A stretch of DNA of 64,000 nucleotides from assembly GCA_900315345.1 (NCBI GenBank), contig OMYP01000005.1, positions 1 to 64,000 on the forward strand. The letters are read 5' to 3'. Source of the DNA: an uncultured Selenomonadales bacterium (lineage in GTDB: Bacteria; Bacillota; Negativicutes; Acidaminococcales; Acidaminococcaceae). The translations under genes and the position numbers were made by a program. A model generated the notes under the pieces. The model was not told the origin of the DNA. It did no database searches and saw only the letters and a list, made by a program, of their open reading frames with translations. The number at the start of each line of letters is the position of its first letter. Within the stretch, counting starts at the first letter, position 1. This document shows positions 1 to 64,000 of this stretch, piece by piece.

Positions 1-97
1 AGGGGCGAAGCCCCGAGTTTCGAAGCCACAGGCGAATGAGTCCATGGAATAGCAATCGGTGACGGGTTTGCGATGCCTTTGCCTGACAGCATAACTT
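1..97 (-). repeat. Dispersed intergenic repeat, copy A (window edge)
   Basis: The reverse complement of this stretch matches 3305-3401 on the plus strand. Over the first ~86 bases I find one mismatch (G for T in the GATTxCTATT part), and the last ~10 bases are looser. The two copies are therefore in inverted orientation and bracket the ppk2-unknown-floA block. Copy B is one arm of a ~190-bp imperfect palindrome, so this copy may continue beyond the left edge. It lies just downstream of the polyphosphate kinase gene. No coding potential seen. Confidence 0.85.
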
Positions 98-111
98 ATA
101 CACAAAACTTC

Positions 112-1596
112 TTATTTATCCTTCAGTTTCTTTTCCAATGCGTCAATAATTGACTTCAACACCTTCAGCCGGGCATAATACTTGCTGTTGGCTTCCACGA
201 TGATCCAGGGCGCGTAGTCCGTGTTGGTGCGGCCGATCATTTCATTAACAGCGTCTTCATATTCGCCCCACTTGGCCCGGTTGCGCCAGTCTTCGTCCGT
301 AATCTTCCACAGTTTTTCCGGATTGTTTTCCCGTTCCTTGAAGCGGCGGGCCTGTTCGTCCTTATCGATCTGGAGCCAGAATTTCAGGACCACGATATTA
401 GCTTCCGTCCATTCCTTTTCCATTTCGTTGATTTCATCATACCCGCGGCGCCAGTCAACATCCGGCGTGATTTTTTCAATACGTTCCACCATGACCCGTC
501 CGTACCAGGTACGGTCGAACAGGGCAAACTGGCCCGGCTCCGGCACATTGATCCAGAACCGCCACAGGTAATGGAACATGCGCTCCACCTGGTTCGGCGC
601 GGAATATGGATGCACGCTGAAATCCAGGGGATCTAATGCTTCTGTCACCCGCTTGATGGCGCCGCCTTTGCCGCCTGCATCCCAGCCTTCAAAGGCAAGG
701 ATCGTGGATATCCCTTTGTTAAAGGCCTCTACTTGCAGCTCCCGCAACCGCTTCTGATATTCAGCCAGCTTTGCCTTATATTCATCCTTGGCAATATTTT
801 TGCTCAAATCAACTTTACTGAGGACATCATATTTCCGCTTACTGTCGCTGACATTGGTAGACAGGCGCTGGGCTTCCTTATAGGTCGTAAAAGCCTTCAC
901 AGCCTTATTAATGCCGTCCACGATAGCATTGAACACTTCGTATTCCGCCACGTCCACATCGTCCCCGCTGATCAGGTTCCAGGGTGCGTATTCGGTGTCG
1001 GTAGCCTTCAGCATTTCATTATAGCGTTTGTAGAATTTATCGTACTGGTCTTCTTCAGAATAAATTTCGTGAATCGGTTTCCAGGCTTTTCCTGTTTCTT
1101 TGATAATGTTTTTCTTATTCTTTTCCTGCTGCTTTTCCGAAACATGCACAAAGAATTTCAGCAGGCAGTAATGACCGTCCGTCAACTGCTTTTCAAAGGC
1201 GTTGATATGATCAAAGGTCGTGTTGACCGATTTTTCCTCGTTCTTCACTTCCATATCGTTTTTCAGGTAATACCAGCTGTGCCGGTATATGGCCATATGC
1301 CCCGGTGCCGGCAGCCGTTTCCAGAACGGGGTGAAGAAAGGCAGTTTCCGTTCTTCTTCCGTAATCCGGGAAGATGTATACACATGGAACCCGCGGGCAT
1401 CCATGAACTGCATCATTTTGCCCAGAATCTCGCTGCGGCGGGAATTGCGCCAGCCTTCAAAGACCATGATGACAGGCATGCCTGCATCCCGGGCTGCCCG
1501 CTGGGCCTTCCCCAGTTCATAGCCTAGTTTTTCATCCAATAATTTTTTCAGTTCCGATTTTTTCAGCTTGGCATCCAGATTCACTTTTTTTAACAT
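112..1596 (-). CDS. pap: Two-domain polyphosphate kinase 2 (polyphosphate:AMP phosphotransferase type)
   Basis: A 494-residue protein made of two PPK2 domains in tandem. Enzymes of this layout use polyphosphate to phosphorylate nucleotides, typically AMP to ADP, in the cytoplasm. The C-terminal domain (about residues 250-490) has an intact Walker A region (EGWDAGGKGGAIKRV), a FDRTWYGRVMVER lid-type stretch and Walker B-like hydrophobic strands. The N-terminal domain (about 20-240) carries the matching loop as EGWRNSRRSEILGK, without the GKG core, so it is probably structural; such degeneration is known in two-domain PPK2 proteins. The start codon overlaps the stop of the upstream gene by one base (TGATG), suggesting translational coupling. 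The family is clear; substrate preference is inferred from the two-domain layout. Confidence 0.9.
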   Translation of the reverse strand: MLKKVNLDAKLKKSELKKLLDEKLGYELGKAQRAARDAGMPVIMVFEGWRNSRRSEILGKMMQFMDARGFHVYTSSRITEEERKLPFFTPFWKRLPAPGHMAIYRHSWYYLKNDMEVKNEEKSVNTTFDHINAFEKQLTDGHYCLLKFFVHVSEKQQEKNKKNIIKETGKAWKPIHEIYSEEDQYDKFYKRYNEMLKATDTEYAPWNLISGDDVDVAEYEVFNAIVDGINKAVKAFTTYKEAQRLSTNVSDSKRKYDVLSKVDLSKNIAKDEYKAKLAEYQKRLRELQVEAFNKGISTILAFEGWDAGGKGGAIKRVTEALDPLDFSVHPYSAPNQVERMFHYLWRFWINVPEPGQFALFDRTWYGRVMVERIEKITPDVDWRRGYDEINEMEKEWTEANIVVLKFWLQIDKDEQARRFKERENNPEKLWKITDEDWRNRAKWGEYEDAVNEMIGRTNTDYAPWIIVEANSKYYARLKVLKSIIDALEKKLKDK

Positions 1597-2171
1597 CAGA
1601 AAATGTCCTCCTTCCAGGGTTTCATCCCCCGGGGCCGATCCAGTATAACCGACAGACGGATCCCCCGTTTGATTTCCTGTTTATTTAAGCGAGGCGGAAC
1701 CGGTCTCCCATTCCCCTCAATTTGTAAACTTGGTTCCTCTGATTGCAGGGCAGCCTGACGCTCCTTCCTGTTTTTCGCAATCCGCTCTGCTTCCTGCCGG
1801 ACTTCCCGCAACTCATGGGGAGAGAAGCTTCCGTCCTCGTGCCTCCGTGTGCTGTCTTCCTCCCGGCAACGCTTATCGTGATCCTCTATGATCACACGAT
1901 CCGCTTGCCTATCCCGAACATCATCCGGGGTTGGAGTCTCCGGTTTCCTGATCCGGTCAGTTTTTCCATAATCCCCCGACGGCTGTCCGCCCTCCTGCTT
2001 TCCCTCTTCCGGAAGGGACGGCAGATCCCGGGTAGAAAAATCCGGCAGCTTTGAATCCGGAAAAAAGATAGACGCTTCCCGCTTCAGCTGGCGGGCCAGT
2101 TCTTCTTCTTCCGAAAGGCGCTGCTCCTCCTGTATGGGTACTGCCGGAATGTATTGCCGATTAAAAAACAT
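1596..2171 (-). CDS. Hydrophilic protein of unknown function coupled to PPK2
   Basis: I do not recognise this 191-residue protein. It is very rich in Glu, Arg, Lys, Asp and Gln, has no signal peptide or membrane segment, and much of the middle (about residues 45-130) looks disordered, with Pro/Glu/Asp/Arg repeats. The ends look more ordered: an N-terminal segment beginning MFFNRQYIPAVPIQEEQ and a C-terminal segment with KRGIRLSVILDRPRGMKPW. Its stop overlaps the polyphosphate kinase start by one base, so the two are probably co-translated and may act together. A single unbroken frame with plausible coupling supports a real gene. Function unknown. Confidence 0.7.
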   Translation of the reverse strand: MFFNRQYIPAVPIQEEQRLSEEEELARQLKREASIFFPDSKLPDFSTRDLPSLPEEGKQEGGQPSGDYGKTDRIRKPETPTPDDVRDRQADRVIIEDHDKRCREEDSTRRHEDGSFSPHELREVRQEAERIAKNRKERQAALQSEEPSLQIEGNGRPVPPRLNKQEIKRGIRLSVILDRPRGMKPWKEDIF

Positions 2172-2288
2172 GGTTTCATCCTTATATAAACGTTTCCGGT
2201 TTTTGTTTGCGAAGTAATGGCCTTGCGTTATCCTGAAAACAACGGTTAAGGTTCTTGCACTTTTCTACGTTAATCCCAACACGATAAC

Positions 2289-3269
2289 TTACGCTTCTTC
2301 CGGAGTGTCTTCACCGGAAATCGCCTTCCGCATCTGGGTATCCGCATTAATGTTGTTCATGCGGTAATAATCCATGACCCCCAGGCGTCCCTGCCGCAAT
2401 GCTTCCGCCATGGCTTCCGGAACTTTTGCTTCTGCTTCCACCACTTTTGCTTTCATTTCCTGGGTGTAAGCCTTCATCTCCTGCTCTTTGGCAACGGCCA
2501 TTGCCCGCCGCTGTTCCGCCTTGGCCTGGGCGATCCGCTTGTCTGCTTCCGCCTGGTCCGTCATCAGGGCTGCGCCGATGTTTCGGCCAACATCCACGTC
2601 GGCAATATCAATGGACAGGATTTCAAAGGCGGTACCTTCATCCAATCCTTTATCCAAAACGGTTTTGGAAATATGCTCCGGGGATTCCAGCACGTCGGTG
2701 TGCATTTCCGAAGAACCTACCGTAGATACGATACCTTCCCCTACACGGGCGATGACCGTTGCTTCCCCGGCGCCCCCTACCAGGCGCTCAATGTTTGCCC
2801 GGACAGTGACCCGTGCCTTGACCCGCAGTTCGATACCGTTTTTGGCCACGGCGCCTACCACCGGCGTTTCGATGACTTTCGGGTTAACGCTCATCTGCAC
2901 CGCTTCCAGCACATCCCGGCCGGCCAAATCGATGGCGCAGGCCCGTTCAAAGGTAAGGTTAATGGCTGCCCGGTGGGCCGCAATGAGAGCATCGATGACC
3001 CGGTCCACGTTGCCCCCTGCCAAGTAATGGGCTTCCAGCTGGTCGGAGTTCACATTCAGCCCTGCCTTGTTGGCCTTGATCAGGGGCAGCACGATTTTAT
3101 CCGGCGGCACCCGCCGCAACCGCATGCCTACCAGGTTGAAGATGCTGATGCTGACTCCTGCGGAAATAGCAGAGATCCACAGCCCTATGGGAACAAACTG
3201 CAGGAAGATGAACACTGCAAGGATGATCAAAAAGAGGCTGGCGCTGCCGCCCATAAGTAATTTTGACAT
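2289..3269 (-). CDS. floA: Flotillin-like protein FloA
   Basis: About 326 residues. An N-terminal hydrophobic hairpin (roughly residues 1-45) anchors the protein to the cytoplasmic membrane. It is followed by the [15 protein letters not shown] linker, an SPFH-like domain ([29 protein letters not shown]) and a long Ala/Glu/Lys-rich coiled coil ([19 protein letters not shown] onward). FloA organises membrane microdomains in Firmicutes. Length fits the family (~330). The ATG at 3269 is preferred because GGAGG lies 6 bases before it; a TTG four codons upstream overlaps that ribosome binding site. It stands alone: no NfeD-type partner gene is adjacent. The palindromic repeat at 3305-3497 begins 35 bases upstream of the start and so occupies the promoter region. 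Confidence 0.93.
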
Positions 3270-3304
3270 TATTTCCTCCAAAACAAATCAGAATTTACGT
3301 GCCA

Positions 3305-3497
3305 AAGTTATGCTGTCAGGCAAAGGCATCGCAAACCCGTCACCGATTTCTATTCCATGGACTCATTCGCCTGTGGCTTCGAAACTCGGGACTTCATCCC
3401 TCAGACAGTCTCGCCACAACGGCGAATTTCATCTCATGGAATGACGCAATCGCCTCCGACGGTTTGCTCACGCCTTTACCTTGCCGCATAATTTTAG
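3305..3497. repeat. Dispersed repeat copy B, a ~190-bp imperfect palindrome
   Basis: 3305-3401 matches the minus strand of 1-97. The second half, 3400-3497, read in reverse complement, resembles the first half: both have TTATGC, an AAAGGC, GCAAACC and CCGTC order, then ATTCCATG and ATTCGCC. The whole element could fold into one long imperfect hairpin in RNA or single-stranded DNA. No ORF with credible features lies inside. The rest of the gap (3498-3572) is AT-rich with nothing recognised. Confidence 0.75.
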
Positions 3498-3572
3498 GCA
3501 CAGATAAACTTCAATTTTACGAAATAATTATACTATTTTATCGTTTGCATTGCTACTAAAAAATGCAAAAAA

Positions 3573-3599
3573 ATAACAGTGCCTGTTCGACACTGTTAT
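3573..3599 (-). terminator. Rho-independent terminator of the rpsU-yqeY unit
   Basis: ATAACAGTG pairs perfectly with CACTGTTAT around a 9-base loop. On the minus strand the stem runs into seven T residues. It lies 9 bases past the yqeY stop. Confidence 0.85.
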
Positions 3600-3607
3600 C
3601 TGTTCGT

Positions 3608-4063
3608 TTACTGTAATAAGCTTTTTACGATGGTGTTGATCCGTTTGCCATCGGCACGACCCTGTACCTGGGGCAGGACTGCTTTCATAACCTTCCCCAT
3701 GTCCTTGGGGCTTACGGCGCCTACGGAAGCAATGGCTTCCTTGATGATGCCCGTCAGTTCCTCATCGCTCATAGCTGCCGGCAGATACGCTTTCAGGACT
3801 TCCAGTTCCGCTTTGGTCTGTTCTATCAGGTCCTGACGCTGCCCTTTAATGAATTCAGCCAGGGAGTCTTCCCGCATCTTGACCGCTTTCATGATTACAG
3901 CTAATACTTCATTTTCAGTAAGCTCTTCTTTGTTTTTTCCGTTGATTTCCGCATTGCGGATGTCGGACCGGACCATCCGGATCACTTCAAGACGAAGCTT
4001 TCCCGCTTCCCTGTCCTTCATCGCCTGCTTCATATCAGCCATCAGTTTTTCTTTCGTTGTCAT
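3608..4063 (-). CDS. yqeY: GatB/YqeY domain protein
   Basis: About 151 residues, the normal length for YqeY. It resembles the tail domain of the amidotransferase subunit GatB, including the MTTKEKLMADMKQAMK N-terminus and the conserved D.GKVMKAVLP..QGRADGK C-terminal segment. The family is linked to tRNA-dependent amidotransferase function, but its cellular role is not settled. The start at 4063 is chosen because GGAGG lies 8 bases upstream; an ATG five codons earlier has none. It follows rpsU at once, the standard rpsU-yqeY pair of Firmicutes, and ends in the hairpin at 3573-3599. Confidence 0.92.
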   Translation of the reverse strand: MTTKEKLMADMKQAMKDREAGKLRLEVIRMVRSDIRNAEINGKNKEELTENEVLAVIMKAVKMREDSLAEFIKGQRQDLIEQTKAELEVLKAYLPAAMSDEELTGIIKEAIASVGAVSPKDMGKVMKAVLPQVQGRADGKRINTIVKSLLQ

Positions 4064-4078
4064 CCTGACCGCCTCCAA

Positions 4079-4255
4079 TTATCTGGATTTGCGTTTTCTG
4101 GCTGCTTCGGATTTTTTCTTACGCGCTACGCTGGGTTTTTCGTAATGTTCGCGTTTTCTTACTTCGGAAAGAATGCCGGCCTTCTGGGTCGCGCGTTTGA
4201 AACGGCGCAGCGCGCTCTCCAGGGACTCGCCTTTACCAACTTTAACTTCTGCCAT
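4079..4255 (-). CDS. rpsU: 30S ribosomal protein S21
   Basis: 58 residues beginning [20 protein letters not shown] and ending in a very basic [15 protein letters not shown] tail, which is diagnostic of S21. S21 joins the 30S platform near the anti-Shine-Dalgarno end of 16S rRNA. The longer frame reaching 4306 is rejected as a start because GGAGGGAGATC sits just before the ATG at 4255. yqeY follows directly. The 258 bases between this gene and the HIT gene (4256-4513) are AT-rich and show no clear gene. Confidence 0.96.
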
Positions 4256-4513
4256 CTGATCTCCCTCCCTCCACACACTTAGGGAAGTGTTCGGTATATT
4301 CATCATACGCTGGCGCTAAATACCTGCGCACAATTTTACTAATAGATTATACCGCAAACGGCTGAATCTGTCAATAAAATCACCCTGCCTAACTTGCGTT
4401 CTTTCCGCATTTTTTGCAAAAAAGAAATGAACCCGACGCAAAGTTTTATCTGCAATAGAACCGTATTTCAACGTGAATTGTACAGAAATCCCTTATGCGA
4501 TTCAGACAACCTC

Positions 4514-4858
4514 TTATTCCTTCGGGAAGGGAGGCCAGCCCATGGCCTTGCCGCCAATCAGGTGGATGTGCAGATGCTGTACGGTCTGTCCCCCGTTTTT
4601 ACCGGTGTTGATAATGAGACGGAAACCGTCTTCCTTAATGCCAAGTTTTTCCGCAATTTCGCCAACTTTGCCAAGCATATAGCCAACCAGCGCCGGCTCC
4701 GCTGCCATCACATTGTCCGCATGGGTTTTGGGAACTAAAAGCACGTGCACAGGAGCAGCCGGTTCCAAATCCTTAAAGGCAATCATTTTTTCGTCTTCAT
4801 AGACTTTGTTGGACGGGATTTCCCCTGCCGCAATTTTACAAAAGATACAGTCGCTCAT
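4514..4858 (-). CDS. HIT family (HINT-type) nucleotide hydrolase
   Basis: 114 residues, the usual HINT length. The histidine triad is visible near the C-terminus as QTVQHLHIHLIGG, and the N-terminus has the typical CIFCKIAAGEIPSNKVYED segment with two cysteines. Members hydrolyse adenosine 5'-phosphoramidates and related AMP-lysine compounds in the cytoplasm. AGGAGG lies 7-8 bases before the ATG. The position between mtaB and rpsU is the standard Firmicute order. Confidence 0.94.
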   Translation of the reverse strand: MSDCIFCKIAAGEIPSNKVYEDEKMIAFKDLEPAAPVHVLLVPKTHADNVMAAEPALVGYMLGKVGEIAEKLGIKEDGFRLIINTGKNGGQTVQHLHIHLIGGKAMGWPPFPKE

Positions 4859-4894
4859 GGTTTTGCCTCCTTGAAAAATAAATTCCTGTTTAAA

Positions 4895-6319
4895 TTATAA
4901 AATGCATCCTTTACAGCTGTCAATTACGGCATCTGTAATTTTTACGCTGACTATTTGCCCACAAAGCGAAGCGTCACCCGGCAATTCTACCCGAATGTAA
5001 TTTTCCGTCAGGCCTTCCACAAGACCTGTGGTTTTGCCTTCGAGTATTACCGGCTGCTCTACCAGCACCGTATGCACTGCGCCGATATTTTTTTCAAAAT
5101 AGGTCCGCTGCATTTCACGGTCCAGTTCTGCCAGCCCTTCTGCCCGCTGTTTTTTTACGCTTTCCGGAATCTGGTCCTTGCGGGCGGCCGCCGGAGTCCC
5201 TTTTCGCATTGAGTACGGAAAGATGTGCATCTTGGCAAAGGCGCATTGCTTAACGAAACGCCAGGTATCGCCAAAGTCTTCTTCCGTCTCCCCGGGGAAA
5301 CCCACTATCACATCTGTGGTTACCGCAACGCCCGGCACTTTTTTGCGGATCTGTTCCAGCAGCATGGCAAATTTTTCCGTATTATAGGGGCGGTGCATGT
5401 CTTTTAAGATTTTATCACACCCGCTCTGAAGAGGAAGATGCAAGTGAGGGCAAAGGCGCGGATCCGCTGCCATCAGATCCAGCAGCCGGTCCTCTACCTC
5501 CACCGACTCCAGGGAACCCAGCCGCAGACGCTGCAGCTCCGGAACGGAAAGGGCCGCCTGCACAGCGTCATACAAGGTAGTACCGTCCTTCATTTCTTTG
5601 CCGTAGCAGCCCAAATGGATACCGATCAGGACGATTTCCCTGTACCCTGCCTTCGTCAGGCGCTGTACTTCTTCCCGGATGCTCTGCAGGCTGCGGGAAC
5701 GGATGGGCCCCCGTGCATAGGGAATGATGCAGTAGGAACAATACTGGTTGCACCCTTCCTGAATCTTCAGGTAGGCCCGGGTCTTATCAGCCTCGTTGCC
5801 TCCGGACATTTCTTCAAACCGCACGTCCTTTTCCCAGGGACGTACTTCATCGTCAACTACGGAGGTGCGTAACTGTAAGGATGGTTTTTCTGCTGTACCC
5901 TGTTCTTCCAAGTCAGCAAGTGCTTTTATTTTTGCTGTCGCAGGACTTTCTGATTCACTTTTTATCGCCTGCTTCTTTTCCAGGGCCCCTTCCACCAGTG
6001 ACACGATTTTCGCCCGGTCCTGGGTGCCGATGATCAGGTCTACCCCTTCGATGGCCTTCACTTCTTCCGCCGCCGTCTGGGGATAGCAGCCCGTTACTAC
6101 GATGAGCCCCTCATCCTCCTTGCGGATGGCCCGACGGATCATCTGCCTTGATTTATGCTGCCCGGTGTTGGTCACTACGCAGGTATTTATCACATAGACG
6201 TCCGCCTGCTCCGTAAACTCGCAGATTTCATACCCTGCCTGCCGGAACAGCATCTGCATGCTGGCCGTGTCCGCCTGGTTCACCTTACAGCCCAGTGTCA
6301 TAAACGCAATCTTTTTCAT
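4895..6319 (-). CDS. mtaB: tRNA (t6A37) methylthiotransferase MtaB
   Basis: 474 residues of the MiaB-like methylthiotransferase family, which converts t6A to ms2t6A at tRNA position 37. Visible parts are the UPF0004 domain (residues 1-100, with FMTLGCKVNQADT and cysteines for one 4Fe-4S cluster), a radical SAM core (CNQYCSYCIIPYARG, giving the CxxxCxxC cluster), and a C-terminal TRAM-like domain (about 410-474). The GCKVN start separates MtaB from MiaB and RimO. The link between the first two domains (about residues 115-185) is long and acidic/polar, which accounts for a length above the usual 430-450. The gene lies in the conserved prmA-rsmE-mtaB-HIT block. Confidence 0.93.
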   Translation of the reverse strand: MKKIAFMTLGCKVNQADTASMQMLFRQAGYEICEFTEQADVYVINTCVVTNTGQHKSRQMIRRAIRKEDEGLIVVTGCYPQTAAEEVKAIEGVDLIIGTQDRAKIVSLVEGALEKKQAIKSESESPATAKIKALADLEEQGTAEKPSLQLRTSVVDDEVRPWEKDVRFEEMSGGNEADKTRAYLKIQEGCNQYCSYCIIPYARGPIRSRSLQSIREEVQRLTKAGYREIVLIGIHLGCYGKEMKDGTTLYDAVQAALSVPELQRLRLGSLESVEVEDRLLDLMAADPRLCPHLHLPLQSGCDKILKDMHRPYNTEKFAMLLEQIRKKVPGVAVTTDVIVGFPGETEEDFGDTWRFVKQCAFAKMHIFPYSMRKGTPAAARKDQIPESVKKQRAEGLAELDREMQRTYFEKNIGAVHTVLVEQPVILEGKTTGLVEGLTENYIRVELPGDASLCGQIVSVKITDAVIDSCKGCIL

Positions 6320-6420
6320 ACAGTTCCAATCTTTCTATTATTCTGCCGCACCGCCGCTGCTTAATTTGGGGCGGCAACAGCGACTTCTTCGTTTTCACGC
6401 AAACTGCTTTTTACATCGTT

Positions 6421-7362
6421 TCAGCATTTCTCCATCAGAAGCCCTACCCAGTCTTTGATCCGGGTCACTTCTTTTACCCGCAGCCCAACTTTTTCTGCAG
6501 CTTTGGTCACGTCCTGCTGATAATCTTCAATAATACCGCTGGCGAAGAACAGGCCGCCCTCCTTCAGCTTGCCGGGTATATCCGGCAGCAACAGGATGAT
6601 GATATCCGCCAGGATATTGGCCACGATCACATCTGCCTTTCCTTCTGTACCGTGAAGCAGATCCCCCTGCCGCACTTCGATTATATCCTGCATGCCAGCC
6701 TTGGCAATGTTTTCCTTAGCGGTCCTTACGGCCACGCCATCAATATCCACCGCCTTGATATCCTTTGCGCCAAGCTTTGCGGCAGCCATAGCCAGGATGC
6801 CGCTGCCGGTTCCCACATCAAACACCGTAGTATCGGGACGGATCACCTTTTCCAGAGCTTCCAGCACAAGACAGGTCGTGGGGTGGGTCCCCGTACCGAA
6901 AGCCATGCCGGGATCCAGCTCCAGCACCACGTCGTCCGGTCTGGCCTCATACTCTTCCCATGAGGGTTTGATCACCATATGTTTTCCTACCCGGGTCACA
7001 TGGAAATACTGTTTCCATTCATCGGACCAGTCCGTTTCGCTGACCTTCCGGAACAGCGTCGGCCCGATACGAAAGCTTCCGATCCGTTTTTCCACTGCGG
7101 CCAGCTCCGCCTCTATCCGCTGCAGCCGCCCTGTTAATTCTTCATCTTCCGGATAATAGGCGGTAATCGTAACCACCGACAAATCCGTACCCTCGGGCAG
7201 GGGGTCGCACAGTTCAAAGGGCAATGACCTGCGTACCGTTTCATACAGCACAGGATCCTCAATGACGACCCCGTTCCGGGCGCCGGCCTCCCGCAAAATT
7301 TCCGCCGTCACTTCTTCCGCTTCATGTTTCACTTTCACGCTGACTTCCAGCCACTGTTCCAT
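6421..7362 (-). CDS. prmA: Ribosomal protein L11 methyltransferase
   Basis: 313 residues. The C-terminal half is a class I SAM methyltransferase: TVFDVGTGSGILAMAAAKLG (motif I), KAVDIDGVAVRTAKENI (motif II) and DVIVANILADIIILL (the NxL motif expected in PrmA). The N-terminal ~100 residues form the substrate-recognition domain that binds L11. PrmA trimethylates several amino groups of L11. GGAGCG precedes the ATG. In most Firmicutes prmA follows dnaJ directly; here dnaJ is 6.8 kb away, with an adhesin and a toxin-antitoxin locus between (see findings). Confidence 0.95.
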   Translation of the reverse strand: MEQWLEVSVKVKHEAEEVTAEILREAGARNGVVIEDPVLYETVRRSLPFELCDPLPEGTDLSVVTITAYYPEDEELTGRLQRIEAELAAVEKRIGSFRIGPTLFRKVSETDWSDEWKQYFHVTRVGKHMVIKPSWEEYEARPDDVVLELDPGMAFGTGTHPTTCLVLEALEKVIRPDTTVFDVGTGSGILAMAAAKLGAKDIKAVDIDGVAVRTAKENIAKAGMQDIIEVRQGDLLHGTEGKADVIVANILADIIILLLPDIPGKLKEGGLFFASGIIEDYQQDVTKAAEKVGLRVKEVTRIKDWVGLLMEKC

Positions 7363-7473
7363 ATCAATACGCTCCGATGTATTATTAAATCCTTCAAAAT
7401 TTACAGGATGATTACAGGCAGACCGCTCTCTTCACCTACAGTTAGAACCGCCTGCAACGCATGGCAAAATCGC

Positions 7474-8208
7474 TTACAATCCCAAATTATCCGTTTCATA
7501 TAAAATCGCCGTTGCCGCTACCAGCCCCGCCGTTTCCGTCCGCAAAATGCGACGGCCCAAGCTTACCGCAATACCGCCCCGGGCCACAGCCGCCTCCACT
7601 TCTTCCATGGAAAGGCCTCCCTCCGGCCCGATGACCACGCCAATAGTTTTCGCTTCTTTATGGGACTGCAGCACTTCTTTTAAGCTGACTTGGTTTTCAC
7701 TTTCATAGGCCACCAGCAACAGATCCTGCTCTTTTGCCTGCAACGCCTGCCCCAGCGGCATCACCTGATGCACCGTGGGGATGATATCCCGCTTGCTCTG
7801 CTTGGCCGCAGCCTCTGCGATCTTCTGCCAGCGCTCCACCTTTTTACCTGCTTTGGACGCTTCCAGCACCACCACGGAATGATCCATGGCCACGGGGAAA
7901 ATATCCGTCACGCCAATCTCCACCGCTTTCTGGATGACCAGCTCCATTTTATCGCCTTTGGCCAGGCCCTGGTACAGGGAAATCGCTACGTCAGGCTCAT
8001 GGCTGTCGCGCAAAATCTCCCGGGCAGCTACTGTCACCGTATTTGCAGTGACGGCAGTAATTTCCCCCACAAAGCTGACGCCGTCATCGGCAACTACCTG
8101 CAACCTATCGCCTAAAGCCATACGCAGCACGTCAATAATGTGATGGGCATCCCGGCCGGTGATCTGCATTTCCTGTTTAAAAGGCTTTGGAATAAAAAAA
8201 CGGTGCAT
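7474..8208 (-). CDS. rsmE: 16S rRNA (uracil1498-N3)-methyltransferase
   Basis: 244 residues beginning MHRFFIPKPF, a typical RsmE start; the frame extends to 8262 but GAGGTTCCT stands directly before the ATG at 8208. An N-terminal PUA-like domain (residues 1-70) is followed by a SPOUT methyltransferase with the knot motifs VVIGPEGGLSMEEVEAA and SLGRRILRTETA. The enzyme methylates U1498 of 16S rRNA. It lies upstream of prmA, with a 111-base gap between the two genes that holds nothing recognisable. Confidence 0.94.
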   Translation of the reverse strand: MHRFFIPKPFKQEMQITGRDAHHIIDVLRMALGDRLQVVADDGVSFVGEITAVTANTVTVAAREILRDSHEPDVAISLYQGLAKGDKMELVIQKAVEIGVTDIFPVAMDHSVVVLEASKAGKKVERWQKIAEAAAKQSKRDIIPTVHQVMPLGQALQAKEQDLLLVAYESENQVSLKEVLQSHKEAKTIGVVIGPEGGLSMEEVEAAVARGGIAVSLGRRILRTETAGLVAATAILYETDNLGL

Positions 8209-8248
8209 AGGAACCTCACGATAAAACAGTGTATGATTTGTTATAACA

Positions 8249-8277
8249 TTGACAAACAACAAACCTGATGTTATGAT
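8249..8277 (+). promoter_or_regulatory. Consensus sigma-70 promoter of the antitoxin RNA
   Basis: TTGACA at 8249-8254, exactly 17 bases, then TATGAT at 8272-8277. It points away from rsmE into a short region with no ORF, so it should drive a small RNA starting near 8284. Confidence 0.8.
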
Positions 8278-8283
8278 GTATAT

Positions 8284-8371
8284 AGAAAACAGGTGTTGCC
8301 GATGAACGGCTGACCTGATGGTTATCGACTAAGTAGCCGCATTCCTTGCAGGGGGGCGGCTACTTTTTTGT
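8284..8371 (+). ncRNA. Candidate antitoxin small RNA of a type I toxin-antitoxin locus
   Basis: Predicted ~88-nt transcript from the strong promoter at 8249-8277 to a hairpin: AAGTAGCCGC (8331-8340) pairs with GCGGCTACTT (8356-8365), followed by TTTT. The same hairpin read on the minus strand covers the end of the toxin frame, so the RNA is antisense to the toxin 3' end. The 5' part (8288-8315) is a near copy, inverted in the DNA, of 8727-8760 in the toxin mRNA leader. Layout matches TxpA/RatA- and BsrG/SR4-type loci. No transcription data; inferred from promoter, terminator and antisense position. Confidence 0.65.
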
Positions 8372-8664
8372 TGCCTTTATCAGTTCCACAATCAGAGGCA
8401 TAATAATCATTAAGATTATCAGCATGATGCTTAAGGAACCACTGATTAATTCGTCTGCACGCTTGTCGGTGCTTTTTGTGAATGACTTCGTCACTGCCTC
8501 TTGACGCAGCCCTCCTCTGTATAAGCGATTCGCACACAAGCAAAGCTTGTGGCTCTCTGCTTACGCTGCGCCTTCGAGCCACTTCCTTGTCATTCGCAAA
8601 AAGCCCTCGGCAATCGCACAAACTCATTTAATCAGCGTTTCCTTAACTCTTCAAAAGAACTCAT
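8360..8664 (-). pseudogene. Holin-like type I toxin gene interrupted by a MITE-like element
   Basis: On the minus strand GGAGGGATAGCTT precedes an ATG at 8664 coding MSSFEE. The frame then enters a palindromic element (8435-8642) and stops after four foreign codons. Past the element the same frame resumes with LSIMLIILMIIMPLIVE, then LIKATKK, and a TAG at 8362-8360. Removing the element rebuilds a 30-residue peptide with the MSxFE start, one hydrophobic helix and basic tail of the Hol_Tox/TxpA/BsrG toxins. These depolarise membranes when overexpressed. As it stands the gene should give only a 10-residue fragment, unless the internal ATG at about 8422 is used. The shared terminator overlaps its stop. 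Confidence 0.75.
8435..8642. mobile_element. MITE-like palindromic element inserted in the toxin gene
   Basis: About 208 bp, flanked on both sides by TTAA (8431-8434 and 8643-8646); the restored toxin has a single TTAA, so TTAA, or the TA inside it, was duplicated. Ends are inverted: GGAACCACTGATTAA on the left against the reverse complement GGAAACGCTGATTAA on the right, with similarity continuing ~65 bp inward (GCTTTTTG.GAATGAC). No transposase is encoded. Related half copies lie at 20852-20932 and 37028-37108, and a minimal form at 19394-19443. TA duplication would fit mobilisation by an IS630/Tc1-type transposase, but this is inference. Confidence 0.75.
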
Positions 8665-8726
8665 AAGCTATCCCTCCTTTCCATAGAATAATCCATGTAG
8701 TCAGAGGGTATAGACCCTCCGAAGAA

Positions 8727-8760
8727 GGTCAGCCGTCCACCGTTATGGCAACACCCTGTT
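8727..8760. repeat. Inverted partner of the antitoxin 5' region
   Basis: The reverse complement (AACAGGGTGTTGCC, then AACGG, GACGGCTGACC) is close to 8288-8315. The minus-strand toxin transcript therefore begins with a segment able to pair with its own read-through 3' end, a long-range 5'-3' contact of the kind used to hold type I toxin mRNAs inactive. A second hairpin (8704-8719, GAGGGT/ACCCTC) lies between this repeat and the toxin ribosome binding site. Confidence 0.6.
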
Positions 8761-8764
8761 ACGT

Positions 8765-8793
8765 AGTATAGCACATAACAGTCATTCAAACAA
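8765..8793 (-). promoter_or_regulatory. Predicted toxin mRNA promoter
   Basis: Minus strand: TTGTTT (8793-8788), 17 bases, TATACT (8770-8765), with an extended -10 TGC just before. Transcription would start near 8758 and run through the inverted repeat at 8727-8760 into the toxin. Confidence 0.55.
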
Positions 8794-8822
8794 GTGTTTT
8801 GCGAACTATAAAATAAAACGGC

Positions 8823-8848
8823 GCGGCCTGCATTTTACTGCAAGCCGC
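8823..8848 (-). terminator. Terminator of the first TAA gene
   Basis: GCGGC.TGCA pairs with TGCA.GCCGC with one internal mismatch and a 6-base loop; on the minus strand it is followed by GCCGTTTTATTTT. It lies 22 bases past the TAA stop. Confidence 0.65.
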
Positions 8849-8869
8849 ACCTCTATACTGTTTCTATAA

Positions 8870-11800
8870 TTATTTCCCCAATTTCGCCTCAATCGCTGCC
8901 AGACGTTCTGCCAGTTTTGCGTTTTGTTCTTTGATCTCCGCGTTTTCGGCTTTCAACGTTTGAATTTCTGTATCCTGCGCATGAATCTTCCTCGCCATGG
9001 CCGCCTTGCTGGTGTTGACGCCCTTGTCCAACGCAATGGAGACCCCTGCGTTCATCATGTTCTCCCCGTTGCCCATGCTGCCGCCTACGCTGAACATCAC
9101 GCGGTCCGTTGGCCGGTAGAAGAAACCCAGGGCCATGGCGTTGGCGTTCCGGTAATTGCCGAACCCTGCCGCCAGCCCGAACTTGCCGTCCATATCCAGC
9201 GGGTGCAGCGCCGCCAAGGCTGCCGCTCCCGCGCCTACCTTGTTGATGCGGCTGTCCAGCTTGTTGATCTGGTTGCTCATGTTAATCATGTTGTTGCCCA
9301 CCGCATTGTCAATGGCTGCGTTCATCTGGCCTACATTGACCGCATCAGTATCATCTTGGCCCGCTTTCACGTGCTTAATCTGCCGTTCCTTATCCTTCGC
9401 GCCAACGGACACGGCGCCTTCCACACCTTCCGACTCGTTTCCTAATATCACTGCGTTGCTCGCACTGGTCTGCACGTTGTGACCTATCACAAAGGTATTA
9501 CTTCCATTCACCGTCACATTGTTACCGAAGATTCCGTTGTCATTACCGTCAATCGTGTCTGGGTCACCGATGACAATATTGTTCGAGCCTTTTACAGTAT
9601 GCCCCGTACCGATTGCGATATTTTGATCTCCGTCTACTGTATTGTCGAAACCGACAGCAACGGATTTTGTACCACTTTTAATCTTGCTTCCCTGACCCAA
9701 CGCAACTTTCGTGCTGGCTGCGCCCAACTCAAGAGAATCTTTGTTCAGGTAATTGTAAACCTTTTCACCGCTCACATTCTTGTCCGCCGACTCACCGCTG
9801 GGAACCACTTCGCCGCCTTCATTTTTCTTCAGCGTGTCAACATCGTTCACCAGCGTATTAATCTTCTCCGTATCGGCAATCGTATCAACCGCAGCCTTTG
9901 CTGCATCGGCTGTCGTTTTGGCAGTTTCTGCCGTACTCTTAGCGGTGTCCGCTGCAGTTTTTACTGTTGCCAGTTCGGTCTTGTCTGCTTTCGTGTCCAG
10001 TTTCGTATCCACATCGCTCTTGGTATAAACATTCGAAGCGTCTGCCTTGGCGTTTAGCTTGGTATCAGTTTCTGTTTTGGTGTAGACGGAATCTTTATCC
10101 GCTTTTGTATTGAGTTTTGTATCCGTTTCTGTCTTTGTGTAAACAGAATCTTTATCCGCTTTCGTATTGAGTTTTGTATCCGTTTCTGTCTTTGTGTAAA
10201 CAGAATCTTTGTCTGCTTTCGTATTGAGTTTTGTATCCGTTTCTGTCTTTGTGTAAACAGAATCTTTGTCTGCTTTCGTATTCAGCTTTGTATCCACGTC
10301 ACTCTTCGTGTACACATCAGATTTTTTTGCAAAGGTACTGTCCGTTTCCGTTTTTGTGTAAACATCTGCCGTATTGGCTTTCGCGTTTAACTTCGTATCC
10401 GTTTCGGCTTTAGTGTACACATTGCCGGCATCTGCTTTCGCGTTCAGCTTTGTATCCATGTCAGACTTTGAATAAACCGTTGTGCTGTCTGCTTTTCCTG
10501 CCAGCGCATCAGCATTCGCCTTTACCTGTGTGTCCAGTGCAGTCAGATTTGCCGCTGTGGTATTCGCTGTCTTCACATAAGTTCCATCATTAGCAGGACG
10601 CACTTCCGTATAAACAGTTTTACCCGTTATCAGGTTGGTGCTGGAAGATGTAACCGTTCCCGTACCTAACTTCGATGCCCATGTAGCCACATTAATGTTA
10701 GAGGCATTCAACATAGCTGCGTCCGTAATTCCGTAGCCTGCCAGCGTAGTCGATTTTGCCGCAAACTTTGCATCTGCCGCAGTAATCGTATATACATCAG
10801 CCGCATTGGCTTTCGTCCCTATTGCCGTAGTGTTGTCGTTAACCTTTTTAACCAAGCCGCTGCTGGCATTGCCTATTGCATCCGTATTTGTCTTTACCTG
10901 TGTATCCAACGCTGTCAGGTTCGCTCCTGTGGTGCTCGTTTTCTTCACATAAGTTCCATCTGAAGAAGGACGTACTTCCGTAAACACCGTTCCACCGGTT
11001 ACAAGACCCGTATTACCAGAAGCAACTGCTCCGTTTTTCTTAATTTTTAAGGCCTTGGTAGAGGAATCAAATTCAAAATCATTGCTATCTGCTTTTACGC
11101 TAATCGTATTATTCGATGTATCAATCGCAATGCCGTCGCCTGCCGTGTAAGCTGTACCGCCGCCTGCACCGGCCACCGCAGCGGTCAGCTGTGCCACGTT
11201 GACCGCATCAGTATCTGCAGAACCTGCCGCCACGCCGGTGATCTGACGGGTATCTGTCGCATCATTACCTACCGCAATTGCATTCTTGGTGGATACCCAC
11301 GCATTACCTGTATTGCTCCCTTTATACTTAGCAGTTGTAACCCCTGCCGCCCTGTTTGCCACCGCTCCGCTGCCTAATGCAACGGTATCGGCCAGGCTTG
11401 CTTTTGCACCCACACCTATTGCGGCGGAGTTTGCTGCAGCAGTTTCCGTAACACCGCCTAACGCTGCCAAAGAGTTTTTGGCGTACGCCGTAGAACTTAT
11501 GCCTAAGTATGAATCTCCGCCAAATGCTGTAGAAAACTCACCGATTGCTTGTGCTCTATTTCCCCACGCAGTAGAACCGTCACCGCTGGCGGTTGTTTTA
11601 TAACCAAATGCTGTTGAAAAATTACCACTGGCAATTACGTATTGATTACTCTGTCCTTGACCCCAGGCAGTTGCAGCATAACCAGTAGCCTTTGTATACG
11701 CGCCAAATGCTGTAGCTAATCCACCTCCACCAGATTCATTATTTATTCCTGCGATTGTGTTTTGTCCCCATGCTATTGAAGCATAACTCAAAGCTTGTGT

Positions 11801-13471
11801 TCCGTACCCAAATGCTGTTGAATAATTACCCGCGGCTTTTGTCGAATAGCCCCATGCACTGGCATAAGTTCCGGTTCTGGTCACTCCGCTGCCGTATACA
11901 TGCAATGCATCGGTTCCCCCACCAGCATCGGCCACCGCAGCGGTCAGCTGTGCCACGTTGACTGCATCAGTATCTGCAGAACCTGCTGCCACACCGGTAA
12001 TCTGGCGGGTGATGCTGTTAGCCGCGTCGCCAACGGCAATCGCATTGCGCGTGGATGTCCACACGTGCGCTTTATCACTTGCCACGTCCGAAGGTTTATA
12101 TGCGCCTGCAACACCGGAAGCAATGTTTGCTACCGAACCGCCGCCCAACGCAACGGTGTCTGCCTTAACTGTTTTTGCGCCTTTGCCGATTGCCGCAGAA
12201 TCATATGCATCTTCTTCCGTAACGCCGCCTAACGCCGCCAGGGAGTTTACAGCGTTCGCTATCGTCTTATAGTCACCGGTAGTACCGCCAAAGGCAGTGG
12301 AATAGTGGCCTAATGCTTGTGAATACTGACCCCAGGCTGTTGAATATTCGCCGCCAGTACCGTCACCCTGAACACCGGCAACTGTACGAAAACCCCATGC
12401 AGTGGAACCGTTACCATATGCATGAGTTGCCGTTCCAAATGCTGTTGATTCGCTACCGCTTGCAACTACAGCATCCGTTTCACTTGCATTAACTCCACGT
12501 CCCCATGCTGTTGCGCCCCTACCAGTTGCTTTTGTATAACTGCCAAATGCGGTAGAATAGGCACCGGTTGCCTGTGCAAAATAGCCCCATGCGGTTGCAT
12601 AAGTTCCACTGGTCGTGCCATCGCCCGCTGTCGTATTGTTACCCCACGCAGTAGAACCTTCCGTGTTGGCGGTTGTCTGATTACCGAATGCAGTCGCATA
12701 TTTACCAGTAGTATTATCTACGCCAGCTATTGTCCGATAACCCCACGCAGTTGAGTTTTCAGATTTAGCATTAGTCCAAGTTCCAAATGCAGTGGAATAA
12801 TTCCCGCTGGCTACAGTCCGACGATCATAATCTCCACCGCCCCAGGCAGTTGCACCTTCACCGCTGGCAGTAGTTGCATAACCGAAAGATGTCGCATACT
12901 TGCCTTCCGCCCTCGTATCTCCGCCCCAGGCTGTGGCATACTCGCCTTTAGTTTTATCGGTACCATTGCCTGCTATCGCACCATTACCCCAAGCCGTAGA
13001 ACCATTAGAATACGCTGTAGTTGCAAAACCAAAAGCAGTAGAATAATCACCTACTGCCCTTAATGCAAAACCAACGCCTCCACACCCCCAGGCTGTAGAA
13101 TAATCGCCTATTGCATTTGTACTATGCCCAAAAGCAGTAGAACCAATACCAGAAGCTTTAAGCATTTTGTTGCTTTCACCAACACCCCAAGCTGTTGAAT
13201 TTTCAGCTTCAGCTACCGCATATGTTCCCCAACGGGATCTTGTTCCTTCTTCATTTGTAGAAACCTGAGTACCCCACGCCACGGGCATGCTGTAGCCTGC
13301 TGTCAGATACGCGCCCAGCAGCAAGGCGCACAGTACCCGCGCCGCCTGCCTGCTGCCGGCAGCGCCGCCGGTTACGGAAGTACGATCCTTCCCGTTGCGT
13401 TTTGCGATTTCACTCACCGCTACATAACAGTTCCTCGTTTTGCTCCAGATTACTTTGTAGATTTTGTTCAT
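8870..13471 (-). CDS. Trimeric autotransporter adhesin (YadA/Hia-like), copy 1
   Basis: 1533 residues. MNKIYKVIWSKTRNCYVAVSE is an extended signal peptide (ESPR) typical of type V secretion, followed by a hydrophobic core ending near residue 68. Head repeats of the STAWG/STAFG type, ~14-20 residues each, fill about 80-400 and 520-680. Neck/stalk motifs (VAAGSADTDAVNVAQL) occur three times, then a stalk with 19-residue tandem repeats (about residues 1060-1140). The YadA-type anchor (AGAAALAALHPLDMDGKFGLAAG) is near 1400-1480. After the barrel ~50 residues remain (MARKIHAQDTEIQTLKAEN), a predicted coiled coil that would sit in the periplasm; classical TAAs end at the barrel. It mediates surface adhesion by family; the ligand is unknown. 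Its insertion separates dnaJ from rsmE. Confidence 0.93.
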   Translation of the reverse strand: MNKIYKVIWSKTRNCYVAVSEIAKRNGKDRTSVTGGAAGSRQAARVLCALLLGAYLTAGYSMPVAWGTQVSTNEEGTRSRWGTYAVAEAENSTAWGVGESNKMLKASGIGSTAFGHSTNAIGDYSTAWGCGGVGFALRAVGDYSTAFGFATTAYSNGSTAWGNGAIAGNGTDKTKGEYATAWGGDTRAEGKYATSFGYATTASGEGATAWGGGDYDRRTVASGNYSTAFGTWTNAKSENSTAWGYRTIAGVDNTTGKYATAFGNQTTANTEGSTAWGNNTTAGDGTTSGTYATAWGYFAQATGAYSTAFGSYTKATGRGATAWGRGVNASETDAVVASGSESTAFGTATHAYGNGSTAWGFRTVAGVQGDGTGGEYSTAWGQYSQALGHYSTAFGGTTGDYKTIANAVNSLAALGGVTEEDAYDSAAIGKGAKTVKADTVALGGGSVANIASGVAGAYKPSDVASDKAHVWTSTRNAIAVGDAANSITRQITGVAAGSADTDAVNVAQLTAAVADAGGGTDALHVYGSGVTRTGTYASAWGYSTKAAGNYSTAFGYGTQALSYASIAWGQNTIAGINNESGGGGLATAFGAYTKATGYAATAWGQGQSNQYVIASGNFSTAFGYKTTASGDGSTAWGNRAQAIGEFSTAFGGDSYLGISSTAYAKNSLAALGGVTETAAANSAAIGVGAKASLADTVALGSGAVANRAAGVTTAKYKGSNTGNAWVSTKNAIAVGNDATDTRQITGVAAGSADTDAVNVAQLTAAVAGAGGGTAYTAGDGIAIDTSNNTISVKADSNDFEFDSSTKALKIKKNGAVASGNTGLVTGGTVFTEVRPSSDGTYVKKTSTTGANLTALDTQVKTNTDAIGNASSGLVKKVNDNTTAIGTKANAADVYTITAADAKFAAKSTTLAGYGITDAAMLNASNINVATWASKLGTGTVTSSSTNLITGKTVYTEVRPANDGTYVKTANTTAANLTALDTQVKANADALAGKADSTTVYSKSDMDTKLNAKADAGNVYTKAETDTKLNAKANTADVYTKTETDSTFAKKSDVYTKSDVDTKLNTKADKDSVYTKTETDTKLNTKADKDSVYTKTETDTKLNTKADKDSVYTKTETDTKLNTKADKDSVYTKTETDTKLNAKADASNVYTKSDVDTKLDTKADKTELATVKTAADTAKSTAETAKTTADAAKAAVDTIADTEKINTLVNDVDTLKKNEGGEVVPSGESADKNVSGEKVYNYLNKDSLELGAASTKVALGQGSKIKSGTKSVAVGFDNTVDGDQNIAIGTGHTVKGSNNIVIGDPDTIDGNDNGIFGNNVTVNGSNTFVIGHNVQTSASNAVILGNESEGVEGAVSVGAKDKERQIKHVKAGQDDTDAVNVGQMNAAIDNAVGNNMINMSNQINKLDSRINKVGAGAAALAALHPLDMDGKFGLAAGFGNYRNANAMALGFFYRPTDRVMFSVGGSMGNGENMMNAGVSIALDKGVNTSKAAMARKIHAQDTEIQTLKAENAEIKEQNAKLAERLAAIEAKLGK
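10060..10292. repeat. 57-bp tandem repeats in the TAA copy 1 stalk
   Basis: Four nearly identical 57-bp units, each coding 19 residues with TKLNTKADKDSVYTKTETD, flanked by more diverged units. Unit gain or loss keeps the frame and would lengthen or shorten the stalk. Confidence 0.85.
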
Positions 13472-13643
13472 GGTAGCGCCCCCTTCTCTATCGGCAATTT
13501 TTAAAAATGGTAAACCCTCACAGGCGCTGCGTCAGGCTGCAACGGTTCCGGCGCAACGGAAACGCGCTCACAGGATGCCATACCTGCGCAGGACAAGAAT
13601 CTCCTGTTTAAATTATACCCATATTGCAAAACAATTTATATAG

Positions 13644-13668
13644 AATGACAAAATTTGTCATTGACAAA
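13644..13668. promoter_or_regulatory. Overlapping palindromes upstream of TAA copy 1 (possible operator)
   Basis: AATGACAAA (13644-13652), one base, TTTGTCATT (13654-13662) is a perfect inverted repeat. TTTGTCA (13654-13660), one base, TGACAAA (13662-13668) is a second one sharing the middle half-site. More TTTGTCA/TATGAC half-sites follow near 13695-13710. On the minus strand a TATAAT lies at 13614-13609, ~35 bases closer to the TAA start, so the palindromes fall at or just upstream of the expected -35. The binding regulator is unknown. Confidence 0.5.
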
Positions 13669-13842
13669 TTTTTGTGAATTTTTGCCGTTTTTGTCATTTT
13701 TTATGACGTTAACCACCTCCATAAACGCCTGTTTGTATCTGGGTTTGAGGAGTTTTTTCCTCATAAAAATCCTTTATTTTACTAAAGTTTTTGCAATAGG
13801 ACGCAAATCGTGTCGGAAGCATTTTGCCCAACGGTTTTATGT

Positions 13843-14011
13843 TATACTTAAGGAAACAATATTTAAATGCCGCTGCCGGGATATTTTGTCCGCAAGGACA
13901 AAACTCCGGAGCTGCAACAATTCATTGCGTTGAAATGACTTTTATCTCCCTGCAGCGCAACCTTCCCCGTTGCGCATAGGAATTATTAAAAATATTAAAA
14001 TATCATAAAAA
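13843..14011 (+). other. Structured intergenic region; possible small RNA
   Basis: The gap between TAA copy 1 and dnaJ (13472-14164) holds, on the plus strand, a TATACT (13843-13848, without a good -35), then a perfect TTTTGTCC-GCAA-GGACAAAA hairpin (13884-13903) and a perfect GCGCAAC/GTTGCGC hairpin (13955-13975), before the terminator at 14012-14047. A 92-codon plus-strand frame overlaps it but has no ribosome binding site or recognisable features. A small RNA is possible; the promoter is weak, so this is a candidate only. Confidence 0.3.
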
Positions 14012-14047
14012 AAGAACCTGTTCCGCATTACTACGGGACAGGTTCTT
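14012..14047 (-). terminator. Terminator of the hrcA-grpE-dnaK-dnaJ operon
   Basis: AAGAACCTGT.CC pairs with GG.ACAGGTTCTT around a short loop. On the minus strand it runs into seven T residues, ~118 bases past the dnaJ stop. Confidence 0.85.
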
Positions 14048-14164
14048 GTATTTCCGCTTATATTAACTTATATATTGCCCGTTAAAATGGGGCCGGCAGC
14101 CTGACTCTCTTGCACGTTTTTTCTTCTTTATTATTTCTTTGAATGTAACCTTTACGGAATTTCT

Positions 14165-15331
14165 TTACTTAAACAGATCCTTGATCTTGTTCAGGAAGCT
14201 CTTTTCTTCCGGGTTGATGTTATCCTTCGCCACATCTGCGAAATTCTTTAGCACGGACTTCTGCCGTTCCGTAAGTTTGGTAGGAACCACTACCTTGATG
14301 CGTACCAGCTGGTCGCCCCGGCCCGTACCCCGCAGCCGCGGAATGCCTTTGCCCCGCAGGCGCATTACACGGCCCGGCTGGGTCCCTTCCGGTACCTTCA
14401 TGACCACCTTGCCGTCCAGGGTAGGCACTTCGATCTCCGCACCCAGGGATGCCTGGACGATGTTGATGGGCACTTCGCAGTACACATCGTTGCCGTCCCG
14501 CTCGAAGAATTTGTGTTTCTTCACAAACAGGTATACGTACAGATCCCCGTTAGGTCCGCCCTTGGCCCCGGCAGCCCCTTCGTTGGCCACCCGCAGGCGG
14601 GAACCGTCGTCCACACCGGCAGGTACTTTCACTTTAAGGCTCTTCTGTTTCTTCACGGTACCTGTGCCGCGGCATTCATGGCATGGGTTGGAAATGATCT
14701 TCCCTTCCCCGTGGCATTTGGGACAGGGCCGCACGGTCTGCATCTGGCCCAGCATGGTGTTCTGCACCACCCGGATCTGGCCGGTGCCGTGGCAGTCCGG
14801 GCAGGTTTCCACCTTGGAGCCAGGCTCCGCCCCGGAGCCGTCGCAGCGGCTGCACTTTTCGTCCCGGTACAGGGAAATTTCTTTTTCTACACCGAAGGCC
14901 GCCTCTTCAAAGGTCAGGCTCAGGTCGAAACGCAGGTCGCTGCCCCGCTGGGGGCCCTGGTTGGCCTGGCTGCTCCTGCGTCCGCCGGCTCCGCCGAAGA
15001 ACATGTCGAAAATATCTTCCATGCCTGCGCCGCCAAAGCCGCCTCCGCCGAAACCGCCAAAGCCTTCAAAACCGTTGAACCCGCCGGCCCCCGCGCCGCC
15101 GTTTTCAAAGGCCGCCATGCCGAACTGGTCGTACTGGGCACGCTTCTGGTCATCAGAAAGGACGCTGTAAGCTTCGCTGCATTCCTTGAACTTTTCAGCG
15201 GCTTCCGGATTATCCTTGTTCAGATCAGGATGGTACTTGCGTGCCAGCTTGCGATATGCTTTTTTGATATCATCGGTGCTGGCGTCTTTGGAGACGCCAA
15301 GCACCTCATAAAAATCTCTTTTTTCAGCCAT
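14165..15331 (-). CDS. dnaJ: Chaperone DnaJ (Hsp40)
   Basis: 388 residues. J domain at 1-70 with the HPD triad ([13 protein letters not shown]), a Gly/Phe-rich region (about 75-130, [16 protein letters not shown]), and a zinc domain with four CxxCxGxG repeats ([32 protein letters not shown]), then C-terminal substrate-binding domains. It stimulates the DnaK ATPase and delivers substrates. It is the last gene of the CIRCE-controlled operon, 23 bases after dnaK, and ends before the terminator at 14012-14047. Confidence 0.98.
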
Positions 15332-15354
15332 TGTTTAATCCCATCCCGCTGATA

Positions 15355-17205
15355 TTATTTCTTGTCGTCAACAACTTCCGCGTCAACTACGTCGTCGTCG
15401 GCTTTCTTGCTTTCGCCTGCTCCCTGGGCGCCAGCTCCGCCTGCAGCGCCGCCGGCTTCGCCTTTGGCTTCCGCCTGTTTGTACAGTTCTGCGGACAGTT
15501 CATACAGGGGCTTGGTCAGGGCTTCGGTAGAAGCTTTGATCTTATCGTTGTCATTGCCCTTTAGGTCTTCCTTCAGGGTATCCATAGCGGATTTCACTTT
15601 GGCGATCAGGTCGTCTTTGCCCTTGCCTTCCATGTCTTTAATGGTCTTTTCCGCCTGGTAGATCAGGGAGTCTGCCTGGTTGCGGACTTCTACGCCTTCC
15701 TTGCGTTTCTTATCCGCTTCCGCGTTGGCTTCCGCTTCTTTTACCATGCGGTCTACTTCATCCTTGCTCAGGGTGCCGGAAGAAGTAATGGTGATCTTCT
15801 GTTCCTTGCCGGTGCCCAGATCCTTGGCGCTTACGTTAACGATACCGTTGGCATCGATATCGAAAGCAACTTCGATCTTCGGTACTCCGCGGGGAGCCGC
15901 CGGGATGCCGCCCAGTTCGAACCGTCCCAGGGTCTTGTTGTCCGCAGCCATGTCACGTTCGCCCTGCAGTACATGGATATCAACAGAAGGCTGGTTGTCG
16001 GTAGCCGTAGAGAACACCTGTTTCCGGGAAGTAGGAATGGTGGTGTTGCGGTCGATGATGCGGGTGAACACACCGCCCAGGGTTTCGATGCCCAGGGACA
16101 GGGGGGTAACATCCAGCAGCAGGACGTCTTTTACTTCGCCCGCCAGTACGCCGGCCTGGATAGCGGCGCCGATGGCAACGCATTCGTCCGGGTTTACGTT
16201 GCGGGTAGGTTCTTTGCCCATAACCCGTTTAATAGCTTCCTGTACCGCCGGGATACGGGAAGAACCGCCCACCAGGATAACTTTATTGATGTCGCTGGCA
16301 GACAGGCCTGCGTCGCTCAGTGCCCGTTTGGTAGGTCCAATGGTCCGTTCTACCAGATCGGCGGTCATTTCTTCAAATTTAGCCCGGGTCAGGTTCATGT
16401 CCAGATGTTTCGGGCCGTCGGCGCCTGCAGTAATAAAGGGCAGGTTGATGTTGGTGGTCACCATGCTGGACAGTTCGATCTTGGCCTTTTCAGCCGCTTC
16501 GCGCAGACGCTGCATAGCCATCTTGTCATTGGACAGGTCGATGCCGTTTTCTTTCTTGAATTCCGCAACCATCCAGTCCATGATCCGTTTGTCGAAGTCA
16601 TCGCCGCCCAGATGGGTATCGCCGTTGGTAGCCTTAACTTCGAATACGCCGTCGCCCAGTTCCAGGATGCTTACATCAAAGGTGCCGCCGCCCAGGTCAT
16701 ATACCAGGATGGTGTGGTCGTCGGTCTTGTCGATACCGTAAGCCAGAGAAGCGGCCGTAGGTTCGTTGATGATACGCAGTACTTCCAGACCGGCAATCTT
16801 GCCTGCGTCCTTGGTAGCCTGGCGCTGGGAATCGGAGAAGTAAGCCGGAACCGTAATAACGGCCTGGGTCACGGTCTCGCCCAGATATTTTTCCGCGTCT
16901 GCTTTCAGCTTCTGCAGGATCATGGCGGAGATTTCTTCCGGAGAGTATTTTTTGTCGCCGATCTCTACGCGGTAACCGGCTTCGCCCATATGCCGTTTAA
17001 TGGAGCTAACGGTACGGGTGGGGTTGGAAATAGCCTGACGTTTGGCCATCTGGCCTACCAGACGCTGATCGTCTTTTGTAAAACCTACTACGGAAGGGGT
17101 CAGGCGGCTGCCTTCCGGGTTCGTGATGACGGTAGGTTCGCCGCCTTCCATTACTGCAACAACAGAGTTTGTAGTACCTAAGTCAATACCAATTACTTTA
17201 GACAT
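15355..17205 (-). CDS. dnaK: Chaperone DnaK (Hsp70)
   Basis: 616 residues, normal for Firmicutes. The nucleotide-binding domain starts [18 protein letters not shown] and has the phosphate-binding [12 protein letters not shown]; the linker [19 protein letters not shown] and the substrate-binding domain follow. The C-terminal tail is Gly/Ala-rich and ends in the acidic [15 protein letters not shown]. It refolds proteins with DnaJ and GrpE. GGAGGAATAAATC precedes the ATG. The 141-base gap to grpE shows no second CIRCE, so control probably comes from the operator before hrcA. A long antisense frame covers much of the gene and is a codon-bias shadow. Confidence 0.98.
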
Positions 17206-17346
17206 GATTTATTCCTCCTTAAATTTTAAACTGAATTTAATGAATACTCTATAATTACCTGAGCCTTGCGGCCCGCGACTTAACGTTTTCACTTGCCGGT
17301 ACCGCCACCGGGGTTGCCGTACAAACCAGCTTCCGGTTTCAGTCCC

Positions 17347-18012
17347 TTATTCGTTGCTGATGACCCGGACCTTGCTGTGGCGTACCACCTTGTCGTGAAG
17401 CTGGTAACCTTTTTCAAATACCATGTCGATGGTATCTTCTTCCATATCCGGGTTCTGTCCCCGCATGACGGCTTCGTGGAAGTTGGGGTTGAACTTTTCT
17501 CCCTGGGCGGGAATCTCTTTGACCCCCAGGTCTTCCAGCGTCTTCACAAACTGTTTCTGGATGCCGGCCATGCCGTCCACTACGCTCTGCACGTCTACCG
17601 CGTTGGCCGCGGAGGCTTCCGCCCGTTCAAAGTTGTCCAGGATCTGCAGGAACTTGTTGACCACACTGATGGTCACATAGGTTGCCAGTTCTTCCCGCTC
17701 CGCCGTGTTGCGGCGGCGGAAATTATCGAAATCAGCCTGCAGGCGCAGCAGCCGGTTCTTTGTTTCCGTCAGTTCATCCTCTTTGACCTTGATCTGGGCT
17801 GCCATGGCCGTAAGTTTTGCCTTTAATTCTTCCGGGCTTTCTTCCGGCACTTCTTCCGTCCCGGTTTCATTCCCGGCGGTTCCTTCCCCGTTTTCCATTC
17901 CCGGGGCTTCCGCCTGTTCGGGTGCGCCCTGGGCCTTCATTTCTTCCTCAGGCTGCATTTCCGGATTCAGGTTAACCTCTTCCCTGGTTTCTTCCTTCTC
18001 TCTGTTAAACAA
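17347..18012 (-). CDS. grpE: Nucleotide exchange factor GrpE
   Basis: About 221 residues. The N-terminal ~75 residues are acidic and probably disordered; then a long coiled coil (KVKEDELTETKNRLLRLQADFDNFRRR) and the C-terminal beta domain (NPNFHEAVM.G, YQLHDKVVRHSKVRVI). GrpE dimers exchange ADP for ATP on DnaK. The TTG at 18012 (FNREKEETREEV) is preferred because AGGAGGAGCGGCA directly precedes it; a longer frame from 18048 has no such site. Part of the hrcA-grpE-dnaK-dnaJ operon. Confidence 0.95.
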   Translation of the reverse strand: MFNREKEETREEVNLNPEMQPEEEMKAQGAPEQAEAPGMENGEGTAGNETGTEEVPEESPEELKAKLTAMAAQIKVKEDELTETKNRLLRLQADFDNFRRRNTAEREELATYVTISVVNKFLQILDNFERAEASAANAVDVQSVVDGMAGIQKQFVKTLEDLGVKEIPAQGEKFNPNFHEAVMRGQNPDMEEDTIDMVFEKGYQLHDKVVRHSKVRVISNE

Positions 18013-18138
18013 TGCCGCTCCTCCTTTTGGATTTCGTCGTTTTTCCAACTTCTTCTATGTTAATAACTCTTTTATTGCCTTTTACAGGTCCTGCAGGCTT
18101 CTGTGGCCTCAGCCTTTCCTCCATCTGGATTCCATCTT

Positions 18139-19167
18139 CTACTTGGGTTCCTTCAGGATCGTCTCCAGGTATTTATGCAGGTAATTCATGACGGCGATGA
18201 CCTTCCGGTATTCCATGCGGGTAGGTCCCAGCACCGCCATGGTCCCTACGATCTGCCCGTTCAGCCGGTAGGTAGCCTGCACCATGCTGCAGTCCTTGAT
18301 GCCGGTAAACTTGTTCTCGCTTCCTATGGTAACCTTCAGGCCGGAGTTGTCCCCGGCGCTGAGTATATCCTTCACTACTTTTTCTTCCTCCAGGATCCCC
18401 AGCAGGTCCTTTACCCGGCTTACGTCCTGGAATTCCGGCTGGTTCAGCAGCTGCTTGGCGCCCCCCAGGAACACCTTCTGTTCGCTGTTTTTCGCGGCGA
18501 TCTTACCGATGGCCTTTTTCAGGGAGGCCAGCATCACTTCATCCTGGGACACTGCCGAATACACTTCCTGCAGCTTGTCCCCGGTAATTTCCGTAAGCCG
18601 TTTGCCCTCCAGCAGGTTGCTCATCTTCCCGGAAAGGTAATCCAGTTCCCCTGAGGACATCCCCGCGGGGATATCAATGAGGCCGTTGTCCATGGCCCCG
18701 TCGTCGGTGACGATGCACAGGATCGCCTGGCTCTCGTTCAGCGGAAGGAACCGCAGGTACTTGAACCTTGCGTTAGGCTGCTTATTCGCCACGATCAGGG
18801 ATACATTCTGGGTCATCCGGGACAGGATCTTGGCCGTGGATTTAAAAATATCATCCATGTTCCGGATCCGTTCCTTATACCAGCTGTTGATCAGGGCGAT
18901 ATCGTTTTCCGCCAGCGCCCCCGGCTCTTCCTTCATGGAATCCACGTACAGGCGGTACGCCTGCGCGGAAGGAACACGCCCCGCCGAAGTATGGGGCTGC
19001 TCCAGATATCCTAACAGCTCCAGATCGCTCATCTCGTTACGGATGGTGGCCGGACTCAATCCCAAATTGTGTTTGCGGGCAATGGTACGCGAACCCACCG
19101 GTTCCGCAGTTTCGATATAATCTTCGATGATGATCTGCAGGATTTTACGTTTACGGTCGTTTAACAT
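18139..19167 (-). CDS. hrcA: Heat-inducible transcription repressor HrcA
   Basis: 342 residues. N-terminal winged helix (LNDRKRKILQIIIEDYIETAEPVGSRTIA...LSPATIRNEMSDLE) followed by the GAF-like dimerisation domain with its inserted segment. It represses class I heat-shock genes by binding CIRCE; GroEL normally assists its folding. A perfect CIRCE element and a strong promoter lie directly upstream, so it should autoregulate the whole operon. GAGGTGGGATT precedes the ATG. Confidence 0.97.
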   Translation of the reverse strand: MLNDRKRKILQIIIEDYIETAEPVGSRTIARKHNLGLSPATIRNEMSDLELLGYLEQPHTSAGRVPSAQAYRLYVDSMKEEPGALAENDIALINSWYKERIRNMDDIFKSTAKILSRMTQNVSLIVANKQPNARFKYLRFLPLNESQAILCIVTDDGAMDNGLIDIPAGMSSGELDYLSGKMSNLLEGKRLTEITGDKLQEVYSAVSQDEVMLASLKKAIGKIAAKNSEQKVFLGGAKQLLNQPEFQDVSRVKDLLGILEEEKVVKDILSAGDNSGLKVTIGSENKFTGIKDCSMVQATYRLNGQIVGTMAVLGPTRMEYRKVIAVMNYLHKYLETILKEPK

Positions 19168-19264
19168 AATCCCACCTCATCCTGGTTGCGGAAACGCCGG
19201 GCCGTCCGTCCTTTTTTACGGTGAACCGGGCAGCAACGCCTTTCCGTAAACCCTTTATTACTTA

Positions 19265-19291
19265 TTAGCACTCACGTTAATAGAGTGCTAA
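19265..19291 (-). promoter_or_regulatory. CIRCE operator (HrcA binding site)
   Basis: TTAGCACTC (19265-19273), nine bases, GAGTGCTAA (19283-19291): both arms match the consensus exactly. It lies between the promoter and the hrcA start. Confidence 0.97.
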
Positions 19292-19307
19292 TACCTTTCA
19301 CAATGTT

Positions 19308-19336
19308 AGGATAGCACCCCTTCCAAACAATGTCAA
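19308..19336 (-). promoter_or_regulatory. Heat-shock operon promoter
   Basis: Minus strand: TTGACA (19336-19331), 17 bases, TATCCT (19313-19308) with an extended -10 TGC. Transcription would begin about 10 bases upstream of CIRCE, so bound HrcA blocks it. Confidence 0.85.
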
Positions 19337-19393
19337 TAGTCAAAAAGTAAAATTTTTGTTTTTTTTGCCCTCACTTCACAAATTATTCAAATT

Positions 19394-19443
19394 TAAGGAT
19401 TCTTTGATTGAATGAATTTGACGGACTAATCAGCGCCTCCTTA
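19394..19443. repeat. Short internally deleted copy of the MITE-like element (tentative)
   Basis: Begins TAAGGATTCTTTGATTGA and ends CTAATCAGCGCCTCCTTA; compare the full element's TAAGGAACCACTGATTAA and TTAATCAGCGTTTCCTTA. Only ~50 bases, leaving the two termini and little else. It lies between the heat-shock promoter and the hemW terminator. Confidence 0.45.
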
Positions 19444-19470
19444 GGAAAATATCTTCAATAAAACAGAAAA

Positions 19471-19493
19471 GGATCATTCATCACAAATGATCC
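19471..19493 (-). terminator. Terminator downstream of hemW
   Basis: GGATCATT (19471-19478) pairs with AATGATCC (19486-19493); on the minus strand the stem is followed by TTTTCTGTTTTATT. It separates hemW from hrcA transcription. Confidence 0.8.
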
Positions 19494-19534
19494 CTTCCCT
19501 GTCATGCAAGCATTACTATTAAATTAAAACAGGC

Positions 19535-20806
19535 TTATACAAAAGCCTCAAAGGCCCGGTTCCCGTACCGCATCCCGTATTCTGTAAGGCGCAGCCGCCC
19601 CCGGTCCCACTCTGCCATTTTGTTTTGCCGCAGCCTCTCCAGTTCCTTTCCATAATAATGCTGTATGTCAATGCCAAACCGTTTTTGCATCACGTCAGAG
19701 GATACCCCCGACCGGAGGCGCAGACCCATGATCATGGCTTCGCTGATCTGTGTTTTGCGGTCAAGGGGTTCGGTTTGCCAAAGGGCGCTGTCTTCTTTGC
19801 CTGCAGATAATGATATATCCTCCGCCCCTTCGTTTTCTCCAGTAGGTTTGTAAACACAAGAAGCATGCTGTATGCATTCCGACATTCCGTTGCTTCGTGA
19901 GCAAACTTCTTCCTCCTGCCATCCTTTAATAAATTGCCATACGTCAAAGGTATTGGTACGCCTTTCCGTCCCGGTGAAGGTACATGCCCCCACCCCGAAA
20001 GCTGCGTAAGGTTCGTAGTGCCAGTACACCAGATTATGCAGGGACTCCTGTCCCAGCGCCGCGTAATTGGAAATCTCATAGCGCTGCAGGCCAGCCTTTG
20101 CCAAAACATCCGTAGTCATTTCATACATATTAAAAGATGCTTCCTCATCCGGCAGCTGTACGCTGCCTTCCTCTACTAATCGCGCCAAGGGCGTCCCCTC
20201 TTCCAGGATCAGGCTGTAGACGGAAATGTGGGAGAGGCCGAGCTGCAATATAGTATCCAGCGTTTTGCCGAAGGACTCCTCCGTCTGGCAGGGAATACCG
20301 GACATCAGATCTGCGTTAATACGCTGAAAGCCTGCCTGTTTTGCCGCCCGGACCGCCTCCACCGCCTGTTCCGCCGTGTGGATACGGCCCAGAGCCCGCA
20401 GCTCGTTGTCCTGCAACGATTGAACGCCGATACTGATACGGTCAAAGCCCATTTCACGCAAAGCTTCCAACTTTGGCTCATCAACAGTTCCCGGGTTAGC
20501 TTCAATAGTGGCTTCCGCCGGCTCCTTCCACCAGCCGTTTTGTTTCAGGCAATCCACAATTCGCCCAATCTGGGCAACGGACAGAACCGTAGGGGTGCCG
20601 CCGCCAAAATAGACCGTCGCCCCTTCCGCAACGGGCAGCTCCCGCCGAACAGAACGGACCTCTATCTCCCTGCACAGCGCCTCTGCATACTGCTGCCGGG
20701 CATCTTCCGTGAACCCCGCATAGGAAGGGAAATCACAGTATAAACATTTTTGCAAACAAAAGGGGGTATGTACGTATACCCCCTGAAACTGTTCCCAGCG
20801 TTCCAT
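19535..20806 (-). CDS. hemW: Radical SAM haem chaperone HemW (coproporphyrinogen oxidase-like)
   Basis: 423 residues. Radical SAM core with VHTPFCLQKCLYCDFPSYAG (CxxxCxxC plus the extra Cys-Asp-Phe), VYFGGGTPTVL and ISIGVQSLQDNELRALGRIH, then a HemW C-terminal domain. HemW members bind haem and hand it to respiratory enzymes; they are often mislabelled HemN. Oddity: between FIKGWQEEE and DRKTQISEAMIMGLR there are ~50 residues, longer than usual, with three cysteines (CSRSNGMSECIQHASC). Follows lepA, the normal Firmicute order, with a MITE half copy between them. Confidence 0.92.
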   Translation of the reverse strand: MERWEQFQGVYVHTPFCLQKCLYCDFPSYAGFTEDARQQYAEALCREIEVRSVRRELPVAEGATVYFGGGTPTVLSVAQIGRIVDCLKQNGWWKEPAEATIEANPGTVDEPKLEALREMGFDRISIGVQSLQDNELRALGRIHTAEQAVEAVRAAKQAGFQRINADLMSGIPCQTEESFGKTLDTILQLGLSHISVYSLILEEGTPLARLVEEGSVQLPDEEASFNMYEMTTDVLAKAGLQRYEISNYAALGQESLHNLVYWHYEPYAAFGVGACTFTGTERRTNTFDVWQFIKGWQEEEVCSRSNGMSECIQHASCVYKPTGENEGAEDISLSAGKEDSALWQTEPLDRKTQISEAMIMGLRLRSGVSSDVMQKRFGIDIQHYYGKELERLRQNKMAEWDRGRLRLTEYGMRYGNRAFEAFV

Positions 20807-20851
20807 CTCTTACTCCGTATGACAGAAAGCGCTGACCGTGCCGCCGGGCTT

Positions 20852-20932
20852 ACTGCGCCTTCGAGCCACTTCCTTGTCATTCGCAAAAAGCCCTCGACAA
20901 TCGCACAAACTCATTTAATCAGCGTTTCCTTA
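20852..20932. repeat. MITE-like element, right half, next to the lepA stop
   Basis: 81 bases nearly identical to 8565-8645, from CTGCGCCTTCGAGCC to AATCAGCGTTTCCTTA; the left half is not recognisable. The end abuts the lepA stop codon (20935-20933) directly. Confidence 0.85.
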
Positions 20933-22738
20933 TTATTTCTTTTTATCCATGCTCAGGATCGCCATGAAGGCTTCCTGTGGCAGTTCCACCGTGCCTACCT
21001 GTTTCATGCGTTTTTTACCGGCCTTCTGCTTTTCCAGCAGCTTGCGCTTACGGGAAATATCGCCGCCGTAGCATTTGGCCAGCACGTCCTTCCGCAGGGC
21101 CGCCACGTCTTCCCGGGCGATGACCTTGTTGCCGATAGCCGCCTGAACCGGTATGGCGAACTGCTGCCGGGGGATCAGGCTCCGGAGCCGTTCCACCAGC
21201 CTGCGGCCCTGGACCTGGGCGTTGCCCCTGTGTACGATGGCCGCCAATGCGTCCACCTGGTCCCCGTTCAGCAAGATATCCACCTTCACCAGATCGCTGG
21301 GCTTATAACCAGCCAGTTCATAATCCAGCGAGGCGTAACCCCGGCTGCAGCTTTTCAGCCGGTCAAAATAGTCGTAGATGATCTCGGACAGGGGCAGGGA
21401 ATAATGGATCATGACCCGGTCTTCGTCCAGATAGGTCATGTTCTGGTACTCGCCCCGTTTTTCCTGGGACAGTTCCATCACCGCTCCCACGTAATCCTTA
21501 GGCACGATAATGGTAGCTGTCACGTAAGGCTCCGCTACCTCTGCGATTACCGTAGGATCCGGGAAGGCGGAGGGATTGTCCACCAGTTCGATATCCCCGT
21601 TGGTCTTGTTGATCTGGTACACTACGTTAGGGGCCGTGGTGATCAGGTCCAGCTTGTATTCCCGTTCCAGCCGCTCCTTGATCACATCCATGTGGAGCAG
21701 GCCCAGAAAACCGCAGCGGAACCCGAAGCCCAGAGCGGTAGATGTCTCCGGCTCAAAGAGCAGGGACGCATCGTTCAGCTGGAGCTTTTCCAGAGCGTCC
21801 CGCAGGTTGTCGTAATCCGTATTCTCCACCGGGTACAGGCCGCAGAACACCATGGGCGTAGCCTTCCGATAGCCCGGCAGGGGTTCCTCCGCAGGATGGA
21901 CGGCGTCTGTCACCGTATCGCCTACCCGGGCCTCCCCTACGGTCTTGATGGCGGCCGCAAGGAACCCAACTTCCCCTGCTGACAGCACATCCACATTGAC
22001 GGGAGCCGGTTTGAATACCCCTACCTCCGTCACCTCGTAGGTGGCGCCGGTAGCCATCATTTCAATTTTCATCCCTTTGCGGATGGTGCCGTCGTACACC
22101 CGCAGATACAGGAGCACCCCTTTATAGGAATCGAACTTGGAATCAAAGACAAGGGCCTTCAGGGGCTTGCTGTCGTCGCACACCGGCGGCGGCACCCGGT
22201 CCACAATAGCCTCCAGGATATCGCTTACCCCTTCCCCGGTCTTGGCGCTGCAGAGGACGGCCTCGCTGGCGTCAATGCCGATCACGTCCTCAATCTCCTT
22301 GCGCACCTTGTCCGGGTCGGCGCTGGGCAGGTCGATCTTGTTGATGACAGGGATGATCTCCAGATTGTTATCCAGGGCCAGGTAGGTATTGGCCAGGGTC
22401 TGGGCTTCGATGCCCTGGCTGGCGTCAATGACCAGCAGGGCCCCCTCGCAGGCTGCCAGGGCCCGGGACACTTCATAGTTAAAGTCCACATGGCCGGGGG
22501 TATCGATAAAATTCAGCATGTACTCCTCCCCGTTCCGGGCACGGTATATGCTCTGCACCGCCTGATCCTTGATGGTGATGCCCCGTTCCTTTTCCAATTC
22601 CATGGAATCCAGTATCTGTTCTTCCATTTCCCGTTTGGATAAGGTGCCGGTCATCTCGATAAGACGGTCTGCCAGGGTTGACTTCCCGTGGTCAATATGG
22701 GCTATGATCGAAAAATTACGAATGTGGTCTTTTTGCAT
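20933..22738 (-). CDS. lepA: Elongation factor 4 (LepA), ribosomal back-translocase GTPase
   Basis: 601 residues, full length. G-domain motifs are clear: [14 protein letters not shown] (G1), RGITI (G2), DTPGHVDF (G3), NKIDLPSAD (G4). EF-G-like domains follow, then the LepA-specific C-terminal domain ([26 protein letters not shown]). EF4 acts on stalled or mistranslocated ribosomes and in 30S assembly. Promoter at 22843-22871, leader of ~100 bases with a GC-rich hairpin. Its stop is flush with the MITE half copy. Confidence 0.97.
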
Positions 22739-22842
22739 ATCCTCTATATGGCTTGCGCCAATCCTTTCTGTATATGTCCCGGGCCGGAGCTGCGGTTCCG
22801 GAAACCGCCGGCGCCAGTCTCTGATTTTACAGTTGTTCTACT

Positions 22843-22871
22843 ATTATATCTTATATTCAGGGTTTTGTGAA
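22843..22871 (-). promoter_or_regulatory. lepA promoter
   Basis: Minus strand: TTCACA (22871-22866), 17 bases, TATAAT (22848-22843). Confidence 0.7.
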
Positions 22872-22910
22872 AAAATATTTCGCAAAAAAGCTAACTGGCA
22901 GAAATTCATC

Positions 22911-22939
22911 TTGCATAAACCGGTTACACGTGGTAAAAT
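22911..22939 (+). promoter_or_regulatory. rpsT promoter
   Basis: TTGCAT (22911-22916), 17 bases, TAAAAT (22934-22939), 35 bases before the rpsT start. Confidence 0.75.
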
Positions 22940-22973
22940 ACCATGGTAAAGTTATTTGTAGGAGGTGAATCCA

Positions 22974-23237
22974 TTGCCTAACATTAAATCTTCTATCCGC
23001 AGCGTAAAAACCGACGCAGAACGCCGTGCAAAGAATGCTGCTGAAAAGAGCGCAGTTCGCACTGCTGCCAAAAAAGTAGAAGCACAGGTTGCCGAAGGAC
23101 AAAAGGCTGAAGCTGAAGTTACCTTAAAGAAAGCTTCCAGCTTACTGGATAAAGCGGCTCAGAGCGGTGTTATTTCCAAAAATGCTGCCGCCCGCAAAAA
23201 ATCTAAACTGGCTAAAAAAGTGAACGCTGCTGAATAA
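22974..23237 (+). CDS. rpsT: 30S ribosomal protein S20
   Basis: 87 residues, PNIKSSIRSVKTDAERRAKN at the start and Ala/Lys-rich helices throughout, the S20 signature. It is a primary 16S rRNA binder in the body of the 30S subunit. The start is the TTG at 22974, eight bases after GGAGG and matching the family N-terminus; the GTG at 22965 overlaps that ribosome binding site. Own promoter and terminator make it a single-gene unit, transcribed against its neighbours. Divergent from lepA, the common arrangement. Confidence 0.95.
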   Translation: MPNIKSSIRSVKTDAERRAKNAAEKSAVRTAAKKVEAQVAEGQKAEAEVTLKKASSLLDKAAQSGVISKNAAARKKSKLAKKVNAAE

Positions 23238-23256
23238 CGTTTTCTTACAAAAAATT

Positions 23257-23285
23257 ACCTGCTTACGGAGTAAGCAGGTTTTTTT
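23257..23285 (+). terminator. rpsT terminator
   Basis: ACCTGCTTAC-GGA-GTAAGCAGGT, a perfect 10-bp stem, followed by a T run. Confidence 0.92.
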
Positions 23286-23306
23286 GTGTCCAAAAAATTA
23301 ATTTAA

Positions 23307-23783
23307 CTACTTCTTTATATTGTCGGTCTTGTTATTAGCCATGATCCGCTGCAATTCCTGCATAAAGTTCTGTACGTCCGCGAACTGCCGGTACACTGAA
23401 GCGAAGCGAACATAAGCTATCTGATCCGTCTTTTCCAGATGTTCCATCACCAGTTCCCCGATTTCCCGACTGGTCACTTCCGCTTCCCCTTTCAGGCGAA
23501 GCTCACGCTCGATCTCATGGGCCATATCCTGAATGGTCTCCATGGACACCGGACGCTTTTCAAAGGCCTTAAGCAGACCGCTGAACAGCTTGGTACTGTC
23601 AAACAGCTCCCGTCGTCCGTCCTTCTTGTTCACGACAAGAGGAGTCTCCTCATATTTTTCGTAAGTCGTAAACCGCCGGCTGCACTGGGGACATTCCCTG
23701 CGACGGCGTATGGACGCGCCGTTCTCAACAGAACGGGAATCGATTACGCGGCTGTCTTCATACGAACAAAACGGGCATCTCAT
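23307..23783 (-). CDS. nrdR: Transcriptional repressor NrdR
   Basis: 158 residues from MRCPFCSYEDSRV; the frame extends upstream to 23843 but this start matches the family. An N-terminal zinc ribbon (CPFC...CPQC) with the RRRRECPQCSRRFTTYE segment is followed by an ATP-cone domain (VVNKKDGRRELFDSTKLFSGLLKA). NrdR senses ATP/dATP and represses ribonucleotide reductase genes. It lies downstream of ftsZ and faces rpsT. Confidence 0.96.
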   Translation of the reverse strand: MRCPFCSYEDSRVIDSRSVENGASIRRRRECPQCSRRFTTYEKYEETPLVVNKKDGRRELFDSTKLFSGLLKAFEKRPVSMETIQDMAHEIERELRLKGEAEVTSREIGELVMEHLEKTDQIAYVRFASVYRQFADVQNFMQELQRIMANNKTDNIKK

Positions 23784-23923
23784 TTTCTTGTTTCCTTTCT
23801 CAGACAGAACATAACGAATGGCGGCACAGATTCGCATCGTCACACATTTCTACTGCAGTGTAACTGATTAAAGATAAACCGGAAACATCCTGCGATCTGC
23901 CGGATTCCCGGTATTATACAACA

Positions 23924-23947
23924 ATGCGGCAGTATACACTGCCGCAT
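23924..23947 (-). terminator. Hairpin downstream of ftsZ
   Basis: ATGCGGCAGT (23924-23933) pairs perfectly with ACTGCCGCAT (23938-23947), 15 bases past the ftsZ stop. The T-tract on the minus strand is poor (TGTTGTATAAT); on the plus strand it is GTTTTAAC. Confidence 0.7.
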
Positions 23948-23962
23948 GTTTTAACAAAGGAA

Positions 23963-25129
23963 TCAATGCCGCTGCATCCAAGGCGGAACTTCCGCATTGC
24001 CAAACGGACTGGGATTGATGATGGAACCGGGTTTTTGTTCTGCAGGAGCCGGGGCAACGGGAGGCTTCGGCGGTGCAGCGGGGGCTTTGGGCCGCTGTCC
24101 GGCATTCTGGCCGGGACGGGTGGGCTTGGGCACTCCCGTCAGAGCCGGGTTATTCCCCCGGAAACCCGTTGCAATAACGGTCACGCGAATTTCATCGTCC
24201 AGATTTTCATCAATCACGGCGCCAAAGATGATATTGGCTTCCGGATCCACCGCTTCCGTTATAATATTGGAAGCTTCCGTTACGTCGAACAGAGACAGAT
24301 CCTTGCCGCCGGTAATGTTGAACAGCACGCCCCGGGCGCCTTCGATGGTGGCTTCCAGCAACGGGCTCTTAATGGCAGCTTCCGCAGCGGCCACAGCCCC
24401 GTTATCCCCTTTAGCGGTTCCAATACCCATCAGGGCAGAACCGGCGTTGGACATAATCGTCTTCACATCTGCAAAGTCGGCGTTAATGAGGCCAGGTACG
24501 GAAATCAGGTCGGAAATACCCTGGACGCCCTGCCGGAGCACGTCATCCGCAATCCGGAACGCATCCAGCATGCTGGTCCTGCGGTCAATAACCTGCAACA
24601 GACGGTCATTAGGAATGGTGATCAGGGTATCTACCCGATCCTTTAAATTGACAATACCGGCTTCCGCCTGGTTCATCCTGCGTTTTCCTTCAAAGATAAA
24701 AGGCTTAGTTACCACGCCTACGGTGAGAGCTCCCGCTTCCCGTGCGCATTCCGCCACGATAGGAGCCGCGCCGGTACCGGTGCCGCCGCCCATGCCGGCC
24801 GTTACGAAGACCATGTCGGCGCCCCGTAACTGCTCAATCAGAACCTCTCTGGATTCTTCCGCAGCCTTCTGGCCGATTTCCGGGTTCGCCCCGGCTCCCA
24901 GGCCTTTCGTCAGCTTTTCACCGATCTGGATGCGGTTCTGGGCTTTGGATAAAAGCAACGCCTGAGCATCGCAGTTAACGGCAATAAAGTCCACGCCCTT
25001 CAAACCGGAGGTAATCATACGGTTTACCGCATTGTTTCCGCCGCCGCCAACGCCAACGACCTTAATCTTGGCCAACGTTTCAGGTGTAATACCGGAATCA
25101 ACCGGATCGCTCGTAATATTTTCGAACAT
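23963..25129 (-). CDS. ftsZ: Cell division protein FtsZ
   Basis: 388 residues. Tubulin-like GTPase: [17 protein letters not shown], the signature [14 protein letters not shown], and the T7-loop [21 protein letters not shown] Pro/Ala-rich linker (about 320-375) leads to the C-terminal peptide EVPPWMQRH that binds membrane-anchoring partners. It forms the Z ring. Last gene of the division/wall cluster. No ftsA precedes it: the upstream genes are sbp and a DUF881 protein. Confidence 0.98.
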
Positions 25130-25290
25130 ATTCTGTTTCCCCCTACTTAATAATACTACCTATAGTTATTATAACATTCTATCAAAAAATAAAAAAGTGG
25201 ATTATGCTGCAGTTTAAAAAATATTTGCTGTAAAAAGCGGATTTTTATGTCGTGTCACAATTTGTTCAAAAATATTTCATAATTTGCCCG

Positions 25291-25620
25291 CTACTTTTTC
25301 AGATAGAGTCTGCGAATAATAGCCAGATTGTTAAAAATCCGCATCCCCAGAACCAGGATCACTACCAGATAAAAGTCAATGTCCATCAGGATGCCGGCGT
25401 AACAAAAGAACACCGCCAGCGCCATGTTCACTAAAAAACCGGAAAGGAACACCGTATTGTCGTAATCCCCTTCCATTGCGGCCCTAAGTCCCCCAAAAGC
25501 AGTATCCAGCCCGGCCATCAGGGCCACTGAAAAATAGGGGGCATAAACCTTGGGAATAAATCCGGGAGTCAGTACCCCGACAACAATACCAAAGATCAAA
25601 CCTGCTACTGCGTAAATCAT
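25291..25620 (-). CDS. sbp: Small basic membrane protein (Sbp, DUF1290)
   Basis: 109 residues with three or four hydrophobic segments and the family start MIYAVAGLIFGIVVGVLTP; later GGLRAAMEGDYDNTVFLSGF. Function unknown, but in Firmicutes the gene sits just before ftsA-ftsZ. Its start overlaps the stop of the DUF881 gene by four bases, so they are co-translated. The ~160-base gap to ftsZ is AT-rich and may hold an ftsZ promoter (a minus-strand TATAAT near 25174). Confidence 0.9.
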   Translation of the reverse strand: MIYAVAGLIFGIVVGVLTPGFIPKVYAPYFSVALMAGLDTAFGGLRAAMEGDYDNTVFLSGFLVNMALAVFFCYAGILMDIDFYLVVILVLGMRIFNNLAIIRRLYLKK

Positions 25621-26414
25621 TGGGCGCCTCCGTTAATATTCCGGGAGGCATCATGCTCGCCCGTCCCGTTTTCCTGTCTGGATCCTTCAGCCTTTTCTCC
25701 TTTGGAATCCCCTGTTTGCTTTTTCTCCTCTTCCTTAACCGCCTTGGCAAACTCAAAGGTCCGGAGTCCTTTAAAAGCAGGCACCAGCACCTTGTCCGAC
25801 TGAACAACATCTGCCTTAATCCCCCAGAACTTGAAGTTTTCAAGCACGCCGCCCCGAAGCTTCAGGGAACTGTCCAATGTCTGGGGATTTCCAATGGCTG
25901 AGATGACAAAAGGAGAAGCCAGCCGTCGTTCGTTTACCAGAACAGTAGGCCCTACACAGCGAATTTCACTGGACCCGATCAGACGCTGGCCGTTCAGGGA
26001 AATTGCCTCTGCCCCGGCGGCACGAAGTTCGTTGATGACACGAAGCAGATCTTCATCATGGATGATGTAAAGGCTTTTGTTTTCTCCGGCCTTGGCCGCC
26101 TGTTTGCTGTCGTCCAGGGTCAGTATGATCCCCTTTCCTTCCAGCGCCGTCTCACCGGCCCGTGCTTTCAGCTCATCCATCTCTTTCTGCGCCGCACCGA
26201 AAATACGGCCTGCCCTGTATTCTTCCAGTTCCTTGGCCAGTTTGTCCCGGTCTGTCTGTACTTCCTTCAGACGGACCGAGAGTTCCTCAGCCCGCTGCAT
26301 GGATACGTTCTTATGTTGGTTATGGGATTTCAGCTGCATGGTAATCATAAATCCCAAAATAATACATACCAGAAAAATCAGTATCCTGGTATGTTTATTT
26401 TTAACCGTTGTCAT
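25617..26414 (-). CDS. DUF881 family protein (YlxW/YlxX type)
   Basis: About 265 residues. One N-terminal membrane helix (ILIFLVCIILGFMITMQL), a coiled coil (QRAEELSVRLKEVQTDRDKLAKE), then the DUF881 domain with GKGIILTLDD, IIHDEDLLRVINELRAAGAEAISLNGQRL and PFVISAIGNPQTL, then a polar tail. The domain should lie outside the cytoplasmic membrane. The start at 26414 is chosen for GAGGA eight bases upstream; the frame runs to 26522. Members sit in division clusters between ftsQ/divIB and ftsZ; role unproven. Confidence 0.88.
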   Translation of the reverse strand: MTTVKNKHTRILIFLVCIILGFMITMQLKSHNQHKNVSMQRAEELSVRLKEVQTDRDKLAKELEEYRAGRIFGAAQKEMDELKARAGETALEGKGIILTLDDSKQAAKAGENKSLYIIHDEDLLRVINELRAAGAEAISLNGQRLIGSSEIRCVGPTVLVNERRLASPFVISAIGNPQTLDSSLKLRGGVLENFKFWGIKADVVQSDKVLVPAFKGLRTFEFAKAVKEEEKKQTGDSKGEKAEGSRQENGTGEHDASRNINGGAQ

Positions 26415-26539
26415 TCTAACATTCCTCTTTTCGAAAGAGCTTTGATAATATTTAAATATATGCCCTTTAAATTTTAAATATATGCCCTTAAATCGTTTCT
26501 TTCCCGGCTTTGACGGTTTCATACATCAGGCAGCATTAA

Positions 26540-27310
26540 TTACTGCCCCTGCTGCTCAAGCCGCACAAAAGGTTTGCTGTATTGCAGATCCATATACTGT
26601 ATCCGGACTTTTTTACCCTTCATTTCATTAAAGACCGTCATAAACAGATCTGCTTTTCCCGCCAGCTCATTCACAGGTCCCAGAATAACCGGGAAACCGT
26701 ACCGCACGTGAAGGATCAGTTTATTATCCTTATCAATATTCAGGTCAGCGATCTGATCCCTGGCCTCCGGTGACAGCCCGTCCAAAAATTTCAGGACTTC
26801 CCGGATCGCGTCATTTTCCAGAACATCCCCGATAAAGGCATTCCCACAGGCTACCCCGGCAAGGCGGGGGACGGAAGCTTCTTTTATACCGTCTGTCATG
26901 TCCATAACCAGCCCAGTCTTATCCAACTTGGCATAATTACCGTAATCCGTAATTACATACAGCGCCGGCCGGCGTTCTTTGATGTACACATTCAGGACAG
27001 AGGGAAACTCATAACGGGCTTCCGCGCTTTCCACCCGAACATCACCCTGAAGTGCCGTCAGGATTTTGCCTTTGGAAACCCGAAACAGATTGACCGGTTC
27101 CTTTGACCCCGCCATCTGCAAAATATTTGCACGGGTAAACTGTTTGCTGCCGTGGATAACAATATCCCCGTAAGCAAAATCCGGCCGGTGGACATATTTC
27201 CAGCCTGCTACGACAAGGGCAGCAAAAATCAGGAGACCCAGCAGCCACACTGCGTCATTCATCCGCTTACGGCGATGGTCTTCCTGTAATTTTTCCTGAT
27301 AAAACCCCAT
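26540..27310 (-). CDS. ftsQ: Cell division protein FtsQ/DivIB
   Basis: 256 residues: basic cytoplasmic tail, one membrane helix (residues ~20-40), a POTRA domain (FAYGDIVIHGSKQFTRANILQMAG) and the beta domain (VLNVYIKERRPALYVITDYGNYAKLDKTGLVMD). It connects early and late divisome proteins and normally works with FtsL and FtsB/DivIC. The ATG at 27310 with GGGAGG upstream is preferred over a TTG two codons earlier. Confidence 0.92.
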   Translation of the reverse strand: MGFYQEKLQEDHRRKRMNDAVWLLGLLIFAALVVAGWKYVHRPDFAYGDIVIHGSKQFTRANILQMAGSKEPVNLFRVSKGKILTALQGDVRVESAEARYEFPSVLNVYIKERRPALYVITDYGNYAKLDKTGLVMDMTDGIKEASVPRLAGVACGNAFIGDVLENDAIREVLKFLDGLSPEARDQIADLNIDKDNKLILHVRYGFPVILGPVNELAGKADLFMTVFNEMKGKKVRIQYMDLQYSKPFVRLEQQGQ

Positions 27311-27388
27311 TGTCAAAGCCTCCCGAATCCACCTGTTATATTATTCCGGAACCACTGCATGATCATCCCCCGGGTTTCCGGCATCTGC

Positions 27389-28330
27389 TTACAGGTGAGC
27401 CGTTTCCAAAATCATTTCACACAATTCCCCAAAGCTGGTGCCCTCTGCCTTTGCAGCATCCGGCACCAGACTGGTAGGCGTCATGCCGGGAACCGTATTC
27501 ATCTCCAGCACATAGCATTTCCCGTCTTCCCTTGTGATGCAGTCCGTACGGGCCACGCCGGAACATCCCAGCACTTCATAGGCCTCCACGGAAATCTTCT
27601 GGAGGGTACGGGTGATCTCTTCCGGCAGCGGGGCCGGCACCAGATGGTCCACGCCGCCTGCTGTATATTTGGCGTTAAAGTCATACCATTCCGCGTGGGG
27701 CCTGATCAGGATCACAGGCCAAACCTTTACGGAACCGTCGGGCCGGCGAAGCATGCAGACAGAAGTTTCCTGCCCTGCAATATATTCTTCCACCAGCACC
27801 TCTTCATCATATTGGAAGGCCAGGTCCAGAGCCTTCTGCAGCCCGGACACATCCTGTTCGATAGTGATCCCCAGTGAGCTTCCCTGGGAAGCGGGTTTTA
27901 CAACTACCGGCATCGAAAACTTATCGGTAATGGCTTTCACCATGTCCTGCTTTTCCCTGTCCCGCCGGTACAAAAACATATAATCCGGGGTAGGGATGCC
28001 GCTGCCAAGGAACACCCTTTTGGCCGCGATCTTATTCATGCTTACGGCGCTTGCCAGTACGCCGGAGCCTGTATAGGGAATCCCCATGGTCTCCAGGGCA
28101 CCCTGTAACCGTCCGTCTTCACCGTACAGCCCGTGTACCGCAACCACCACCACATCCGCGCCGCTTTCTTTTACCTGGGCAGCAAAATCGTGGGGTACCA
28201 GCCGGATCTCCCTGACGGTATAACCCCTTTCCCGTAACGCTTTGGCAATCGATGTGCCTGTAGAAATGGAGATCTGCTCTTCCGCCGAAGGCCCTCCCAT
28301 GACTACCGCTATAATTTTACTTTTATCCAT
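27389..28330 (-). CDS. ddl: D-alanine--D-alanine ligase
   Basis: 313 residues, ATP-grasp fold. Visible: VMGGPSAEEQISISTG at the N-terminus, VVVKPASQGSSLGITIE (the phosphate/serine loop), EEYIAGQETSVCML, and the metal-binding C-terminal EMNTVPGMTPTSLVP. It makes the D-Ala-D-Ala dipeptide that MurF adds. Follows murC after 15 bases. In many Firmicutes murB occupies this place; here murB is absent from the cluster. Confidence 0.96.
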   Translation of the reverse strand: MDKSKIIAVVMGGPSAEEQISISTGTSIAKALRERGYTVREIRLVPHDFAAQVKESGADVVVVAVHGLYGEDGRLQGALETMGIPYTGSGVLASAVSMNKIAAKRVFLGSGIPTPDYMFLYRRDREKQDMVKAITDKFSMPVVVKPASQGSSLGITIEQDVSGLQKALDLAFQYDEEVLVEEYIAGQETSVCMLRRPDGSVKVWPVILIRPHAEWYDFNAKYTAGGVDHLVPAPLPEEITRTLQKISVEAYEVLGCSGVARTDCITREDGKCYVLEMNTVPGMTPTSLVPDAAKAEGTSFGELCEMILETAHL

Positions 28331-28345
28331 GTCAGCCTCATTCCC

Positions 28346-29731
28346 CTATTTTTCTACTTCCCGGAATTCACGCACCAGTTCCTCACCGATCCGGAACACA
28401 TCGCCTGCGCCCATGGTAATCACCAGGTCTCCTTCCCTGCAGTTCTTATACAGGTACTCTTCCGCCCGGGCGAAACTGTCTATATACATTACGTCCTTCC
28501 CGGTGACCGTCTGTATGGAATTGGCCAGTCCCTGGCTGCTGATTCCGGGGATGGGTTTTTCCCCTGCGGAATAAGTATGGGTCAGGATCAGCTTATCGCA
28601 GTTGCCGAAACATCTGCAGAATTCATCATACAGCAACTTGGTACGGGTATAACGGTGGGGCTGGAACACGCAGATAATGCGCTTCGCCCCGGTCTCCCTG
28701 GCAGCCTGCAGGGTTGCGCAGATTTCCGTAGGATGATGGGCATAATCGTCAACGATCCAGATACCGTTTTCTTTTCCTTTGGTTTCAAAGCGTCGTTTCG
28801 CTCCGGAAAAGCCTGCCAGAGCTGCCGCGGCAACTTCAGGTGCAATTCCCATCAGCATCGATGCGGCAAAGGCTCCCAGAGAATTTAAAACATTGTGCTT
28901 GCCCGGCACGATCAGATGGACGGCAATCAGTTTTTCACCCTTATGATACAGTTCATAATCGGTTCCTTCCACACTTTGCCGGACATTTCTTGCCTGGAAA
29001 TCGCAGTCATCTGTCAGCCCGTAGGTTACAAAGGCCCTGTCTGTTTCCCCCGCAAGCCTGCGGACCTTGGGGTTGTCAATGCACAATACGCCGGTCCCCC
29101 CCGGCTTCATATGGGACAGGTACTCCTTAAAGGCCTCGTAAATTTTTTCTTCCGTACCGTAATGGTCCAGATGATCGTCTTCAATATTAGTAATAACGGG
29201 AATGAACGGCGTAAATTTTAAGAAGGATCCGTCGCTTTCATCGGCTTCCGCCACCACCCACTCACTTTCACCGTTACGGGCATTCCCGCCCAGCGCCGCC
29301 ACATCTCCTCCAATTACAACGGTAGGATCAATACCTGCCTCCGCAGCAATCACCCCGATCATGGCGCTGGTAGTGGTTTTCCCGTGGGCTCCCGCTACCG
29401 CCACACCTTTCACGTTTTCGCCGTTTAACAGTGCTTTCAGCACATCGCTGCGATGCAAAACAGGAATATTTTTCCGGCGGGCCGCCGCTAATTCCGGATT
29501 TTTCTCCGGGATAGCCGTCGAGACCACCACCGCGTCTGCCCCTTCGATCTGGCAGTCATCATGTCCCATGTAGACCATGGCTCCGGCTTCCGCCAGTTCA
29601 TAGGCCATATGCCCAACCTGCAGGTCAGAGCCTGTAATTTCAAAACCCCGTTTCACCAGCACATAGGCCAGTGCGCTCATGCCTGCCCCGCCGATACCGA
29701 TAAAGTGGATATGTCTGTACTCCTCCAACAT
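28346..29731 (-). CDS. murC: UDP-N-acetylmuramate--L-alanine ligase
   Basis: 461 residues. N-terminal Rossmann domain with HFIGIGGAGMSALA, ATP site VAGAHGKTTTSAMIG, central EADESDGSFLKF and C-terminal domain with VDDYAHHPTEI and VFQPHRYTRTK. It adds the first amino acid (L-Ala) to UDP-MurNAc. GGAGGTAAAGCAG precedes the ATG. Lies between murG and ddl. Confidence 0.97.
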   Translation of the reverse strand: MLEEYRHIHFIGIGGAGMSALAYVLVKRGFEITGSDLQVGHMAYELAEAGAMVYMGHDDCQIEGADAVVVSTAIPEKNPELAAARRKNIPVLHRSDVLKALLNGENVKGVAVAGAHGKTTTSAMIGVIAAEAGIDPTVVIGGDVAALGGNARNGESEWVVAEADESDGSFLKFTPFIPVITNIEDDHLDHYGTEEKIYEAFKEYLSHMKPGGTGVLCIDNPKVRRLAGETDRAFVTYGLTDDCDFQARNVRQSVEGTDYELYHKGEKLIAVHLIVPGKHNVLNSLGAFAASMLMGIAPEVAAAALAGFSGAKRRFETKGKENGIWIVDDYAHHPTEICATLQAARETGAKRIICVFQPHRYTRTKLLYDEFCRCFGNCDKLILTHTYSAGEKPIPGISSQGLANSIQTVTGKDVMYIDSFARAEEYLYKNCREGDLVITMGAGDVFRIGEELVREFREVEK

Positions 29732-29835
29732 CTGCTTTACCTCCGCCTTTTATTTGGGAAACTCCCGACAGCGTACCTCGTTTGTTTCACCCCTGTCACC
29801 CGCCCTGTCCTCCGGACCTGGGGCAATGGCAGGCA

Positions 29836-30960
29836 TCATTTGCTGTCCCGGATTCCCCGGTTTTGTATCAAAGCTATTGCCTGTTTTGCGATTTCCATGG
29901 CGGCCTTCGGCCGTCCCGCCTTTTTGGAAGCGGTCTTCATCTTTGCCAGCTCCTCCTCATGGAGCAAAAGCCGTTCAACCTTATCCTGCAACACATCCCC
30001 ATCCAGATCCTTATCCAGGATCACCAGGGCCGCCCCTTCCGCCTCCAGGGCGCGGGCATTGAACTCCTGATGGTTAGCCGTTGCGTAAGGAAACGGTACC
30101 AGTATGGAAGGAATCCCTTTCGCCGTCAGCTCTGCCAGACCGATGGCCCCTGCACGAAATACAGCAAGATCCGCAACCGCCAGCGCCTTGGGCATATCAT
30201 AAAGATAAGGCGACACATGGATATTTGACTGGAAGCCTCCGGCCTTTTCAATCTGCTTCACATAGGCATCGTAATTGTTTTTCCCTGTAGCGTGCAGCAC
30301 CTGCACATCATCCCGGCCAGAAAGATTCTGTTCCAGATGGAAGGCCGCCTTATTAATGGATGCAGCCCCCAGGCTTCCCCCGGCGATCAGAACGGTCTTT
30401 TTCTTCGGATCAAGGCCAAAGCACTTCAGTCCTTCTGTCCTTGTATGATTTAAAATTTCTTCTCTGATGGGATTGCCCGTAAAAATCTTTTTTGCCTTTC
30501 CTGCAAAATATTTATCGGCTTCTTTATATCCCAGAAAGATCTTCTTCACGAAGCGGGACAAAATTTTATTGGTGACGCCCGGCAGGGCGTTCTGTTCCTG
30601 AACACAGGTAGGGATCCCCTTTACGGCTGCCAGAAATACGACAGGGCCGCAGACATAACCGCCGGTACCGATCACCAGATGAGGCTTGTATTCATCCAAC
30701 AGCCTTTTCGCATCCCGAAGACCGGTAAACAGTTTATATACAGAACGGAAGGTGTCGGGACTCAAGCTGCGCTTAAAGCCCTGCACATCAATAAAATCTA
30801 TGGGGTAACCGGCCCTTGGTACCAGATCCTTTTCCAGCCCGTGTGTAGTTCCCACGAAACGGATCTCCGCCTCAGGGGCTATCTTCTGAATCGTATCCGC
30901 GATGGTAAGGGCGGGATAGATATGACCTCCCGTACCGCCGCCTGATATGATGATTCGCAT
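29836..30960 (-). CDS. murG: UDP-GlcNAc:undecaprenyl-PP-MurNAc-pentapeptide transferase MurG
   Basis: 374 residues, GT28 fold. SGGGTGGHIYPALTIAD (G loop 1), the C-terminal GGSLGAASINKA loop, and the donor site FRAGAIGLAELTAKGIPSILVPFPYATANHQ. It makes lipid II at the inner face of the membrane. Preceded by murD with an 87-base gap; ftsW, usually found between them, is missing. Confidence 0.96.
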   Translation of the reverse strand: MRIIISGGGTGGHIYPALTIADTIQKIAPEAEIRFVGTTHGLEKDLVPRAGYPIDFIDVQGFKRSLSPDTFRSVYKLFTGLRDAKRLLDEYKPHLVIGTGGYVCGPVVFLAAVKGIPTCVQEQNALPGVTNKILSRFVKKIFLGYKEADKYFAGKAKKIFTGNPIREEILNHTRTEGLKCFGLDPKKKTVLIAGGSLGAASINKAAFHLEQNLSGRDDVQVLHATGKNNYDAYVKQIEKAGGFQSNIHVSPYLYDMPKALAVADLAVFRAGAIGLAELTAKGIPSILVPFPYATANHQEFNARALEAEGAALVILDKDLDGDVLQDKVERLLLHEEELAKMKTASKKAGRPKAAMEIAKQAIALIQNRGIRDSK

Positions 30961-31047
30961 CTCGTCGTTATCTCCTTTACGAAAGCCGGCTTTCCTCAGC
31001 CGGAGCCCGGTTATATCACCCAGCTCCGACAGGCAGCCGCTTCCTGA

Positions 31048-32400
31048 TTATTCCAGTTCATGCACCAGTTTTTTGAAGTATCGCCCGCGCTCCTCAAAAT
31101 TATTAAACATATCGTAGGAAGAACAGGCCGGGGACAGCAGTACCACCTGAGGCGGTCTTGCATTCTTATAAGCCGTTTCCACCGCCGCCTCAAAACCGTC
31201 TGCCATGACCACGTTTTCCACCCCGGCCGATACTGCAGCCTGATAGAACCGTTCCCGGGCTTCTCCCAGCAGGATCAGCATATCCGCTTTTTCCCGGATC
31301 AGGTTCATCATGGGTTCCAGCGGGGTCATCTTGTCATGGCCCCCTGCCAGAAGAACGATATGCCCGCTGGGGAATGCTTCCAGGGCTTTTATGACGGAAT
31401 CCGTATTGGTAGCCTTGGAATCGTTGTAGTATGGCACTCCGTTAACGGTGGCCACGAATTCAATACGATGCTCCACCCCTTTAAAGTCCAGCAGGGTTTT
31501 ACGCATATCATCCGGGGTCACGCCTGCAAAAAATCCGCAGGCAATGGCAGCCAGCACATTTTCTTCGTTATGGGCGCCGAAAATCTGCAACTCGCTTTTA
31601 TGGCAGATCTCAATCGTTTTATTTTTCCATTTGACGAAAAAGCTGCCGTCTTTCATATATACGCCTTCCGGCAAAACCGCATTCCGGCTGAAATAGCAAA
31701 GGGTTCCTTTTGAATATTTCCCCCAGGTACGGACTTCCGGATCATCGTAATTTAACACAGTGACCTGTTTTGCCGTCTGGTTGATAAATACATTCCGTTT
31801 GCAGCGGCCATATTCCTCCATGGTCTTATGACGTTCCATATGGTCCGGAGTCAGGTTCAGAACCACTGCCACGTCGGGGCAGAAATCCTTGATCCCTTCC
31901 ATCTGGTAGCTGGACACTTCCGCAGCCACCCAGCTGTCTTTGCCCAGCCCCTTTACTTCTCTTGAAAGGGCAAGTCCGATATTGCCACCCACCGCGGTTT
32001 TTACCGGCAGGGTCTTCAGCATTTCCCCCACCAGGGTCGTGGTAGTAGTCTTTCCGTTAGTCCCGGTAATGGCAACCATGTGCCCCGGGTAGTTCCGCCA
32101 GGCCAGTTCCACCTCCGCAATGACTTCCACGCCCCTGGCCCTGGCTTCCTGCAAAACCGGCAGGCTGCCCGGAACCGCCGGGGATAAAACCACCTGCTGT
32201 ACCTTTGCCAGAACCTCCTCTATATTACCGGAGACAAAGCCTCCCCCATGGGAGGCCAGCAGATCCGACAACCCCGGTTCCAGCACTTTCGGCGTGTCGT
32301 CATACAGGAACACCGTTTTCCCCTGTTCCGCCAGTTCCGCAGCTGCGCCTTTCCCGCTGATACCGGCCCCAAAGACCATCACGTTTTGTATCGCAGACAT
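31048..32400 (-). CDS. murD: UDP-N-acetylmuramoyl-L-alanine--D-glutamate ligase
   Basis: About 450 residues. N-terminal dinucleotide-type fold (VMVFGAGISGKGAAAELAEQG), ATP loop ITGTNGKTTTTTLVG, central VLNLTPDHMERH and C-terminal YNDSKATNTDSVIKALE. It adds D-Glu. Start uncertain between 32412 and 32400: a GGAAGG lies too close to the first ATG and 12 bases from the second. Confidence 0.95.
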   Translation of the reverse strand: MSAIQNVMVFGAGISGKGAAAELAEQGKTVFLYDDTPKVLEPGLSDLLASHGGGFVSGNIEEVLAKVQQVVLSPAVPGSLPVLQEARARGVEVIAEVELAWRNYPGHMVAITGTNGKTTTTTLVGEMLKTLPVKTAVGGNIGLALSREVKGLGKDSWVAAEVSSYQMEGIKDFCPDVAVVLNLTPDHMERHKTMEEYGRCKRNVFINQTAKQVTVLNYDDPEVRTWGKYSKGTLCYFSRNAVLPEGVYMKDGSFFVKWKNKTIEICHKSELQIFGAHNEENVLAAIACGFFAGVTPDDMRKTLLDFKGVEHRIEFVATVNGVPYYNDSKATNTDSVIKALEAFPSGHIVLLAGGHDKMTPLEPMMNLIREKADMLILLGEARERFYQAAVSAGVENVVMADGFEAAVETAYKNARPPQVVLLSPACSSYDMFNNFEERGRYFKKLVHELE

Positions 32401-32503
32401 GTTACATGCCATCCTTCCTTTGGAAACGCTGTTTCATTCCCCTGGGCGCCTGCATCCTTCTGCAGGTTCCGTACAGCGAATCACTTCCAAACCATTAACA
32501 TCA

Positions 32504-33481
32504 TTACCTGACCGCCCACAAGGCCAGCCCCAGCAGGCAGAACACAGTACTTGCCGCTGTAAATACAGTCACGACCTTTGTTTCTTTCCAGCCGCCCAGT
32601 TCAAAATGATGATGCACCGGCGTCATGCGGAAGACCCGCTTCCCACCGGTATGTTTAAAATACGCAACCTGGATAATGACCGACAGGGCTTCCAAAACAT
32701 ACACACCGCCAATCACCACCAGGAGAATCTCCGTATGGGTTAACAGCGCCAGGGATGCTACTGCGCCTCCCAGAGCCAGCGAACCTGTATCTCCCATAAA
32801 TACTTTGGCCGGATGACGGTTCCACACCAGGAAGCCCAAGCAGCTGCCCAGCACCGCCATGGCAAAGAGGCACAGGTCCCCTTCCCTTGCCTGCAAGGCA
32901 ATATACCCGTAACTCAGCATCACAGGGACACTGACAGAAGAAACCAGTCCGTCGAGACCGTCCGTAAGATTCACCGCATTGGTGGTACCCACCAGCAAAA
33001 ACAGCACCAGCACATAGTACAGCCAGCCGGCCTGCACCGTTATAGACGTCCCGGGGATCCATAAAGCCGTTCCTTCCGGCCCCACATGCTGCTCCACATA
33101 ATATATATAAGCCGCTGCAAGGGCGATCTGCAGAGCCAATTTCTGCTTGGCCGTGAGCCCCAGGTTCCGTTTCATCACAACTTTGATATAATCGTCCAGA
33201 AATCCGATCAGGGCATGGCCGAAGGTCAGTACAAAAGCTATGATCACCAGCGGCGTAAACCGGTTCCACATCACCATGGCCACAAACAGCCCCACCAGCA
33301 TCATAATACCGCCCATGGTGGGCGTTCCGCTTTTTTTCATATGGCTGGCAGGCCCTACATCACGAATGCTCTGTCCAAACTTTAATTTATGAAGGGCCGG
33401 TATCATTACCGGTCCCAATGCCGCGCATACAGCCAGGGAAGTCAACATGGCCCCCAGGGCCTGCATACCCGTTATTTCCAT
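32504..33481 (-). CDS. mraY: Phospho-MurNAc-pentapeptide translocase MraY
   Basis: About 325 residues with ~10 membrane helices. Catalytic and signature segments: SHMKKSGTPTMGGIMML, GFLDDYIKV (Asp-Asp), TTNAVNLTDGLDGL and the histidine-rich MTPVHHHFELGGWKE. It makes lipid I in the cytoplasmic membrane. Start uncertain: ATG 33481 chosen, with a GTG three codons upstream and another ATG at 33466 as alternatives. The order murF-mraY-murD is normal. Confidence 0.95.
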   Translation of the reverse strand: MEITGMQALGAMLTSLAVCAALGPVMIPALHKLKFGQSIRDVGPASHMKKSGTPTMGGIMMLVGLFVAMVMWNRFTPLVIIAFVLTFGHALIGFLDDYIKVVMKRNLGLTAKQKLALQIALAAAYIYYVEQHVGPEGTALWIPGTSITVQAGWLYYVLVLFLLVGTTNAVNLTDGLDGLVSSVSVPVMLSYGYIALQAREGDLCLFAMAVLGSCLGFLVWNRHPAKVFMGDTGSLALGGAVASLALLTHTEILLVVIGGVYVLEALSVIIQVAYFKHTGGKRVFRMTPVHHHFELGGWKETKVVTVFTAASTVFCLLGLALWAVR

Positions 33482-33583
33482 ACTGTGCACCAGTCTTTCC
33501 GAAGATTTGGGAAACCCGACCGCCTGCCATATCCTTTACGGAACATGGCAGCCATTCCAACAGTCGTTCCCCTGAAATGTAAC

Positions 33584-34954
33584 TTACTTTTTAAACACCA
33601 GGTCAATGATCCCTGCCACCTGCATGGAGTGGGATCCCTTCAGCAGCACGATATCCCCCGGTTCAAGCATATCCGCCAGTTTTTCCGCCGCCGCCTGCCG
33701 GTCCGCAAAATGGAAGGCCTTTACGCCCCCCTCTCCGGCGGCTGCTACAGTGGCTTTTGTTTCTTCCCCATAGCCCAGCAGGATATCCGTGCCCGCTCCG
33801 GCAGCCATCTGTCCCACGCTCCGGTGGGCCTGTACCGCCGTATCCCCCAGTTCCAGCATATCCGCTACCACGGCGATGGTACGGCAGGGCGGCTTAGCGC
33901 TTGCTTTCAGCCGGGCCAGAGTGGCAAAGGCGGCCTCCATGGAAGCCGGGCTGGCATTATAGGCGTCATTGATCACCGTATAACTGCCAAAGTGAAGAAG
34001 CTCCTGGCGGCTGCCCGTCAGGACCATTTCCGCCAGCGCGGTTTTCATATCATTTAATTTTACACCAAAATGCATGCCTACTGCAATAGCAGACAGGGCA
34101 TTCATTACATTATGTTCCCCGATCTGGGGGATGGAAAACCATTGGGAGCCCGTTCCCGTACGGCAGAGGAAACGGCTGCCCCCCGCGGTGATCTCCACCT
34201 GTTCCGCCCGCACGTCGTCTTCCGGCTGCATGCCGAACCAGGCCACCCCCGTATGGAGTTTTTCCTTCATATTACGGACCCGGGGCAGGTCCCCGTTCAG
34301 AACGGCAAAGCCGTCGACGGGCAGATCTTCCAGAATCTCGCTTTTGGCTTTTGCAATATTGTCCAAACTGCCCAGTTCCCCTACATGGGTGGAGCCCACG
34401 TTGGAGATGACCGCCACATCCGGCCTGGCTATGGCGCACATGGCTTTGATCTGGCCCAGGCCCCGCATACCCATCTCCACCACGGCTATTTCCGTATCCG
34501 GCTGAATACTTAACAGGGTACGGGGCAGACCGATCTCGTTATTAAAGTTGGCCTGGGTCTTAACTACCCGGTATTGGGAAGATAGGACCGCTGCCACCAT
34601 GTCCTTGGTAGACGTTTTCCCGTTGGAACCGGTAATGGCCACCACCTTCAGGTCGGGGAAGCCCATACGGTATGCGTGGGCAATATCCTGATAGGCCTTC
34701 AGGGTATCTTCCACATAGATCACGGGCACCACCTCAGGCGCGTCTACAGGCCGGGATGCCACGATCCCTGCGGCGCCTTTTTCCACAGCGGCCCCAACAT
34801 AGGCGTGGCCGTCAAAGTTTTCCCCTTTCAGAGCGATGAACAGTTCCCCGGGGGTAATGGTCCGGGTGTCCGTATTGACCCCTGTAAAATCCGGGTTCCC
34901 TGCAAAACCGCAGCGTCCGCCGGTGGCATTGATCACAGTCTGTAAGGCAATCAT
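33584..34954 (-). CDS. murF: UDP-MurNAc-tripeptide--D-alanyl-D-alanine ligase
   Basis: 456 residues. N-terminal substrate domain (NTDTRTITPGELFIALKGENFDGH), ATP loop VAITGSNGKTSTKDMVAAVL, and the C-terminal domain (VINDAYNASPASMEAAFATL). It adds the D-Ala-D-Ala made by Ddl. The start overlaps the murE stop by four bases, so the two are coupled. Confidence 0.97.
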   Translation of the reverse strand: MIALQTVINATGGRCGFAGNPDFTGVNTDTRTITPGELFIALKGENFDGHAYVGAAVEKGAAGIVASRPVDAPEVVPVIYVEDTLKAYQDIAHAYRMGFPDLKVVAITGSNGKTSTKDMVAAVLSSQYRVVKTQANFNNEIGLPRTLLSIQPDTEIAVVEMGMRGLGQIKAMCAIARPDVAVISNVGSTHVGELGSLDNIAKAKSEILEDLPVDGFAVLNGDLPRVRNMKEKLHTGVAWFGMQPEDDVRAEQVEITAGGSRFLCRTGTGSQWFSIPQIGEHNVMNALSAIAVGMHFGVKLNDMKTALAEMVLTGSRQELLHFGSYTVINDAYNASPASMEAAFATLARLKASAKPPCRTIAVVADMLELGDTAVQAHRSVGQMAAGAGTDILLGYGEETKATVAAAGEGGVKAFHFADRQAAAEKLADMLEPGDIVLLKGSHSMQVAGIIDLVFKK

Positions 34955-36438
34955 GGCTGTTTCCCCTTCCAGTATTCTTCCACAACTTCTTTATCGTCAA
35001 AGTGAATGGTTTTGTCTTTCAGTATCTGGTAATTTTCGTGGCCTTTCCCTGCGATCAGGATCACATCCTGCTCTTTTGCATGGGCCAGGGCATATCCGAT
35101 AGCCTCCTTCCGGTCCGCAAGCCGGGTCACGGTCTTCCCTTCCGGAACAGGCTGTAAGGCAACCTCGATCTGGTCGATGATCTTCTCCGGGTCTTCGCTG
35201 CGCGGGTTATCGGATGTTACCACCACATCATCCGCCAGGTCAAGGGCAATTTTTCCCATAATAGGCCGTTTCTTGTTGTCCCGGTCGCCGCCGCAGCCGA
35301 ACACGACCCACAGGCGGCCTTTTGTGATCAGCCGGGCCGTATGCAGCACGTTTTCCAGCCCGTCCGGGGTATGGGCATAATCCACGATCACCGTATAGGG
35401 CTGCCCTGCCTCTACCAGCTGGAACCGGCCGGGTACACCGGCAAAACCGTTCAGCACCTTTTCGATTTCCCCTTTATCGATCTTTTCTGCCAGCAGGGCG
35501 CCAACGGCGCACATGACATTATATACGTTAAATTTTCCGGTAATGTTCAGGCACAGGTCCATGTCCCCCGCCGGGGTGTGGAGGCACAGATGCATACCCT
35601 TGGCACCCACTTCATAGGCCAGAGGGTAAATATGGTTTTCCTTCCCCATGCCGTAAGTCAGGTACGGGGCACTGGTCCGGGCTTTAATTATTTCGCTGGC
35701 CGGCTCGTCCGCGTTGAACACCGCGGTCTTATTGGGCTTATTCCCATCCGTCAGGTGTTCGAAGAGCAGGCTCTTGGCATCCCGGTAGGCCTCCATGGTC
35801 TTATGGAAATCCAGATGGTCCTCCGTAATGTTGGTAAGCACCGCCGTGTCAAACTCAATGCCGGCCACCCGTTTCAGGGCCAGGGCGTGGGAGGATACTT
35901 CCATCACCACATACTGGCAGCCCCCTTCCTTCATGCGGTATAAAAACTTCTGCAGGTCCACCACGTCCGGGGTGGTGTTATGGGACACGATGGACTCTTC
36001 CCCGATCATGACATTAATGGTACCGATCATGCCGCATTTGAACCCGGCGCTGGTAAGCACCTGCCGGATGATATTGGTGCTGGTGGTCTTGCCGTTGGTG
36101 CCGGTAACGCCGATCATACGCATGGTTTTGCCGGGGTAATCAAAAAAGTACGGAGCGACCGTCTCCATTGCCCCCCGCACATCCTTCACCTGCAGCAGGG
36201 TCAAGCCCTCCGGGATCTCAGCAGGAACATCCTCCACCAGGGCTGCTGTTGCCCCGGCCTCCGCCGCTTTCCCCAGGAATTTATGTCCGTCCGCATGGAC
36301 GCCCTTCAAGGCGATAAACAGGCTTCCCGGCTGTACTACCCGGGAATCCGCTGTCACATCCGTAATGATCTTATCCGTTGTACCAATGACGTTTACTTCC
36401 GTAAGCAGGTCAATGATCTGTTGTAACTGTTTCTGCAT
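34951..36438 (-). CDS. murE: UDP-MurNAc-L-Ala-D-Glu--meso-diaminopimelate ligase
   Basis: 495 residues. TADSRVVQPGSLFIALKG, ATP loop GVTGTNGKTTSTNIIRQ, VDYAHTPDGLENVL and a C-terminal VVTSDNPRSEDP. The DNPR motif marks meso-diaminopimelate-adding MurE rather than the lysine type, predicting a DAP-based wall as in Negativicutes. The 131 bases to ftsL have no room for the usual ftsI/spoVD gene. Confidence 0.97.
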   Translation of the reverse strand: MQKQLQQIIDLLTEVNVIGTTDKIITDVTADSRVVQPGSLFIALKGVHADGHKFLGKAAEAGATAALVEDVPAEIPEGLTLLQVKDVRGAMETVAPYFFDYPGKTMRMIGVTGTNGKTTSTNIIRQVLTSAGFKCGMIGTINVMIGEESIVSHNTTPDVVDLQKFLYRMKEGGCQYVVMEVSSHALALKRVAGIEFDTAVLTNITEDHLDFHKTMEAYRDAKSLLFEHLTDGNKPNKTAVFNADEPASEIIKARTSAPYLTYGMGKENHIYPLAYEVGAKGMHLCLHTPAGDMDLCLNITGKFNVYNVMCAVGALLAEKIDKGEIEKVLNGFAGVPGRFQLVEAGQPYTVIVDYAHTPDGLENVLHTARLITKGRLWVVFGCGGDRDNKKRPIMGKIALDLADDVVVTSDNPRSEDPEKIIDQIEVALQPVPEGKTVTRLADRKEAIGYALAHAKEQDVILIAGKGHENYQILKDKTIHFDDKEVVEEYWKGKQP

Positions 36439-36569
36439 GTGTACTCCCCCTTAAACGGAAAGGGCAGCCCGGACAGGCTGCCTCTCAAAATTCTTTTTTC
36501 TTTCCTGCGCAAAATTTTAAAAGGCTATGATAAGCGGAAGACCCTTCAAGCATCTCTTCTTACAATAAC

Positions 36570-36944
36570 CTACTGTTTAACAGCTTTCACATAAATATTA
36601 CTGCGGGCTACTTTCATCCCCAGCTGATTTTCCGCGATGGATGTGATCCGTTCCGGTCCCTTCAGCTGATCCACCTCGATTTTCAGCTCCGCGTTTTTTG
36701 CAATCAGCTGGGATTCCTGTGTCTGGAGTTTTATCAGGTGGTTTCCTGCCGATACCAGCGCGGCGCTGCGCATGACAGCAGCAAAATACATGGCCAGTAT
36801 CAGCCCCGCTGTAACAAACAGACGGCGCCGGAACAATTTATAGTTAGGCTTCCGCTCACGGCGGGGACGGGGACGCGGCTCAGGCCGTTGTTCCCGCTGA
36901 GGTTCTGCCCATTGTTCTTCGTAATTGTATTTTCTTGCTAACAT
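36570..36944 (-). CDS. ftsL: FtsL-like divisome protein
   Basis: 124 residues: long basic/acidic cytoplasmic tail with Pro-Arg repeats (QREQRPEPRPRPRRERKP), one membrane helix (LFVTAGLILAMYFAAVM), then a heptad coiled coil (LIKLQTQESQLIAKNAELKIEVDQL). FtsL with FtsB/DivIC activates septal wall synthesis. Named by topology and position after rsmH, as FtsL sequences are poorly conserved. Start 36944 follows AGGATTAT; the frame extends to 36977. Confidence 0.85.
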   Translation of the reverse strand: MLARKYNYEEQWAEPQREQRPEPRPRPRRERKPNYKLFRRRLFVTAGLILAMYFAAVMRSAALVSAGNHLIKLQTQESQLIAKNAELKIEVDQLKGPERITSIAENQLGMKVARSNIYVKAVKQ

Positions 36945-37027
36945 ATAATCCTGCCTGCCTTTTACCTGTATTATCAATCCCGGAGATCCGCCGCCTCATT
37001 TCCCTTATCCAGTAACTTCGGGGAAGC

Positions 37028-37108
37028 GGCTGCGCCTTCAATCCATTTCCTTATCATTCGCAAAAAACACTCGGCAATCTCACAAACTCATTTAATCAGC
37101 GTTACCTT
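37028..37108. repeat. MITE-like element, right half, at the rsmH stop
   Basis: Related to 8565-8645 with about ten differences; ends AATCAGCGTTACCTTAA. The terminal TTA forms the rsmH stop codon (37109-37107), and rsmH appears full length, so the element lies flush with the gene end. Confidence 0.8.
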
Positions 37109-38075
37109 AAATTTTTTCCGCAAACCGCAGCCTGGCGCTCCGGGCCCTTGGGTTGGCCTCTATCTCCGCCTGGTCCGGCAGAAGGTTTCCCGGCTTTTTC
37201 ACCGCCGGTTTCCGGCCGCACACGCAGGGCATGTGGGGCGGGCATATGCAACCTTTTGCCAGCTGGGCCAGCTTCTGCTTCACGATCCGGTCCTCCAGGG
37301 ACTGGAAAGTGATGATCCCGATCCTGCCTCCCGGTTTCAGGGCGGCTACCGCATCTTCTATGACCGGGTCAAGAATGTTCAGCTCATCGTTCACTTCGAT
37401 ACGCAATGCCTGGAAGGTGCGTTTCGCCGGATGGGGACCCTCCTTGCGGGCCCCTTTGGGAATGGCCTTCTTGATGACCTCCACCAGTTCGCCGGTGGTA
37501 TGCAAAGGCTTTTTCTGCCGTTCCGCCACAATAAACTGGGCGATCCGTTTGGCCCACCGTTCCTCCCCGTACCGCCATATGAGGCTGGCAAGGTCTGCTT
37601 CGCTGTAGGTATTCACAATGGTATCCGCAGTCAGGGACCTGTCCCGGTTCATGCGCATGTCCAGAGGGCCTTCATGCATATAGGAAAAACCCCGTTCCGG
37701 GGTATCTAACTGATAGGAAGAAACCCCCAGGTCGAACAGTATGCCGGTCACCCCGTCAACGCCCATTCCCTGCAGCACCTCTTTTAATTGCCGGAAATTG
37801 GATTTTACGATATCCACCCTGCAGGCCGCGCCCTTTAACCGTTCTGCCGCAGCTGCCAGTGCATCGTCGTCCTGGTCGATGCCAATGAGCCTTCCCTTTT
37901 CCGAAAGGCGGGATACGATGGCCGCGGAATGGCCCCCGCCTCCCAGGGTACAATCTACATAAACGCCCTCCGGGTCTGTCACCAGCCAGTCCACACAGGG
38001 CTTCAGCAACACGCTTATATGGGCGAAACCGCCCGGCAATGGCGGATTCCCAACCTGGTCATTCTGCCTGTCCAA
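37107..38075 (-). CDS. rsmH: 16S rRNA (cytosine1402-N4)-methyltransferase
   Basis: 322 residues. [15 protein letters not shown], the SAM site [39 protein letters not shown] and the C-terminal [12 protein letters not shown]. It methylates C1402 in the 16S decoding centre. The start is a TTG with GGAGGG eight bases before it. The N-terminus carries an extra ~15 polar residues before the conserved HISVLL. Second gene of the mraZ cluster. Confidence 0.96.
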
Positions 38076-38186
38076 GTCTGTTCCCTCCCATATCCAAACA
38101 GGGTTTCTTACGTACCGTCAATCCATTCGCCTTCAAGGAAGCCAATCATTTTTATGAACGGCTTCGCTAATGTTCCCTGATGCAAT

Positions 38187-38615
38187 TCAAATATCCAGAT
38201 CCAAATCGTCCAGACCTTCTTCTATCATCTGTTCGGCGGCTGCATTCCTGGCCTGCCACTGTTCCGCCGACCAGATCTCCGCCTTATCGCCTACCCCTAC
38301 GATCACCGTATCCTTGCTGATACCGGCATGCTCCCGCAGGGTGGCGCTCAGCAGCACCCTCCCCTGCTTGTCGCAGGAAAATTCATCGGCGCCGGAAAAG
38401 AAAAAACGCTTGATGTCACGGTTCTTTTTCTGCCCCATGGACAGGGCGTTCAGCTTTTCCGCAAACAGGTTCCACTGTTCTTCGTCATATATCATGAGGC
38501 AGTGATCGAAGCCCTTGCTGATATAAAACCGCTTGCCCAAGGCTTCCCTCAGTCTGGCAGGAATGAAGAGACGACCCTTGTCGTCCAGAGAATGCCGGTA
38601 TTCACCTAAAAACAT
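38187..38615 (-). CDS. mraZ: Transcriptional regulator MraZ
   Basis: 142 residues from MFLGEYRHSLDDKGRLFIPA, with two SpoVT-AbrB-like halves, each with a D.KGR/DKQGR motif. MraZ is a ring-shaped DNA-binding protein that represses its own division/wall operon by binding repeated GTGGG-type boxes, which are present here at 38623-38647. The frame runs to 38687, but AGAGGTGAAGAAA precedes the chosen ATG. Confidence 0.95.
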   Translation of the reverse strand: MFLGEYRHSLDDKGRLFIPARLREALGKRFYISKGFDHCLMIYDEEQWNLFAEKLNALSMGQKKNRDIKRFFFSGADEFSCDKQGRVLLSATLREHAGISKDTVIVGVGDKAEIWSAEQWQARNAAAEQMIEEGLDDLDLDI

Positions 38616-38622
38616 TTTCTTC

Positions 38623-38647
38623 ACCTCTTTGCCCCACTTTTCACCAC
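38623..38647 (-). promoter_or_regulatory. MraZ operator: three boxes at 10-bp spacing
   Basis: Minus strand: GTGGT (38647-38643), GTGGG (38637-38633), GAGGT (38627-38623), each separated by five bases. The last overlaps the mraZ ribosome binding site. Confidence 0.8.
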
Positions 38648-38655
38648 TTTTCTCC

Positions 38656-38684
38656 ATTATACAGTCAACTTTTTCATTTTGCAA
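38656..38684 (-). promoter_or_regulatory. Promoter of the mraZ/division cluster
   Basis: Minus strand: TTGCAA (38684-38679), 17 bases, TATAAT (38661-38656), directly upstream of the MraZ boxes. Confidence 0.75.
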
Positions 38685-38931
38685 CACTTTTATAGGTAAA
38701 ATTCATTCAATCTCTCCGGTTTTATCAAACTTTTTTACAGCCCATCCACGTCTTACACAATATATTGTGGCAACGCATTTTGCCGACCACAATTTGAAAA
38801 TTCTATGAAATCCCTTTTCCGCTCTTTTCCTTTTCATAGAAGAGTGCTATAATATCACTGCAAATAAAAAACGGCGCATGTTCCATTGCGCCTGTTCCGT
38901 TTCCAATTTATTTTTTTATGAGGTGAACAAA

Positions 38932-39150
38932 ATGGAAATCAACGAAATCACTGCCGATACCAATATCATCGAAGCCGTACAGGCCCATCCGGAAATCATG
39001 CAGGTATTTGCCGATTACGGCCTGGGCTGCATCGGCTGCATGGCCGCCCAGTTCGAGACCATCGGGGAAGGAGCCGGCGCCCACGGACTGGATGTTCCCG
39101 CCCTGATTAAAGACATCAATGCATGCATCAAGGCAAACGCGGCAAAATAA
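38932..39150 (+). CDS. DUF1858 domain protein
   Basis: 72 residues from MEINEITADTNIIEAVQAHP; GAGGTGAACAAA precedes the ATG, and an upstream frame start at 38878 is rejected. The GLGCIGCMAAQFETIGEGA motif with a CxxC pair is the hallmark of DUF1858/hybrid-cluster-protein-associated small proteins. Function unproven; the family is linked to redox or nitrosative stress proteins. An extended -10 promoter (TGCTATAAT, 38845-38853) lies upstream. A small hairpin (GGCGCA/TGCGCC, ~38874-38888) is in the leader. Confidence 0.85.
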   Translation: MEINEITADTNIIEAVQAHPEIMQVFADYGLGCIGCMAAQFETIGEGAGAHGLDVPALIKDINACIKANAAK

Positions 39151-39226
39151 GGTCAGGTCTTTAGGGGGCCTAGCCAATACCGTACCCCCGGAAAACAAAC
39201 CAATACATTAAAACCCTATAAAAAAA

Positions 39227-39312
39227 GGGGCTGCAACAAAATGAGTTTTTTTAACTGAATTTTGTTCAGCCCTTTTCCATTGCGCAACAACGAGTCTATT
39301 TTGTACAGCCCC
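39227..39312. repeat. Short MITE-like element with GGGGCTG termini
   Basis: 86 bases starting GGGGCTGCAACAAAATGAG and ending (reverse complement) GGGGCTGTACAAAATAGAC. The left half is itself a hairpin (GGGCTG..ACAAAAT / ATTTTGT.CAGCCC). Such ends resemble remnants of insertion sequences; no coding sequence. It may also terminate the DUF1858 transcript. The remaining parts of the 39151-39441 gap show nothing else except the terminator below. Confidence 0.55.
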
Positions 39313-39370
39313 CGATGTATCCCTTGCTGCCGATAAACAGAAAATCGAAAACCATACTCGCACATAGAGC

Positions 39371-39398
39371 AAAACCCGGGCAATCCTGCCCGGGTTTT
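39371..39398 (-). terminator. Terminator of the TAA copy 2 operon
   Basis: AAAACCCGGGCA-ATCC-TGCCCGGGTTTT, a perfect 12-bp stem. Bidirectional in shape; positioned 44 bases past the TAA stop. Confidence 0.85.
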
Positions 39399-39441
39399 AC
39401 TTTCTTTTACTTTTACAAGTCTTTTTTATTTGTAACAGTAT

Positions 39442-42400
39442 TTATTTCTCAGCTGCCTGGCCGGGAGTTTCCGTCACGATCTTGCTGCCGTAAACGTCCC
39501 GGGTCTTGCCTTCCGGATACTTGGAGTCCGAATTGTTGACACGTACACGCTCGATCTTCTTGCGGTCGTTGTCCTGGCCAGAGATACGTTCTACATAGAT
39601 GCGGCCCAGTTCCGGCTCGAATTCTTTGGCGATCTGGGGATCCAGGGTTACGCCGCTGCGGACGATGCGGTCCAGCATAGCTGCGAATTCGTAGCGGGTC
39701 ATGGCACGGTCGCCCTTGAACAGGCCGTCAGGATAACCCTTCAGGGCTCCACGCTTCTGCAGGTCTTCTACGTACTCGTAAGCCCAGTGGTTTTCCGGAA
39801 CATCCGGGAACATGGCGGTCTCGATGCCATTGGCTGCTTCCATGCGGTCCATGCGGGCTGCCATCTGGGTCACCAGGCTGCGCAGGTCCTGAATCTCACG
39901 GGCCATGGCGGTGCGGCTCCGGGTGATCCGGTTCCGGGTGCCGTCCAAACCGAAGGTGATGCCTGCGTTCACCATGTTGTCCGCATTGCCAAAGGTACCG
40001 CCGATGCTGAACATCACGCTTTCATCCGGCCGGTAGAAGGCGCCTAACGCCGCTGCCGTTTCACCCCGGTAATTGCCTACGCCGGCCGCGAACTGCAGCT
40101 TGTCGTCCGGGTTGAAGTCCATGGGATGGAGGGCTGCCAACGCTGCCGCCCCGGCCAGGCCTTTCCGCATCCGGTTGTCCAGGTTGTTGATCTGGTTGTA
40201 GGTATTGTTGATCTGGCTACCCAGGTTCTCAATGTTCTGGGCATTGTTATTAACCTGATTGTCCAAGGCTGTAATGTTTTCCGCCGCCGTGTTGTCCTTC
40301 TTAATGTAATTGCCGTCGTTCTGCACGCGGGTTTCATTGTAAACCGTATCGCCGGTCACGATGCCCGTGTCGCCGGATGCGACTTTACCGTTGGCCTTTA
40401 CATCCACAGTGTAGATCTTTTTGTCATCGACATCTTCAGAGGCCACCGTCACATTATCAGAACCGGCTTTTACCTCCACATTGGAAACAGCTTTCACTTT
40501 AGATTTAATCGTATATTTCAGGCTACCATCCGCATTCTTGGTGGGTTCTACCTCGATGGTGTCATCGCCGGCTTCTACCGTGTTGCGGGTATCAACGATT
40601 TCTGCTGTTCCGGCGTTGTTGCCTACCAGGTCTTTCAGCGAAATCGTATATTTGGCGCCGTTTTCGGTTTCAGCTTTTTCGCCGGTCAGTACATACTGGG
40701 TGTCAGTATCCGTATCAACCACTTCCGCAGTCCCTGCTTCGTTACCCGCTTTATCTTTCAGGGAAATTGTGTAGGTCGTGCTTCCGTCTGCCGCTTTTTC
40801 ACCCTTCGTACCGGAAAGATCATACTGGGTGTCAGTATTTGTATCTACGATGATTGCCGTCCCTGCAGGTTTATCTTCGGAGTCTGTAAGCGTTACCGTG
40901 TATGTCGTGTTTCCTTTCCCGTCATCCACTCCGCCGTCGCCGGAAAGAGTATACGTACTCGCGTCAATTTTGTATGTCGTAGTATGGTTATTTGTATCTG
41001 AAGGTTTTATCGGATCATCGGAAACCGCAGGCGCCGGTGTTGTTCCTGCAGTTACCGCAGCAGTTCCGTCAGTTGCACCGGTTCCTGCCGTTGTTCCCGT
41101 TTCGCCGGCAGTCAGATCTGTCGTCTGCCCATTGGTTTTAGTAGTGGTTTCCGGCGTTGTCGGCGTAACCGTTATGTTTGTCCCTTCTGTCACAATCGCG
41201 TTCAGCGAATGAATGGTATATACCGCATGCCCGTTATCATCTGTGTTCTTGATTACCTCGACATTATCCCCGCCAACAATACTGAACTGTGCGGAATCCA
41301 GCGCAGAATACAGCTGGCTGCCGTTGATCGCGTCGGTAGAATCTTTTGAAACCAGACCTGCCGCTACGTTCTGAATACGGCGCGTTGCCTGAGTGCCGTC
41401 GACCTGTATTCCCCCGACGCTGACTACACCTGTCGGGTCGGCGCCGGCAAATTCATACTTTGTGCCGTTTATCGTCAGCGTGTTCTCCCGGGTCCCGTAC
41501 ACGGTATTCCCTGCAGTGCTGTCCCCGGCAGCCACATACCCCGCTCCCCTTCCAAGGAACACGGAATCCGCCAGGGTTTCGGCAACGTCGCTGCCTAAAA
41601 TGAAAGTATTGTCTGTAGCAACGGGTGCGTCTGCCGTACCGTTGCGGCTGCCGATGGCTACGCTGTTGTTGCCGGTCACTTTATTCCCCACGCCAATGGC
41701 GATACTTTCTTTCCCGGCTGCAGTATAATCCTTTTCGCCCACAACAGATCCCTTGCCCAGGGTCATGGAGTCCTCACCGTAAGCATAGGCCTGTTTTTCT
41801 ATCAGCTTTTCCGCATCGTCAAAATCCTTGTCACAGGTTGACAGGGAATCGTCCACGTTCTTTTTGTCGGCCGTGGCTTTGTCAAGCCTGGACTGAAGTT
41901 CTTCCTTTTCCCCTTCCGCCTCCTCGATCAGGGCCTGGTACCCGGCCTTTACGGTATCATTGGGAACCGGGTATTCCCCTGTCCCGTCAGCGTCCCTTTT
42001 CTTTTCCAGTATTGCAATATCTTTTTCCAGATCATCGATGGACTTTGTGAAGGAATTGATCCGAATCTGGAGATTATCCGATTCTGTCTGCAGCTCCTTC
42101 CGGTAATCCTCTTTTGACCCGTATTCAATGATAGAACGGGCTTTGGAAGCCTCTCCTACGCCTTCCACATGGATATAGGGGCTGTTGAAGAGCATTTCAC
42201 CGTCATTATTCTGGGATATGGCCATGTTCCGATCATCAATATTGATGGAAGCCGCCCGTTTCAGCTGGGCCACATTCACCGCATCGGTATCCGCACTGCC
42301 AGCCGCTACGCCGGTAATCTGCCGGGTAATACCGTTGGCCGCATCGCCTACGGAAACTGCGGCCATGGTGGAACGCCATACGGCGTCGTCTTTGACCGAA

Positions 42401-44088
42401 GGCTGCCCGGTATAAAGGTCGTACCCACTGACTGTGGCCGCAGGCGTGTTTGCGGCAGAACCGGATCCTAACGCCACAGAATCCGCTTCCGTAGCCTTTG
42501 CCCCCGCGCCGAAAGCAAAAGCATTGTCCTCGCTGACCCAGGCCCCTTTGCCGATAGCAGCCGAATTCCGGCCCTTATTATCCTCTAACTCCCCGACAAC
42601 GCCGCCCAGGGCGGCCAGCGCGTTTTCTGAATAAACGACAGATTTCATGCCGAAAGCTGTGGAATTATAACCGGCCAGATGGCCGTTATCCCGAATCATG
42701 TCATCCGCCTCGGCCCGGGTGGCAATCCCTTCCTTTATGATTTCTTTTTCACCGGTCGCAGCGTTTACGCCTTCAATGAAATACTGTTTTCCCTCCGGCT
42801 TATCCGAATCCCTCAATACTTCCACGTCATTATAGGTAACATTCCTACTGGCATCCTTCCAGGTGCCGCCATAAACGATGGAACCGTTGCCCCAGGCCGT
42901 GGAAGTTTCCGCCCGGGCTTCCGTATCGGTGCCCCAGGCCGTAGCGCCGCCGCCCACAGCCTGGGTACCGCTTCCGAAAGCCGTAGCATTCTCACCGGAG
43001 GCAGTGGTACTGTAGCCGAATGCAGTAGAATTCTTCCCGGAAGCAACCGTACTAATACCAAACGCGGTTGACCTGGAATCGGCAGCCTCTGTTTCCCACC
43101 CGAAAGCGGTTGAAGCTATACCTGTCGCCTTGGCCTTGTACCCGAATGCTGTAGCCTCTTCCCCGGAAGCCGTGGTCTGGTAACCGAATGCCGTCGCGTC
43201 CGTATTGGTCGCTTTCGTGCTATTACCAAACGCCAGGGAGTTTACCCCCCGGAGGCCGGTTGAAAAAACAGCAGACTGTTCAATCTGCTCCATCGTCTTA
43301 TCTTCCGTATGCCCATCCGGGAATGTCAGCCGGTAATACTCCTTCCCACCATAGGACACGGTTTTGAATCCGGCCACTTCCCTTCCCTGGTAGGATTCAA
43401 TCTCAACGATGGAACTATCCGACCCGTCATCACTTCCCGCCTGGGTAGCAGTGCCAAAGGCCGTGGCGTTGTAGGTCAACGCAGTCCCTCCCTGAAATGC
43501 AAAGGATCCCGTGCCGGAAGAAACAGACCGCCTTCCGAAAGCTACAGCGCTTTTTCCCAAGGCGGTCGCCCCATAACCGATGGCCACGCCCCGCTCGCCC
43601 CGGACTACAGTATTCCTGCCAAAAGCGGAAGCTCCGAACGCATAGGCCTTTGCACCGGCCCCGACTGCCGTTGCCTCCGAGCCGGATGCCTGGGCATAAA
43701 AGCCCAGGGCAACCGTCTTATCCGCGCTGGCGCTGGAACCGTCCCCGGCTGCCACAGAATTGCTTCCCGACGCCGAGCCTAATCGGATAGGCGTTACCGA
43801 AGTGACAACGCTAACGTCATTTACTACCCGGGTACTTGTTTGCACACCTGTGACCATAGTCCCGCTGGCGCCCCAGGCTACCGATCCGGGATAACTTACA
43901 AGGCCGGCCAGCAGCACAGCGCAAATGGCACGGGACAAACCGGCAAAACACGCTTTCCCATTTACCTGCGAATATGCCGCCAACCCATGGAAAGCATTTT
44001 TACATTTCCCGTTCCGTTTCGCCAATTCAGAAACTACCACGTAACAGTTGCGGGCCTTGCTCCAGATGATTTTATAAATTTTATTCAT
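39442..44088 (-). CDS. Trimeric autotransporter adhesin with C-terminal SLH domain, copy 2
   Basis: 1548 residues. ESPR signal (MNKIYKIIWSKARNCYVVVSE) and hydrophobic core to about residue 78. YadA-type head repeats (TAFGYxTxASGExA) fill ~90-560. A charged coiled coil (~680-790) is followed by stalk/neck modules, four ~33-residue DTDTQY...TYTISLKD repeats (~1090-1240), and the YadA anchor (LAGAAALAALHPMDFNPDDKLQ) at ~1315-1385. About 160 residues follow the barrel: a coiled coil (AMAREIQDLRSLVTQMAARM), an SLH domain (FPDVPENHWAYEYVEDLQKRG, GYPDGLFKGDRAMTRYEFA) and a polar tail. SLH domains of Negativicute outer-membrane proteins bind peptidoglycan, so this TAA should be wall-tethered. Its ATG overlaps the upstream gene's TGA. 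Confidence 0.92.
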   Translation of the reverse strand: MNKIYKIIWSKARNCYVVVSELAKRNGKCKNAFHGLAAYSQVNGKACFAGLSRAICAVLLAGLVSYPGSVAWGASGTMVTGVQTSTRVVNDVSVVTSVTPIRLGSASGSNSVAAGDGSSASADKTVALGFYAQASGSEATAVGAGAKAYAFGASAFGRNTVVRGERGVAIGYGATALGKSAVAFGRRSVSSGTGSFAFQGGTALTYNATAFGTATQAGSDDGSDSSIVEIESYQGREVAGFKTVSYGGKEYYRLTFPDGHTEDKTMEQIEQSAVFSTGLRGVNSLAFGNSTKATNTDATAFGYQTTASGEEATAFGYKAKATGIASTAFGWETEAADSRSTAFGISTVASGKNSTAFGYSTTASGENATAFGSGTQAVGGGATAWGTDTEARAETSTAWGNGSIVYGGTWKDASRNVTYNDVEVLRDSDKPEGKQYFIEGVNAATGEKEIIKEGIATRAEADDMIRDNGHLAGYNSTAFGMKSVVYSENALAALGGVVGELEDNKGRNSAAIGKGAWVSEDNAFAFGAGAKATEADSVALGSGSAANTPAATVSGYDLYTGQPSVKDDAVWRSTMAAVSVGDAANGITRQITGVAAGSADTDAVNVAQLKRAASINIDDRNMAISQNNDGEMLFNSPYIHVEGVGEASKARSIIEYGSKEDYRKELQTESDNLQIRINSFTKSIDDLEKDIAILEKKRDADGTGEYPVPNDTVKAGYQALIEEAEGEKEELQSRLDKATADKKNVDDSLSTCDKDFDDAEKLIEKQAYAYGEDSMTLGKGSVVGEKDYTAAGKESIAIGVGNKVTGNNSVAIGSRNGTADAPVATDNTFILGSDVAETLADSVFLGRGAGYVAAGDSTAGNTVYGTRENTLTINGTKYEFAGADPTGVVSVGGIQVDGTQATRRIQNVAAGLVSKDSTDAINGSQLYSALDSAQFSIVGGDNVEVIKNTDDNGHAVYTIHSLNAIVTEGTNITVTPTTPETTTKTNGQTTDLTAGETGTTAGTGATDGTAAVTAGTTPAPAVSDDPIKPSDTNNHTTTYKIDASTYTLSGDGGVDDGKGNTTYTVTLTDSEDKPAGTAIIVDTNTDTQYDLSGTKGEKAADGSTTYTISLKDKAGNEAGTAEVVDTDTDTQYVLTGEKAETENGAKYTISLKDLVGNNAGTAEIVDTRNTVEAGDDTIEVEPTKNADGSLKYTIKSKVKAVSNVEVKAGSDNVTVASEDVDDKKIYTVDVKANGKVASGDTGIVTGDTVYNETRVQNDGNYIKKDNTAAENITALDNQVNNNAQNIENLGSQINNTYNQINNLDNRMRKGLAGAAALAALHPMDFNPDDKLQFAAGVGNYRGETAAALGAFYRPDESVMFSIGGTFGNADNMVNAGITFGLDGTRNRITRSRTAMAREIQDLRSLVTQMAARMDRMEAANGIETAMFPDVPENHWAYEYVEDLQKRGALKGYPDGLFKGDRAMTRYEFAAMLDRIVRSGVTLDPQIAKEFEPELGRIYVERISGQDNDRKKIERVRVNNSDSKYPEGKTRDVYGSKIVTETPGQAAEK

Positions 44089-44543
44089 TTCTTATTCTCC
44101 TTTTCTTCCTTCGGCTGTTCCAACGGCGTTACCAGAAACTCTACAATTTTCGAGGACCCGTTCTCCTGGGCAAAGGTCACCACGATCCGCGCATACTTGT
44201 CTTTGCCTGCCGTGCCCACATAGACCAGGTCGTTGATGTTGGCGTAACCGCTTTTGGGGTTATACCGCTTGAAATAGGAAACAATGTTGACATCTTTAAT
44301 GTTCCCGATTTTTTCTTTTATGTTTTTCTTTAAATCGGCAAAACCGGCTGCCGGCACATTTTTCAGCAGGTCCGGGTGAAAGCTCGGGGTAACCTGTTCA
44401 TAGGTAACCGTATTTCCCGTAAGCGCCGCCACAAGCTGGTCCGCAGTTTTTTCCTCTGCGGACAGGCTCCTGGCGGCGCCTTCCGCAAAGCAGCTTACAT
44501 GGATGGCCACCGCCATTAACAATACCGACAATACTTTTTTCAT
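44085..44543 (-). CDS. Small secreted protein coupled to TAA copy 2
   Basis: About 152 residues from MKKVLSVLLMAVAIHVSCFA, a signal peptide probably cleaved after CFA (no proper lipobox before the Cys). The mature part has an Asp/Glu/Lys-rich alpha/beta pattern (VAALTGNTVTYEQVTPSFHPDLLKN, YANINDLVYVGTAGKDKYARIVVTF) and a basic-acidic tail. Not a family I can name. It ends in a four-base ATGA overlap with the TAA start, so the two are translated together; periplasmic helpers of TAAs (SadB-like) occupy similar positions in enterobacteria, but similarity is not visible. Start 44543 has GAGGAAGGG upstream. Confidence 0.8.
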   Translation of the reverse strand: MKKVLSVLLMAVAIHVSCFAEGAARSLSAEEKTADQLVAALTGNTVTYEQVTPSFHPDLLKNVPAAGFADLKKNIKEKIGNIKDVNIVSYFKRYNPKSGYANINDLVYVGTAGKDKYARIVVTFAQENGSSKIVEFLVTPLEQPKEEKENKK

Positions 44544-44622
44544 AACAATTCCCTTCCTCGTATTAAAATTCACGAAGCCGTCCGCCGCCTTCCTGTTAAT
44601 GAAATCTATTCCATCTCCCCCG

Positions 44623-45912
44623 TTACACGGAGGATTTTCCGGCCGTCTGCCCTTTCGGCGTTTCTTCCCACTTTGCCAGATTCCGCGCCGCGTTGTAATC
44701 CATGCTGATGAACTGGGCCCCGGTCTTTTTATCCTCTATCCCGTACCCGCAGCTCTTGCAGGTAAACCACCGCTTGTCTTCCGGCGCATCCTGGGTTGCG
44801 CCGCACCGGCTGCAGCGGTTCCGTATGTCCCTGTCCGGGCATTCCTGTACCGCGATTCCATAGGCTTCCGCCTTGTTCCTGATCTTTAACCGCAACGTGC
44901 TCTGGGGCCAGCGGGCCAGCAGTATATTGCCGCCTTCCGATTGCCCGGTGCTTCCCGCGTCCAGTTGGATTTTACCGCAGCGGTTTTTCCGGGCGATTTC
45001 CACCACCCACTTGGCGTACCTTTCGTTGGTCAGGTTGCGATAATTCCGTTCCTTCTCATACAAGGACTGCAGGGGTTTCAGGGCGCTTCCCCGCCCGTGC
45101 CCCTTGCGACCCGACCAGTTGTACTGCGCCCGGATATGCTTTTTGCGGGCCTGGTACTTTTCCTGATGGGCCAGCACCTCTTCCCCGCCAATGGCCCCCC
45201 GCTTCAGCGAATGGTTGAAAGCATAGGCCAGGGCGCACTGCATTCCGAAGGCCACCCCCATCACCAGTTCCGGGTCGAATTCTTCTTTTTCCCGGGCCGT
45301 TTCCGCTTCGTAGGGAATGCTGATATACCAGTCGCGCTTATTGCGGAATATGGAAGCGATGCCCCGCTTCAGCTTTCCTTCCGCAAGCTGATGCAAGGCC
45401 CGCCCGGCATTTTTGTCACGCCAGTTGCTGGCCAGCACCAGCTGGATCCGTCCCGGCATATTTTGTGCTTTCGCACCCTGCCGGGAAAGGAGCTGGACAT
45501 TTGCCACATAGTTGTCGGCATCGACCCGCCCTATGCTGTAACCGGCCACGGGTATGGGGATACTGCTGTCCTTCCGGAAACTGGGCAGGGCTTTCTCCGA
45601 GCGAAGTACGCCCGCCGCGTTGCGCATATAGAGCTTCCGGGCCCGGCCTTCCGCCGCACAGATGATTCCTGCCGGCACGTCCGGGTATTCCTCCGTAAGA
45701 CGGGGGTAACAGTACAGATGCCCCTGAGGATTCAGGTTCTCTGTCTCCAGGTTCAACGAACGCAGCAGGTGGTGGGTCATGCAGTAATTGGACATTCTGC
45801 AAACGTTATAGGAAAGGCCACGCAGCAGGTAGCCCAAATTTTCCCATGTTATTTTTTCGTCATAAGGACGAATAATTTTCAATACTAAACTTCGCTGCAT
45901 AAATGACTCCAA
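44623..45912 (-). CDS. Cas12f/TnpB-like protein with degenerate RuvC site (predicted nuclease-dead)
   Basis: 429 residues. Family evidence: FNHSLKRGAIGGEEV, YQARKKHIRAQ, GRKGHGRG, NERYAKWVVEIARKNRCGKIQ, a zinc finger (C367-C370, C385-C388) and MDYNAARNLAKW, as in Cas12f-related TnpB proteins. The RuvC-I Asp (normally GVDLG/GIDxG) is Ala221 (VMGVAFGM, codon GCC). The RuvC-II Glu (normally IQMEDL) is Asp318 (KIQLDAG). The RuvC-III Asp405 remains. DNA cleavage is therefore unlikely, while RNA-guided binding may persist, as in TldR repressors and dCas12f. There is no TnpA or CRISPR array nearby. It is upstream of and co-directional with the secreted protein-TAA pair, 79 bases from that gene's start. 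Function is inference. Confidence 0.8.
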   Translation of the reverse strand: MESFMQRSLVLKIIRPYDEKITWENLGYLLRGLSYNVCRMSNYCMTHHLLRSLNLETENLNPQGHLYCYPRLTEEYPDVPAGIICAAEGRARKLYMRNAAGVLRSEKALPSFRKDSSIPIPVAGYSIGRVDADNYVANVQLLSRQGAKAQNMPGRIQLVLASNWRDKNAGRALHQLAEGKLKRGIASIFRNKRDWYISIPYEAETAREKEEFDPELVMGVAFGMQCALAYAFNHSLKRGAIGGEEVLAHQEKYQARKKHIRAQYNWSGRKGHGRGSALKPLQSLYEKERNYRNLTNERYAKWVVEIARKNRCGKIQLDAGSTGQSEGGNILLARWPQSTLRLKIRNKAEAYGIAVQECPDRDIRNRCSRCGATQDAPEDKRWFTCKSCGYGIEDKKTGAQFISMDYNAARNLAKWEETPKGQTAGKSSV

Positions 45913-46165
45913 ATAACCTTATTTCAGCATTTCTGCCGTCAGGACTTACCGTTCTGCCTGAGCTTTTAGTGAGAGACTGCGGTCATACATCGCCGTGCCT
46001 TCTCCCCTTTGGGATAGCAAACGAACCCAAAGGCCTTACGCCTTTTTATTTAGAAAGGACCGACAGAATTACTCTGGGGATCCGATTTCCCAATCACAAG
46101 ACTTATGCAAGCGTTCACAAGGGAGACGCGGTATTAAATTACTGCTTCGCTCTCTGTGTCTTACT
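45913..46165 (-). other. Structured non-coding region upstream of the Cas12f-like gene
   Basis: No coding frame of note. It is much less AT-rich than 46170-46450 and has RNA-like structure: CCTTTGGG (46006-46013) pairs perfectly with CCCAAAGG (46026-46033), and GGCAGAA recurs nearby. On the minus strand it would be the leader of the Cas12f-like mRNA, and is one of two candidate places for a guide/scaffold RNA; the other is the gene's 3' end, where CCTCCG pairs with CGGGGG across the stop codon (about 44613-44630). Not proven. Confidence 0.35.
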
Positions 46166-46175
46166 GCTATGACTT

Positions 46176-46211
46176 TAATTGTTCATAAAAGTACGCATTT
46201 TTGAACAATTA
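46176..46211. promoter_or_regulatory. Inverted repeat between divergent genes
   Basis: TAATTGTTCA (46176-46185) and TGAACAATTA (46202-46211) are perfect 10-bp arms, with further AAAA/TTTT pairing in the 16-base spacer. It lies 4 bases before a strong rightward promoter and near the expected leftward start of the Cas12f-like unit. Possible operator or recombinase site. Confidence 0.55.
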
Positions 46212-46215
46212 TGAC

Positions 46216-46244
46216 TTGACTATAATTTTAAAAAAAGTTAATAT
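46216..46244 (+). promoter_or_regulatory. Near-consensus sigma-70 promoter
   Basis: TTGACT (46216-46221), 17 bases, TAATAT (46239-46244). Start expected near 46251, 250 bases before the recombinase ATG. Confidence 0.75.
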
Positions 46245-46325
46245 ATTTGTAATAAATCCGTATTATATTTTTAGAAATAGTAGCGCAATTTCAGATTAAA
46301 AATCAAAACAGCATTACAATCCAAT

Positions 46326-46375
46326 AAACAAGCGAACGTATTAAAAACTGTACTTTTAAAAACGTCCGCTTGTTT
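46326..46375 (+). terminator. Hairpin between the promoter and the recombinase (attenuator or small-RNA terminator)
   Basis: AAACAAGCGAACGT (46326-46339) pairs with ACGTCCGCTTGTTT (46362-46375) with one mismatch around a 22-base loop, followed by TATACTTTTTT. It could end a ~125-nt RNA started at 46251, or be a recombination site, since it is an inverted repeat upstream of a recombinase. Confidence 0.5.
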
Positions 46376-46498
46376 TATACTTTTTTATTGCATTTTTTCA
46401 AGTTTTTATCGCTTTAATAACGACATTTATTGTAAAATCTTTCTGCCAGGGGGCACCGTATGGGACGAAATATTGATTGGGAAAGGGGAAATCTACAT

Positions 46499-47096
46499 AT
46501 GGCAGAAAACGTATACGGCTATATCAGGGTATCGAGTAAAGAACAACACACGGATCGACAGCAGATTGCGTTGATCCAATACGGCATCAGCGAAAAGAAT
46601 CTGTTTTCCGACCGGCAGAGCGGCAAGGATTTCGACCGGCCCCAATACAAAAGGCTGTTGCGTAAATTGAAGCCATATGACTGTATCGTGGTCACCTCGC
46701 TGGACAGACTGGGCCGGAACTATGTGGAAATTCAGGAGCAGTGGAATATTATCACCCGCAAAAAAAAAAGCGGACATCGTCGTACTGGACATGCCCCTTC
46801 TGAACACCCGGAAAGGCCATAATAACCTGACAGGCAGGTTTTTGGCCGATATTGTGCTGCAAATATTAAGTTATGTAGCGGAAACCGAACGGCACAATAT
46901 AAGGACGCGACAGGCGGAAGGCATCGCCGCCGCGAAAGCCAGGGGGGTGAAGCTGGGCCGTCCTGAAAAATTCCTTCCGGACGGTTTTCCCCAGGTGGCT
47001 TCCCTGATACGGGAAGGCAAACTGTCGTACAGGGAGGCCGCCAGGCAATTACAGGTCAACCATTCATGGCTTTATAAAAAAATGAACAGCGGATGA
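46499..47096 (+). pseudogene. Serine recombinase (resolvase/invertase family), frameshifted at an A10 run
   Basis: The first frame codes MAENVYGYIRVSSKEQHTDRQ (catalytic Ser in YIRVS), KDFDRPQYKRLL and SLDRLGRNYVEI, all resolvase-domain motifs, then loses frame at ten A residues (46760-46769). The +1 frame continues with ADIVVLDMPLLNTR, QILSYVAETERHNIRTRQAEGIAAAKARGVKLGRP and a C-terminal helix-turn-helix (LSYREAARQLQVNHSWLYKKM). Nine A residues would give one ~199-residue Hin/TnpR-size protein. It may be a pseudogene, a phase-variable gene, or rescued by transcriptional slippage on the A run. Start 46499 follows AAGGGGAAATCTAC; an in-frame ATG at 46460 is possible. Confidence 0.85.
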
Positions 47097-47138
47097 ATGG
47101 ATAAAAGGCTCATTTGCTGATCAGGGAAAACAAAAAAA

Positions 47139-47173
47139 CGCCTGTACCCTGTGCAAAAAACAGGATACAGACG
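47139..47173. terminator. Convergent terminator between recombinase and YvrJ unit
   Basis: CGCCTGTACCCTGT pairs with ACAGGATACAGACG allowing G-U pairs. On the minus strand it runs into seven T residues, so it mainly serves the DUF1659-DUF2922-YvrJ unit. Confidence 0.75.
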
Positions 47174-47237
47174 TCCACGGCCGCGTCATTACCTTCGCGG
47201 CATTTTTAATTTTTAGAGCCGGAGCAAGGGGTTCCCC

Positions 47238-47408
47238 TTACCGCTTCGGCCCTTCTCCCCGCAGGGCGGCGATATTGCAGCTCAGCTCCCCGATGACGGC
47301 CGTCAGGCCCGCCAGCTTGTTCTCCATGCGCACCAGTAAGAACCAGCTCAGCACTACCGGGAAGCCAAAGTCTTTAATAAAGCCGAACACTTCGGAAAGG
47401 TCCGTCAT
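47238..47408 (-). CDS. YvrJ family small membrane protein
   Basis: 56 residues, shorter than the usual ORF cut-off: MTDLSEVFGFIKDFGFPVVL, SWFLLVRMENKLAGLTAVIG, ELSCNIAALRGEGPKR. One N-terminal hydrophobic helix followed by an amphipathic segment fits the YvrJ family and resembles small holins of the BhlA/UviB type. Its ATG overlaps the DUF2922 stop in ATGA, so it is co-translated. Role unknown; with an amidase in the same cluster, a holin-like role is a reasonable hypothesis. Confidence 0.82.
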   Translation of the reverse strand: MTDLSEVFGFIKDFGFPVVLSWFLLVRMENKLAGLTAVIGELSCNIAALRGEGPKR

Positions 47409-47626
47409 TCGTCCACCACGTCAAGAGTCGTGGTGCGGATGCGACCCTGCACGGCTTCCACCAGGTCGCCGCCGGCTGAAGTGAACACGTTGTTGTCCAC
47501 GATCGCCTGCATGGCGGTGTCAATTTCCGCCTTGGTAACGCCGGGCTTGGGTTCCTCGATGTTGAGGATCACCTTTTTGCCGGCGGCATTCAGGAAGATC
47601 AGATCCAGATCGGTATCAGAGCTCAT
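47405..47626 (-). CDS. DUF2922 domain protein
   Basis: 73 residues: LDLIFLNAAGKKVILNIEEPKPGVTKAEIDTAMQ, NVFTSAGGDLVEAVQGRIRTTTLDVV. This is the typical small DUF2922 fold, next to DUF1659 and YvrJ genes as in many Firmicutes. Function unknown. GGAGGGAACAACC precedes the ATG. Overlaps YvrJ by four bases. Confidence 0.85.
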   Translation of the reverse strand: MSSDTDLDLIFLNAAGKKVILNIEEPKPGVTKAEIDTAMQAIVDNNVFTSAGGDLVEAVQGRIRTTTLDVVDE

Positions 47627-47682
47627 GGTTGTTCCCTCCTTTTCTCAAATAAAGTGATCGTTTCTCCGTTGCCCTTTATCCA

Positions 47683-47907
47683 CTACTCGTTGGTAAGACT
47701 GGCCCGTTCAATGACGGTAAGGCCTGCCAGTTCGTTGTCGAACAGGCTGCCCAGGGCCGTGCCTGCGGCCAGGATCTGGGCCGGGGTGGCATTGGGCTTT
47801 ACGTTGGAATACACGTAGCCCCTGGTGACCGTGTTGCCGTCCGCGTCGGTGCCGCGAACGATGGAAACGGTCAGGGAACGTTTCAGTACATTCATTACTG
47901 CTGCCAT
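47683..47907 (-). CDS. DUF1659 domain protein
   Basis: 74 residues: RSLTVSIVRGTDADGNTVTRGYVYSNVKPNATPAQILAAGTALGSLFDNELAGLTVIERASL. Matches the DUF1659 pattern and sits 56 bases before DUF2922. A strong GAGGAGGTGATACC ribosome binding site suggests high translation. Function unknown; the DUF1659-DUF2922-YvrJ trio recurs in Firmicutes. Confidence 0.85.
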   Translation of the reverse strand: MAAVMNVLKRSLTVSIVRGTDADGNTVTRGYVYSNVKPNATPAQILAAGTALGSLFDNELAGLTVIERASLTNE

Positions 47908-48082
47908 GGTATCACCTCCTCTCTCAGTTTATTTTGCGAAACCCTCAGGCAATCCGCCGCCGGAGGGGGCGGCGAATCCCTTTCCGGTTTCCGGCGGGAC
48001 TTACAGGTCATCCGGCGTACATCCTGCAGGCCATACGATTCTGCCGCATGCCGGTTTCCACGCCCGCTATATCCGGACCCGT

Positions 48083-48733
48083 TCAGGCGGTCTGCTTTTT
48101 CCTTCCCCGGGCAGGCTTCATGGCTTCCCGGTAGAACAGGGCTTTCCCACGGACCAGGGGGCCGCCGGGAACCAGTTTTCCCAGCTGTTCGGGATCCGGC
48201 AGGAACCACAGGTCCCACCGCAACTGGGGATCGCCGCTTCCGGGGCCGTAGCCGTCCCTGAAGGCGGCCTCGCAGTGGGTCATCACCGTGTCCCGGTCAA
48301 TGGGCAGCCCCAGTTCCTTGCAAAAGAGCGCTGTAAGTTTTGCCATTACATTGATCTGGTCTGGGGTGGGAGGCTCGGGTCCCAGCTTGATAATGGCCGC
48401 ATCCCCTTCCCCGTCGTATTCATCTGCGTACACTGCCTTCACCGTCCGGGGGTTGCCGTCCCCCGGCAGCCAGCAGCGCCCTTCCGCACCGCAGCACAGG
48501 GTGATGCCAATGGATCCGTCGTTGCGAAGCCAGGTATGGTTCTTCTGCTCCGTCAGCTCCCGGCAGTGGCGGTACGCCGTGCCGTCGCAATCAATAGAGA
48601 TATGGTAGTCGTCGTAGGGCTGGCCGTAATGCCCGCCCGTCCAGTGCAGGTAGATGTGATTGATCTTCCCTTTGGCCGCCCGGGCCATTACCTGCAGTTC
48701 TTTTTCGGTTACGGTAACACAATTTTCATTCAT
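48083..48733 (-). CDS. N-acetylmuramoyl-L-alanine amidase-like protein
   Basis: About 216 residues. KINHIYLHWTGGHYGQPYDDYHISIDCDGTAY has the first zinc His of amidase_2/PGRP enzymes and the usual HWT context; NDGSIGITLCCG, a central PTPDQINVMAKLTALFCKEL and TVMTHCEAAFRDGYGPGSGDPQLRWDL (second zinc His and the DP.LRWD end) follow. It should cleave the MurNAc-L-Ala bond. There is no signal peptide, as in phage endolysins needing a holin. GAGGAGAAACGAAC precedes ATG 48733; the frame reaches 48754. Between it and DUF1659 are 175 bases without a gene. Confidence 0.85.
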   Translation of the reverse strand: MNENCVTVTEKELQVMARAAKGKINHIYLHWTGGHYGQPYDDYHISIDCDGTAYRHCRELTEQKNHTWLRNDGSIGITLCCGAEGRCWLPGDGNPRTVKAVYADEYDGEGDAAIIKLGPEPPTPDQINVMAKLTALFCKELGLPIDRDTVMTHCEAAFRDGYGPGSGDPQLRWDLWFLPDPEQLGKLVPGGPLVRGKALFYREAMKPARGRKKQTA

Positions 48734-48925
48734 GTTCGTTTCTCCTCGTTTCATATTTTCGGGGCCTTTCGGTCGTTCCGGAACCGCCGGTTAAATTACC
48801 CCCTCACTTGTATAGTCGGGCGACCTCCGAAAAACGAAAGTAAAATTTTTGGAAATCCGTTGTTTGTTACACATTTTTTATTTTTTAATTGCGTTTTAAA
48901 TACATTTTGTAAACAAGATTTAGCA

Positions 48926-48976
48926 AAAAAATACGTCCCGGTGATCTTCTCCTGAAGATTGTCGGGACGTATTTTT
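48926..48976. terminator. Long hairpin terminator between amidase and XRE genes
   Basis: AAAAAATACGTCCCG pairs with CGGGACGTATTTTT, and inside it GATCTTC pairs with GAAGAT, giving a ~24-bp interrupted stem. Serves the XRE gene on the minus strand. The rest of 48755-49025 has no evident gene. Confidence 0.8.
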
Positions 48977-49025
48977 GATTTTTGCTTCGTTATGTGTTAT
49001 ACGGCGCGGGTAAGGCATGCCCTTT

Positions 49026-49379
49026 CTATCGGCCATCCGTATTCCGGAGGGCCTTGCGGACTGCTTTTGTCAGGGCCTTCCTGATAATGCCCTGCATTTT
49101 CGGATTCTCCAGCAGGGCGGCCTCCGAACTTTCGCAGATCCCCAGGTCGGAGGTTTTTTCCCGGTCGTACGTTACCTGATTCCGGGGTGAGATCAGCCGG
49201 AGCCCAAACACGGCTTCTATGCCTTTCGCATGTTCCATGGAGGGTTCCGCAATCCCGTGTTCCCATCGGTAGACGGTGATCTTGCTCACCCCTACCCCGT
49301 CGGCAAAAGCCTGTTGCGTGACATGATTCGCTTCCCTGAACTCCCGGATCAGCTGAGACGTGGATTTACAATCTTTCAT
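49026..49379 (-). CDS. XRE family transcriptional regulator
   Basis: About 117 residues. N-terminal Cro/C1 helix-turn-helix: LIREFREANHVTQQAFADGVGVSKITVYRWEHGIAEPSMEHAKGIEAVFG. A short basic C-terminal tail (IIRKALTKAVRKALRN) follows, with no obvious sensor domain. Divergent from the sigma factor gene across a 422-base AT-rich gap, so it may control both directions, like a phage repressor. The start at 49379 follows GGAGG; an ATG seven codons upstream overlaps that site. Confidence 0.88.
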   Translation of the reverse strand: MKDCKSTSQLIREFREANHVTQQAFADGVGVSKITVYRWEHGIAEPSMEHAKGIEAVFGLRLISPRNQVTYDREKTSDLGICESSEAALLENPKMQGIIRKALTKAVRKALRNTDGR

Positions 49380-49801
49380 TTGGATTCCCCTCCATTTCAT
49401 TTTTTGCGTACAATCCTCATTTTCACTCCATTATAAATACTCAAATGTGTTTTAAAGATTGTATGCTTCAAAAGTATATCACACTATTTTTGATTATACA
49501 ACTAAAAATTTTTGATTTTATGCCACATTGCTTTTTGTATAAAGAATTTTGTATACAGTATTCTTTTTATATTTTTTTTGCATCCCACGGTTTCACACAG
49601 GTTACTTTTTTCCCGGAAAATATTACATTCCTGTAGTCAAAAACCGGGAAAAGTTTCATAAACGAAAGCTTTTCACCCCAAAAAGGTTTCATTAATGCAA
49701 CTTTTAGTATACATATGTGAAATCTATGCAGGCATTCTCTTTTCTGCTACCATATGGTCATGCGCACCATGAACCATATTACGAAAGGACGGAACATACA
49801 A
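49380..49801. other. AT-rich divergent regulatory region
   Basis: No ORF. Contains imperfect inverted repeats, for example GTATA...TATAC around 49471-49497 and the GTATACATATGTG stretch near 49709-49721, and long A/T runs. Likely holds operators and promoters for the divergent XRE and sigma genes; no consensus promoter could be chosen. Confidence 0.4.
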
Positions 49802-50458
49802 ATGCTGATACCTGTAAAAACAGATATTCCCCAGACAGAGACACCCATATCCTGGAACCGGCTGTTCCGGGAAGCGAAAAAAGGCGATGACGGGGCAGCC
49901 CGGGATTTCTTCGCCGCCGCCCAGCCATTTATAGACCGCCTTTGCAAGAACGCCTTTTTCCGTGACAGGCTGGGCAGGGACGAAATCCAAAGCGTGGCTT
50001 TCCTGGCCCTGGTGCGCATGCTGCAGAAGCTTGACGCCCTGCCGGAGGACAGTAAGGTTCCCTACCTGCTGCGGCGGGTCCTCCGCTTTACCCTCATCGA
50101 CTGCGTCCGGACCTTGGATGTGCTGGAAGAATATGAGCAGCCTTCCGTGGTGTTCTTCACCCCTATGGATCCGGACGGGGACGGCGGGACAGACGACATG
50201 GCGATGGATTTTCCCGCCGACGACAGGGATGAGCCGGAAAACCGGTGCCTGCGGCAGGAGCTGGGCCATGAGGTCCGCAGCGCCATAGAACGCCTGTCCC
50301 CAAGGGAGCAGGCGGTGATAAAAGCCCACTTTTACGACGGCAAGGATATCCGCACCATTGCGGCAGAGCTGCGCTGCTCCCCCCAGCATGTACGGGCCAG
50401 CAAGCGCAATGCTTTGACCCGGCTGCGCCGCATGTTAAAACGCCGGGTCGACGCGTAG
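49802..50458 (+). CDS. Sigma-70 family RNA polymerase sigma factor
   Basis: About 218 residues. Region 2-like part: NRLFREAKKGDDGAARDFFAAAQPFIDRLCKNAFF, EIQSVAFLALVRMLQKLD, VPYLLRRVLRFTLIDCVRTLD. Region 4: AIERLSPREQAVIKAHFYDGKDIRTIAAELRCSPQHVRASKRNALTRLRRML, a clear -35 binding helix-turn-helix. An acidic linker (PDGDGGTDDMAMDFPADDRDE) separates them. Start at 49802 is the best guess (GAAAGGA 12 bases upstream); the frame opens at 49754. It heads the phage-like replication block, probably as a late or middle gene activator. Targets unknown. Confidence 0.88.
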   Translation: MLIPVKTDIPQTETPISWNRLFREAKKGDDGAARDFFAAAQPFIDRLCKNAFFRDRLGRDEIQSVAFLALVRMLQKLDALPEDSKVPYLLRRVLRFTLIDCVRTLDVLEEYEQPSVVFFTPMDPDGDGGTDDMAMDFPADDRDEPENRCLRQELGHEVRSAIERLSPREQAVIKAHFYDGKDIRTIAAELRCSPQHVRASKRNALTRLRRMLKRRVDA

Positions 50459-50479
50459 ACGGGGAAAGGAAGGATGACA

Positions 50480-51907
50480 ATGAACGATACGGAAACAATC
50501 GGCAGGTCATTGGACTGCAAGACCCTCATATCCATACTGAACAGGGGGGCGGAAAGCGCCCTCCTATTGGGGGCATGGTGCGCTATGGAGGCCATTGCGG
50601 AGGAAGATCCGGAGGGCTGCGTGCGCCTGAATCCGGATGTACCCATGGACGCGTCGGCCCTGGGGGATTTTTTACATTGCCCGGTGGAAACAGTGGAAAA
50701 CACCATCGGCCTGTTCCGGCAATTGCGGAAGCTTACACTGGAGGACGGCATCATCCGGATCAACGCCTGCGCAGCCCGGAAGAAAACAGCCGCCTCCCGG
50801 GAACGGAAAAGGGCGCAGGCCCGGCAGCGGCAGGCCCGGTACCGGGAAAAACAGAAGGAACAGGAGGGCTTTGCCGGGCAAAAGGCAGCGGCCCAAAGGG
50901 AAGCCGCCGCGACGGAAAGCGAAGATTTTTCGAAAGGCACAGCCCCAAAAGAAGTTCCCCCGGAAAACGGGAGTTCAGGGGACGGCCCCTATTGGGAAAG
51001 CGTTACCGTAACGCAGCCCGTAACGGTACCTGTAACGCAATCCGTAACGCAGCCTGTAACGCTGTTTGGAGAAGAGCCCCAAAGCCCCGCTGCCAGCGGA
51101 TCCGAAGAGGTTGGAACCACAGCCTGTAACACCCCGGTAACGGAACCGGAGGCAACAGAGAAAAGAAAGAACCAAAGAAAAGAGACAAGTCTATTTACGA
51201 ATCCTGATACCAGTCCGGCAAGTCCCAGAAACGGGCAGGCAGGCGACCCGGCGTCTGACGGAGCAGCCGTTGGCCTTCCGGGGGGTGAGAAGCTGCCGGA
51301 GGTCGAAGGGATCTGTCTTCCCTTTGTGCCGGAGGAAGCGGACGCCAACCGTTTCCGGGAAGATCTGCCAGCTTCCTGCGAAAGGATATTGGAGGCATGG
51401 AACCGGCTGGGCCTGAAGCCCTGCCGGGACCCGGGGCCTTCCCTGCTGGAAAAGATGAAGGAACTGCTGGCCCGCTACAGTACGGAAACCATTGTGGAAG
51501 CCATCGCCGGTATTGCCGGCTGCCCCTTCCTGCTGGGGAAAACCGCAAGGAGCCGCTGGAGCATTTCCCTGGGCTGGCTGTTAAAGCCGGATAACTTCGC
51601 CAAAGTCCTTTCGGGAAAATACCGGACTTTCCAGAAGACCGGACAGTATGAGGTCGGCAGGGACTACATGGACAGGACGCTCTGCCGGGAGGGAGAAGCC
51701 TTCCCCGGCTGGCCCGCCGGCAACGAAAACATTATCCCCTCGGGCGGCTGTCTGGCCGGCAACGAAGGCATTGCTTCCCCGGGAGGCTGTCTGCCCGGTA
51801 ACGGAAGCATTATCCCCCCGGACAGGTCTCAGGAGGCCCGGGACCTCCCCTGCCACAGGAACCCTGTTCTGGAAGAATCGGCCCGTCTGTTAGGACTGCC
51901 CTATTAA
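50480..51907 (+). CDS. Phage replisome organiser-like protein
   Basis: About 475 residues. The N-terminal ~100 residues (ESALLLGAWCAMEAIAEEDPEGCVRL, DFLHCPVETVENTIGLFRQLRKLTLEDGIIRI) look like the winged-helix domain of phage replisome organisers. A basic region (ASRERKRAQARQRQARYREKQ), a low-complexity linker with VTQPVT repeats, and a DnaD-like C-terminal part (ERILEAWNRLGLKPCRDPGP, SRWSISLGWLLKPDNFAKVLSGKYRTF) follow. These proteins bind the origin and recruit the helicase loader, here the next gene. Iteron-like DNA repeats lie inside the gene. A 39-bp repeat (GNEGIASPGGCL type) occurs near the end. Start 50480 follows AAGGAAGG. Confidence 0.75.
   Translation: MNDTETIGRSLDCKTLISILNRGAESALLLGAWCAMEAIAEEDPEGCVRLNPDVPMDASALGDFLHCPVETVENTIGLFRQLRKLTLEDGIIRINACAARKKTAASRERKRAQARQRQARYREKQKEQEGFAGQKAAAQREAAATESEDFSKGTAPKEVPPENGSSGDGPYWESVTVTQPVTVPVTQSVTQPVTLFGEEPQSPAASGSEEVGTTACNTPVTEPEATEKRKNQRKETSLFTNPDTSPASPRNGQAGDPASDGAAVGLPGGEKLPEVEGICLPFVPEEADANRFREDLPASCERILEAWNRLGLKPCRDPGPSLLEKMKELLARYSTETIVEAIAGIAGCPFLLGKTARSRWSISLGWLLKPDNFAKVLSGKYRTFQKTGQYEVGRDYMDRTLCREGEAFPGWPAGNENIIPSGGCLAGNEGIASPGGCLPGNGSIIPPDRSQEARDLPCHRNPVLEESARLLGLPY
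51001..51061 (+). other. Iteron array, candidate phage-type replication origin
   Basis: GTAACG occurs five times at exactly 12-bp spacing (51008, 51020, 51032, 51044, 51056), preceded by the palindrome CGTTAC-C-GTAACG (51001-51013). A further GTAACG lies at 51136. About 100 bases on, 51158-51195 is a purine/A-rich stretch. Iterons inside the initiator gene followed by an A-rich tract is the lambda ori design. The repeat also codes a VTQP-type peptide repeat, so protein selection could explain it. Confidence 0.5.
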
Positions 51908-51919
51908 AGGAGGAACAAG

Positions 51920-52657
51920 ATGAAAAAGAAAGAAAGCGTAGTGGCCGTCATCCGGCGGGAGAAGCGCCGCCGGGCCCTGGGTACAGATTTAATGTGCGAC
52001 TGGGATTTCGCCCGGGACAACGGGGAGAACCCGCAGCTCACCCGGCTGGCCCAAAACTATGTGACTCATTTTGAAAATTTTCGGAGCCGGGGGGCCGGGC
52101 TGTTCCTGTACGGAGGTCCAGGTTCCGGCAAAAGTTTTACGGCGGCTGCCATCGTCAACGAGCTGACGGACCGGGGCTACCGCTGCCTGTTCACCAGCCT
52201 GCTTACCGTCCTCAGCGACCTGTCCGGCCTGGGTTACGGCAACCGCCGCTGTTTCCTGTCCCAGATCTGTGACCGGGACCTGCTGGTGCTGGACGACTTC
52301 GGCACGGAAGCGGAGACAAGTTTCAGCAGCAACGTTTTGCTGCAGATCATAAACCTGTGCCGCCTGAAATCCGTCCCCATCATCGTAACCACCCCCTATC
52401 ACCCGGACGCCCTGACCCAGGGAGGGGCCGCCTCCCGCCGGACCTTTGCGGTACACCGCCTGTTAAGCCGCTGCACCCCGGTGAACGTGATCATTCCCCG
52501 GCCCCGCAGCAGCCGCAACTTCAAACAGAAGCAGCAGGGGGACACCCTGTTAAAAGAGCCGGCGCAACAGGAGGCCCAGCCGAAAGGGCTGCCTGTCCCG
52601 GAGCAGGAGGATCAGGCGAAAGAACAGCCGGTGCAGCAGAAGTTGCTTTTACATTAG
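51920..52657 (+). CDS. DnaC/DnaI-like helicase loader ATPase
   Basis: 245 residues. AAA+ core: FLYGGPGSGKSFTAAAIVNELTDRGYRCLFTSLLTVL (Walker A), RDLLVLDDFGTEAETSFSSNVLLQII (Walker B and arginine region), VPIIVTTPYHPDAL (sensor 1), then LLSRCTPVNVI. It loads the hexameric helicase at the origin. The C-terminal ~40 residues are Gln/Glu/Pro-rich and disordered. AAGGAGG precedes the ATG, 12 bases after the previous stop, and the helicase gene follows after 25 bases. Confidence 0.92.
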   Translation: MKKKESVVAVIRREKRRRALGTDLMCDWDFARDNGENPQLTRLAQNYVTHFENFRSRGAGLFLYGGPGSGKSFTAAAIVNELTDRGYRCLFTSLLTVLSDLSGLGYGNRRCFLSQICDRDLLVLDDFGTEAETSFSSNVLLQIINLCRLKSVPIIVTTPYHPDALTQGGAASRRTFAVHRLLSRCTPVNVIIPRPRSSRNFKQKQQGDTLLKEPAQQEAQPKGLPVPEQEDQAKEQPVQQKLLLH

Positions 52658-52682
52658 AAAAAAGCGAAAGGAGAGCATACAT

Positions 52683-54059
52683 ATGCAGGAACGAGTCATT
52701 CCCCAGAACATTACGGCGGAGCAGAATGTGCTCAGCGCCATGCTGATCGATACCCACGCCGCGGACATTGTGGCGGAAAGATTGCAGCCGGAGGATTTCT
52801 ACCGTCCCTCCCACCAGATCATCTGCCGGGCCATCTTCCGTCTCCGCAGCCGGAACGAGCCGGTAGACCTGGTCACCGTTACGGAAGAGCTGAAAAAAGA
52901 GAACCGGCTGGAGGACGTTGGGGACATCAGTTACCTGACCCTGCTGGCCAACGTTGCCCCTACGGCGGCCAACGTGAAGTACCACGCCCGGATCGTGGAG
53001 GAAAAATCCCTGCTGCGGCAGATGGTGGAAAGCGGCACCGCCATCGCCGCCATGGGCTACGAGGGCGGCGAAGAAGACGTACAGGACCTGATCGACAGGG
53101 CAGAAAAAAATCTGCTGCGCCTTTCCTGCCGGAAAAGCGCAACAGATTTTGTACCGATCCAGGATATTGTATCCGCCGCCATGGACCGGCTGGGCAGCCT
53201 GGTAGAAAACAGCAGGGTGGTGACGGGCCTGTCCACCGGTTTCACCGATCTGGATTCCATTACCGCGGGCCTCCACCCTTCGGACTTTATCATTGTGGCG
53301 GCACGGCCCTCCATGGGCAAGACAGCCCTGGCCCTGAACATTGCGGAAAACGTGGCCCTGCGGGGGACCCGGGAAGGGGAACCTCCCAGGCGGGTGGCTT
53401 TCTTCAGCCTGGAGATGAGCCGGGACCAGCTGGCCCAGCGGATGATCTGTACGGAGGCGGATGTAGGAGACCGGGAGCTTCGCCCTGCCGAACCGGAAGA
53501 CGAAAACGAAAAAAGGGAAGTACTGGACCGTCTCTGGACCGCTTCGGACAATCTGGCCGCCTCCAACATATTCATTGACGACACCCCGGGTCTTTCCATC
53601 CGGGAGCTGCGCTCCAAAGCCCGGCGGCTGAAAGCGGCCGGGGGGCTGGACCTGATCGTCATCGACTACCTGCAGCTGATGCAGGTCTCCTTGGGACGTT
53701 CCGGTTCCGAGAACCGCCAGCACGAGGTATCGGAAATCAGCCGGAGCCTGAAGGCGCTGGCCCGGGAACTGGAGGCACCGGTGCTGGCCCTGTCCCAGTT
53801 AAGCCGCAGCGTGGAAAACCGCCAGGTGAAGCGGCCCATGCTCAGCGACCTGCGGGAGTCCGGCTCTCTGGAGCAGGACGCGGACATCGTCATGTTCCTG
53901 TACCGGGAAGACTACTACAAAGCCGCGGAGGAAGAGCCTACCCACCTGACAGAGCTCATTGTCGCCAAGCACCGCAACGGCCCCACCGGAAAGATCGACC
54001 TGTTCTTCCGGAAAGACTGCACACGGTTCATCAGCCTGAACGAAAAAGATGCGGTGTAA
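52683..54059 (+). CDS. DnaB-family replicative helicase
   Basis: 458 residues. N-terminal DnaB domain (IPQNITAEQNVLSAMLIDTHAADIVAERLQPEDFYRPSHQII) then the RecA-like helicase domain: IIVAARPSMGKTALALNIAENVA (Walker A), FFSLEMSRDQLAQRMI, LIVIDYLQLM (Walker B), LSQLSRSVENRQVKRPMLSDLRESGSLEQDADIVMFLYR. It unwinds DNA at forks. The partner loader and organiser genes suggest it belongs to a phage or plasmid replicon rather than being the chromosomal copy, but this cannot be decided here. Confidence 0.93.
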   Translation: MQERVIPQNITAEQNVLSAMLIDTHAADIVAERLQPEDFYRPSHQIICRAIFRLRSRNEPVDLVTVTEELKKENRLEDVGDISYLTLLANVAPTAANVKYHARIVEEKSLLRQMVESGTAIAAMGYEGGEEDVQDLIDRAEKNLLRLSCRKSATDFVPIQDIVSAAMDRLGSLVENSRVVTGLSTGFTDLDSITAGLHPSDFIIVAARPSMGKTALALNIAENVALRGTREGEPPRRVAFFSLEMSRDQLAQRMICTEADVGDRELRPAEPEDENEKREVLDRLWTASDNLAASNIFIDDTPGLSIRELRSKARRLKAAGGLDLIVIDYLQLMQVSLGRSGSENRQHEVSEISRSLKALARELEAPVLALSQLSRSVENRQVKRPMLSDLRESGSLEQDADIVMFLYREDYYKAAEEEPTHLTELIVAKHRNGPTGKIDLFFRKDCTRFISLNEKDAV

Positions 54060-54089
54060 GTAAGTAAGTAAGTAAGTAAGGAAGGAAGG
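54057..54089. repeat. Tetranucleotide repeat at the helicase stop codon
   Basis: Six TAAG units (54057-54080) begin with the stop codon itself and pass into GAAG units and an A run. Because the first TAA stops translation, copy-number changes would not alter the protein. Confidence 0.85.
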
Positions 54090-54167
54090 AAAAAAGGCAC
54101 GGGCTTATAACCTGTTGACCAGATAGTTTCATACTGTAAACATACGCCTGCTATGGGATTTTAAAAT

Positions 54168-54212
54168 AAAGCGGCGGTGAAGTTGCTTATTTGCCAACTC
54201 AACCGCCACTTT
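54168..54212 (-). terminator. Terminator of the TpsA-TpsB-TAA operon
   Basis: GGCGGT and AGTTG pair with CAACT and ACCGCC in an interrupted stem flanked by AAAG/CTTT; the minus strand continues with TTTATTTTAAAA. Just past the TAA copy 3 stop. Confidence 0.75.
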
Positions 54213-54218
54213 AATATT

Positions 54219-57200
54219 CTATTTTCCTACCTTTGCTTCCAGTCGCGCCAGCGCTTCTTTTAATGCTGCAATTTCTGCATCCTGCGCCGCAATCTTTTCA
54301 TCCTGCGCCGCGCTTTCTTTCTGATGTGCTTCTTTCAATGCTGCAATTTCCGCATCCTGCGCCGCAATCTTCCGCGCCATGGTCGCCTTGCTTGCACCTA
54401 ATCCCTTGCCCTTATCCAGCGCAAAGATGACGCCTGCGTTGACCATGTTCTCCCCATTGCCCATGCTGCCGCCGATGCTGAACATCAGGTTATCCTTGGG
54501 CTGATAGAACAGGCCCATGGCCATGGCATTGGCGTTCCGGTAATTACCGTAGCCCAGGCCCATGCCAAACTTGCCGTCCATATCCAGCGGGTGCAGCGCC
54601 GCCAGGGCCGCCGCCCCTGCGCCTACCTTGTTCACCCTGTTATCCAGCTTGTTGATGCGGTTGTTCAGGTACACGTCATTATTATACGTATTCTGACCGG
54701 CGGCCTGCAGCTGGCCGATGGTGGCTGCGTCAGTAGCTTCCGTGCCGGGGGCAACGTGCTTGATCTGGCGCTCACCGCCAGAGGAGCCCACCGAAACCGC
54801 ATCTGCTTCTGCAGTGGAATTATTGCCAAGCACCACGGCGTTGTCAACATTGTTTACCTGCACATTATTTCCCAGCACAATATTATTATTACCTTTTAAA
54901 GTATGCCCGGTCCCAATGGCAATGTTCTGATCTCCGTCAACAGTGTTATCAAAACCGAGGGCAACGGAGCGCGTGCCGCTTTTAATCTCGCTGCCCTTGC
55001 CTATAGCAATCTTCGTAGTATTCTCCCCTAACCTCAGGCTTCCCTCTTCACCGGGTTTGCCGTTCAGGTACTCGTATACGGTAGCGCCCCTGACAAATTC
55101 GTCCGCATGGTCTCCCTGTTCCTTTACCTCGCCATTCTGACCAGCCAACGCCTCAAGTTTCTCATCAACGGCAACAATGCCTTCAATACTTATCCCCGTT
55201 CCAACCAGCAGCATTTCTACGCCGGTCATAGCCGTATCTGCAGTCTTCTGGGCAGTGACAATATTGTCTGCATTCGTTGCTATATCCTGTGTGTTTTGGG
55301 TAATATTTTCAGTATTCGACGCAATATTCTGTGTGTTTTTATCAATATTCCGGGCATTTTCTGTTATCATTTCTGCATTCGAAGCAACTGCTTCCGCAGT
55401 CACCCTGGCCTGATCGTCCAATGCCGTCAGGTTTTCCGCTACGGTATTGTCCATCTTTACATATTCGCCATCCTCTGTCAGGCGAACTTCTTCATAAACC
55501 GTAGCGCCGGTCACCAGTTTTTCGTTTCCGCTTTCCACCTCGCCCGTACCCAATGCACTGCCCCAGGCTGCAGAGTTATCTGCGGTTGAGCCGTTAGCAT
55601 CTTTTGCGTTTTTCCCAACATTAGATGCATCTGTATTCGCTTTCTGATCCAAAACATCCTTGACAAGTCCGGTCTGGTCCTGTAATGCCTTATCCATCAG
55701 GGTCAGGTTTTCCGCAATATTTTTATCGGCTTTTATGATAAGACCGTCTTCAGCGATCGTACCGATGCGGTTGGCCAGCGCAGTCTCCTTCGCATCAACC
55801 TGCGTTTTTGTATAGGCGTCCCGGATTCCGTAGCCTTCCAGCGTGTCCGACTTGTCCACCTTATCCTTTACCGCATCTGCAATCGCGTTGTCCGTCGCCG
55901 TCTTCGTATAGGCATCCCGGATCCCGTAGCCTTCCAGCGTCGTTGCCTTGTCCGCCTTATTCTTTACTGCGGTATCTAACGCGGTAAGATTCGCCGCAGT
56001 TGTATTCTTTTCCTTAATATGTGTCCCGTCAACCGGACGCACTTCTTCGTAAACGGTAGAGCCCCTCAGAAATTCGTCTGCCCCGGGTTCTCCTTCGGGC
56101 GCAACCGTTCCATCCATTGCTTTTATGGTTTCAATATCCGCAGTTCGTGCATTGATTTCTTCCGACAGATCAATAATTGCATTAAGTTCAATTCCGGAAA
56201 CCTTGGCGATCAACTGCAGATCGGTTTTCGTTTCCTCGGCAGTTTTCTTTACATCGTCCAATGACGTATCTAACGCAGTCAGGTTTTCCGAAACCGTATT
56301 ACCGGCTTTAACAACAGCGCCGTTTTTACTTATCGTCCCGATGCGGTTGGACAATGCGGTCTCCTTCGCATCGACCTGGGTTTTTGTATATGCGTCCGTA
56401 ATGCTGTAGCCTTTCAGCGTCGTTGCCTTATCTGCTTTACCGCCCACAGCTTTAGTGATGGCACTGTCCGTCGCTGCCTTCGTGTATGCGTCCGTAATAC
56501 CGTAGCCTTTCAGCGTAGTAGCCCGGTCTGCCTTACCTGCTACTGCCGTAGTAATAGTGCTGTTGGTTTCCTCTTTTGTATAGGCATCCGTAATGCCGTA
56601 GCCTTTCAGCGTGGTGGCCTTGTCAGCTTTTTTCGTTGCCGCCGTATCAATGGCAGACTGCGTCTCGTTTTTGGTAAAGGCATCCGTAATACCGTAGCCT
56701 TCCAGCGTGGTGGCCTTGTCGGCTTTTTTCGCTACCGCACTGTATACCGTGCCGCCGGTTACAATACCGGTGTTGCCGGCCTCCACGGCCCCGTTCTTCG
56801 TCACCTGAATCTTACCGCCAGCATCCAGGGCCAGGTCGCTGCCTGTGTTCACCTGCAGTTTGCCGTCTTTATCGAAAACCAGGCCGCTGCCGTTTTTCAC
56901 GCTGACCGTGTTTTTATCGGAAATATCAATACCGTCGCCTGCCGTATATGTGGCACCACCACCGCCAGCTCCTATAGCATCTTTCAGGGCTTTTAACTGG
57001 GCTACGTTAACCGCGTCCGTGTCGTATGTGCCTGCCGCCACGCCTGTAATCTGGCGGGTAACGGTAGCGGTATTGCTGTCAGTGGCGGACGCGCCCACAG
57101 AAATAGCATTGGCCGTAGCGATCCAGGCCGCGCCGGCAGCAACGGTTCCGTCCGGACGGTAGCCCGCTACGCCTGCCCGCCGGTTAGCCACAGAGCCGTT

Positions 57201-57749
57201 TCCCAAAGCGATGGAATTGGCCAGTTCAGCCCTGGCTTCATCACCAATGGCCACCGAATTGGTAGCGTCTGCCGCAGTGATGCCGCCTAATGCCGCCAGT
57301 GAATTAATGCCATTGGCTGTGGAAGAATCGCCAAAGGCCGTTGCATTTACACCAATGGCCTTTGAATATACCCCCCAGGCGGTCGCATTCATTCCGCTTA
57401 CCACAGTATTGTTGCCCCAGGCAGTGGCGTTTACGCCGCTTGCTGTTGCATGCACCCCCCAGGCTGTTGTATTGGAGCTACTTGCTGTCGTACCGTTACC
57501 CCAGGCAGATGCATTGGCGCCCGTACGCGTTACATTACTTCCTGCCACTCCGGCCTCGTCTGCCCATGCAACCTGTACGCCGTAACTACTTACGAGGTAC
57601 ACGCTTATCAACATAGCCCCCAGGACACGGACAGCTTTCATACGGAAGGAACGGGTACCGCTGCCTTTGGTATGACTCTTGGCCAATTCGCTGGCTACCA
57701 CGTAACAGTTTTTCGTTTTATTCCAGACGATTTTATATATCTTATTCAT
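54219..57749 (-). CDS. Trimeric autotransporter adhesin, copy 3
   Basis: 1176 residues. ESPR signal (MNKIYKIVWNKTKNCYVVASE) with a hydrophobic core ending VAWA near residue 64, a short head of NATAWG/NTTAWG repeats (~75-160), neck motifs, a stalk dominated by KADKATTLKGYGITDAYTK repeats (~330-450 and 590-660), and the YadA anchor (AGAAALAALHPLDMDGKFGMGLG, ~1045-1110). After the barrel ~65 residues form a coiled coil with AAQDAEIAALKEA repeated. It is closely related to copy 1 in anchor and neck. It follows tpsB by 20 bases, so it is the third gene of a TpsA-TpsB-TAA operon, an odd combination. Confidence 0.93.
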   Translation of the reverse strand: MNKIYKIVWNKTKNCYVVASELAKSHTKGSGTRSFRMKAVRVLGAMLISVYLVSSYGVQVAWADEAGVAGSNVTRTGANASAWGNGTTASSSNTTAWGVHATASGVNATAWGNNTVVSGMNATAWGVYSKAIGVNATAFGDSSTANGINSLAALGGITAADATNSVAIGDEARAELANSIALGNGSVANRRAGVAGYRPDGTVAAGAAWIATANAISVGASATDSNTATVTRQITGVAAGTYDTDAVNVAQLKALKDAIGAGGGGATYTAGDGIDISDKNTVSVKNGSGLVFDKDGKLQVNTGSDLALDAGGKIQVTKNGAVEAGNTGIVTGGTVYSAVAKKADKATTLEGYGITDAFTKNETQSAIDTAATKKADKATTLKGYGITDAYTKEETNSTITTAVAGKADRATTLKGYGITDAYTKAATDSAITKAVGGKADKATTLKGYSITDAYTKTQVDAKETALSNRIGTISKNGAVVKAGNTVSENLTALDTSLDDVKKTAEETKTDLQLIAKVSGIELNAIIDLSEEINARTADIETIKAMDGTVAPEGEPGADEFLRGSTVYEEVRPVDGTHIKEKNTTAANLTALDTAVKNKADKATTLEGYGIRDAYTKTATDNAIADAVKDKVDKSDTLEGYGIRDAYTKTQVDAKETALANRIGTIAEDGLIIKADKNIAENLTLMDKALQDQTGLVKDVLDQKANTDASNVGKNAKDANGSTADNSAAWGSALGTGEVESGNEKLVTGATVYEEVRLTEDGEYVKMDNTVAENLTALDDQARVTAEAVASNAEMITENARNIDKNTQNIASNTENITQNTQDIATNADNIVTAQKTADTAMTGVEMLLVGTGISIEGIVAVDEKLEALAGQNGEVKEQGDHADEFVRGATVYEYLNGKPGEEGSLRLGENTTKIAIGKGSEIKSGTRSVALGFDNTVDGDQNIAIGTGHTLKGNNNIVLGNNVQVNNVDNAVVLGNNSTAEADAVSVGSSGGERQIKHVAPGTEATDAATIGQLQAAGQNTYNNDVYLNNRINKLDNRVNKVGAGAAALAALHPLDMDGKFGMGLGYGNYRNANAMAMGLFYQPKDNLMFSIGGSMGNGENMVNAGVIFALDKGKGLGASKATMARKIAAQDAEIAALKEAHQKESAAQDEKIAAQDAEIAALKEALARLEAKVGK

Positions 57750-57769
57750 CTTTGCGTCCCCCCGTTTTA

Positions 57770-59467
57770 TCAGAATGTCACGGAACAGTTAAAATGGATC
57801 CGCGTCTTATCTACCTTTTCCGCCTGGCTCTTAAACTCCCGCTTCAGCGGAATACCCAGAGTCAGGCTGGAATAGAAGTTCTTATAGCTGGCGGTTACGC
57901 CCAGGCCGGTAGACACCAGCGTGTGATCCACTACCGTCTGCTCATCCCCAAAAACCCGTCCATAATCCACAAAAGTAAAGGCATTCCAGATCTGTTTTTT
58001 ATCCAGAGGCGCCTGCCAGGTAAGGCTGGCGTTAAAGCCCTGGCTGCCGCCCAGGAAGCTTTCCTCATAGCCCCGCACGCTGTTGGCCCCGCCGATATAG
58101 AAAAAGTCGGAAGTGGACATGTTCTTCTTTTCGCTGGCCACCTGTGCGTTCAGGCGCCCTAACAGCATCTGGCCTTTCCCCAGCCGTTTCTGGTACACGG
58201 CGTCCAGCCGGTAGGCAGTATAGTTGTCGCTGGTATCGTATAAATAATTGTTATAGCCCATAAAGGCCAGGCTGTGTTTATGGTATAACACGCTGTTCTT
58301 GCCGTAGTGGGTGAAGGAAACATAGGGAATATAGGTATTCCGCGTATCATTCACCCATTTAACATAGCTGTCAGATTTGGTGCCAAAATCCGTCTGGGAT
58401 TTCTGATGCAGATACTGGAGCCCCACTTCGTACCGGCTCTTTTCGTCCACCCGCAGGGGATGCCGCAGGGTGATGCCGGCTACATAGGAATGGCCCTTTA
58501 CCCCTGCCGTTTCTGCCAGATTACCTTTGACAAGCTTTGTCGTATTAGTGCCGTAATCAAAGTCCAGCATAGTGCCCAGGTTATTCACCGGTATGGAGTA
58601 ATTGGCGCCGAAAATATTGGTACCCTTGCTGCGCAGGTAGTTCATCCGCAGGGCATCCCGCTGGCCGGTGACGCTGCGCATGGTATAAAAGACGCCTTCC
58701 CGCCAGCGCCCGGAGGTATCGTAACCGTGGTTATCCACGTACAGGGAGACCTGGTGGTTATTTTTCGGCTCGAAGGCCGCAATTTCATAATCCGTAGTCC
58801 CCGGCTTTTCCCCGGCGTGCACCAGGACGCGCAGCTGCACGTCGTTGGTAGCGTTAAAACGCTGCAGCTCATCGTTCAGGATATCCGTGTTGGCCACCTT
58901 GCCCGGTTCCAGATGGATGCGGTGGGTCACATAACCCTGCCGGGTAAAACGCAGGCCGTTTACGGTCACGTTGCCGGTCTTTCCCTCCAGCAGTCTGATC
59001 TGCACAGCGCCCTCATGGATACGCTGGGGGGGCAGATAGGCCCGGCACACCGCGTATCCCCTGGTTTCATATAACTTGTTGATCGACGCCGTCATAGCAT
59101 ACAGGTCTTCCAGAGAAACAGTTTTTCCCACATAGGGATCGGTAATCGCTTTTATCTCTGCTTCCGTTAAAATTTCCGAAGGATCCGTATCCACCCGCTC
59201 CAGGGTAAAGGTAACCTGGGCGGCGCTTTGCTCCGGCTTCTGCGTTTCTGTTTCCACTTTTGTCTGCTGCCGTTCCTGGTCTTCTTCCATCTGCTGGGCG
59301 ATCCGCTGCCGCTCCATATACTCCCGGGCCTGGTTCAGCTGGGCGCCGGAATCTACGGTTCCCATAGAAGCCGCCCAGACCGTTGAGGAACACAGCACAG
59401 AAACAGCTAATGCGGAAGAAAAAAGCCAACGTCCGGATGCGGAAACCTCCGCTGAAATTTTAAACAT
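57770..59467 (-). CDS. Two-partner secretion transporter (TpsB, ShlB/FhaC family)
   Basis: 565 residues. Signal peptide ending near SSTVWA (residue ~32), a Gln/Glu-rich linker, two POTRA domains (VTFTLERVDTDPSEILTEAEIKAI; GNVTVNGLRFTRQGYVTHRI) and a 16-strand barrel with the conserved loop motif SVRGYEESFLGGSQGF and a final strand ending in Phe. It exports the TpsA protein across the outer membrane. The upstream gene, only 27 bases away, is that TpsA. No TPS domain of the partner is in view, because the partner is cut off. Confidence 0.95.
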   Translation of the reverse strand: MFKISAEVSASGRWLFSSALAVSVLCSSTVWAASMGTVDSGAQLNQAREYMERQRIAQQMEEDQERQQTKVETETQKPEQSAAQVTFTLERVDTDPSEILTEAEIKAITDPYVGKTVSLEDLYAMTASINKLYETRGYAVCRAYLPPQRIHEGAVQIRLLEGKTGNVTVNGLRFTRQGYVTHRIHLEPGKVANTDILNDELQRFNATNDVQLRVLVHAGEKPGTTDYEIAAFEPKNNHQVSLYVDNHGYDTSGRWREGVFYTMRSVTGQRDALRMNYLRSKGTNIFGANYSIPVNNLGTMLDFDYGTNTTKLVKGNLAETAGVKGHSYVAGITLRHPLRVDEKSRYEVGLQYLHQKSQTDFGTKSDSYVKWVNDTRNTYIPYVSFTHYGKNSVLYHKHSLAFMGYNNYLYDTSDNYTAYRLDAVYQKRLGKGQMLLGRLNAQVASEKKNMSTSDFFYIGGANSVRGYEESFLGGSQGFNASLTWQAPLDKKQIWNAFTFVDYGRVFGDEQTVVDHTLVSTGLGVTASYKNFYSSLTLGIPLKREFKSQAEKVDKTRIHFNCSVTF

Positions 59468-59494
59468 AATGAACCATCCTTTTATACAAATTTA

Positions 59495-62400
59495 CTACTT
59501 TGCAGTCTTGCCAATCTTAATTTCCGCCGGTTTCGCATTCCGTACAGGCGCTACATCCAGGGAATTGCTGTAGCCTACCAGGCCGTACCGGTCATAGTAG
59601 GCGATCTTGCCGTAGCCCTTGCGGACCTGTTCCGGCAGGTCCTTGCCTGCCGTCACGGGACCCATATACGAAACGGTTCCCGATCCGGTACGGGCAATCA
59701 CACTGCGGCCGGCCTCTACAGCACTGCCATAGTAAATATTCCCTTTGACAGCATCTGCGATTACATTACGCCCTGCACTGACACGTCCCAGATAGATGAT
59801 GTTACCATCCTCGGTGATTTTCGCTTCCACATTGCTGCCGGCGCTTACCGAATCTGCATAAATAATGTTACCGTTTCCTATGGTCCCGGTCACATTGCTG
59901 CCGGCGCTCACATTACCGTCGTACCAGATCTGTCCGGTTCCCACTTCCGCTGTAACATCGTTGCCCGCAACCACAACGCCGTCGTACATGACCGTACCGT
60001 CTGCCGTAGCAGCCTTCACGTCCCCGCCGGCCTTAGTGGCGCCGGAGAAGGTGATATCGCCGCTTTCCTTTACGGTAGCGGTAATATCCCCGCCGGCCTT
60101 TACATCCCCCGGGTTATTCCCGCTGTTGTCCAGCATGCCTGCTAATGTAATATCGCCATTTTCGGTTACTGCCGAGATATTGCCGCTGTCCGAGGCGATC
60201 TTTCCTTCCACGAGTATATCCCCGTCTTCCGTTTCCAGACTGATATGGCGGCCTGCATGGATGTTCATCGTCTCATTGACCTTTTCGTCCCTGTAAAGGA
60301 AAATGCTGCCTTCGCCGCTGGTCTTCATCGTCATATCCCGTTTTGCGTCAAGGTCGCCGCCAATATCGATATCACCGGCTTCGCTGGTTATTGAGATATC
60401 CTGTTTGGTTGCCTCCAGCTTGCCGTCAGCCACAATATCGCTGTCTTTACCGGTAATTTCCACACTGCCGCCGGTAATGCTGCCGTTTATGGTGATATCG
60501 CCTTCTTCCGTATTGTTATGCAGGGCTGCCAGGTTCCGGGCCGTTACGTTGCCGTCAATCACAATATAGCCATTTTTCTTTTTGCCGTTCTTATCCGGAT
60601 CAACCTGTATGGTTGCATTCTCCGCATTGACATCGCCGGAAACATATATATCGCCGCCGGCCAGAGTCTCCAGCACAGCACCGGAGCCCGCCGTAAGATT
60701 GCCCGTAAGCTGCAGATGGCCTTCGCTTTGCAGGACTGCATTGCGGGTGGTTTTCACATCGCCCACGTACATGGTAGCCTTATCCCCCAAGAGGCCGTTG
60801 ACGCCCCTGATTTTGGCTTCATTAGCGACCAGTGTGATCTCCGCCCCGCTGTTGAGGATGCGCAGCGGAGTATATGAGCCCAACACACCGCTGTCGCTGT
60901 TTGGATCTGCGGTAAGCCGCACCTCCTTCCCTGCATTCAGGTACGCGCCGCTGTAATTTCTGTCCCAGGACATCTCGATGCCAGGTCTGGAGTCCAAAGC
61001 AAGGGTATCCCCTGCATACAGGGAGCCTACAAAGAGTCTGCTCGGTCCCATATTTTTGATGTAGATGCTGCCGTCCGCATTGGCGCTCTGGAGGTCGCCC
61101 CGCAGGTCCACTCCCAGGTACTTGTCTTCAGCGCCGATATCCTCAGAGCCCCCATAGGCGATCAGGTTATTCGCTTTAATATTGGCCTGGCTGGCATCCT
61201 TTCCCTCCAATGCGTTGTAGATACCTTTCTGGGTGTACAGCCGCACATCCTTTACTCCCGCATTAATGACGCCGGTATTCAGGGGCGAGAAAACGCCCTT
61301 TGTATCGCTTCTGCCGGCGATAAATACGCTTTCGTCGCTGGCAGTGACATCCACCTTTCCCTCAGCCTTGACCCCCAGGGGGCTCAGGTTGCCGATGACA
61401 AATTCATACACCGCGCCGTCCGTCGCCACCGTATTGCCGATGGAATCCCGGGCCGTTACGGTCTGTTTGCCCTGTGCGTCCGTGCTGAAGAACAGGGTAT
61501 TGCCGTTTTTATCCTTTATGGTTACATCCGCCGCGTCCGCGTTGGCCAACTTCTTCAGGTTGGCAATGGCTTTTTCGGAGCCGCCTGTCAGGTCGCTGGC
61601 CAGGATGGTGGTGGTTTTGTTGCTGTTCATGCCGATGCCCTGGGCGTTCAGGGTCACATTTTTCCCCTGCACGTTGGCAATCTTGCCCTGGGTCTCCGTA
61701 GTGACGCCGCTTTCCTTGTTGACGATGGCGTTGCGGATGGAGTACAGCAGCTGGTCTTTTGTCCAGGCAAAGGTTGGATGGGTGTATCTGTCCACGATAG
61801 CCTGGTAGTAGGTATCCTGGGCCAGGTACGCGTCAACACTGGTATAGGCCGTACCGTCCTTTTTGGTGAACATTTCCTTCACTGCGTCGCTGGCTTCCTT
61901 ATTGGTAAACAGGGCAAACTGTTCCTCAACGCGCGCTTTATAATTGGCCGCGTCCTGCTTCAGGCCCTTGATATAGGCGCCTTCATAATCCTCCGTACCG
62001 GCAATGAGCCCTGCATCGATCCAGTGCATTACCAGGTCGTCCTCATCTATATTGTTGCTGTTCTCTGCCTGAGGCAGGGAGTCCAGCAGCCGCCCGTTCT
62101 TCGCCGTCAGGGTCACATCGCCTTCACGGGACACGATGGAACCGATCCGCATGTCAGCATTGGCTTCCGTCAGGTAGATATCCTTTTTCGCGCTGGCGTC
62201 CACATTGGCGGATCCCGGCCCAAAGCCGTAGGCTTCCGGCAGGGACCACAGTACCAGCGCCTGTTTGGACGTGCCAAGACCGCCGTTGACGCTGGTCAGA
62301 TCGATTTCCCGCCCCATTACGGCAGTTTTCGAACCCGACTGGGTAATATCGCCGTCTGCCGTCAGGGCCACGTCGCCCGTGCCATCATTTCCGTAGGCGA

Positions 62401-64000
62401 GGCTTTCCAGCTTCCGGATCTCCACATTGCCGGGCAGGGCCTGGCCCTCCGCCGTACCGCCCCGGACGGTCACGTCAATATTGCCGCCCCAGGTGGAAAC
62501 CGCACTAAGTACCACCTTGTCCGAGGTGGTATAGGTGTTGCCGTCCCCGCTGGCGGTCCGGGTTCCCAGGGAGGTAATATGGATATTTTCAATATCTTCC
62601 CGGGCCTGCAGGTCTGCCTTCCCGGTGATCAGGGCCGTATCTCCCTGCTGGACGATGCTGCCCGCCGCCGTATGGATGGTCAGGGCCCCATTGGCCGAAT
62701 TGTTTTTGATCGTATCTGTCAGGTTGATACCGGTTCCCTTCCTGTTGCTGTTTGCCAGGGAGATGCTGCCGTCTTCCTTACCGATGAAGCCGATGCCGAT
62801 ATCCCGGTCCGCCTTCAGGGAGAAGGTGTAGGACTGGCTGGAGCCGGTCTTAGTGGTCCATTCCATATGGTATTTGGGGTTGGACCACAAAGCATACCAG
62901 TTGCCGCCCTCCTTCCACTTGCCGGTCACGGTGCGGGTATCGCTGGTGACCCGGTTCTCGTAGACCGCGCCGAACTCCGTGCTGTTCAGCTTCTTGCCGT
63001 ATTCTGCGTCGTTGATCGCATCAATAAAGGTACCGCTGCCCAGACTGCGTTCGCCGCCCTTATTGACTTCTTTCGCTTCGGTACTGCTTTCCAGTTCCTT
63101 CAGCTTGGACTGGCTGCTGCTGGTATCCAGCGCCCCCCAGAACAGGGAGTTCTGGACTTTATGGTAATACTTCGTAGTGCCGGTCTCCGTGCCCAGGGTC
63201 CAGTTATAGCGCAGGCCTTCCTTCACTTTATAAGAGCCGGAGGGCGCGGCCCCGCTGTTGTGGCCGATACCGGATGCGGTCTTCGTAGCTTTTTCCGCCG
63301 CAGCGCTGTCCTTGGCATATTTGCTGTAATTTTCAATGGTTTTCGTCGCAGAACGGGTGTATTCCGTCCAGGTATCCCTGGCCAGGTCCGTAATGGTGAT
63401 CTTGCCTTCGATATCATTATTGAGCACCTTGCCTACGTCCAGGCCATAGGCGGAATTATTGGTAACGGAAATATCCGCGCCCCCGTCCGCCGCCAGGATC
63501 CTGCCGTTGCCGGTGCTGGAGATCCGGCCCGTCAGGTAGACCTTGCCGCCTCTGGTATCGATGTCCTCTACCAGCAGCCGGTCGTTCTGGGGGTCGTAAT
63601 AGACCTGCACCACGTATTTAAAGCCGCCGATACTGCTATCATAGACCGGTTTGCCGCCGTCGTTCACCTTGTACATGGTACGACCCTGGACGGTAACCGC
63701 CCGGTCAGCCGTTTTGATCCTGTCAATATTATTTAACGCATTGTCGCCAACCACTGCTTCATACTTGCTGTAGCCGCTCTGGATGAGGCCGTTTACGTTA
63801 ATATCCGCCGCCGCGATATAGACGCTGTCCCCGGCAATACGTCCCAGCTCCGCGTTGGTAATATCCGACGCTGTCTGTTTCAGCCCCGTCTCGGAATCCG
63901 TCTTGTTAGCAGTCTTATCCTTCAGGGTGCTGTCTTTCGCGTTATTCATGGCCTTATTCACTTCTGCCGCGTTCAGGTCCTGGGGCCGTCCGCCGATATT
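59495..64000 (-). CDS. Filamentous haemagglutinin-like TpsA adhesin (5' end outside the window)
   Basis: At least 1501 residues; the frame stays open to the right edge, so the signal peptide and TPS domain are missing. Repeats of beta-helix type dominate, for example the ~20-residue GSNV...GNIIYADSVSAG units near the C-terminus and many GDITITGS-like strands. The pattern matches LktA-type filamentous adhesins of anaerobes. It is probably secreted by the adjacent TpsB and displayed on the surface. A GTG at 63961 is internal, not the start: the frame continues upstream without a stop. The long plus-strand frames opposite are shadows. Confidence 0.9.
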   Translation of the reverse strand, partial: NIGGRPQDLNAAEVNKAMNNAKDSTLKDKTANKTDSETGLKQTASDITNAELGRIAGDSVYIAAADINVNGLIQSGYSKYEAVVGDNALNNIDRIKTADRAVTVQGRTMYKVNDGGKPVYDSSIGGFKYVVQVYYDPQNDRLLVEDIDTRGGKVYLTGRISSTGNGRILAADGGADISVTNNSAYGLDVGKVLNNDIEGKITITDLARDTWTEYTRSATKTIENYSKYAKDSAAAEKATKTASGIGHNSGAAPSGSYKVKEGLRYNWTLGTETGTTKYYHKVQNSLFWGALDTSSSQSKLKELESSTEAKEVNKGGERSLGSGTFIDAINDAEYGKKLNSTEFGAVYENRVTSDTRTVTGKWKEGGNWYALWSNPKYHMEWTTKTGSSQSYTFSLKADRDIGIGFIGKEDGSISLANSNRKGTGINLTDTIKNNSANGALTIHTAAGSIVQQGDTALITGKADLQAREDIENIHITSLGTRTASGDGNTYTTSDKVVLSAVSTWGGNIDVTVRGGTAEGQALPGNVEIRKLESLAYGNDGTGDVALTADGDITQSGSKTAVMGREIDLTSVNGGLGTSKQALVLWSLPEAYGFGPGSANVDASAKKDIYLTEANADMRIGSIVSREGDVTLTAKNGRLLDSLPQAENSNNIDEDDLVMHWIDAGLIAGTEDYEGAYIKGLKQDAANYKARVEEQFALFTNKEASDAVKEMFTKKDGTAYTSVDAYLAQDTYYQAIVDRYTHPTFAWTKDQLLYSIRNAIVNKESGVTTETQGKIANVQGKNVTLNAQGIGMNSNKTTTILASDLTGGSEKAIANLKKLANADAADVTIKDKNGNTLFFSTDAQGKQTVTARDSIGNTVATDGAVYEFVIGNLSPLGVKAEGKVDVTASDESVFIAGRSDTKGVFSPLNTGVINAGVKDVRLYTQKGIYNALEGKDASQANIKANNLIAYGGSEDIGAEDKYLGVDLRGDLQSANADGSIYIKNMGPSRLFVGSLYAGDTLALDSRPGIEMSWDRNYSGAYLNAGKEVRLTADPNSDSGVLGSYTPLRILNSGAEITLVANEAKIRGVNGLLGDKATMYVGDVKTTRNAVLQSEGHLQLTGNLTAGSGAVLETLAGGDIYVSGDVNAENATIQVDPDKNGKKKNGYIVIDGNVTARNLAALHNNTEEGDITINGSITGGSVEITGKDSDIVADGKLEATKQDISITSEAGDIDIGGDLDAKRDMTMKTSGEGSIFLYRDEKVNETMNIHAGRHISLETEDGDILVEGKIASDSGNISAVTENGDITLAGMLDNSGNNPGDVKAGGDITATVKESGDITFSGATKAGGDVKAATADGTVMYDGVVVAGNDVTAEVGTGQIWYDGNVSAGSNVTGTIGNGNIIYADSVSAGSNVEAKITEDGNIIYLGRVSAGRNVIADAVKGNIYYGSAVEAGRSVIARTGSGTVSYMGPVTAGKDLPEQVRKGYGKIAYYDRYGLVGYSNSLDVAPVRNAKPAEIKIGKTAK

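What the first reader, a model, noticed from the sequence alone, without database searches (positions are those of the whole stretch)
44623..45912. Apparently nuclease-dead Cas12f/TnpB-like protein upstream of an adhesin operon
Seen: a Cas12f/TnpB-like protein with intact zinc-finger cysteines and RuvC-III Asp405, but with Ala221 where RuvC-I needs Asp and Asp318 where RuvC-II needs Glu. It is co-directional with a secreted protein and an SLH-bearing TAA, and has no TnpA or CRISPR array. Known: TldR proteins are nuclease-dead TnpB homologues that use guide RNAs to repress genes, including flagellin, and dCas12f homologues act in RNA-guided transcription. Inference: this one may be an RNA-guided regulator of surface adhesins in Negativicutes. 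I know of no description of one beside a TAA.
Basis: partly seen in the sequence, partly recalled or inferred. Interest (0 to 1): 0.9.

Follow-up and report, generated by a model that had tools for sequence, protein, structure and literature searches.

The report
Dead Cas12f switch controlling adhesin genes
A rumen bacterium carries a flip-able DNA switch whose operon makes a cutting-disabled CRISPR protein (Cas12f), a built-in guide RNA and a surface adhesin, and in related genomes the guide matches the start of a different adhesin gene, so the cell probably uses domesticated CRISPR machinery to swap one surface adhesin for another.

Summary
The gene is on the minus strand (44623-45900, ATG start) and encodes a Cas12f1-type protein that has lost RuvC-I Asp (Ala in five copies, Val in a sixth). 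It is under purifying selection. All six copies found (Succiniclasticum genomes plus one IMG/VR contig) lie just upstream of a trimeric autotransporter adhesin (TAA) gene.

(1) A conserved ~140-nt leader resembling the tracrRNA of active CRISPR-Cas12f1 loci. (2) A guide directly after it, overlapping the gene's Shine-Dalgarno. In three copies the guide matches, without mismatch (15-18 nt), codons 6-10 of one other TAA in the same genome. The two copies in S. ruminis DSM 9236 have different guides matching different TAAs; the operon's own TAA differs at 4-5 positions. (3) A serine invertase and a ~170-bp promoter segment caught in both orientations.

Best reading: an RNA-guided version of Salmonella hin-fljBA. 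Flipping the promoter on makes TAA-A plus dCas12f-gRNA, which blocks transcription of TAA-B. The closest published analogue is csrA-TldR-hin control of flagellin. In the window genome the switch is OFF, its invertase is frameshifted, and the best own target has 2 mismatches. No expression or binding data exist.

The parts
44623..45900 (-). dCas12f: nuclease-dead Cas12f1-like protein (ATG start; TTG start would be 45912)
   Evidence: PF07282, match to solved Cas12f1, RuvC-I D to A, RuvC-II E to D; dN/dS 0.09-0.21 between copies
45917..46056 (-). Conserved leader RNA, tracrRNA-like gRNA scaffold
   Evidence: covariance model R1 hit; similarity to tracrRNA of active CRISPR-Cas12f1 loci
45906..45920 (-). 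Putative guide AAGGTTATTTGGAGT, directly after the scaffold, overlapping the Shine-Dalgarno of dCas12f
   Evidence: equivalents in G004 and G006 match TAA codons 6-10 exactly; here the best own TAA has 2 mismatches
46181..46363 (.). Invertible promoter segment with its two inverted sites (46181-46206 and 46338-46363)
   Evidence: homologous segments found in opposite orientation between loci, breakpoints at the sites
46216..46244 (+). Promoter TTGACT-17-TAATAT inside the segment, pointing away from dCas12f (OFF)
   Evidence: consensus match only
46460..47096 (+). Hin/resolvase-type serine recombinase (invertase), frameshifted at an A10 run 46760-46769
   Evidence: intact in L011, L014 and L123
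44085..44573 (-). Small predicted secreted protein, 162 aa, between dCas12f and the TAA
   Evidence: no Pfam family; a 152-aa ORF is at the same place in L123, absent from L011 and L014
39442..44088 (-). Trimeric autotransporter adhesin with ESPR, YadA head, stalk, anchor and SLH domain: the operon's own adhesin

Best explanation
An RNA-guided adhesin switch. A Hin-like serine invertase flips a ~170-bp promoter segment. In the ON orientation the promoter transcribes one operon: gRNA leader, dCas12f, TAA-A. dCas12f binds the leader RNA, whose 3' 15-18 nt are the guide. The complex pairs with the template strand of an alternative adhesin gene (TAA-B) at codons 6-10, next to the flank ATTTAC, and stays bound because RuvC is dead, blocking early elongation. 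The cell then displays TAA-A in place of TAA-B. The operon's own TAA escapes through 4-5 mismatches, and the leader DNA itself lacks the flank. Shown by sequence: dead RuvC, purifying selection, conserved tracr-like leader, exact guide-target matches in three copies, inversion between homologous loci, TAA linkage. Inferred: RNA binding, guide ends, TAM, repression rather than activation, and that this invertase acts on this segment.
For: RuvC-I Asp lost in all 6 copies, intact in 11 relatives; dN/dS 0.09-0.21. TAA downstream on the same strand in all six. The leader model finds only the 5 leaders in 14 genomes and the held-out L123 leader at E 1.5e-40; its best hit near active Cas12f is the tracrRNA. 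Guides: G004 copy a equals the TAA at C16:1327 over 18 nt, copy b equals the TAA at C31:60451 over 15 nt, G006 equals the TAA at C79:3889 over 18 nt, all preceded by ATTTAC. In genomes with dCas12f the pattern hits only leaders and TAA starts, reversed control none. Own TAA spared by 4-5 mismatches. Segment inverted between L012 and L015/L014a. The guide is sense to the TAA message, so it must act on DNA, and it lies inside the ORF, which fits a roadblock.
Against: No RNA, binding or expression data. In the window genome the best TAA has two mismatches at guide positions 4 and 6, the promoter points away and the invertase is frameshifted. Switching was not seen within one genome; inverted repeats in single loci do not beat shuffles. 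tracrRNA similarity is weak by E-value (0.015 and 0.24) and the motif test was post hoc. The six copies share ancestry.
Confidence: 0.72

Rival explanations
1. The guide-TAA identity is a relic of copying: the region before dCas12f (its ribosome-binding site) came from a TAA gene start by duplication or gene conversion, and dCas12f acts elsewhere or only binds its own leader to autoregulate.
For: The matching stretch includes the Shine-Dalgarno and all copies lie beside TAAs; window and L011 guides have no exact own target.
Against: The match begins exactly at the end of the scaffold and goes to one distant TAA per guide, not the adjacent one. The two S. ruminis guides differ at 3 positions and each equals a different TAA. 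The stretch is kept while synonymous sites are near saturation.
Confidence: 0.12
2. dCas12f-gRNA activates or positions transcription (as dCas12f with a sigma factor does in Bacteroidota) rather than repressing.
For: Related nuclease-dead Cas12f proteins are known as partners of sigma factors (my knowledge; a solved 'Nuclease-deactivated Cas12f', 9n9c, matches weakly).
Against: No sigma gene in L011 or L014; the one near the window copy (49754-50458) belongs to a phage-type replication block. The target lies inside the coding sequence, downstream of the start codon, and targeted genes have promoter-like sequences of their own.
Confidence: 0.06
3. Inactive leftover of a CRISPR or IS607-type element with no present function.
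For: Degraded copies exist (G000:C12, G010) and a serine recombinase is adjacent, as in IS607.
Against: Six full-length copies, purifying selection and a conserved leader. The recombinase has its catalytic domain N-terminal and an HTH C-terminal, unlike IS607 TnpA. No array.
Confidence: 0.05
4. The invertase switch alone controls the TAA; dCas12f serves another target, for example phage DNA.
For: Remnant loci keep invertase and TAA without dCas12f; two copies border phage genes.
Against: Guide identity to TAA starts and not to other genes.
Confidence: 0.05

Closest known systems
csrA-TldR-hin loci of gut bacteria (Oscillibacter, Flavonifractor) and phage TldR-FliC (PMC13418256)
   Same: Nuclease-dead RNA-guided protein linked to a surface-protein gene, guides against alternative alleles inside their ORFs, hin gene and ~120-bp promoter inversion upstream
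   Different: TldR is TnpB-derived with the gRNA downstream of the gene; here the protein is Cas12f1-derived, the gRNA is tracr-like and in the 5' leader, targets are adhesins, no csrA
Salmonella hin-fljBA flagellar phase variation
   Same: Invertase flips a promoter that drives one surface protein plus a repressor of the alternative one (logic; my knowledge and PMC13418256, PMC9368917)
   Different: FljA is a protein repressor; here a guide RNA would give the specificity
Type V-F CRISPR-Cas12f1
   Same: Protein fold by sequence, zinc finger, tracr-like RNA
   Different: RuvC-I Asp lost, no CRISPR array, guide fused to the scaffold
dCas12f-sigma E systems of Bacteroidota
   Same: Exapted nuclease-dead Cas12f
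   Different: Distant in sequence (9n9c E 5.5e-13 against 6e-56 to active Cas12f1), no linked sigma factor in L011/L014, target inside the coding sequence
Phase-variable autotransporter UpaE of uropathogenic E. coli (PMC6083910)
   Same: Autotransporter adhesin under an invertible element
   Different: Tyrosine recombinases, no RNA-guided protein

Membership tests
Cas12f1 protein family | Sequence match to Cas12f1, TNB zinc finger | tested here: met
   PF07282 over cut-off; 9i8y E 6e-56
Active type V-F CRISPR-Cas12f1 | RuvC D-E-D | tested here: not met
   A or V at the first position in 6 of 6 copies
Active type V-F CRISPR-Cas12f1 | Adjacent CRISPR array | tested here: not met
   none at window 43.0-47.5 kb; present beside the active relatives L027, L029, L117
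TldR | Nuclease-dead, RuvC residues lost | tested here: met
TldR | Descent from TnpB of insertion sequences | tested here: not met
   nearest relatives are CRISPR-associated Cas12f1
TldR | gRNA encoded downstream of the gene | tested here: not met
   conserved RNA and guide lie upstream
TldR | Binds gRNA and represses the target | not testable with these tools
   needs RIP-seq, ChIP-seq and a reporter
dCas12f-sigma E | Linked ECF sigma factor, target upstream of the regulated gene | tested here: not met
   no sigma gene in L011/L014; target inside the ORF
Hin-type inverton | Serine invertase beside a promoter segment bounded by inverted sites | tested here: met
Hin-type inverton | Both orientations | tested here: inconclusive
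   seen between loci and species, not within one population
IS607 element | Serine recombinase TnpA with N-terminal MerR-like HTH | tested here: not met
   Resolvase domain N-terminal, HTH matches C-terminal, no MerR match

The most novel reading that the evidence does not exclude
A CRISPR-Cas12f1 effector has been domesticated, independently of TldR, into an inverton-controlled RNA-guided exclusion system for adhesins. Its natural single-guide RNA is the 5' leader of its own mRNA, so each transcript serves either as message or as guide, because the guide is the ribosome-binding site. The module may travel as lysogenic-conversion cargo of prophages.
Probability: 0.6. Interest if true: 0.92.

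Novelty: new variant of a known kind. Interest (0 to 1): 0.87.

Why it matters
If right, bacteria have at least twice turned RNA-guided nucleases into antigen-switching repressors: once from TnpB (TldR, flagellin) and once from CRISPR-Cas12f1 (adhesins). The steps in between are all at hand: active CRISPR-Cas12f1 in the same bacterial family, a fused tracr-guide leader, decaying copies. It gives directly testable guide-target pairs in a cultured rumen bacterium (Succiniclasticum ruminis DSM 9236), a compact natural single-guide RNA scaffold, and a possible answer to how one adhesin among about ten is chosen for display.

Tried and rejected
Rfam on the window and on the leader: no family at threshold; weak hits are chance. 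One-protein scan of genome contigs: nothing; the alignment scan found S. ruminis and a goat-reticulum MAG. AlphaFold with only four sequences gave mean pLDDT 46 and was not used. Ungapped inverted-repeat scoring in single loci did not beat shuffles, so the inversion claim rests on cross-locus alignment. Near hits of the window guide elsewhere in G000 that I looked at lack the ATTTAC flank and, except the TAA at C12:85165, are not at TAA starts. The scan of the window alone with the guide gave no excess over chance; the excess appears only at TAA starts across genomes. A stretch of the leader (GGGTTCGTTTGCTATC) that resembles the region upstream of one TAA (2 mismatches) was judged chance. Plasmid and phage collections hold only distant (under 30%) homologues. 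One script misread three loci because alignment rows share their names; it was redone. The G008 hit of the guide pattern does not look like a TAA start, and that genome has no dCas12f.

Full report
OBSERVATION. The ORF of the finding is on the minus strand, 44623-45912 from a TTG or 44623-45900 from the better-placed ATG. Pfam recognises the Cas12f1-like TNB domain. A profile of the clade matches solved Cas12f1 enzymes with E values down to 6e-56. Against 11 homologues with intact sites (such as IMGIDLG, IQMEDL, ADYNAA) the window protein reads VMGVAFG, IQLDAG, SMDYNAA: RuvC-I Asp lost, RuvC-II Glu to Asp, RuvC-III Asp kept.

RELATIVES. The genome (2.31 Mb, 32 contigs) has a second full-length copy, 69% identical, and a remnant. 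A search of 59 genomes of the family found two copies in G004, one in G006, a remnant in G010 and one intact, more distant homologue, G069. Genome contigs names G004 as Succiniclasticum ruminis DSM 9236 and G006 as a goat-reticulum MAG. A scan of viral contigs with a wider alignment found a sixth copy, L123, 72% identical. Five copies have Ala and one has Val at the RuvC-I Asp, so the loss is conserved while the residue is not. Pairwise dN/dS is 0.09-0.21 where it can be estimated; most pairs have synonymous sites near saturation. The dead copies form one clade. The nearest intact relatives include ones beside CRISPR arrays: L027 (same family, array 3709-4079), L029 and L117. The clade therefore most likely comes from type V-F CRISPR-Cas12f1.

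LOCUS ARCHITECTURE. All six full-length copies are followed, on the same strand, by a TAA gene with an ESPR start; in the window and in L123 a small ORF lies between. On the other side of a ~500-750-bp intergenic region, in every copy where the contig reaches that far, lies a serine recombinase of the resolvase/invertase type. The two remnant loci keep recombinase and TAA.

INVERTIBLE PROMOTER. A ~170-bp segment of L012 aligns to L015 at 92% on the opposite strand while the left flank aligns on the same strand; against L014a both flanks align directly and the segment inversely. The breakpoints are sites with the core AAAGTACACTTTT. Each segment holds a promoter-like TTGAC(G/T)-17-TATTAT or TAATAT; it points to dCas12f in L014a, L014b and L015, and away in the window, L011 and L012. 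Inverted-repeat scores in single loci do not exceed shuffles, so the inference rests on the cross-locus inversions.

LEADER RNA. Between switch and gene is a ~140-nt sequence, mean column identity 82-85% over five copies. A covariance model built from five leaders finds those five and nothing else in 14 genus genomes, and finds the held-out copy L123 at E 1.5e-40. Searched without filters over four loci of intact relatives, its best hit is the tracrRNA region of L027, and that of L029 ranks third (E 0.015 and 0.24). The core AAAG..GAGAAG-N-CTCRCYAA occurs in all five leaders and both tracrRNA regions and not in 2.5 Mb of simulated sequence; the motif was chosen after seeing them. The alignment extends over the first hairpin. 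The scaffold ends GCTGAAAT, resembling the repeat ends ATTGAAGA and ATTGAAGC of the active arrays.

GUIDE AND TARGET. Directly after the scaffold, overlapping the Shine-Dalgarno of dCas12f, come 15-18 nt identical to codons 6-10 of TAA genes (part of the conserved ESPR, V-I-W-S-K). In S. ruminis, copy a (AGAGTTATTTGGAGTAAA) is identical over 18 nt to the TAA at C16:1327, and copy b (AAGGTAATTTGGAGT) over 15 nt to the TAA at C31:60451; in G006 the guide is identical over 18 nt to the TAA at C79:3889. All three targets are preceded by ATTTAC. The other own-genome TAAs tested have 2-5 mismatches in these genomes, and the operon's own TAA has 4 or 5. A degenerate pattern covering the guides, searched in 14 genomes with one mismatch, hits only leaders and TAA starts in the three genomes that carry dCas12f; the reversed control hits none of these three. 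Sliding a 15-nt frame along 460 nt of each locus, zero-mismatch matches to own TAAs occur only at this place. By simple arithmetic an exact 15-mer is expected about 0.005 times in a 2.5-Mb genome. The targeted TAAs have promoter-like sequences of their own and no such invertase in the stretches held. The guide has the sense of the TAA message and so cannot act as antisense RNA; it would pair with the template DNA strand, and its position inside the ORF fits a transcription roadblock.

THE WINDOW'S OWN COPY. Both G000 copies carry AAGGTTATTTGGAGT. The best TAA in G000 (C12:85165, ATTTAC|AAGTTAATTTGGAGT) has two mismatches, at positions 4 and 6. For TldR a 6-nt seed was mapped (PMC13418256), so strong repression of this gene is doubtful; the true target may be absent from the draft or lost. 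The promoter is OFF and the invertase is frameshifted by an A10 run that is A9 in L123. The window is probably a resting or partly decayed example; S. ruminis is the cleaner one.

MECHANISM. The most likely circuit is that of Salmonella hin-fljBA: a promoter flip turns on one surface protein together with a repressor of the alternative one. Here the repressor would be dCas12f with a guide carried in its own leader. A published analogue exists: csrA-TldR loci with hin genes, ~120-bp promoter inversions and guides against alternative flagellin ORFs (PMC13418256). The present system differs in origin (CRISPR-Cas12f1, not TnpB), gRNA place (upstream leader, tracr-like), target (TAAs) and host (Acidaminococcaceae). 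I therefore rate it a new variant of a known kind. A literature search for TAAs with Cas12f or TnpB found no earlier description in the open library.

MOBILITY. The L123 contig runs tail genes, lysis gene, invertase, switch, gRNA, dCas12f, ORF, complete TAA. The window has phage-type endolysin, repressor and DnaD, DnaC and DnaB genes beyond the invertase but no capsid gene among the proteins tested, and the dcw cluster (mraZ) on the other side. Carriage as prophage cargo is plausible but unproven.

LIMITS.

Noticed in passing
window 46760-46769: The invertase is frameshifted by an A10 run that is A9 in the near-identical L123 copy; it could be slipped-strand phase variation, decay or an assembly error.
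   Followed up: partly
L117 1242-1280 and 3424-3462: In an active CRISPR-Cas12f1 locus (G606) the last spacer, next to a degenerate repeat, is identical over 39 nt to a stretch upstream of cas12f that looks like a ribosome-binding site and start codon: a possible self-regulating guide, like an intermediate to the exapted system.
   Followed up: no
L123 1-4325 and L139: The sixth copy lies directly after a prophage tail and lysis cassette, the usual place of lysogenic-conversion genes.
   Followed up: partly
window 48083-54059: Phage-type endolysin, repressor, sigma factor, DnaD, DnaC and DnaB genes beyond the invertase; no capsid gene seen, so perhaps a prophage remnant.
   Followed up: partly
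L014 15792-16064: An XRE-family HTH gene sits between switch and leader only in S. ruminis copy b.
   Followed up: no
L012 9725-10151 and L015 8831-8960: Remnants of dCas12f with the leader deleted but invertase, switch and TAA kept, so the module can decay to a plain phase-variable TAA.
   Followed up: partly
window 54219-63961: Another TAA beside a TpsB-like transporter (57770-59467) and a 1488-aa ORF without Pfam match; the genome has 10 TAA starts.
   Followed up: no
L014 9742-14208 and 18318-19949: Two TAAs in one S. ruminis region share a 2.2-kb stretch at 87% identity, suggesting recombination between adhesins.
   Followed up: no
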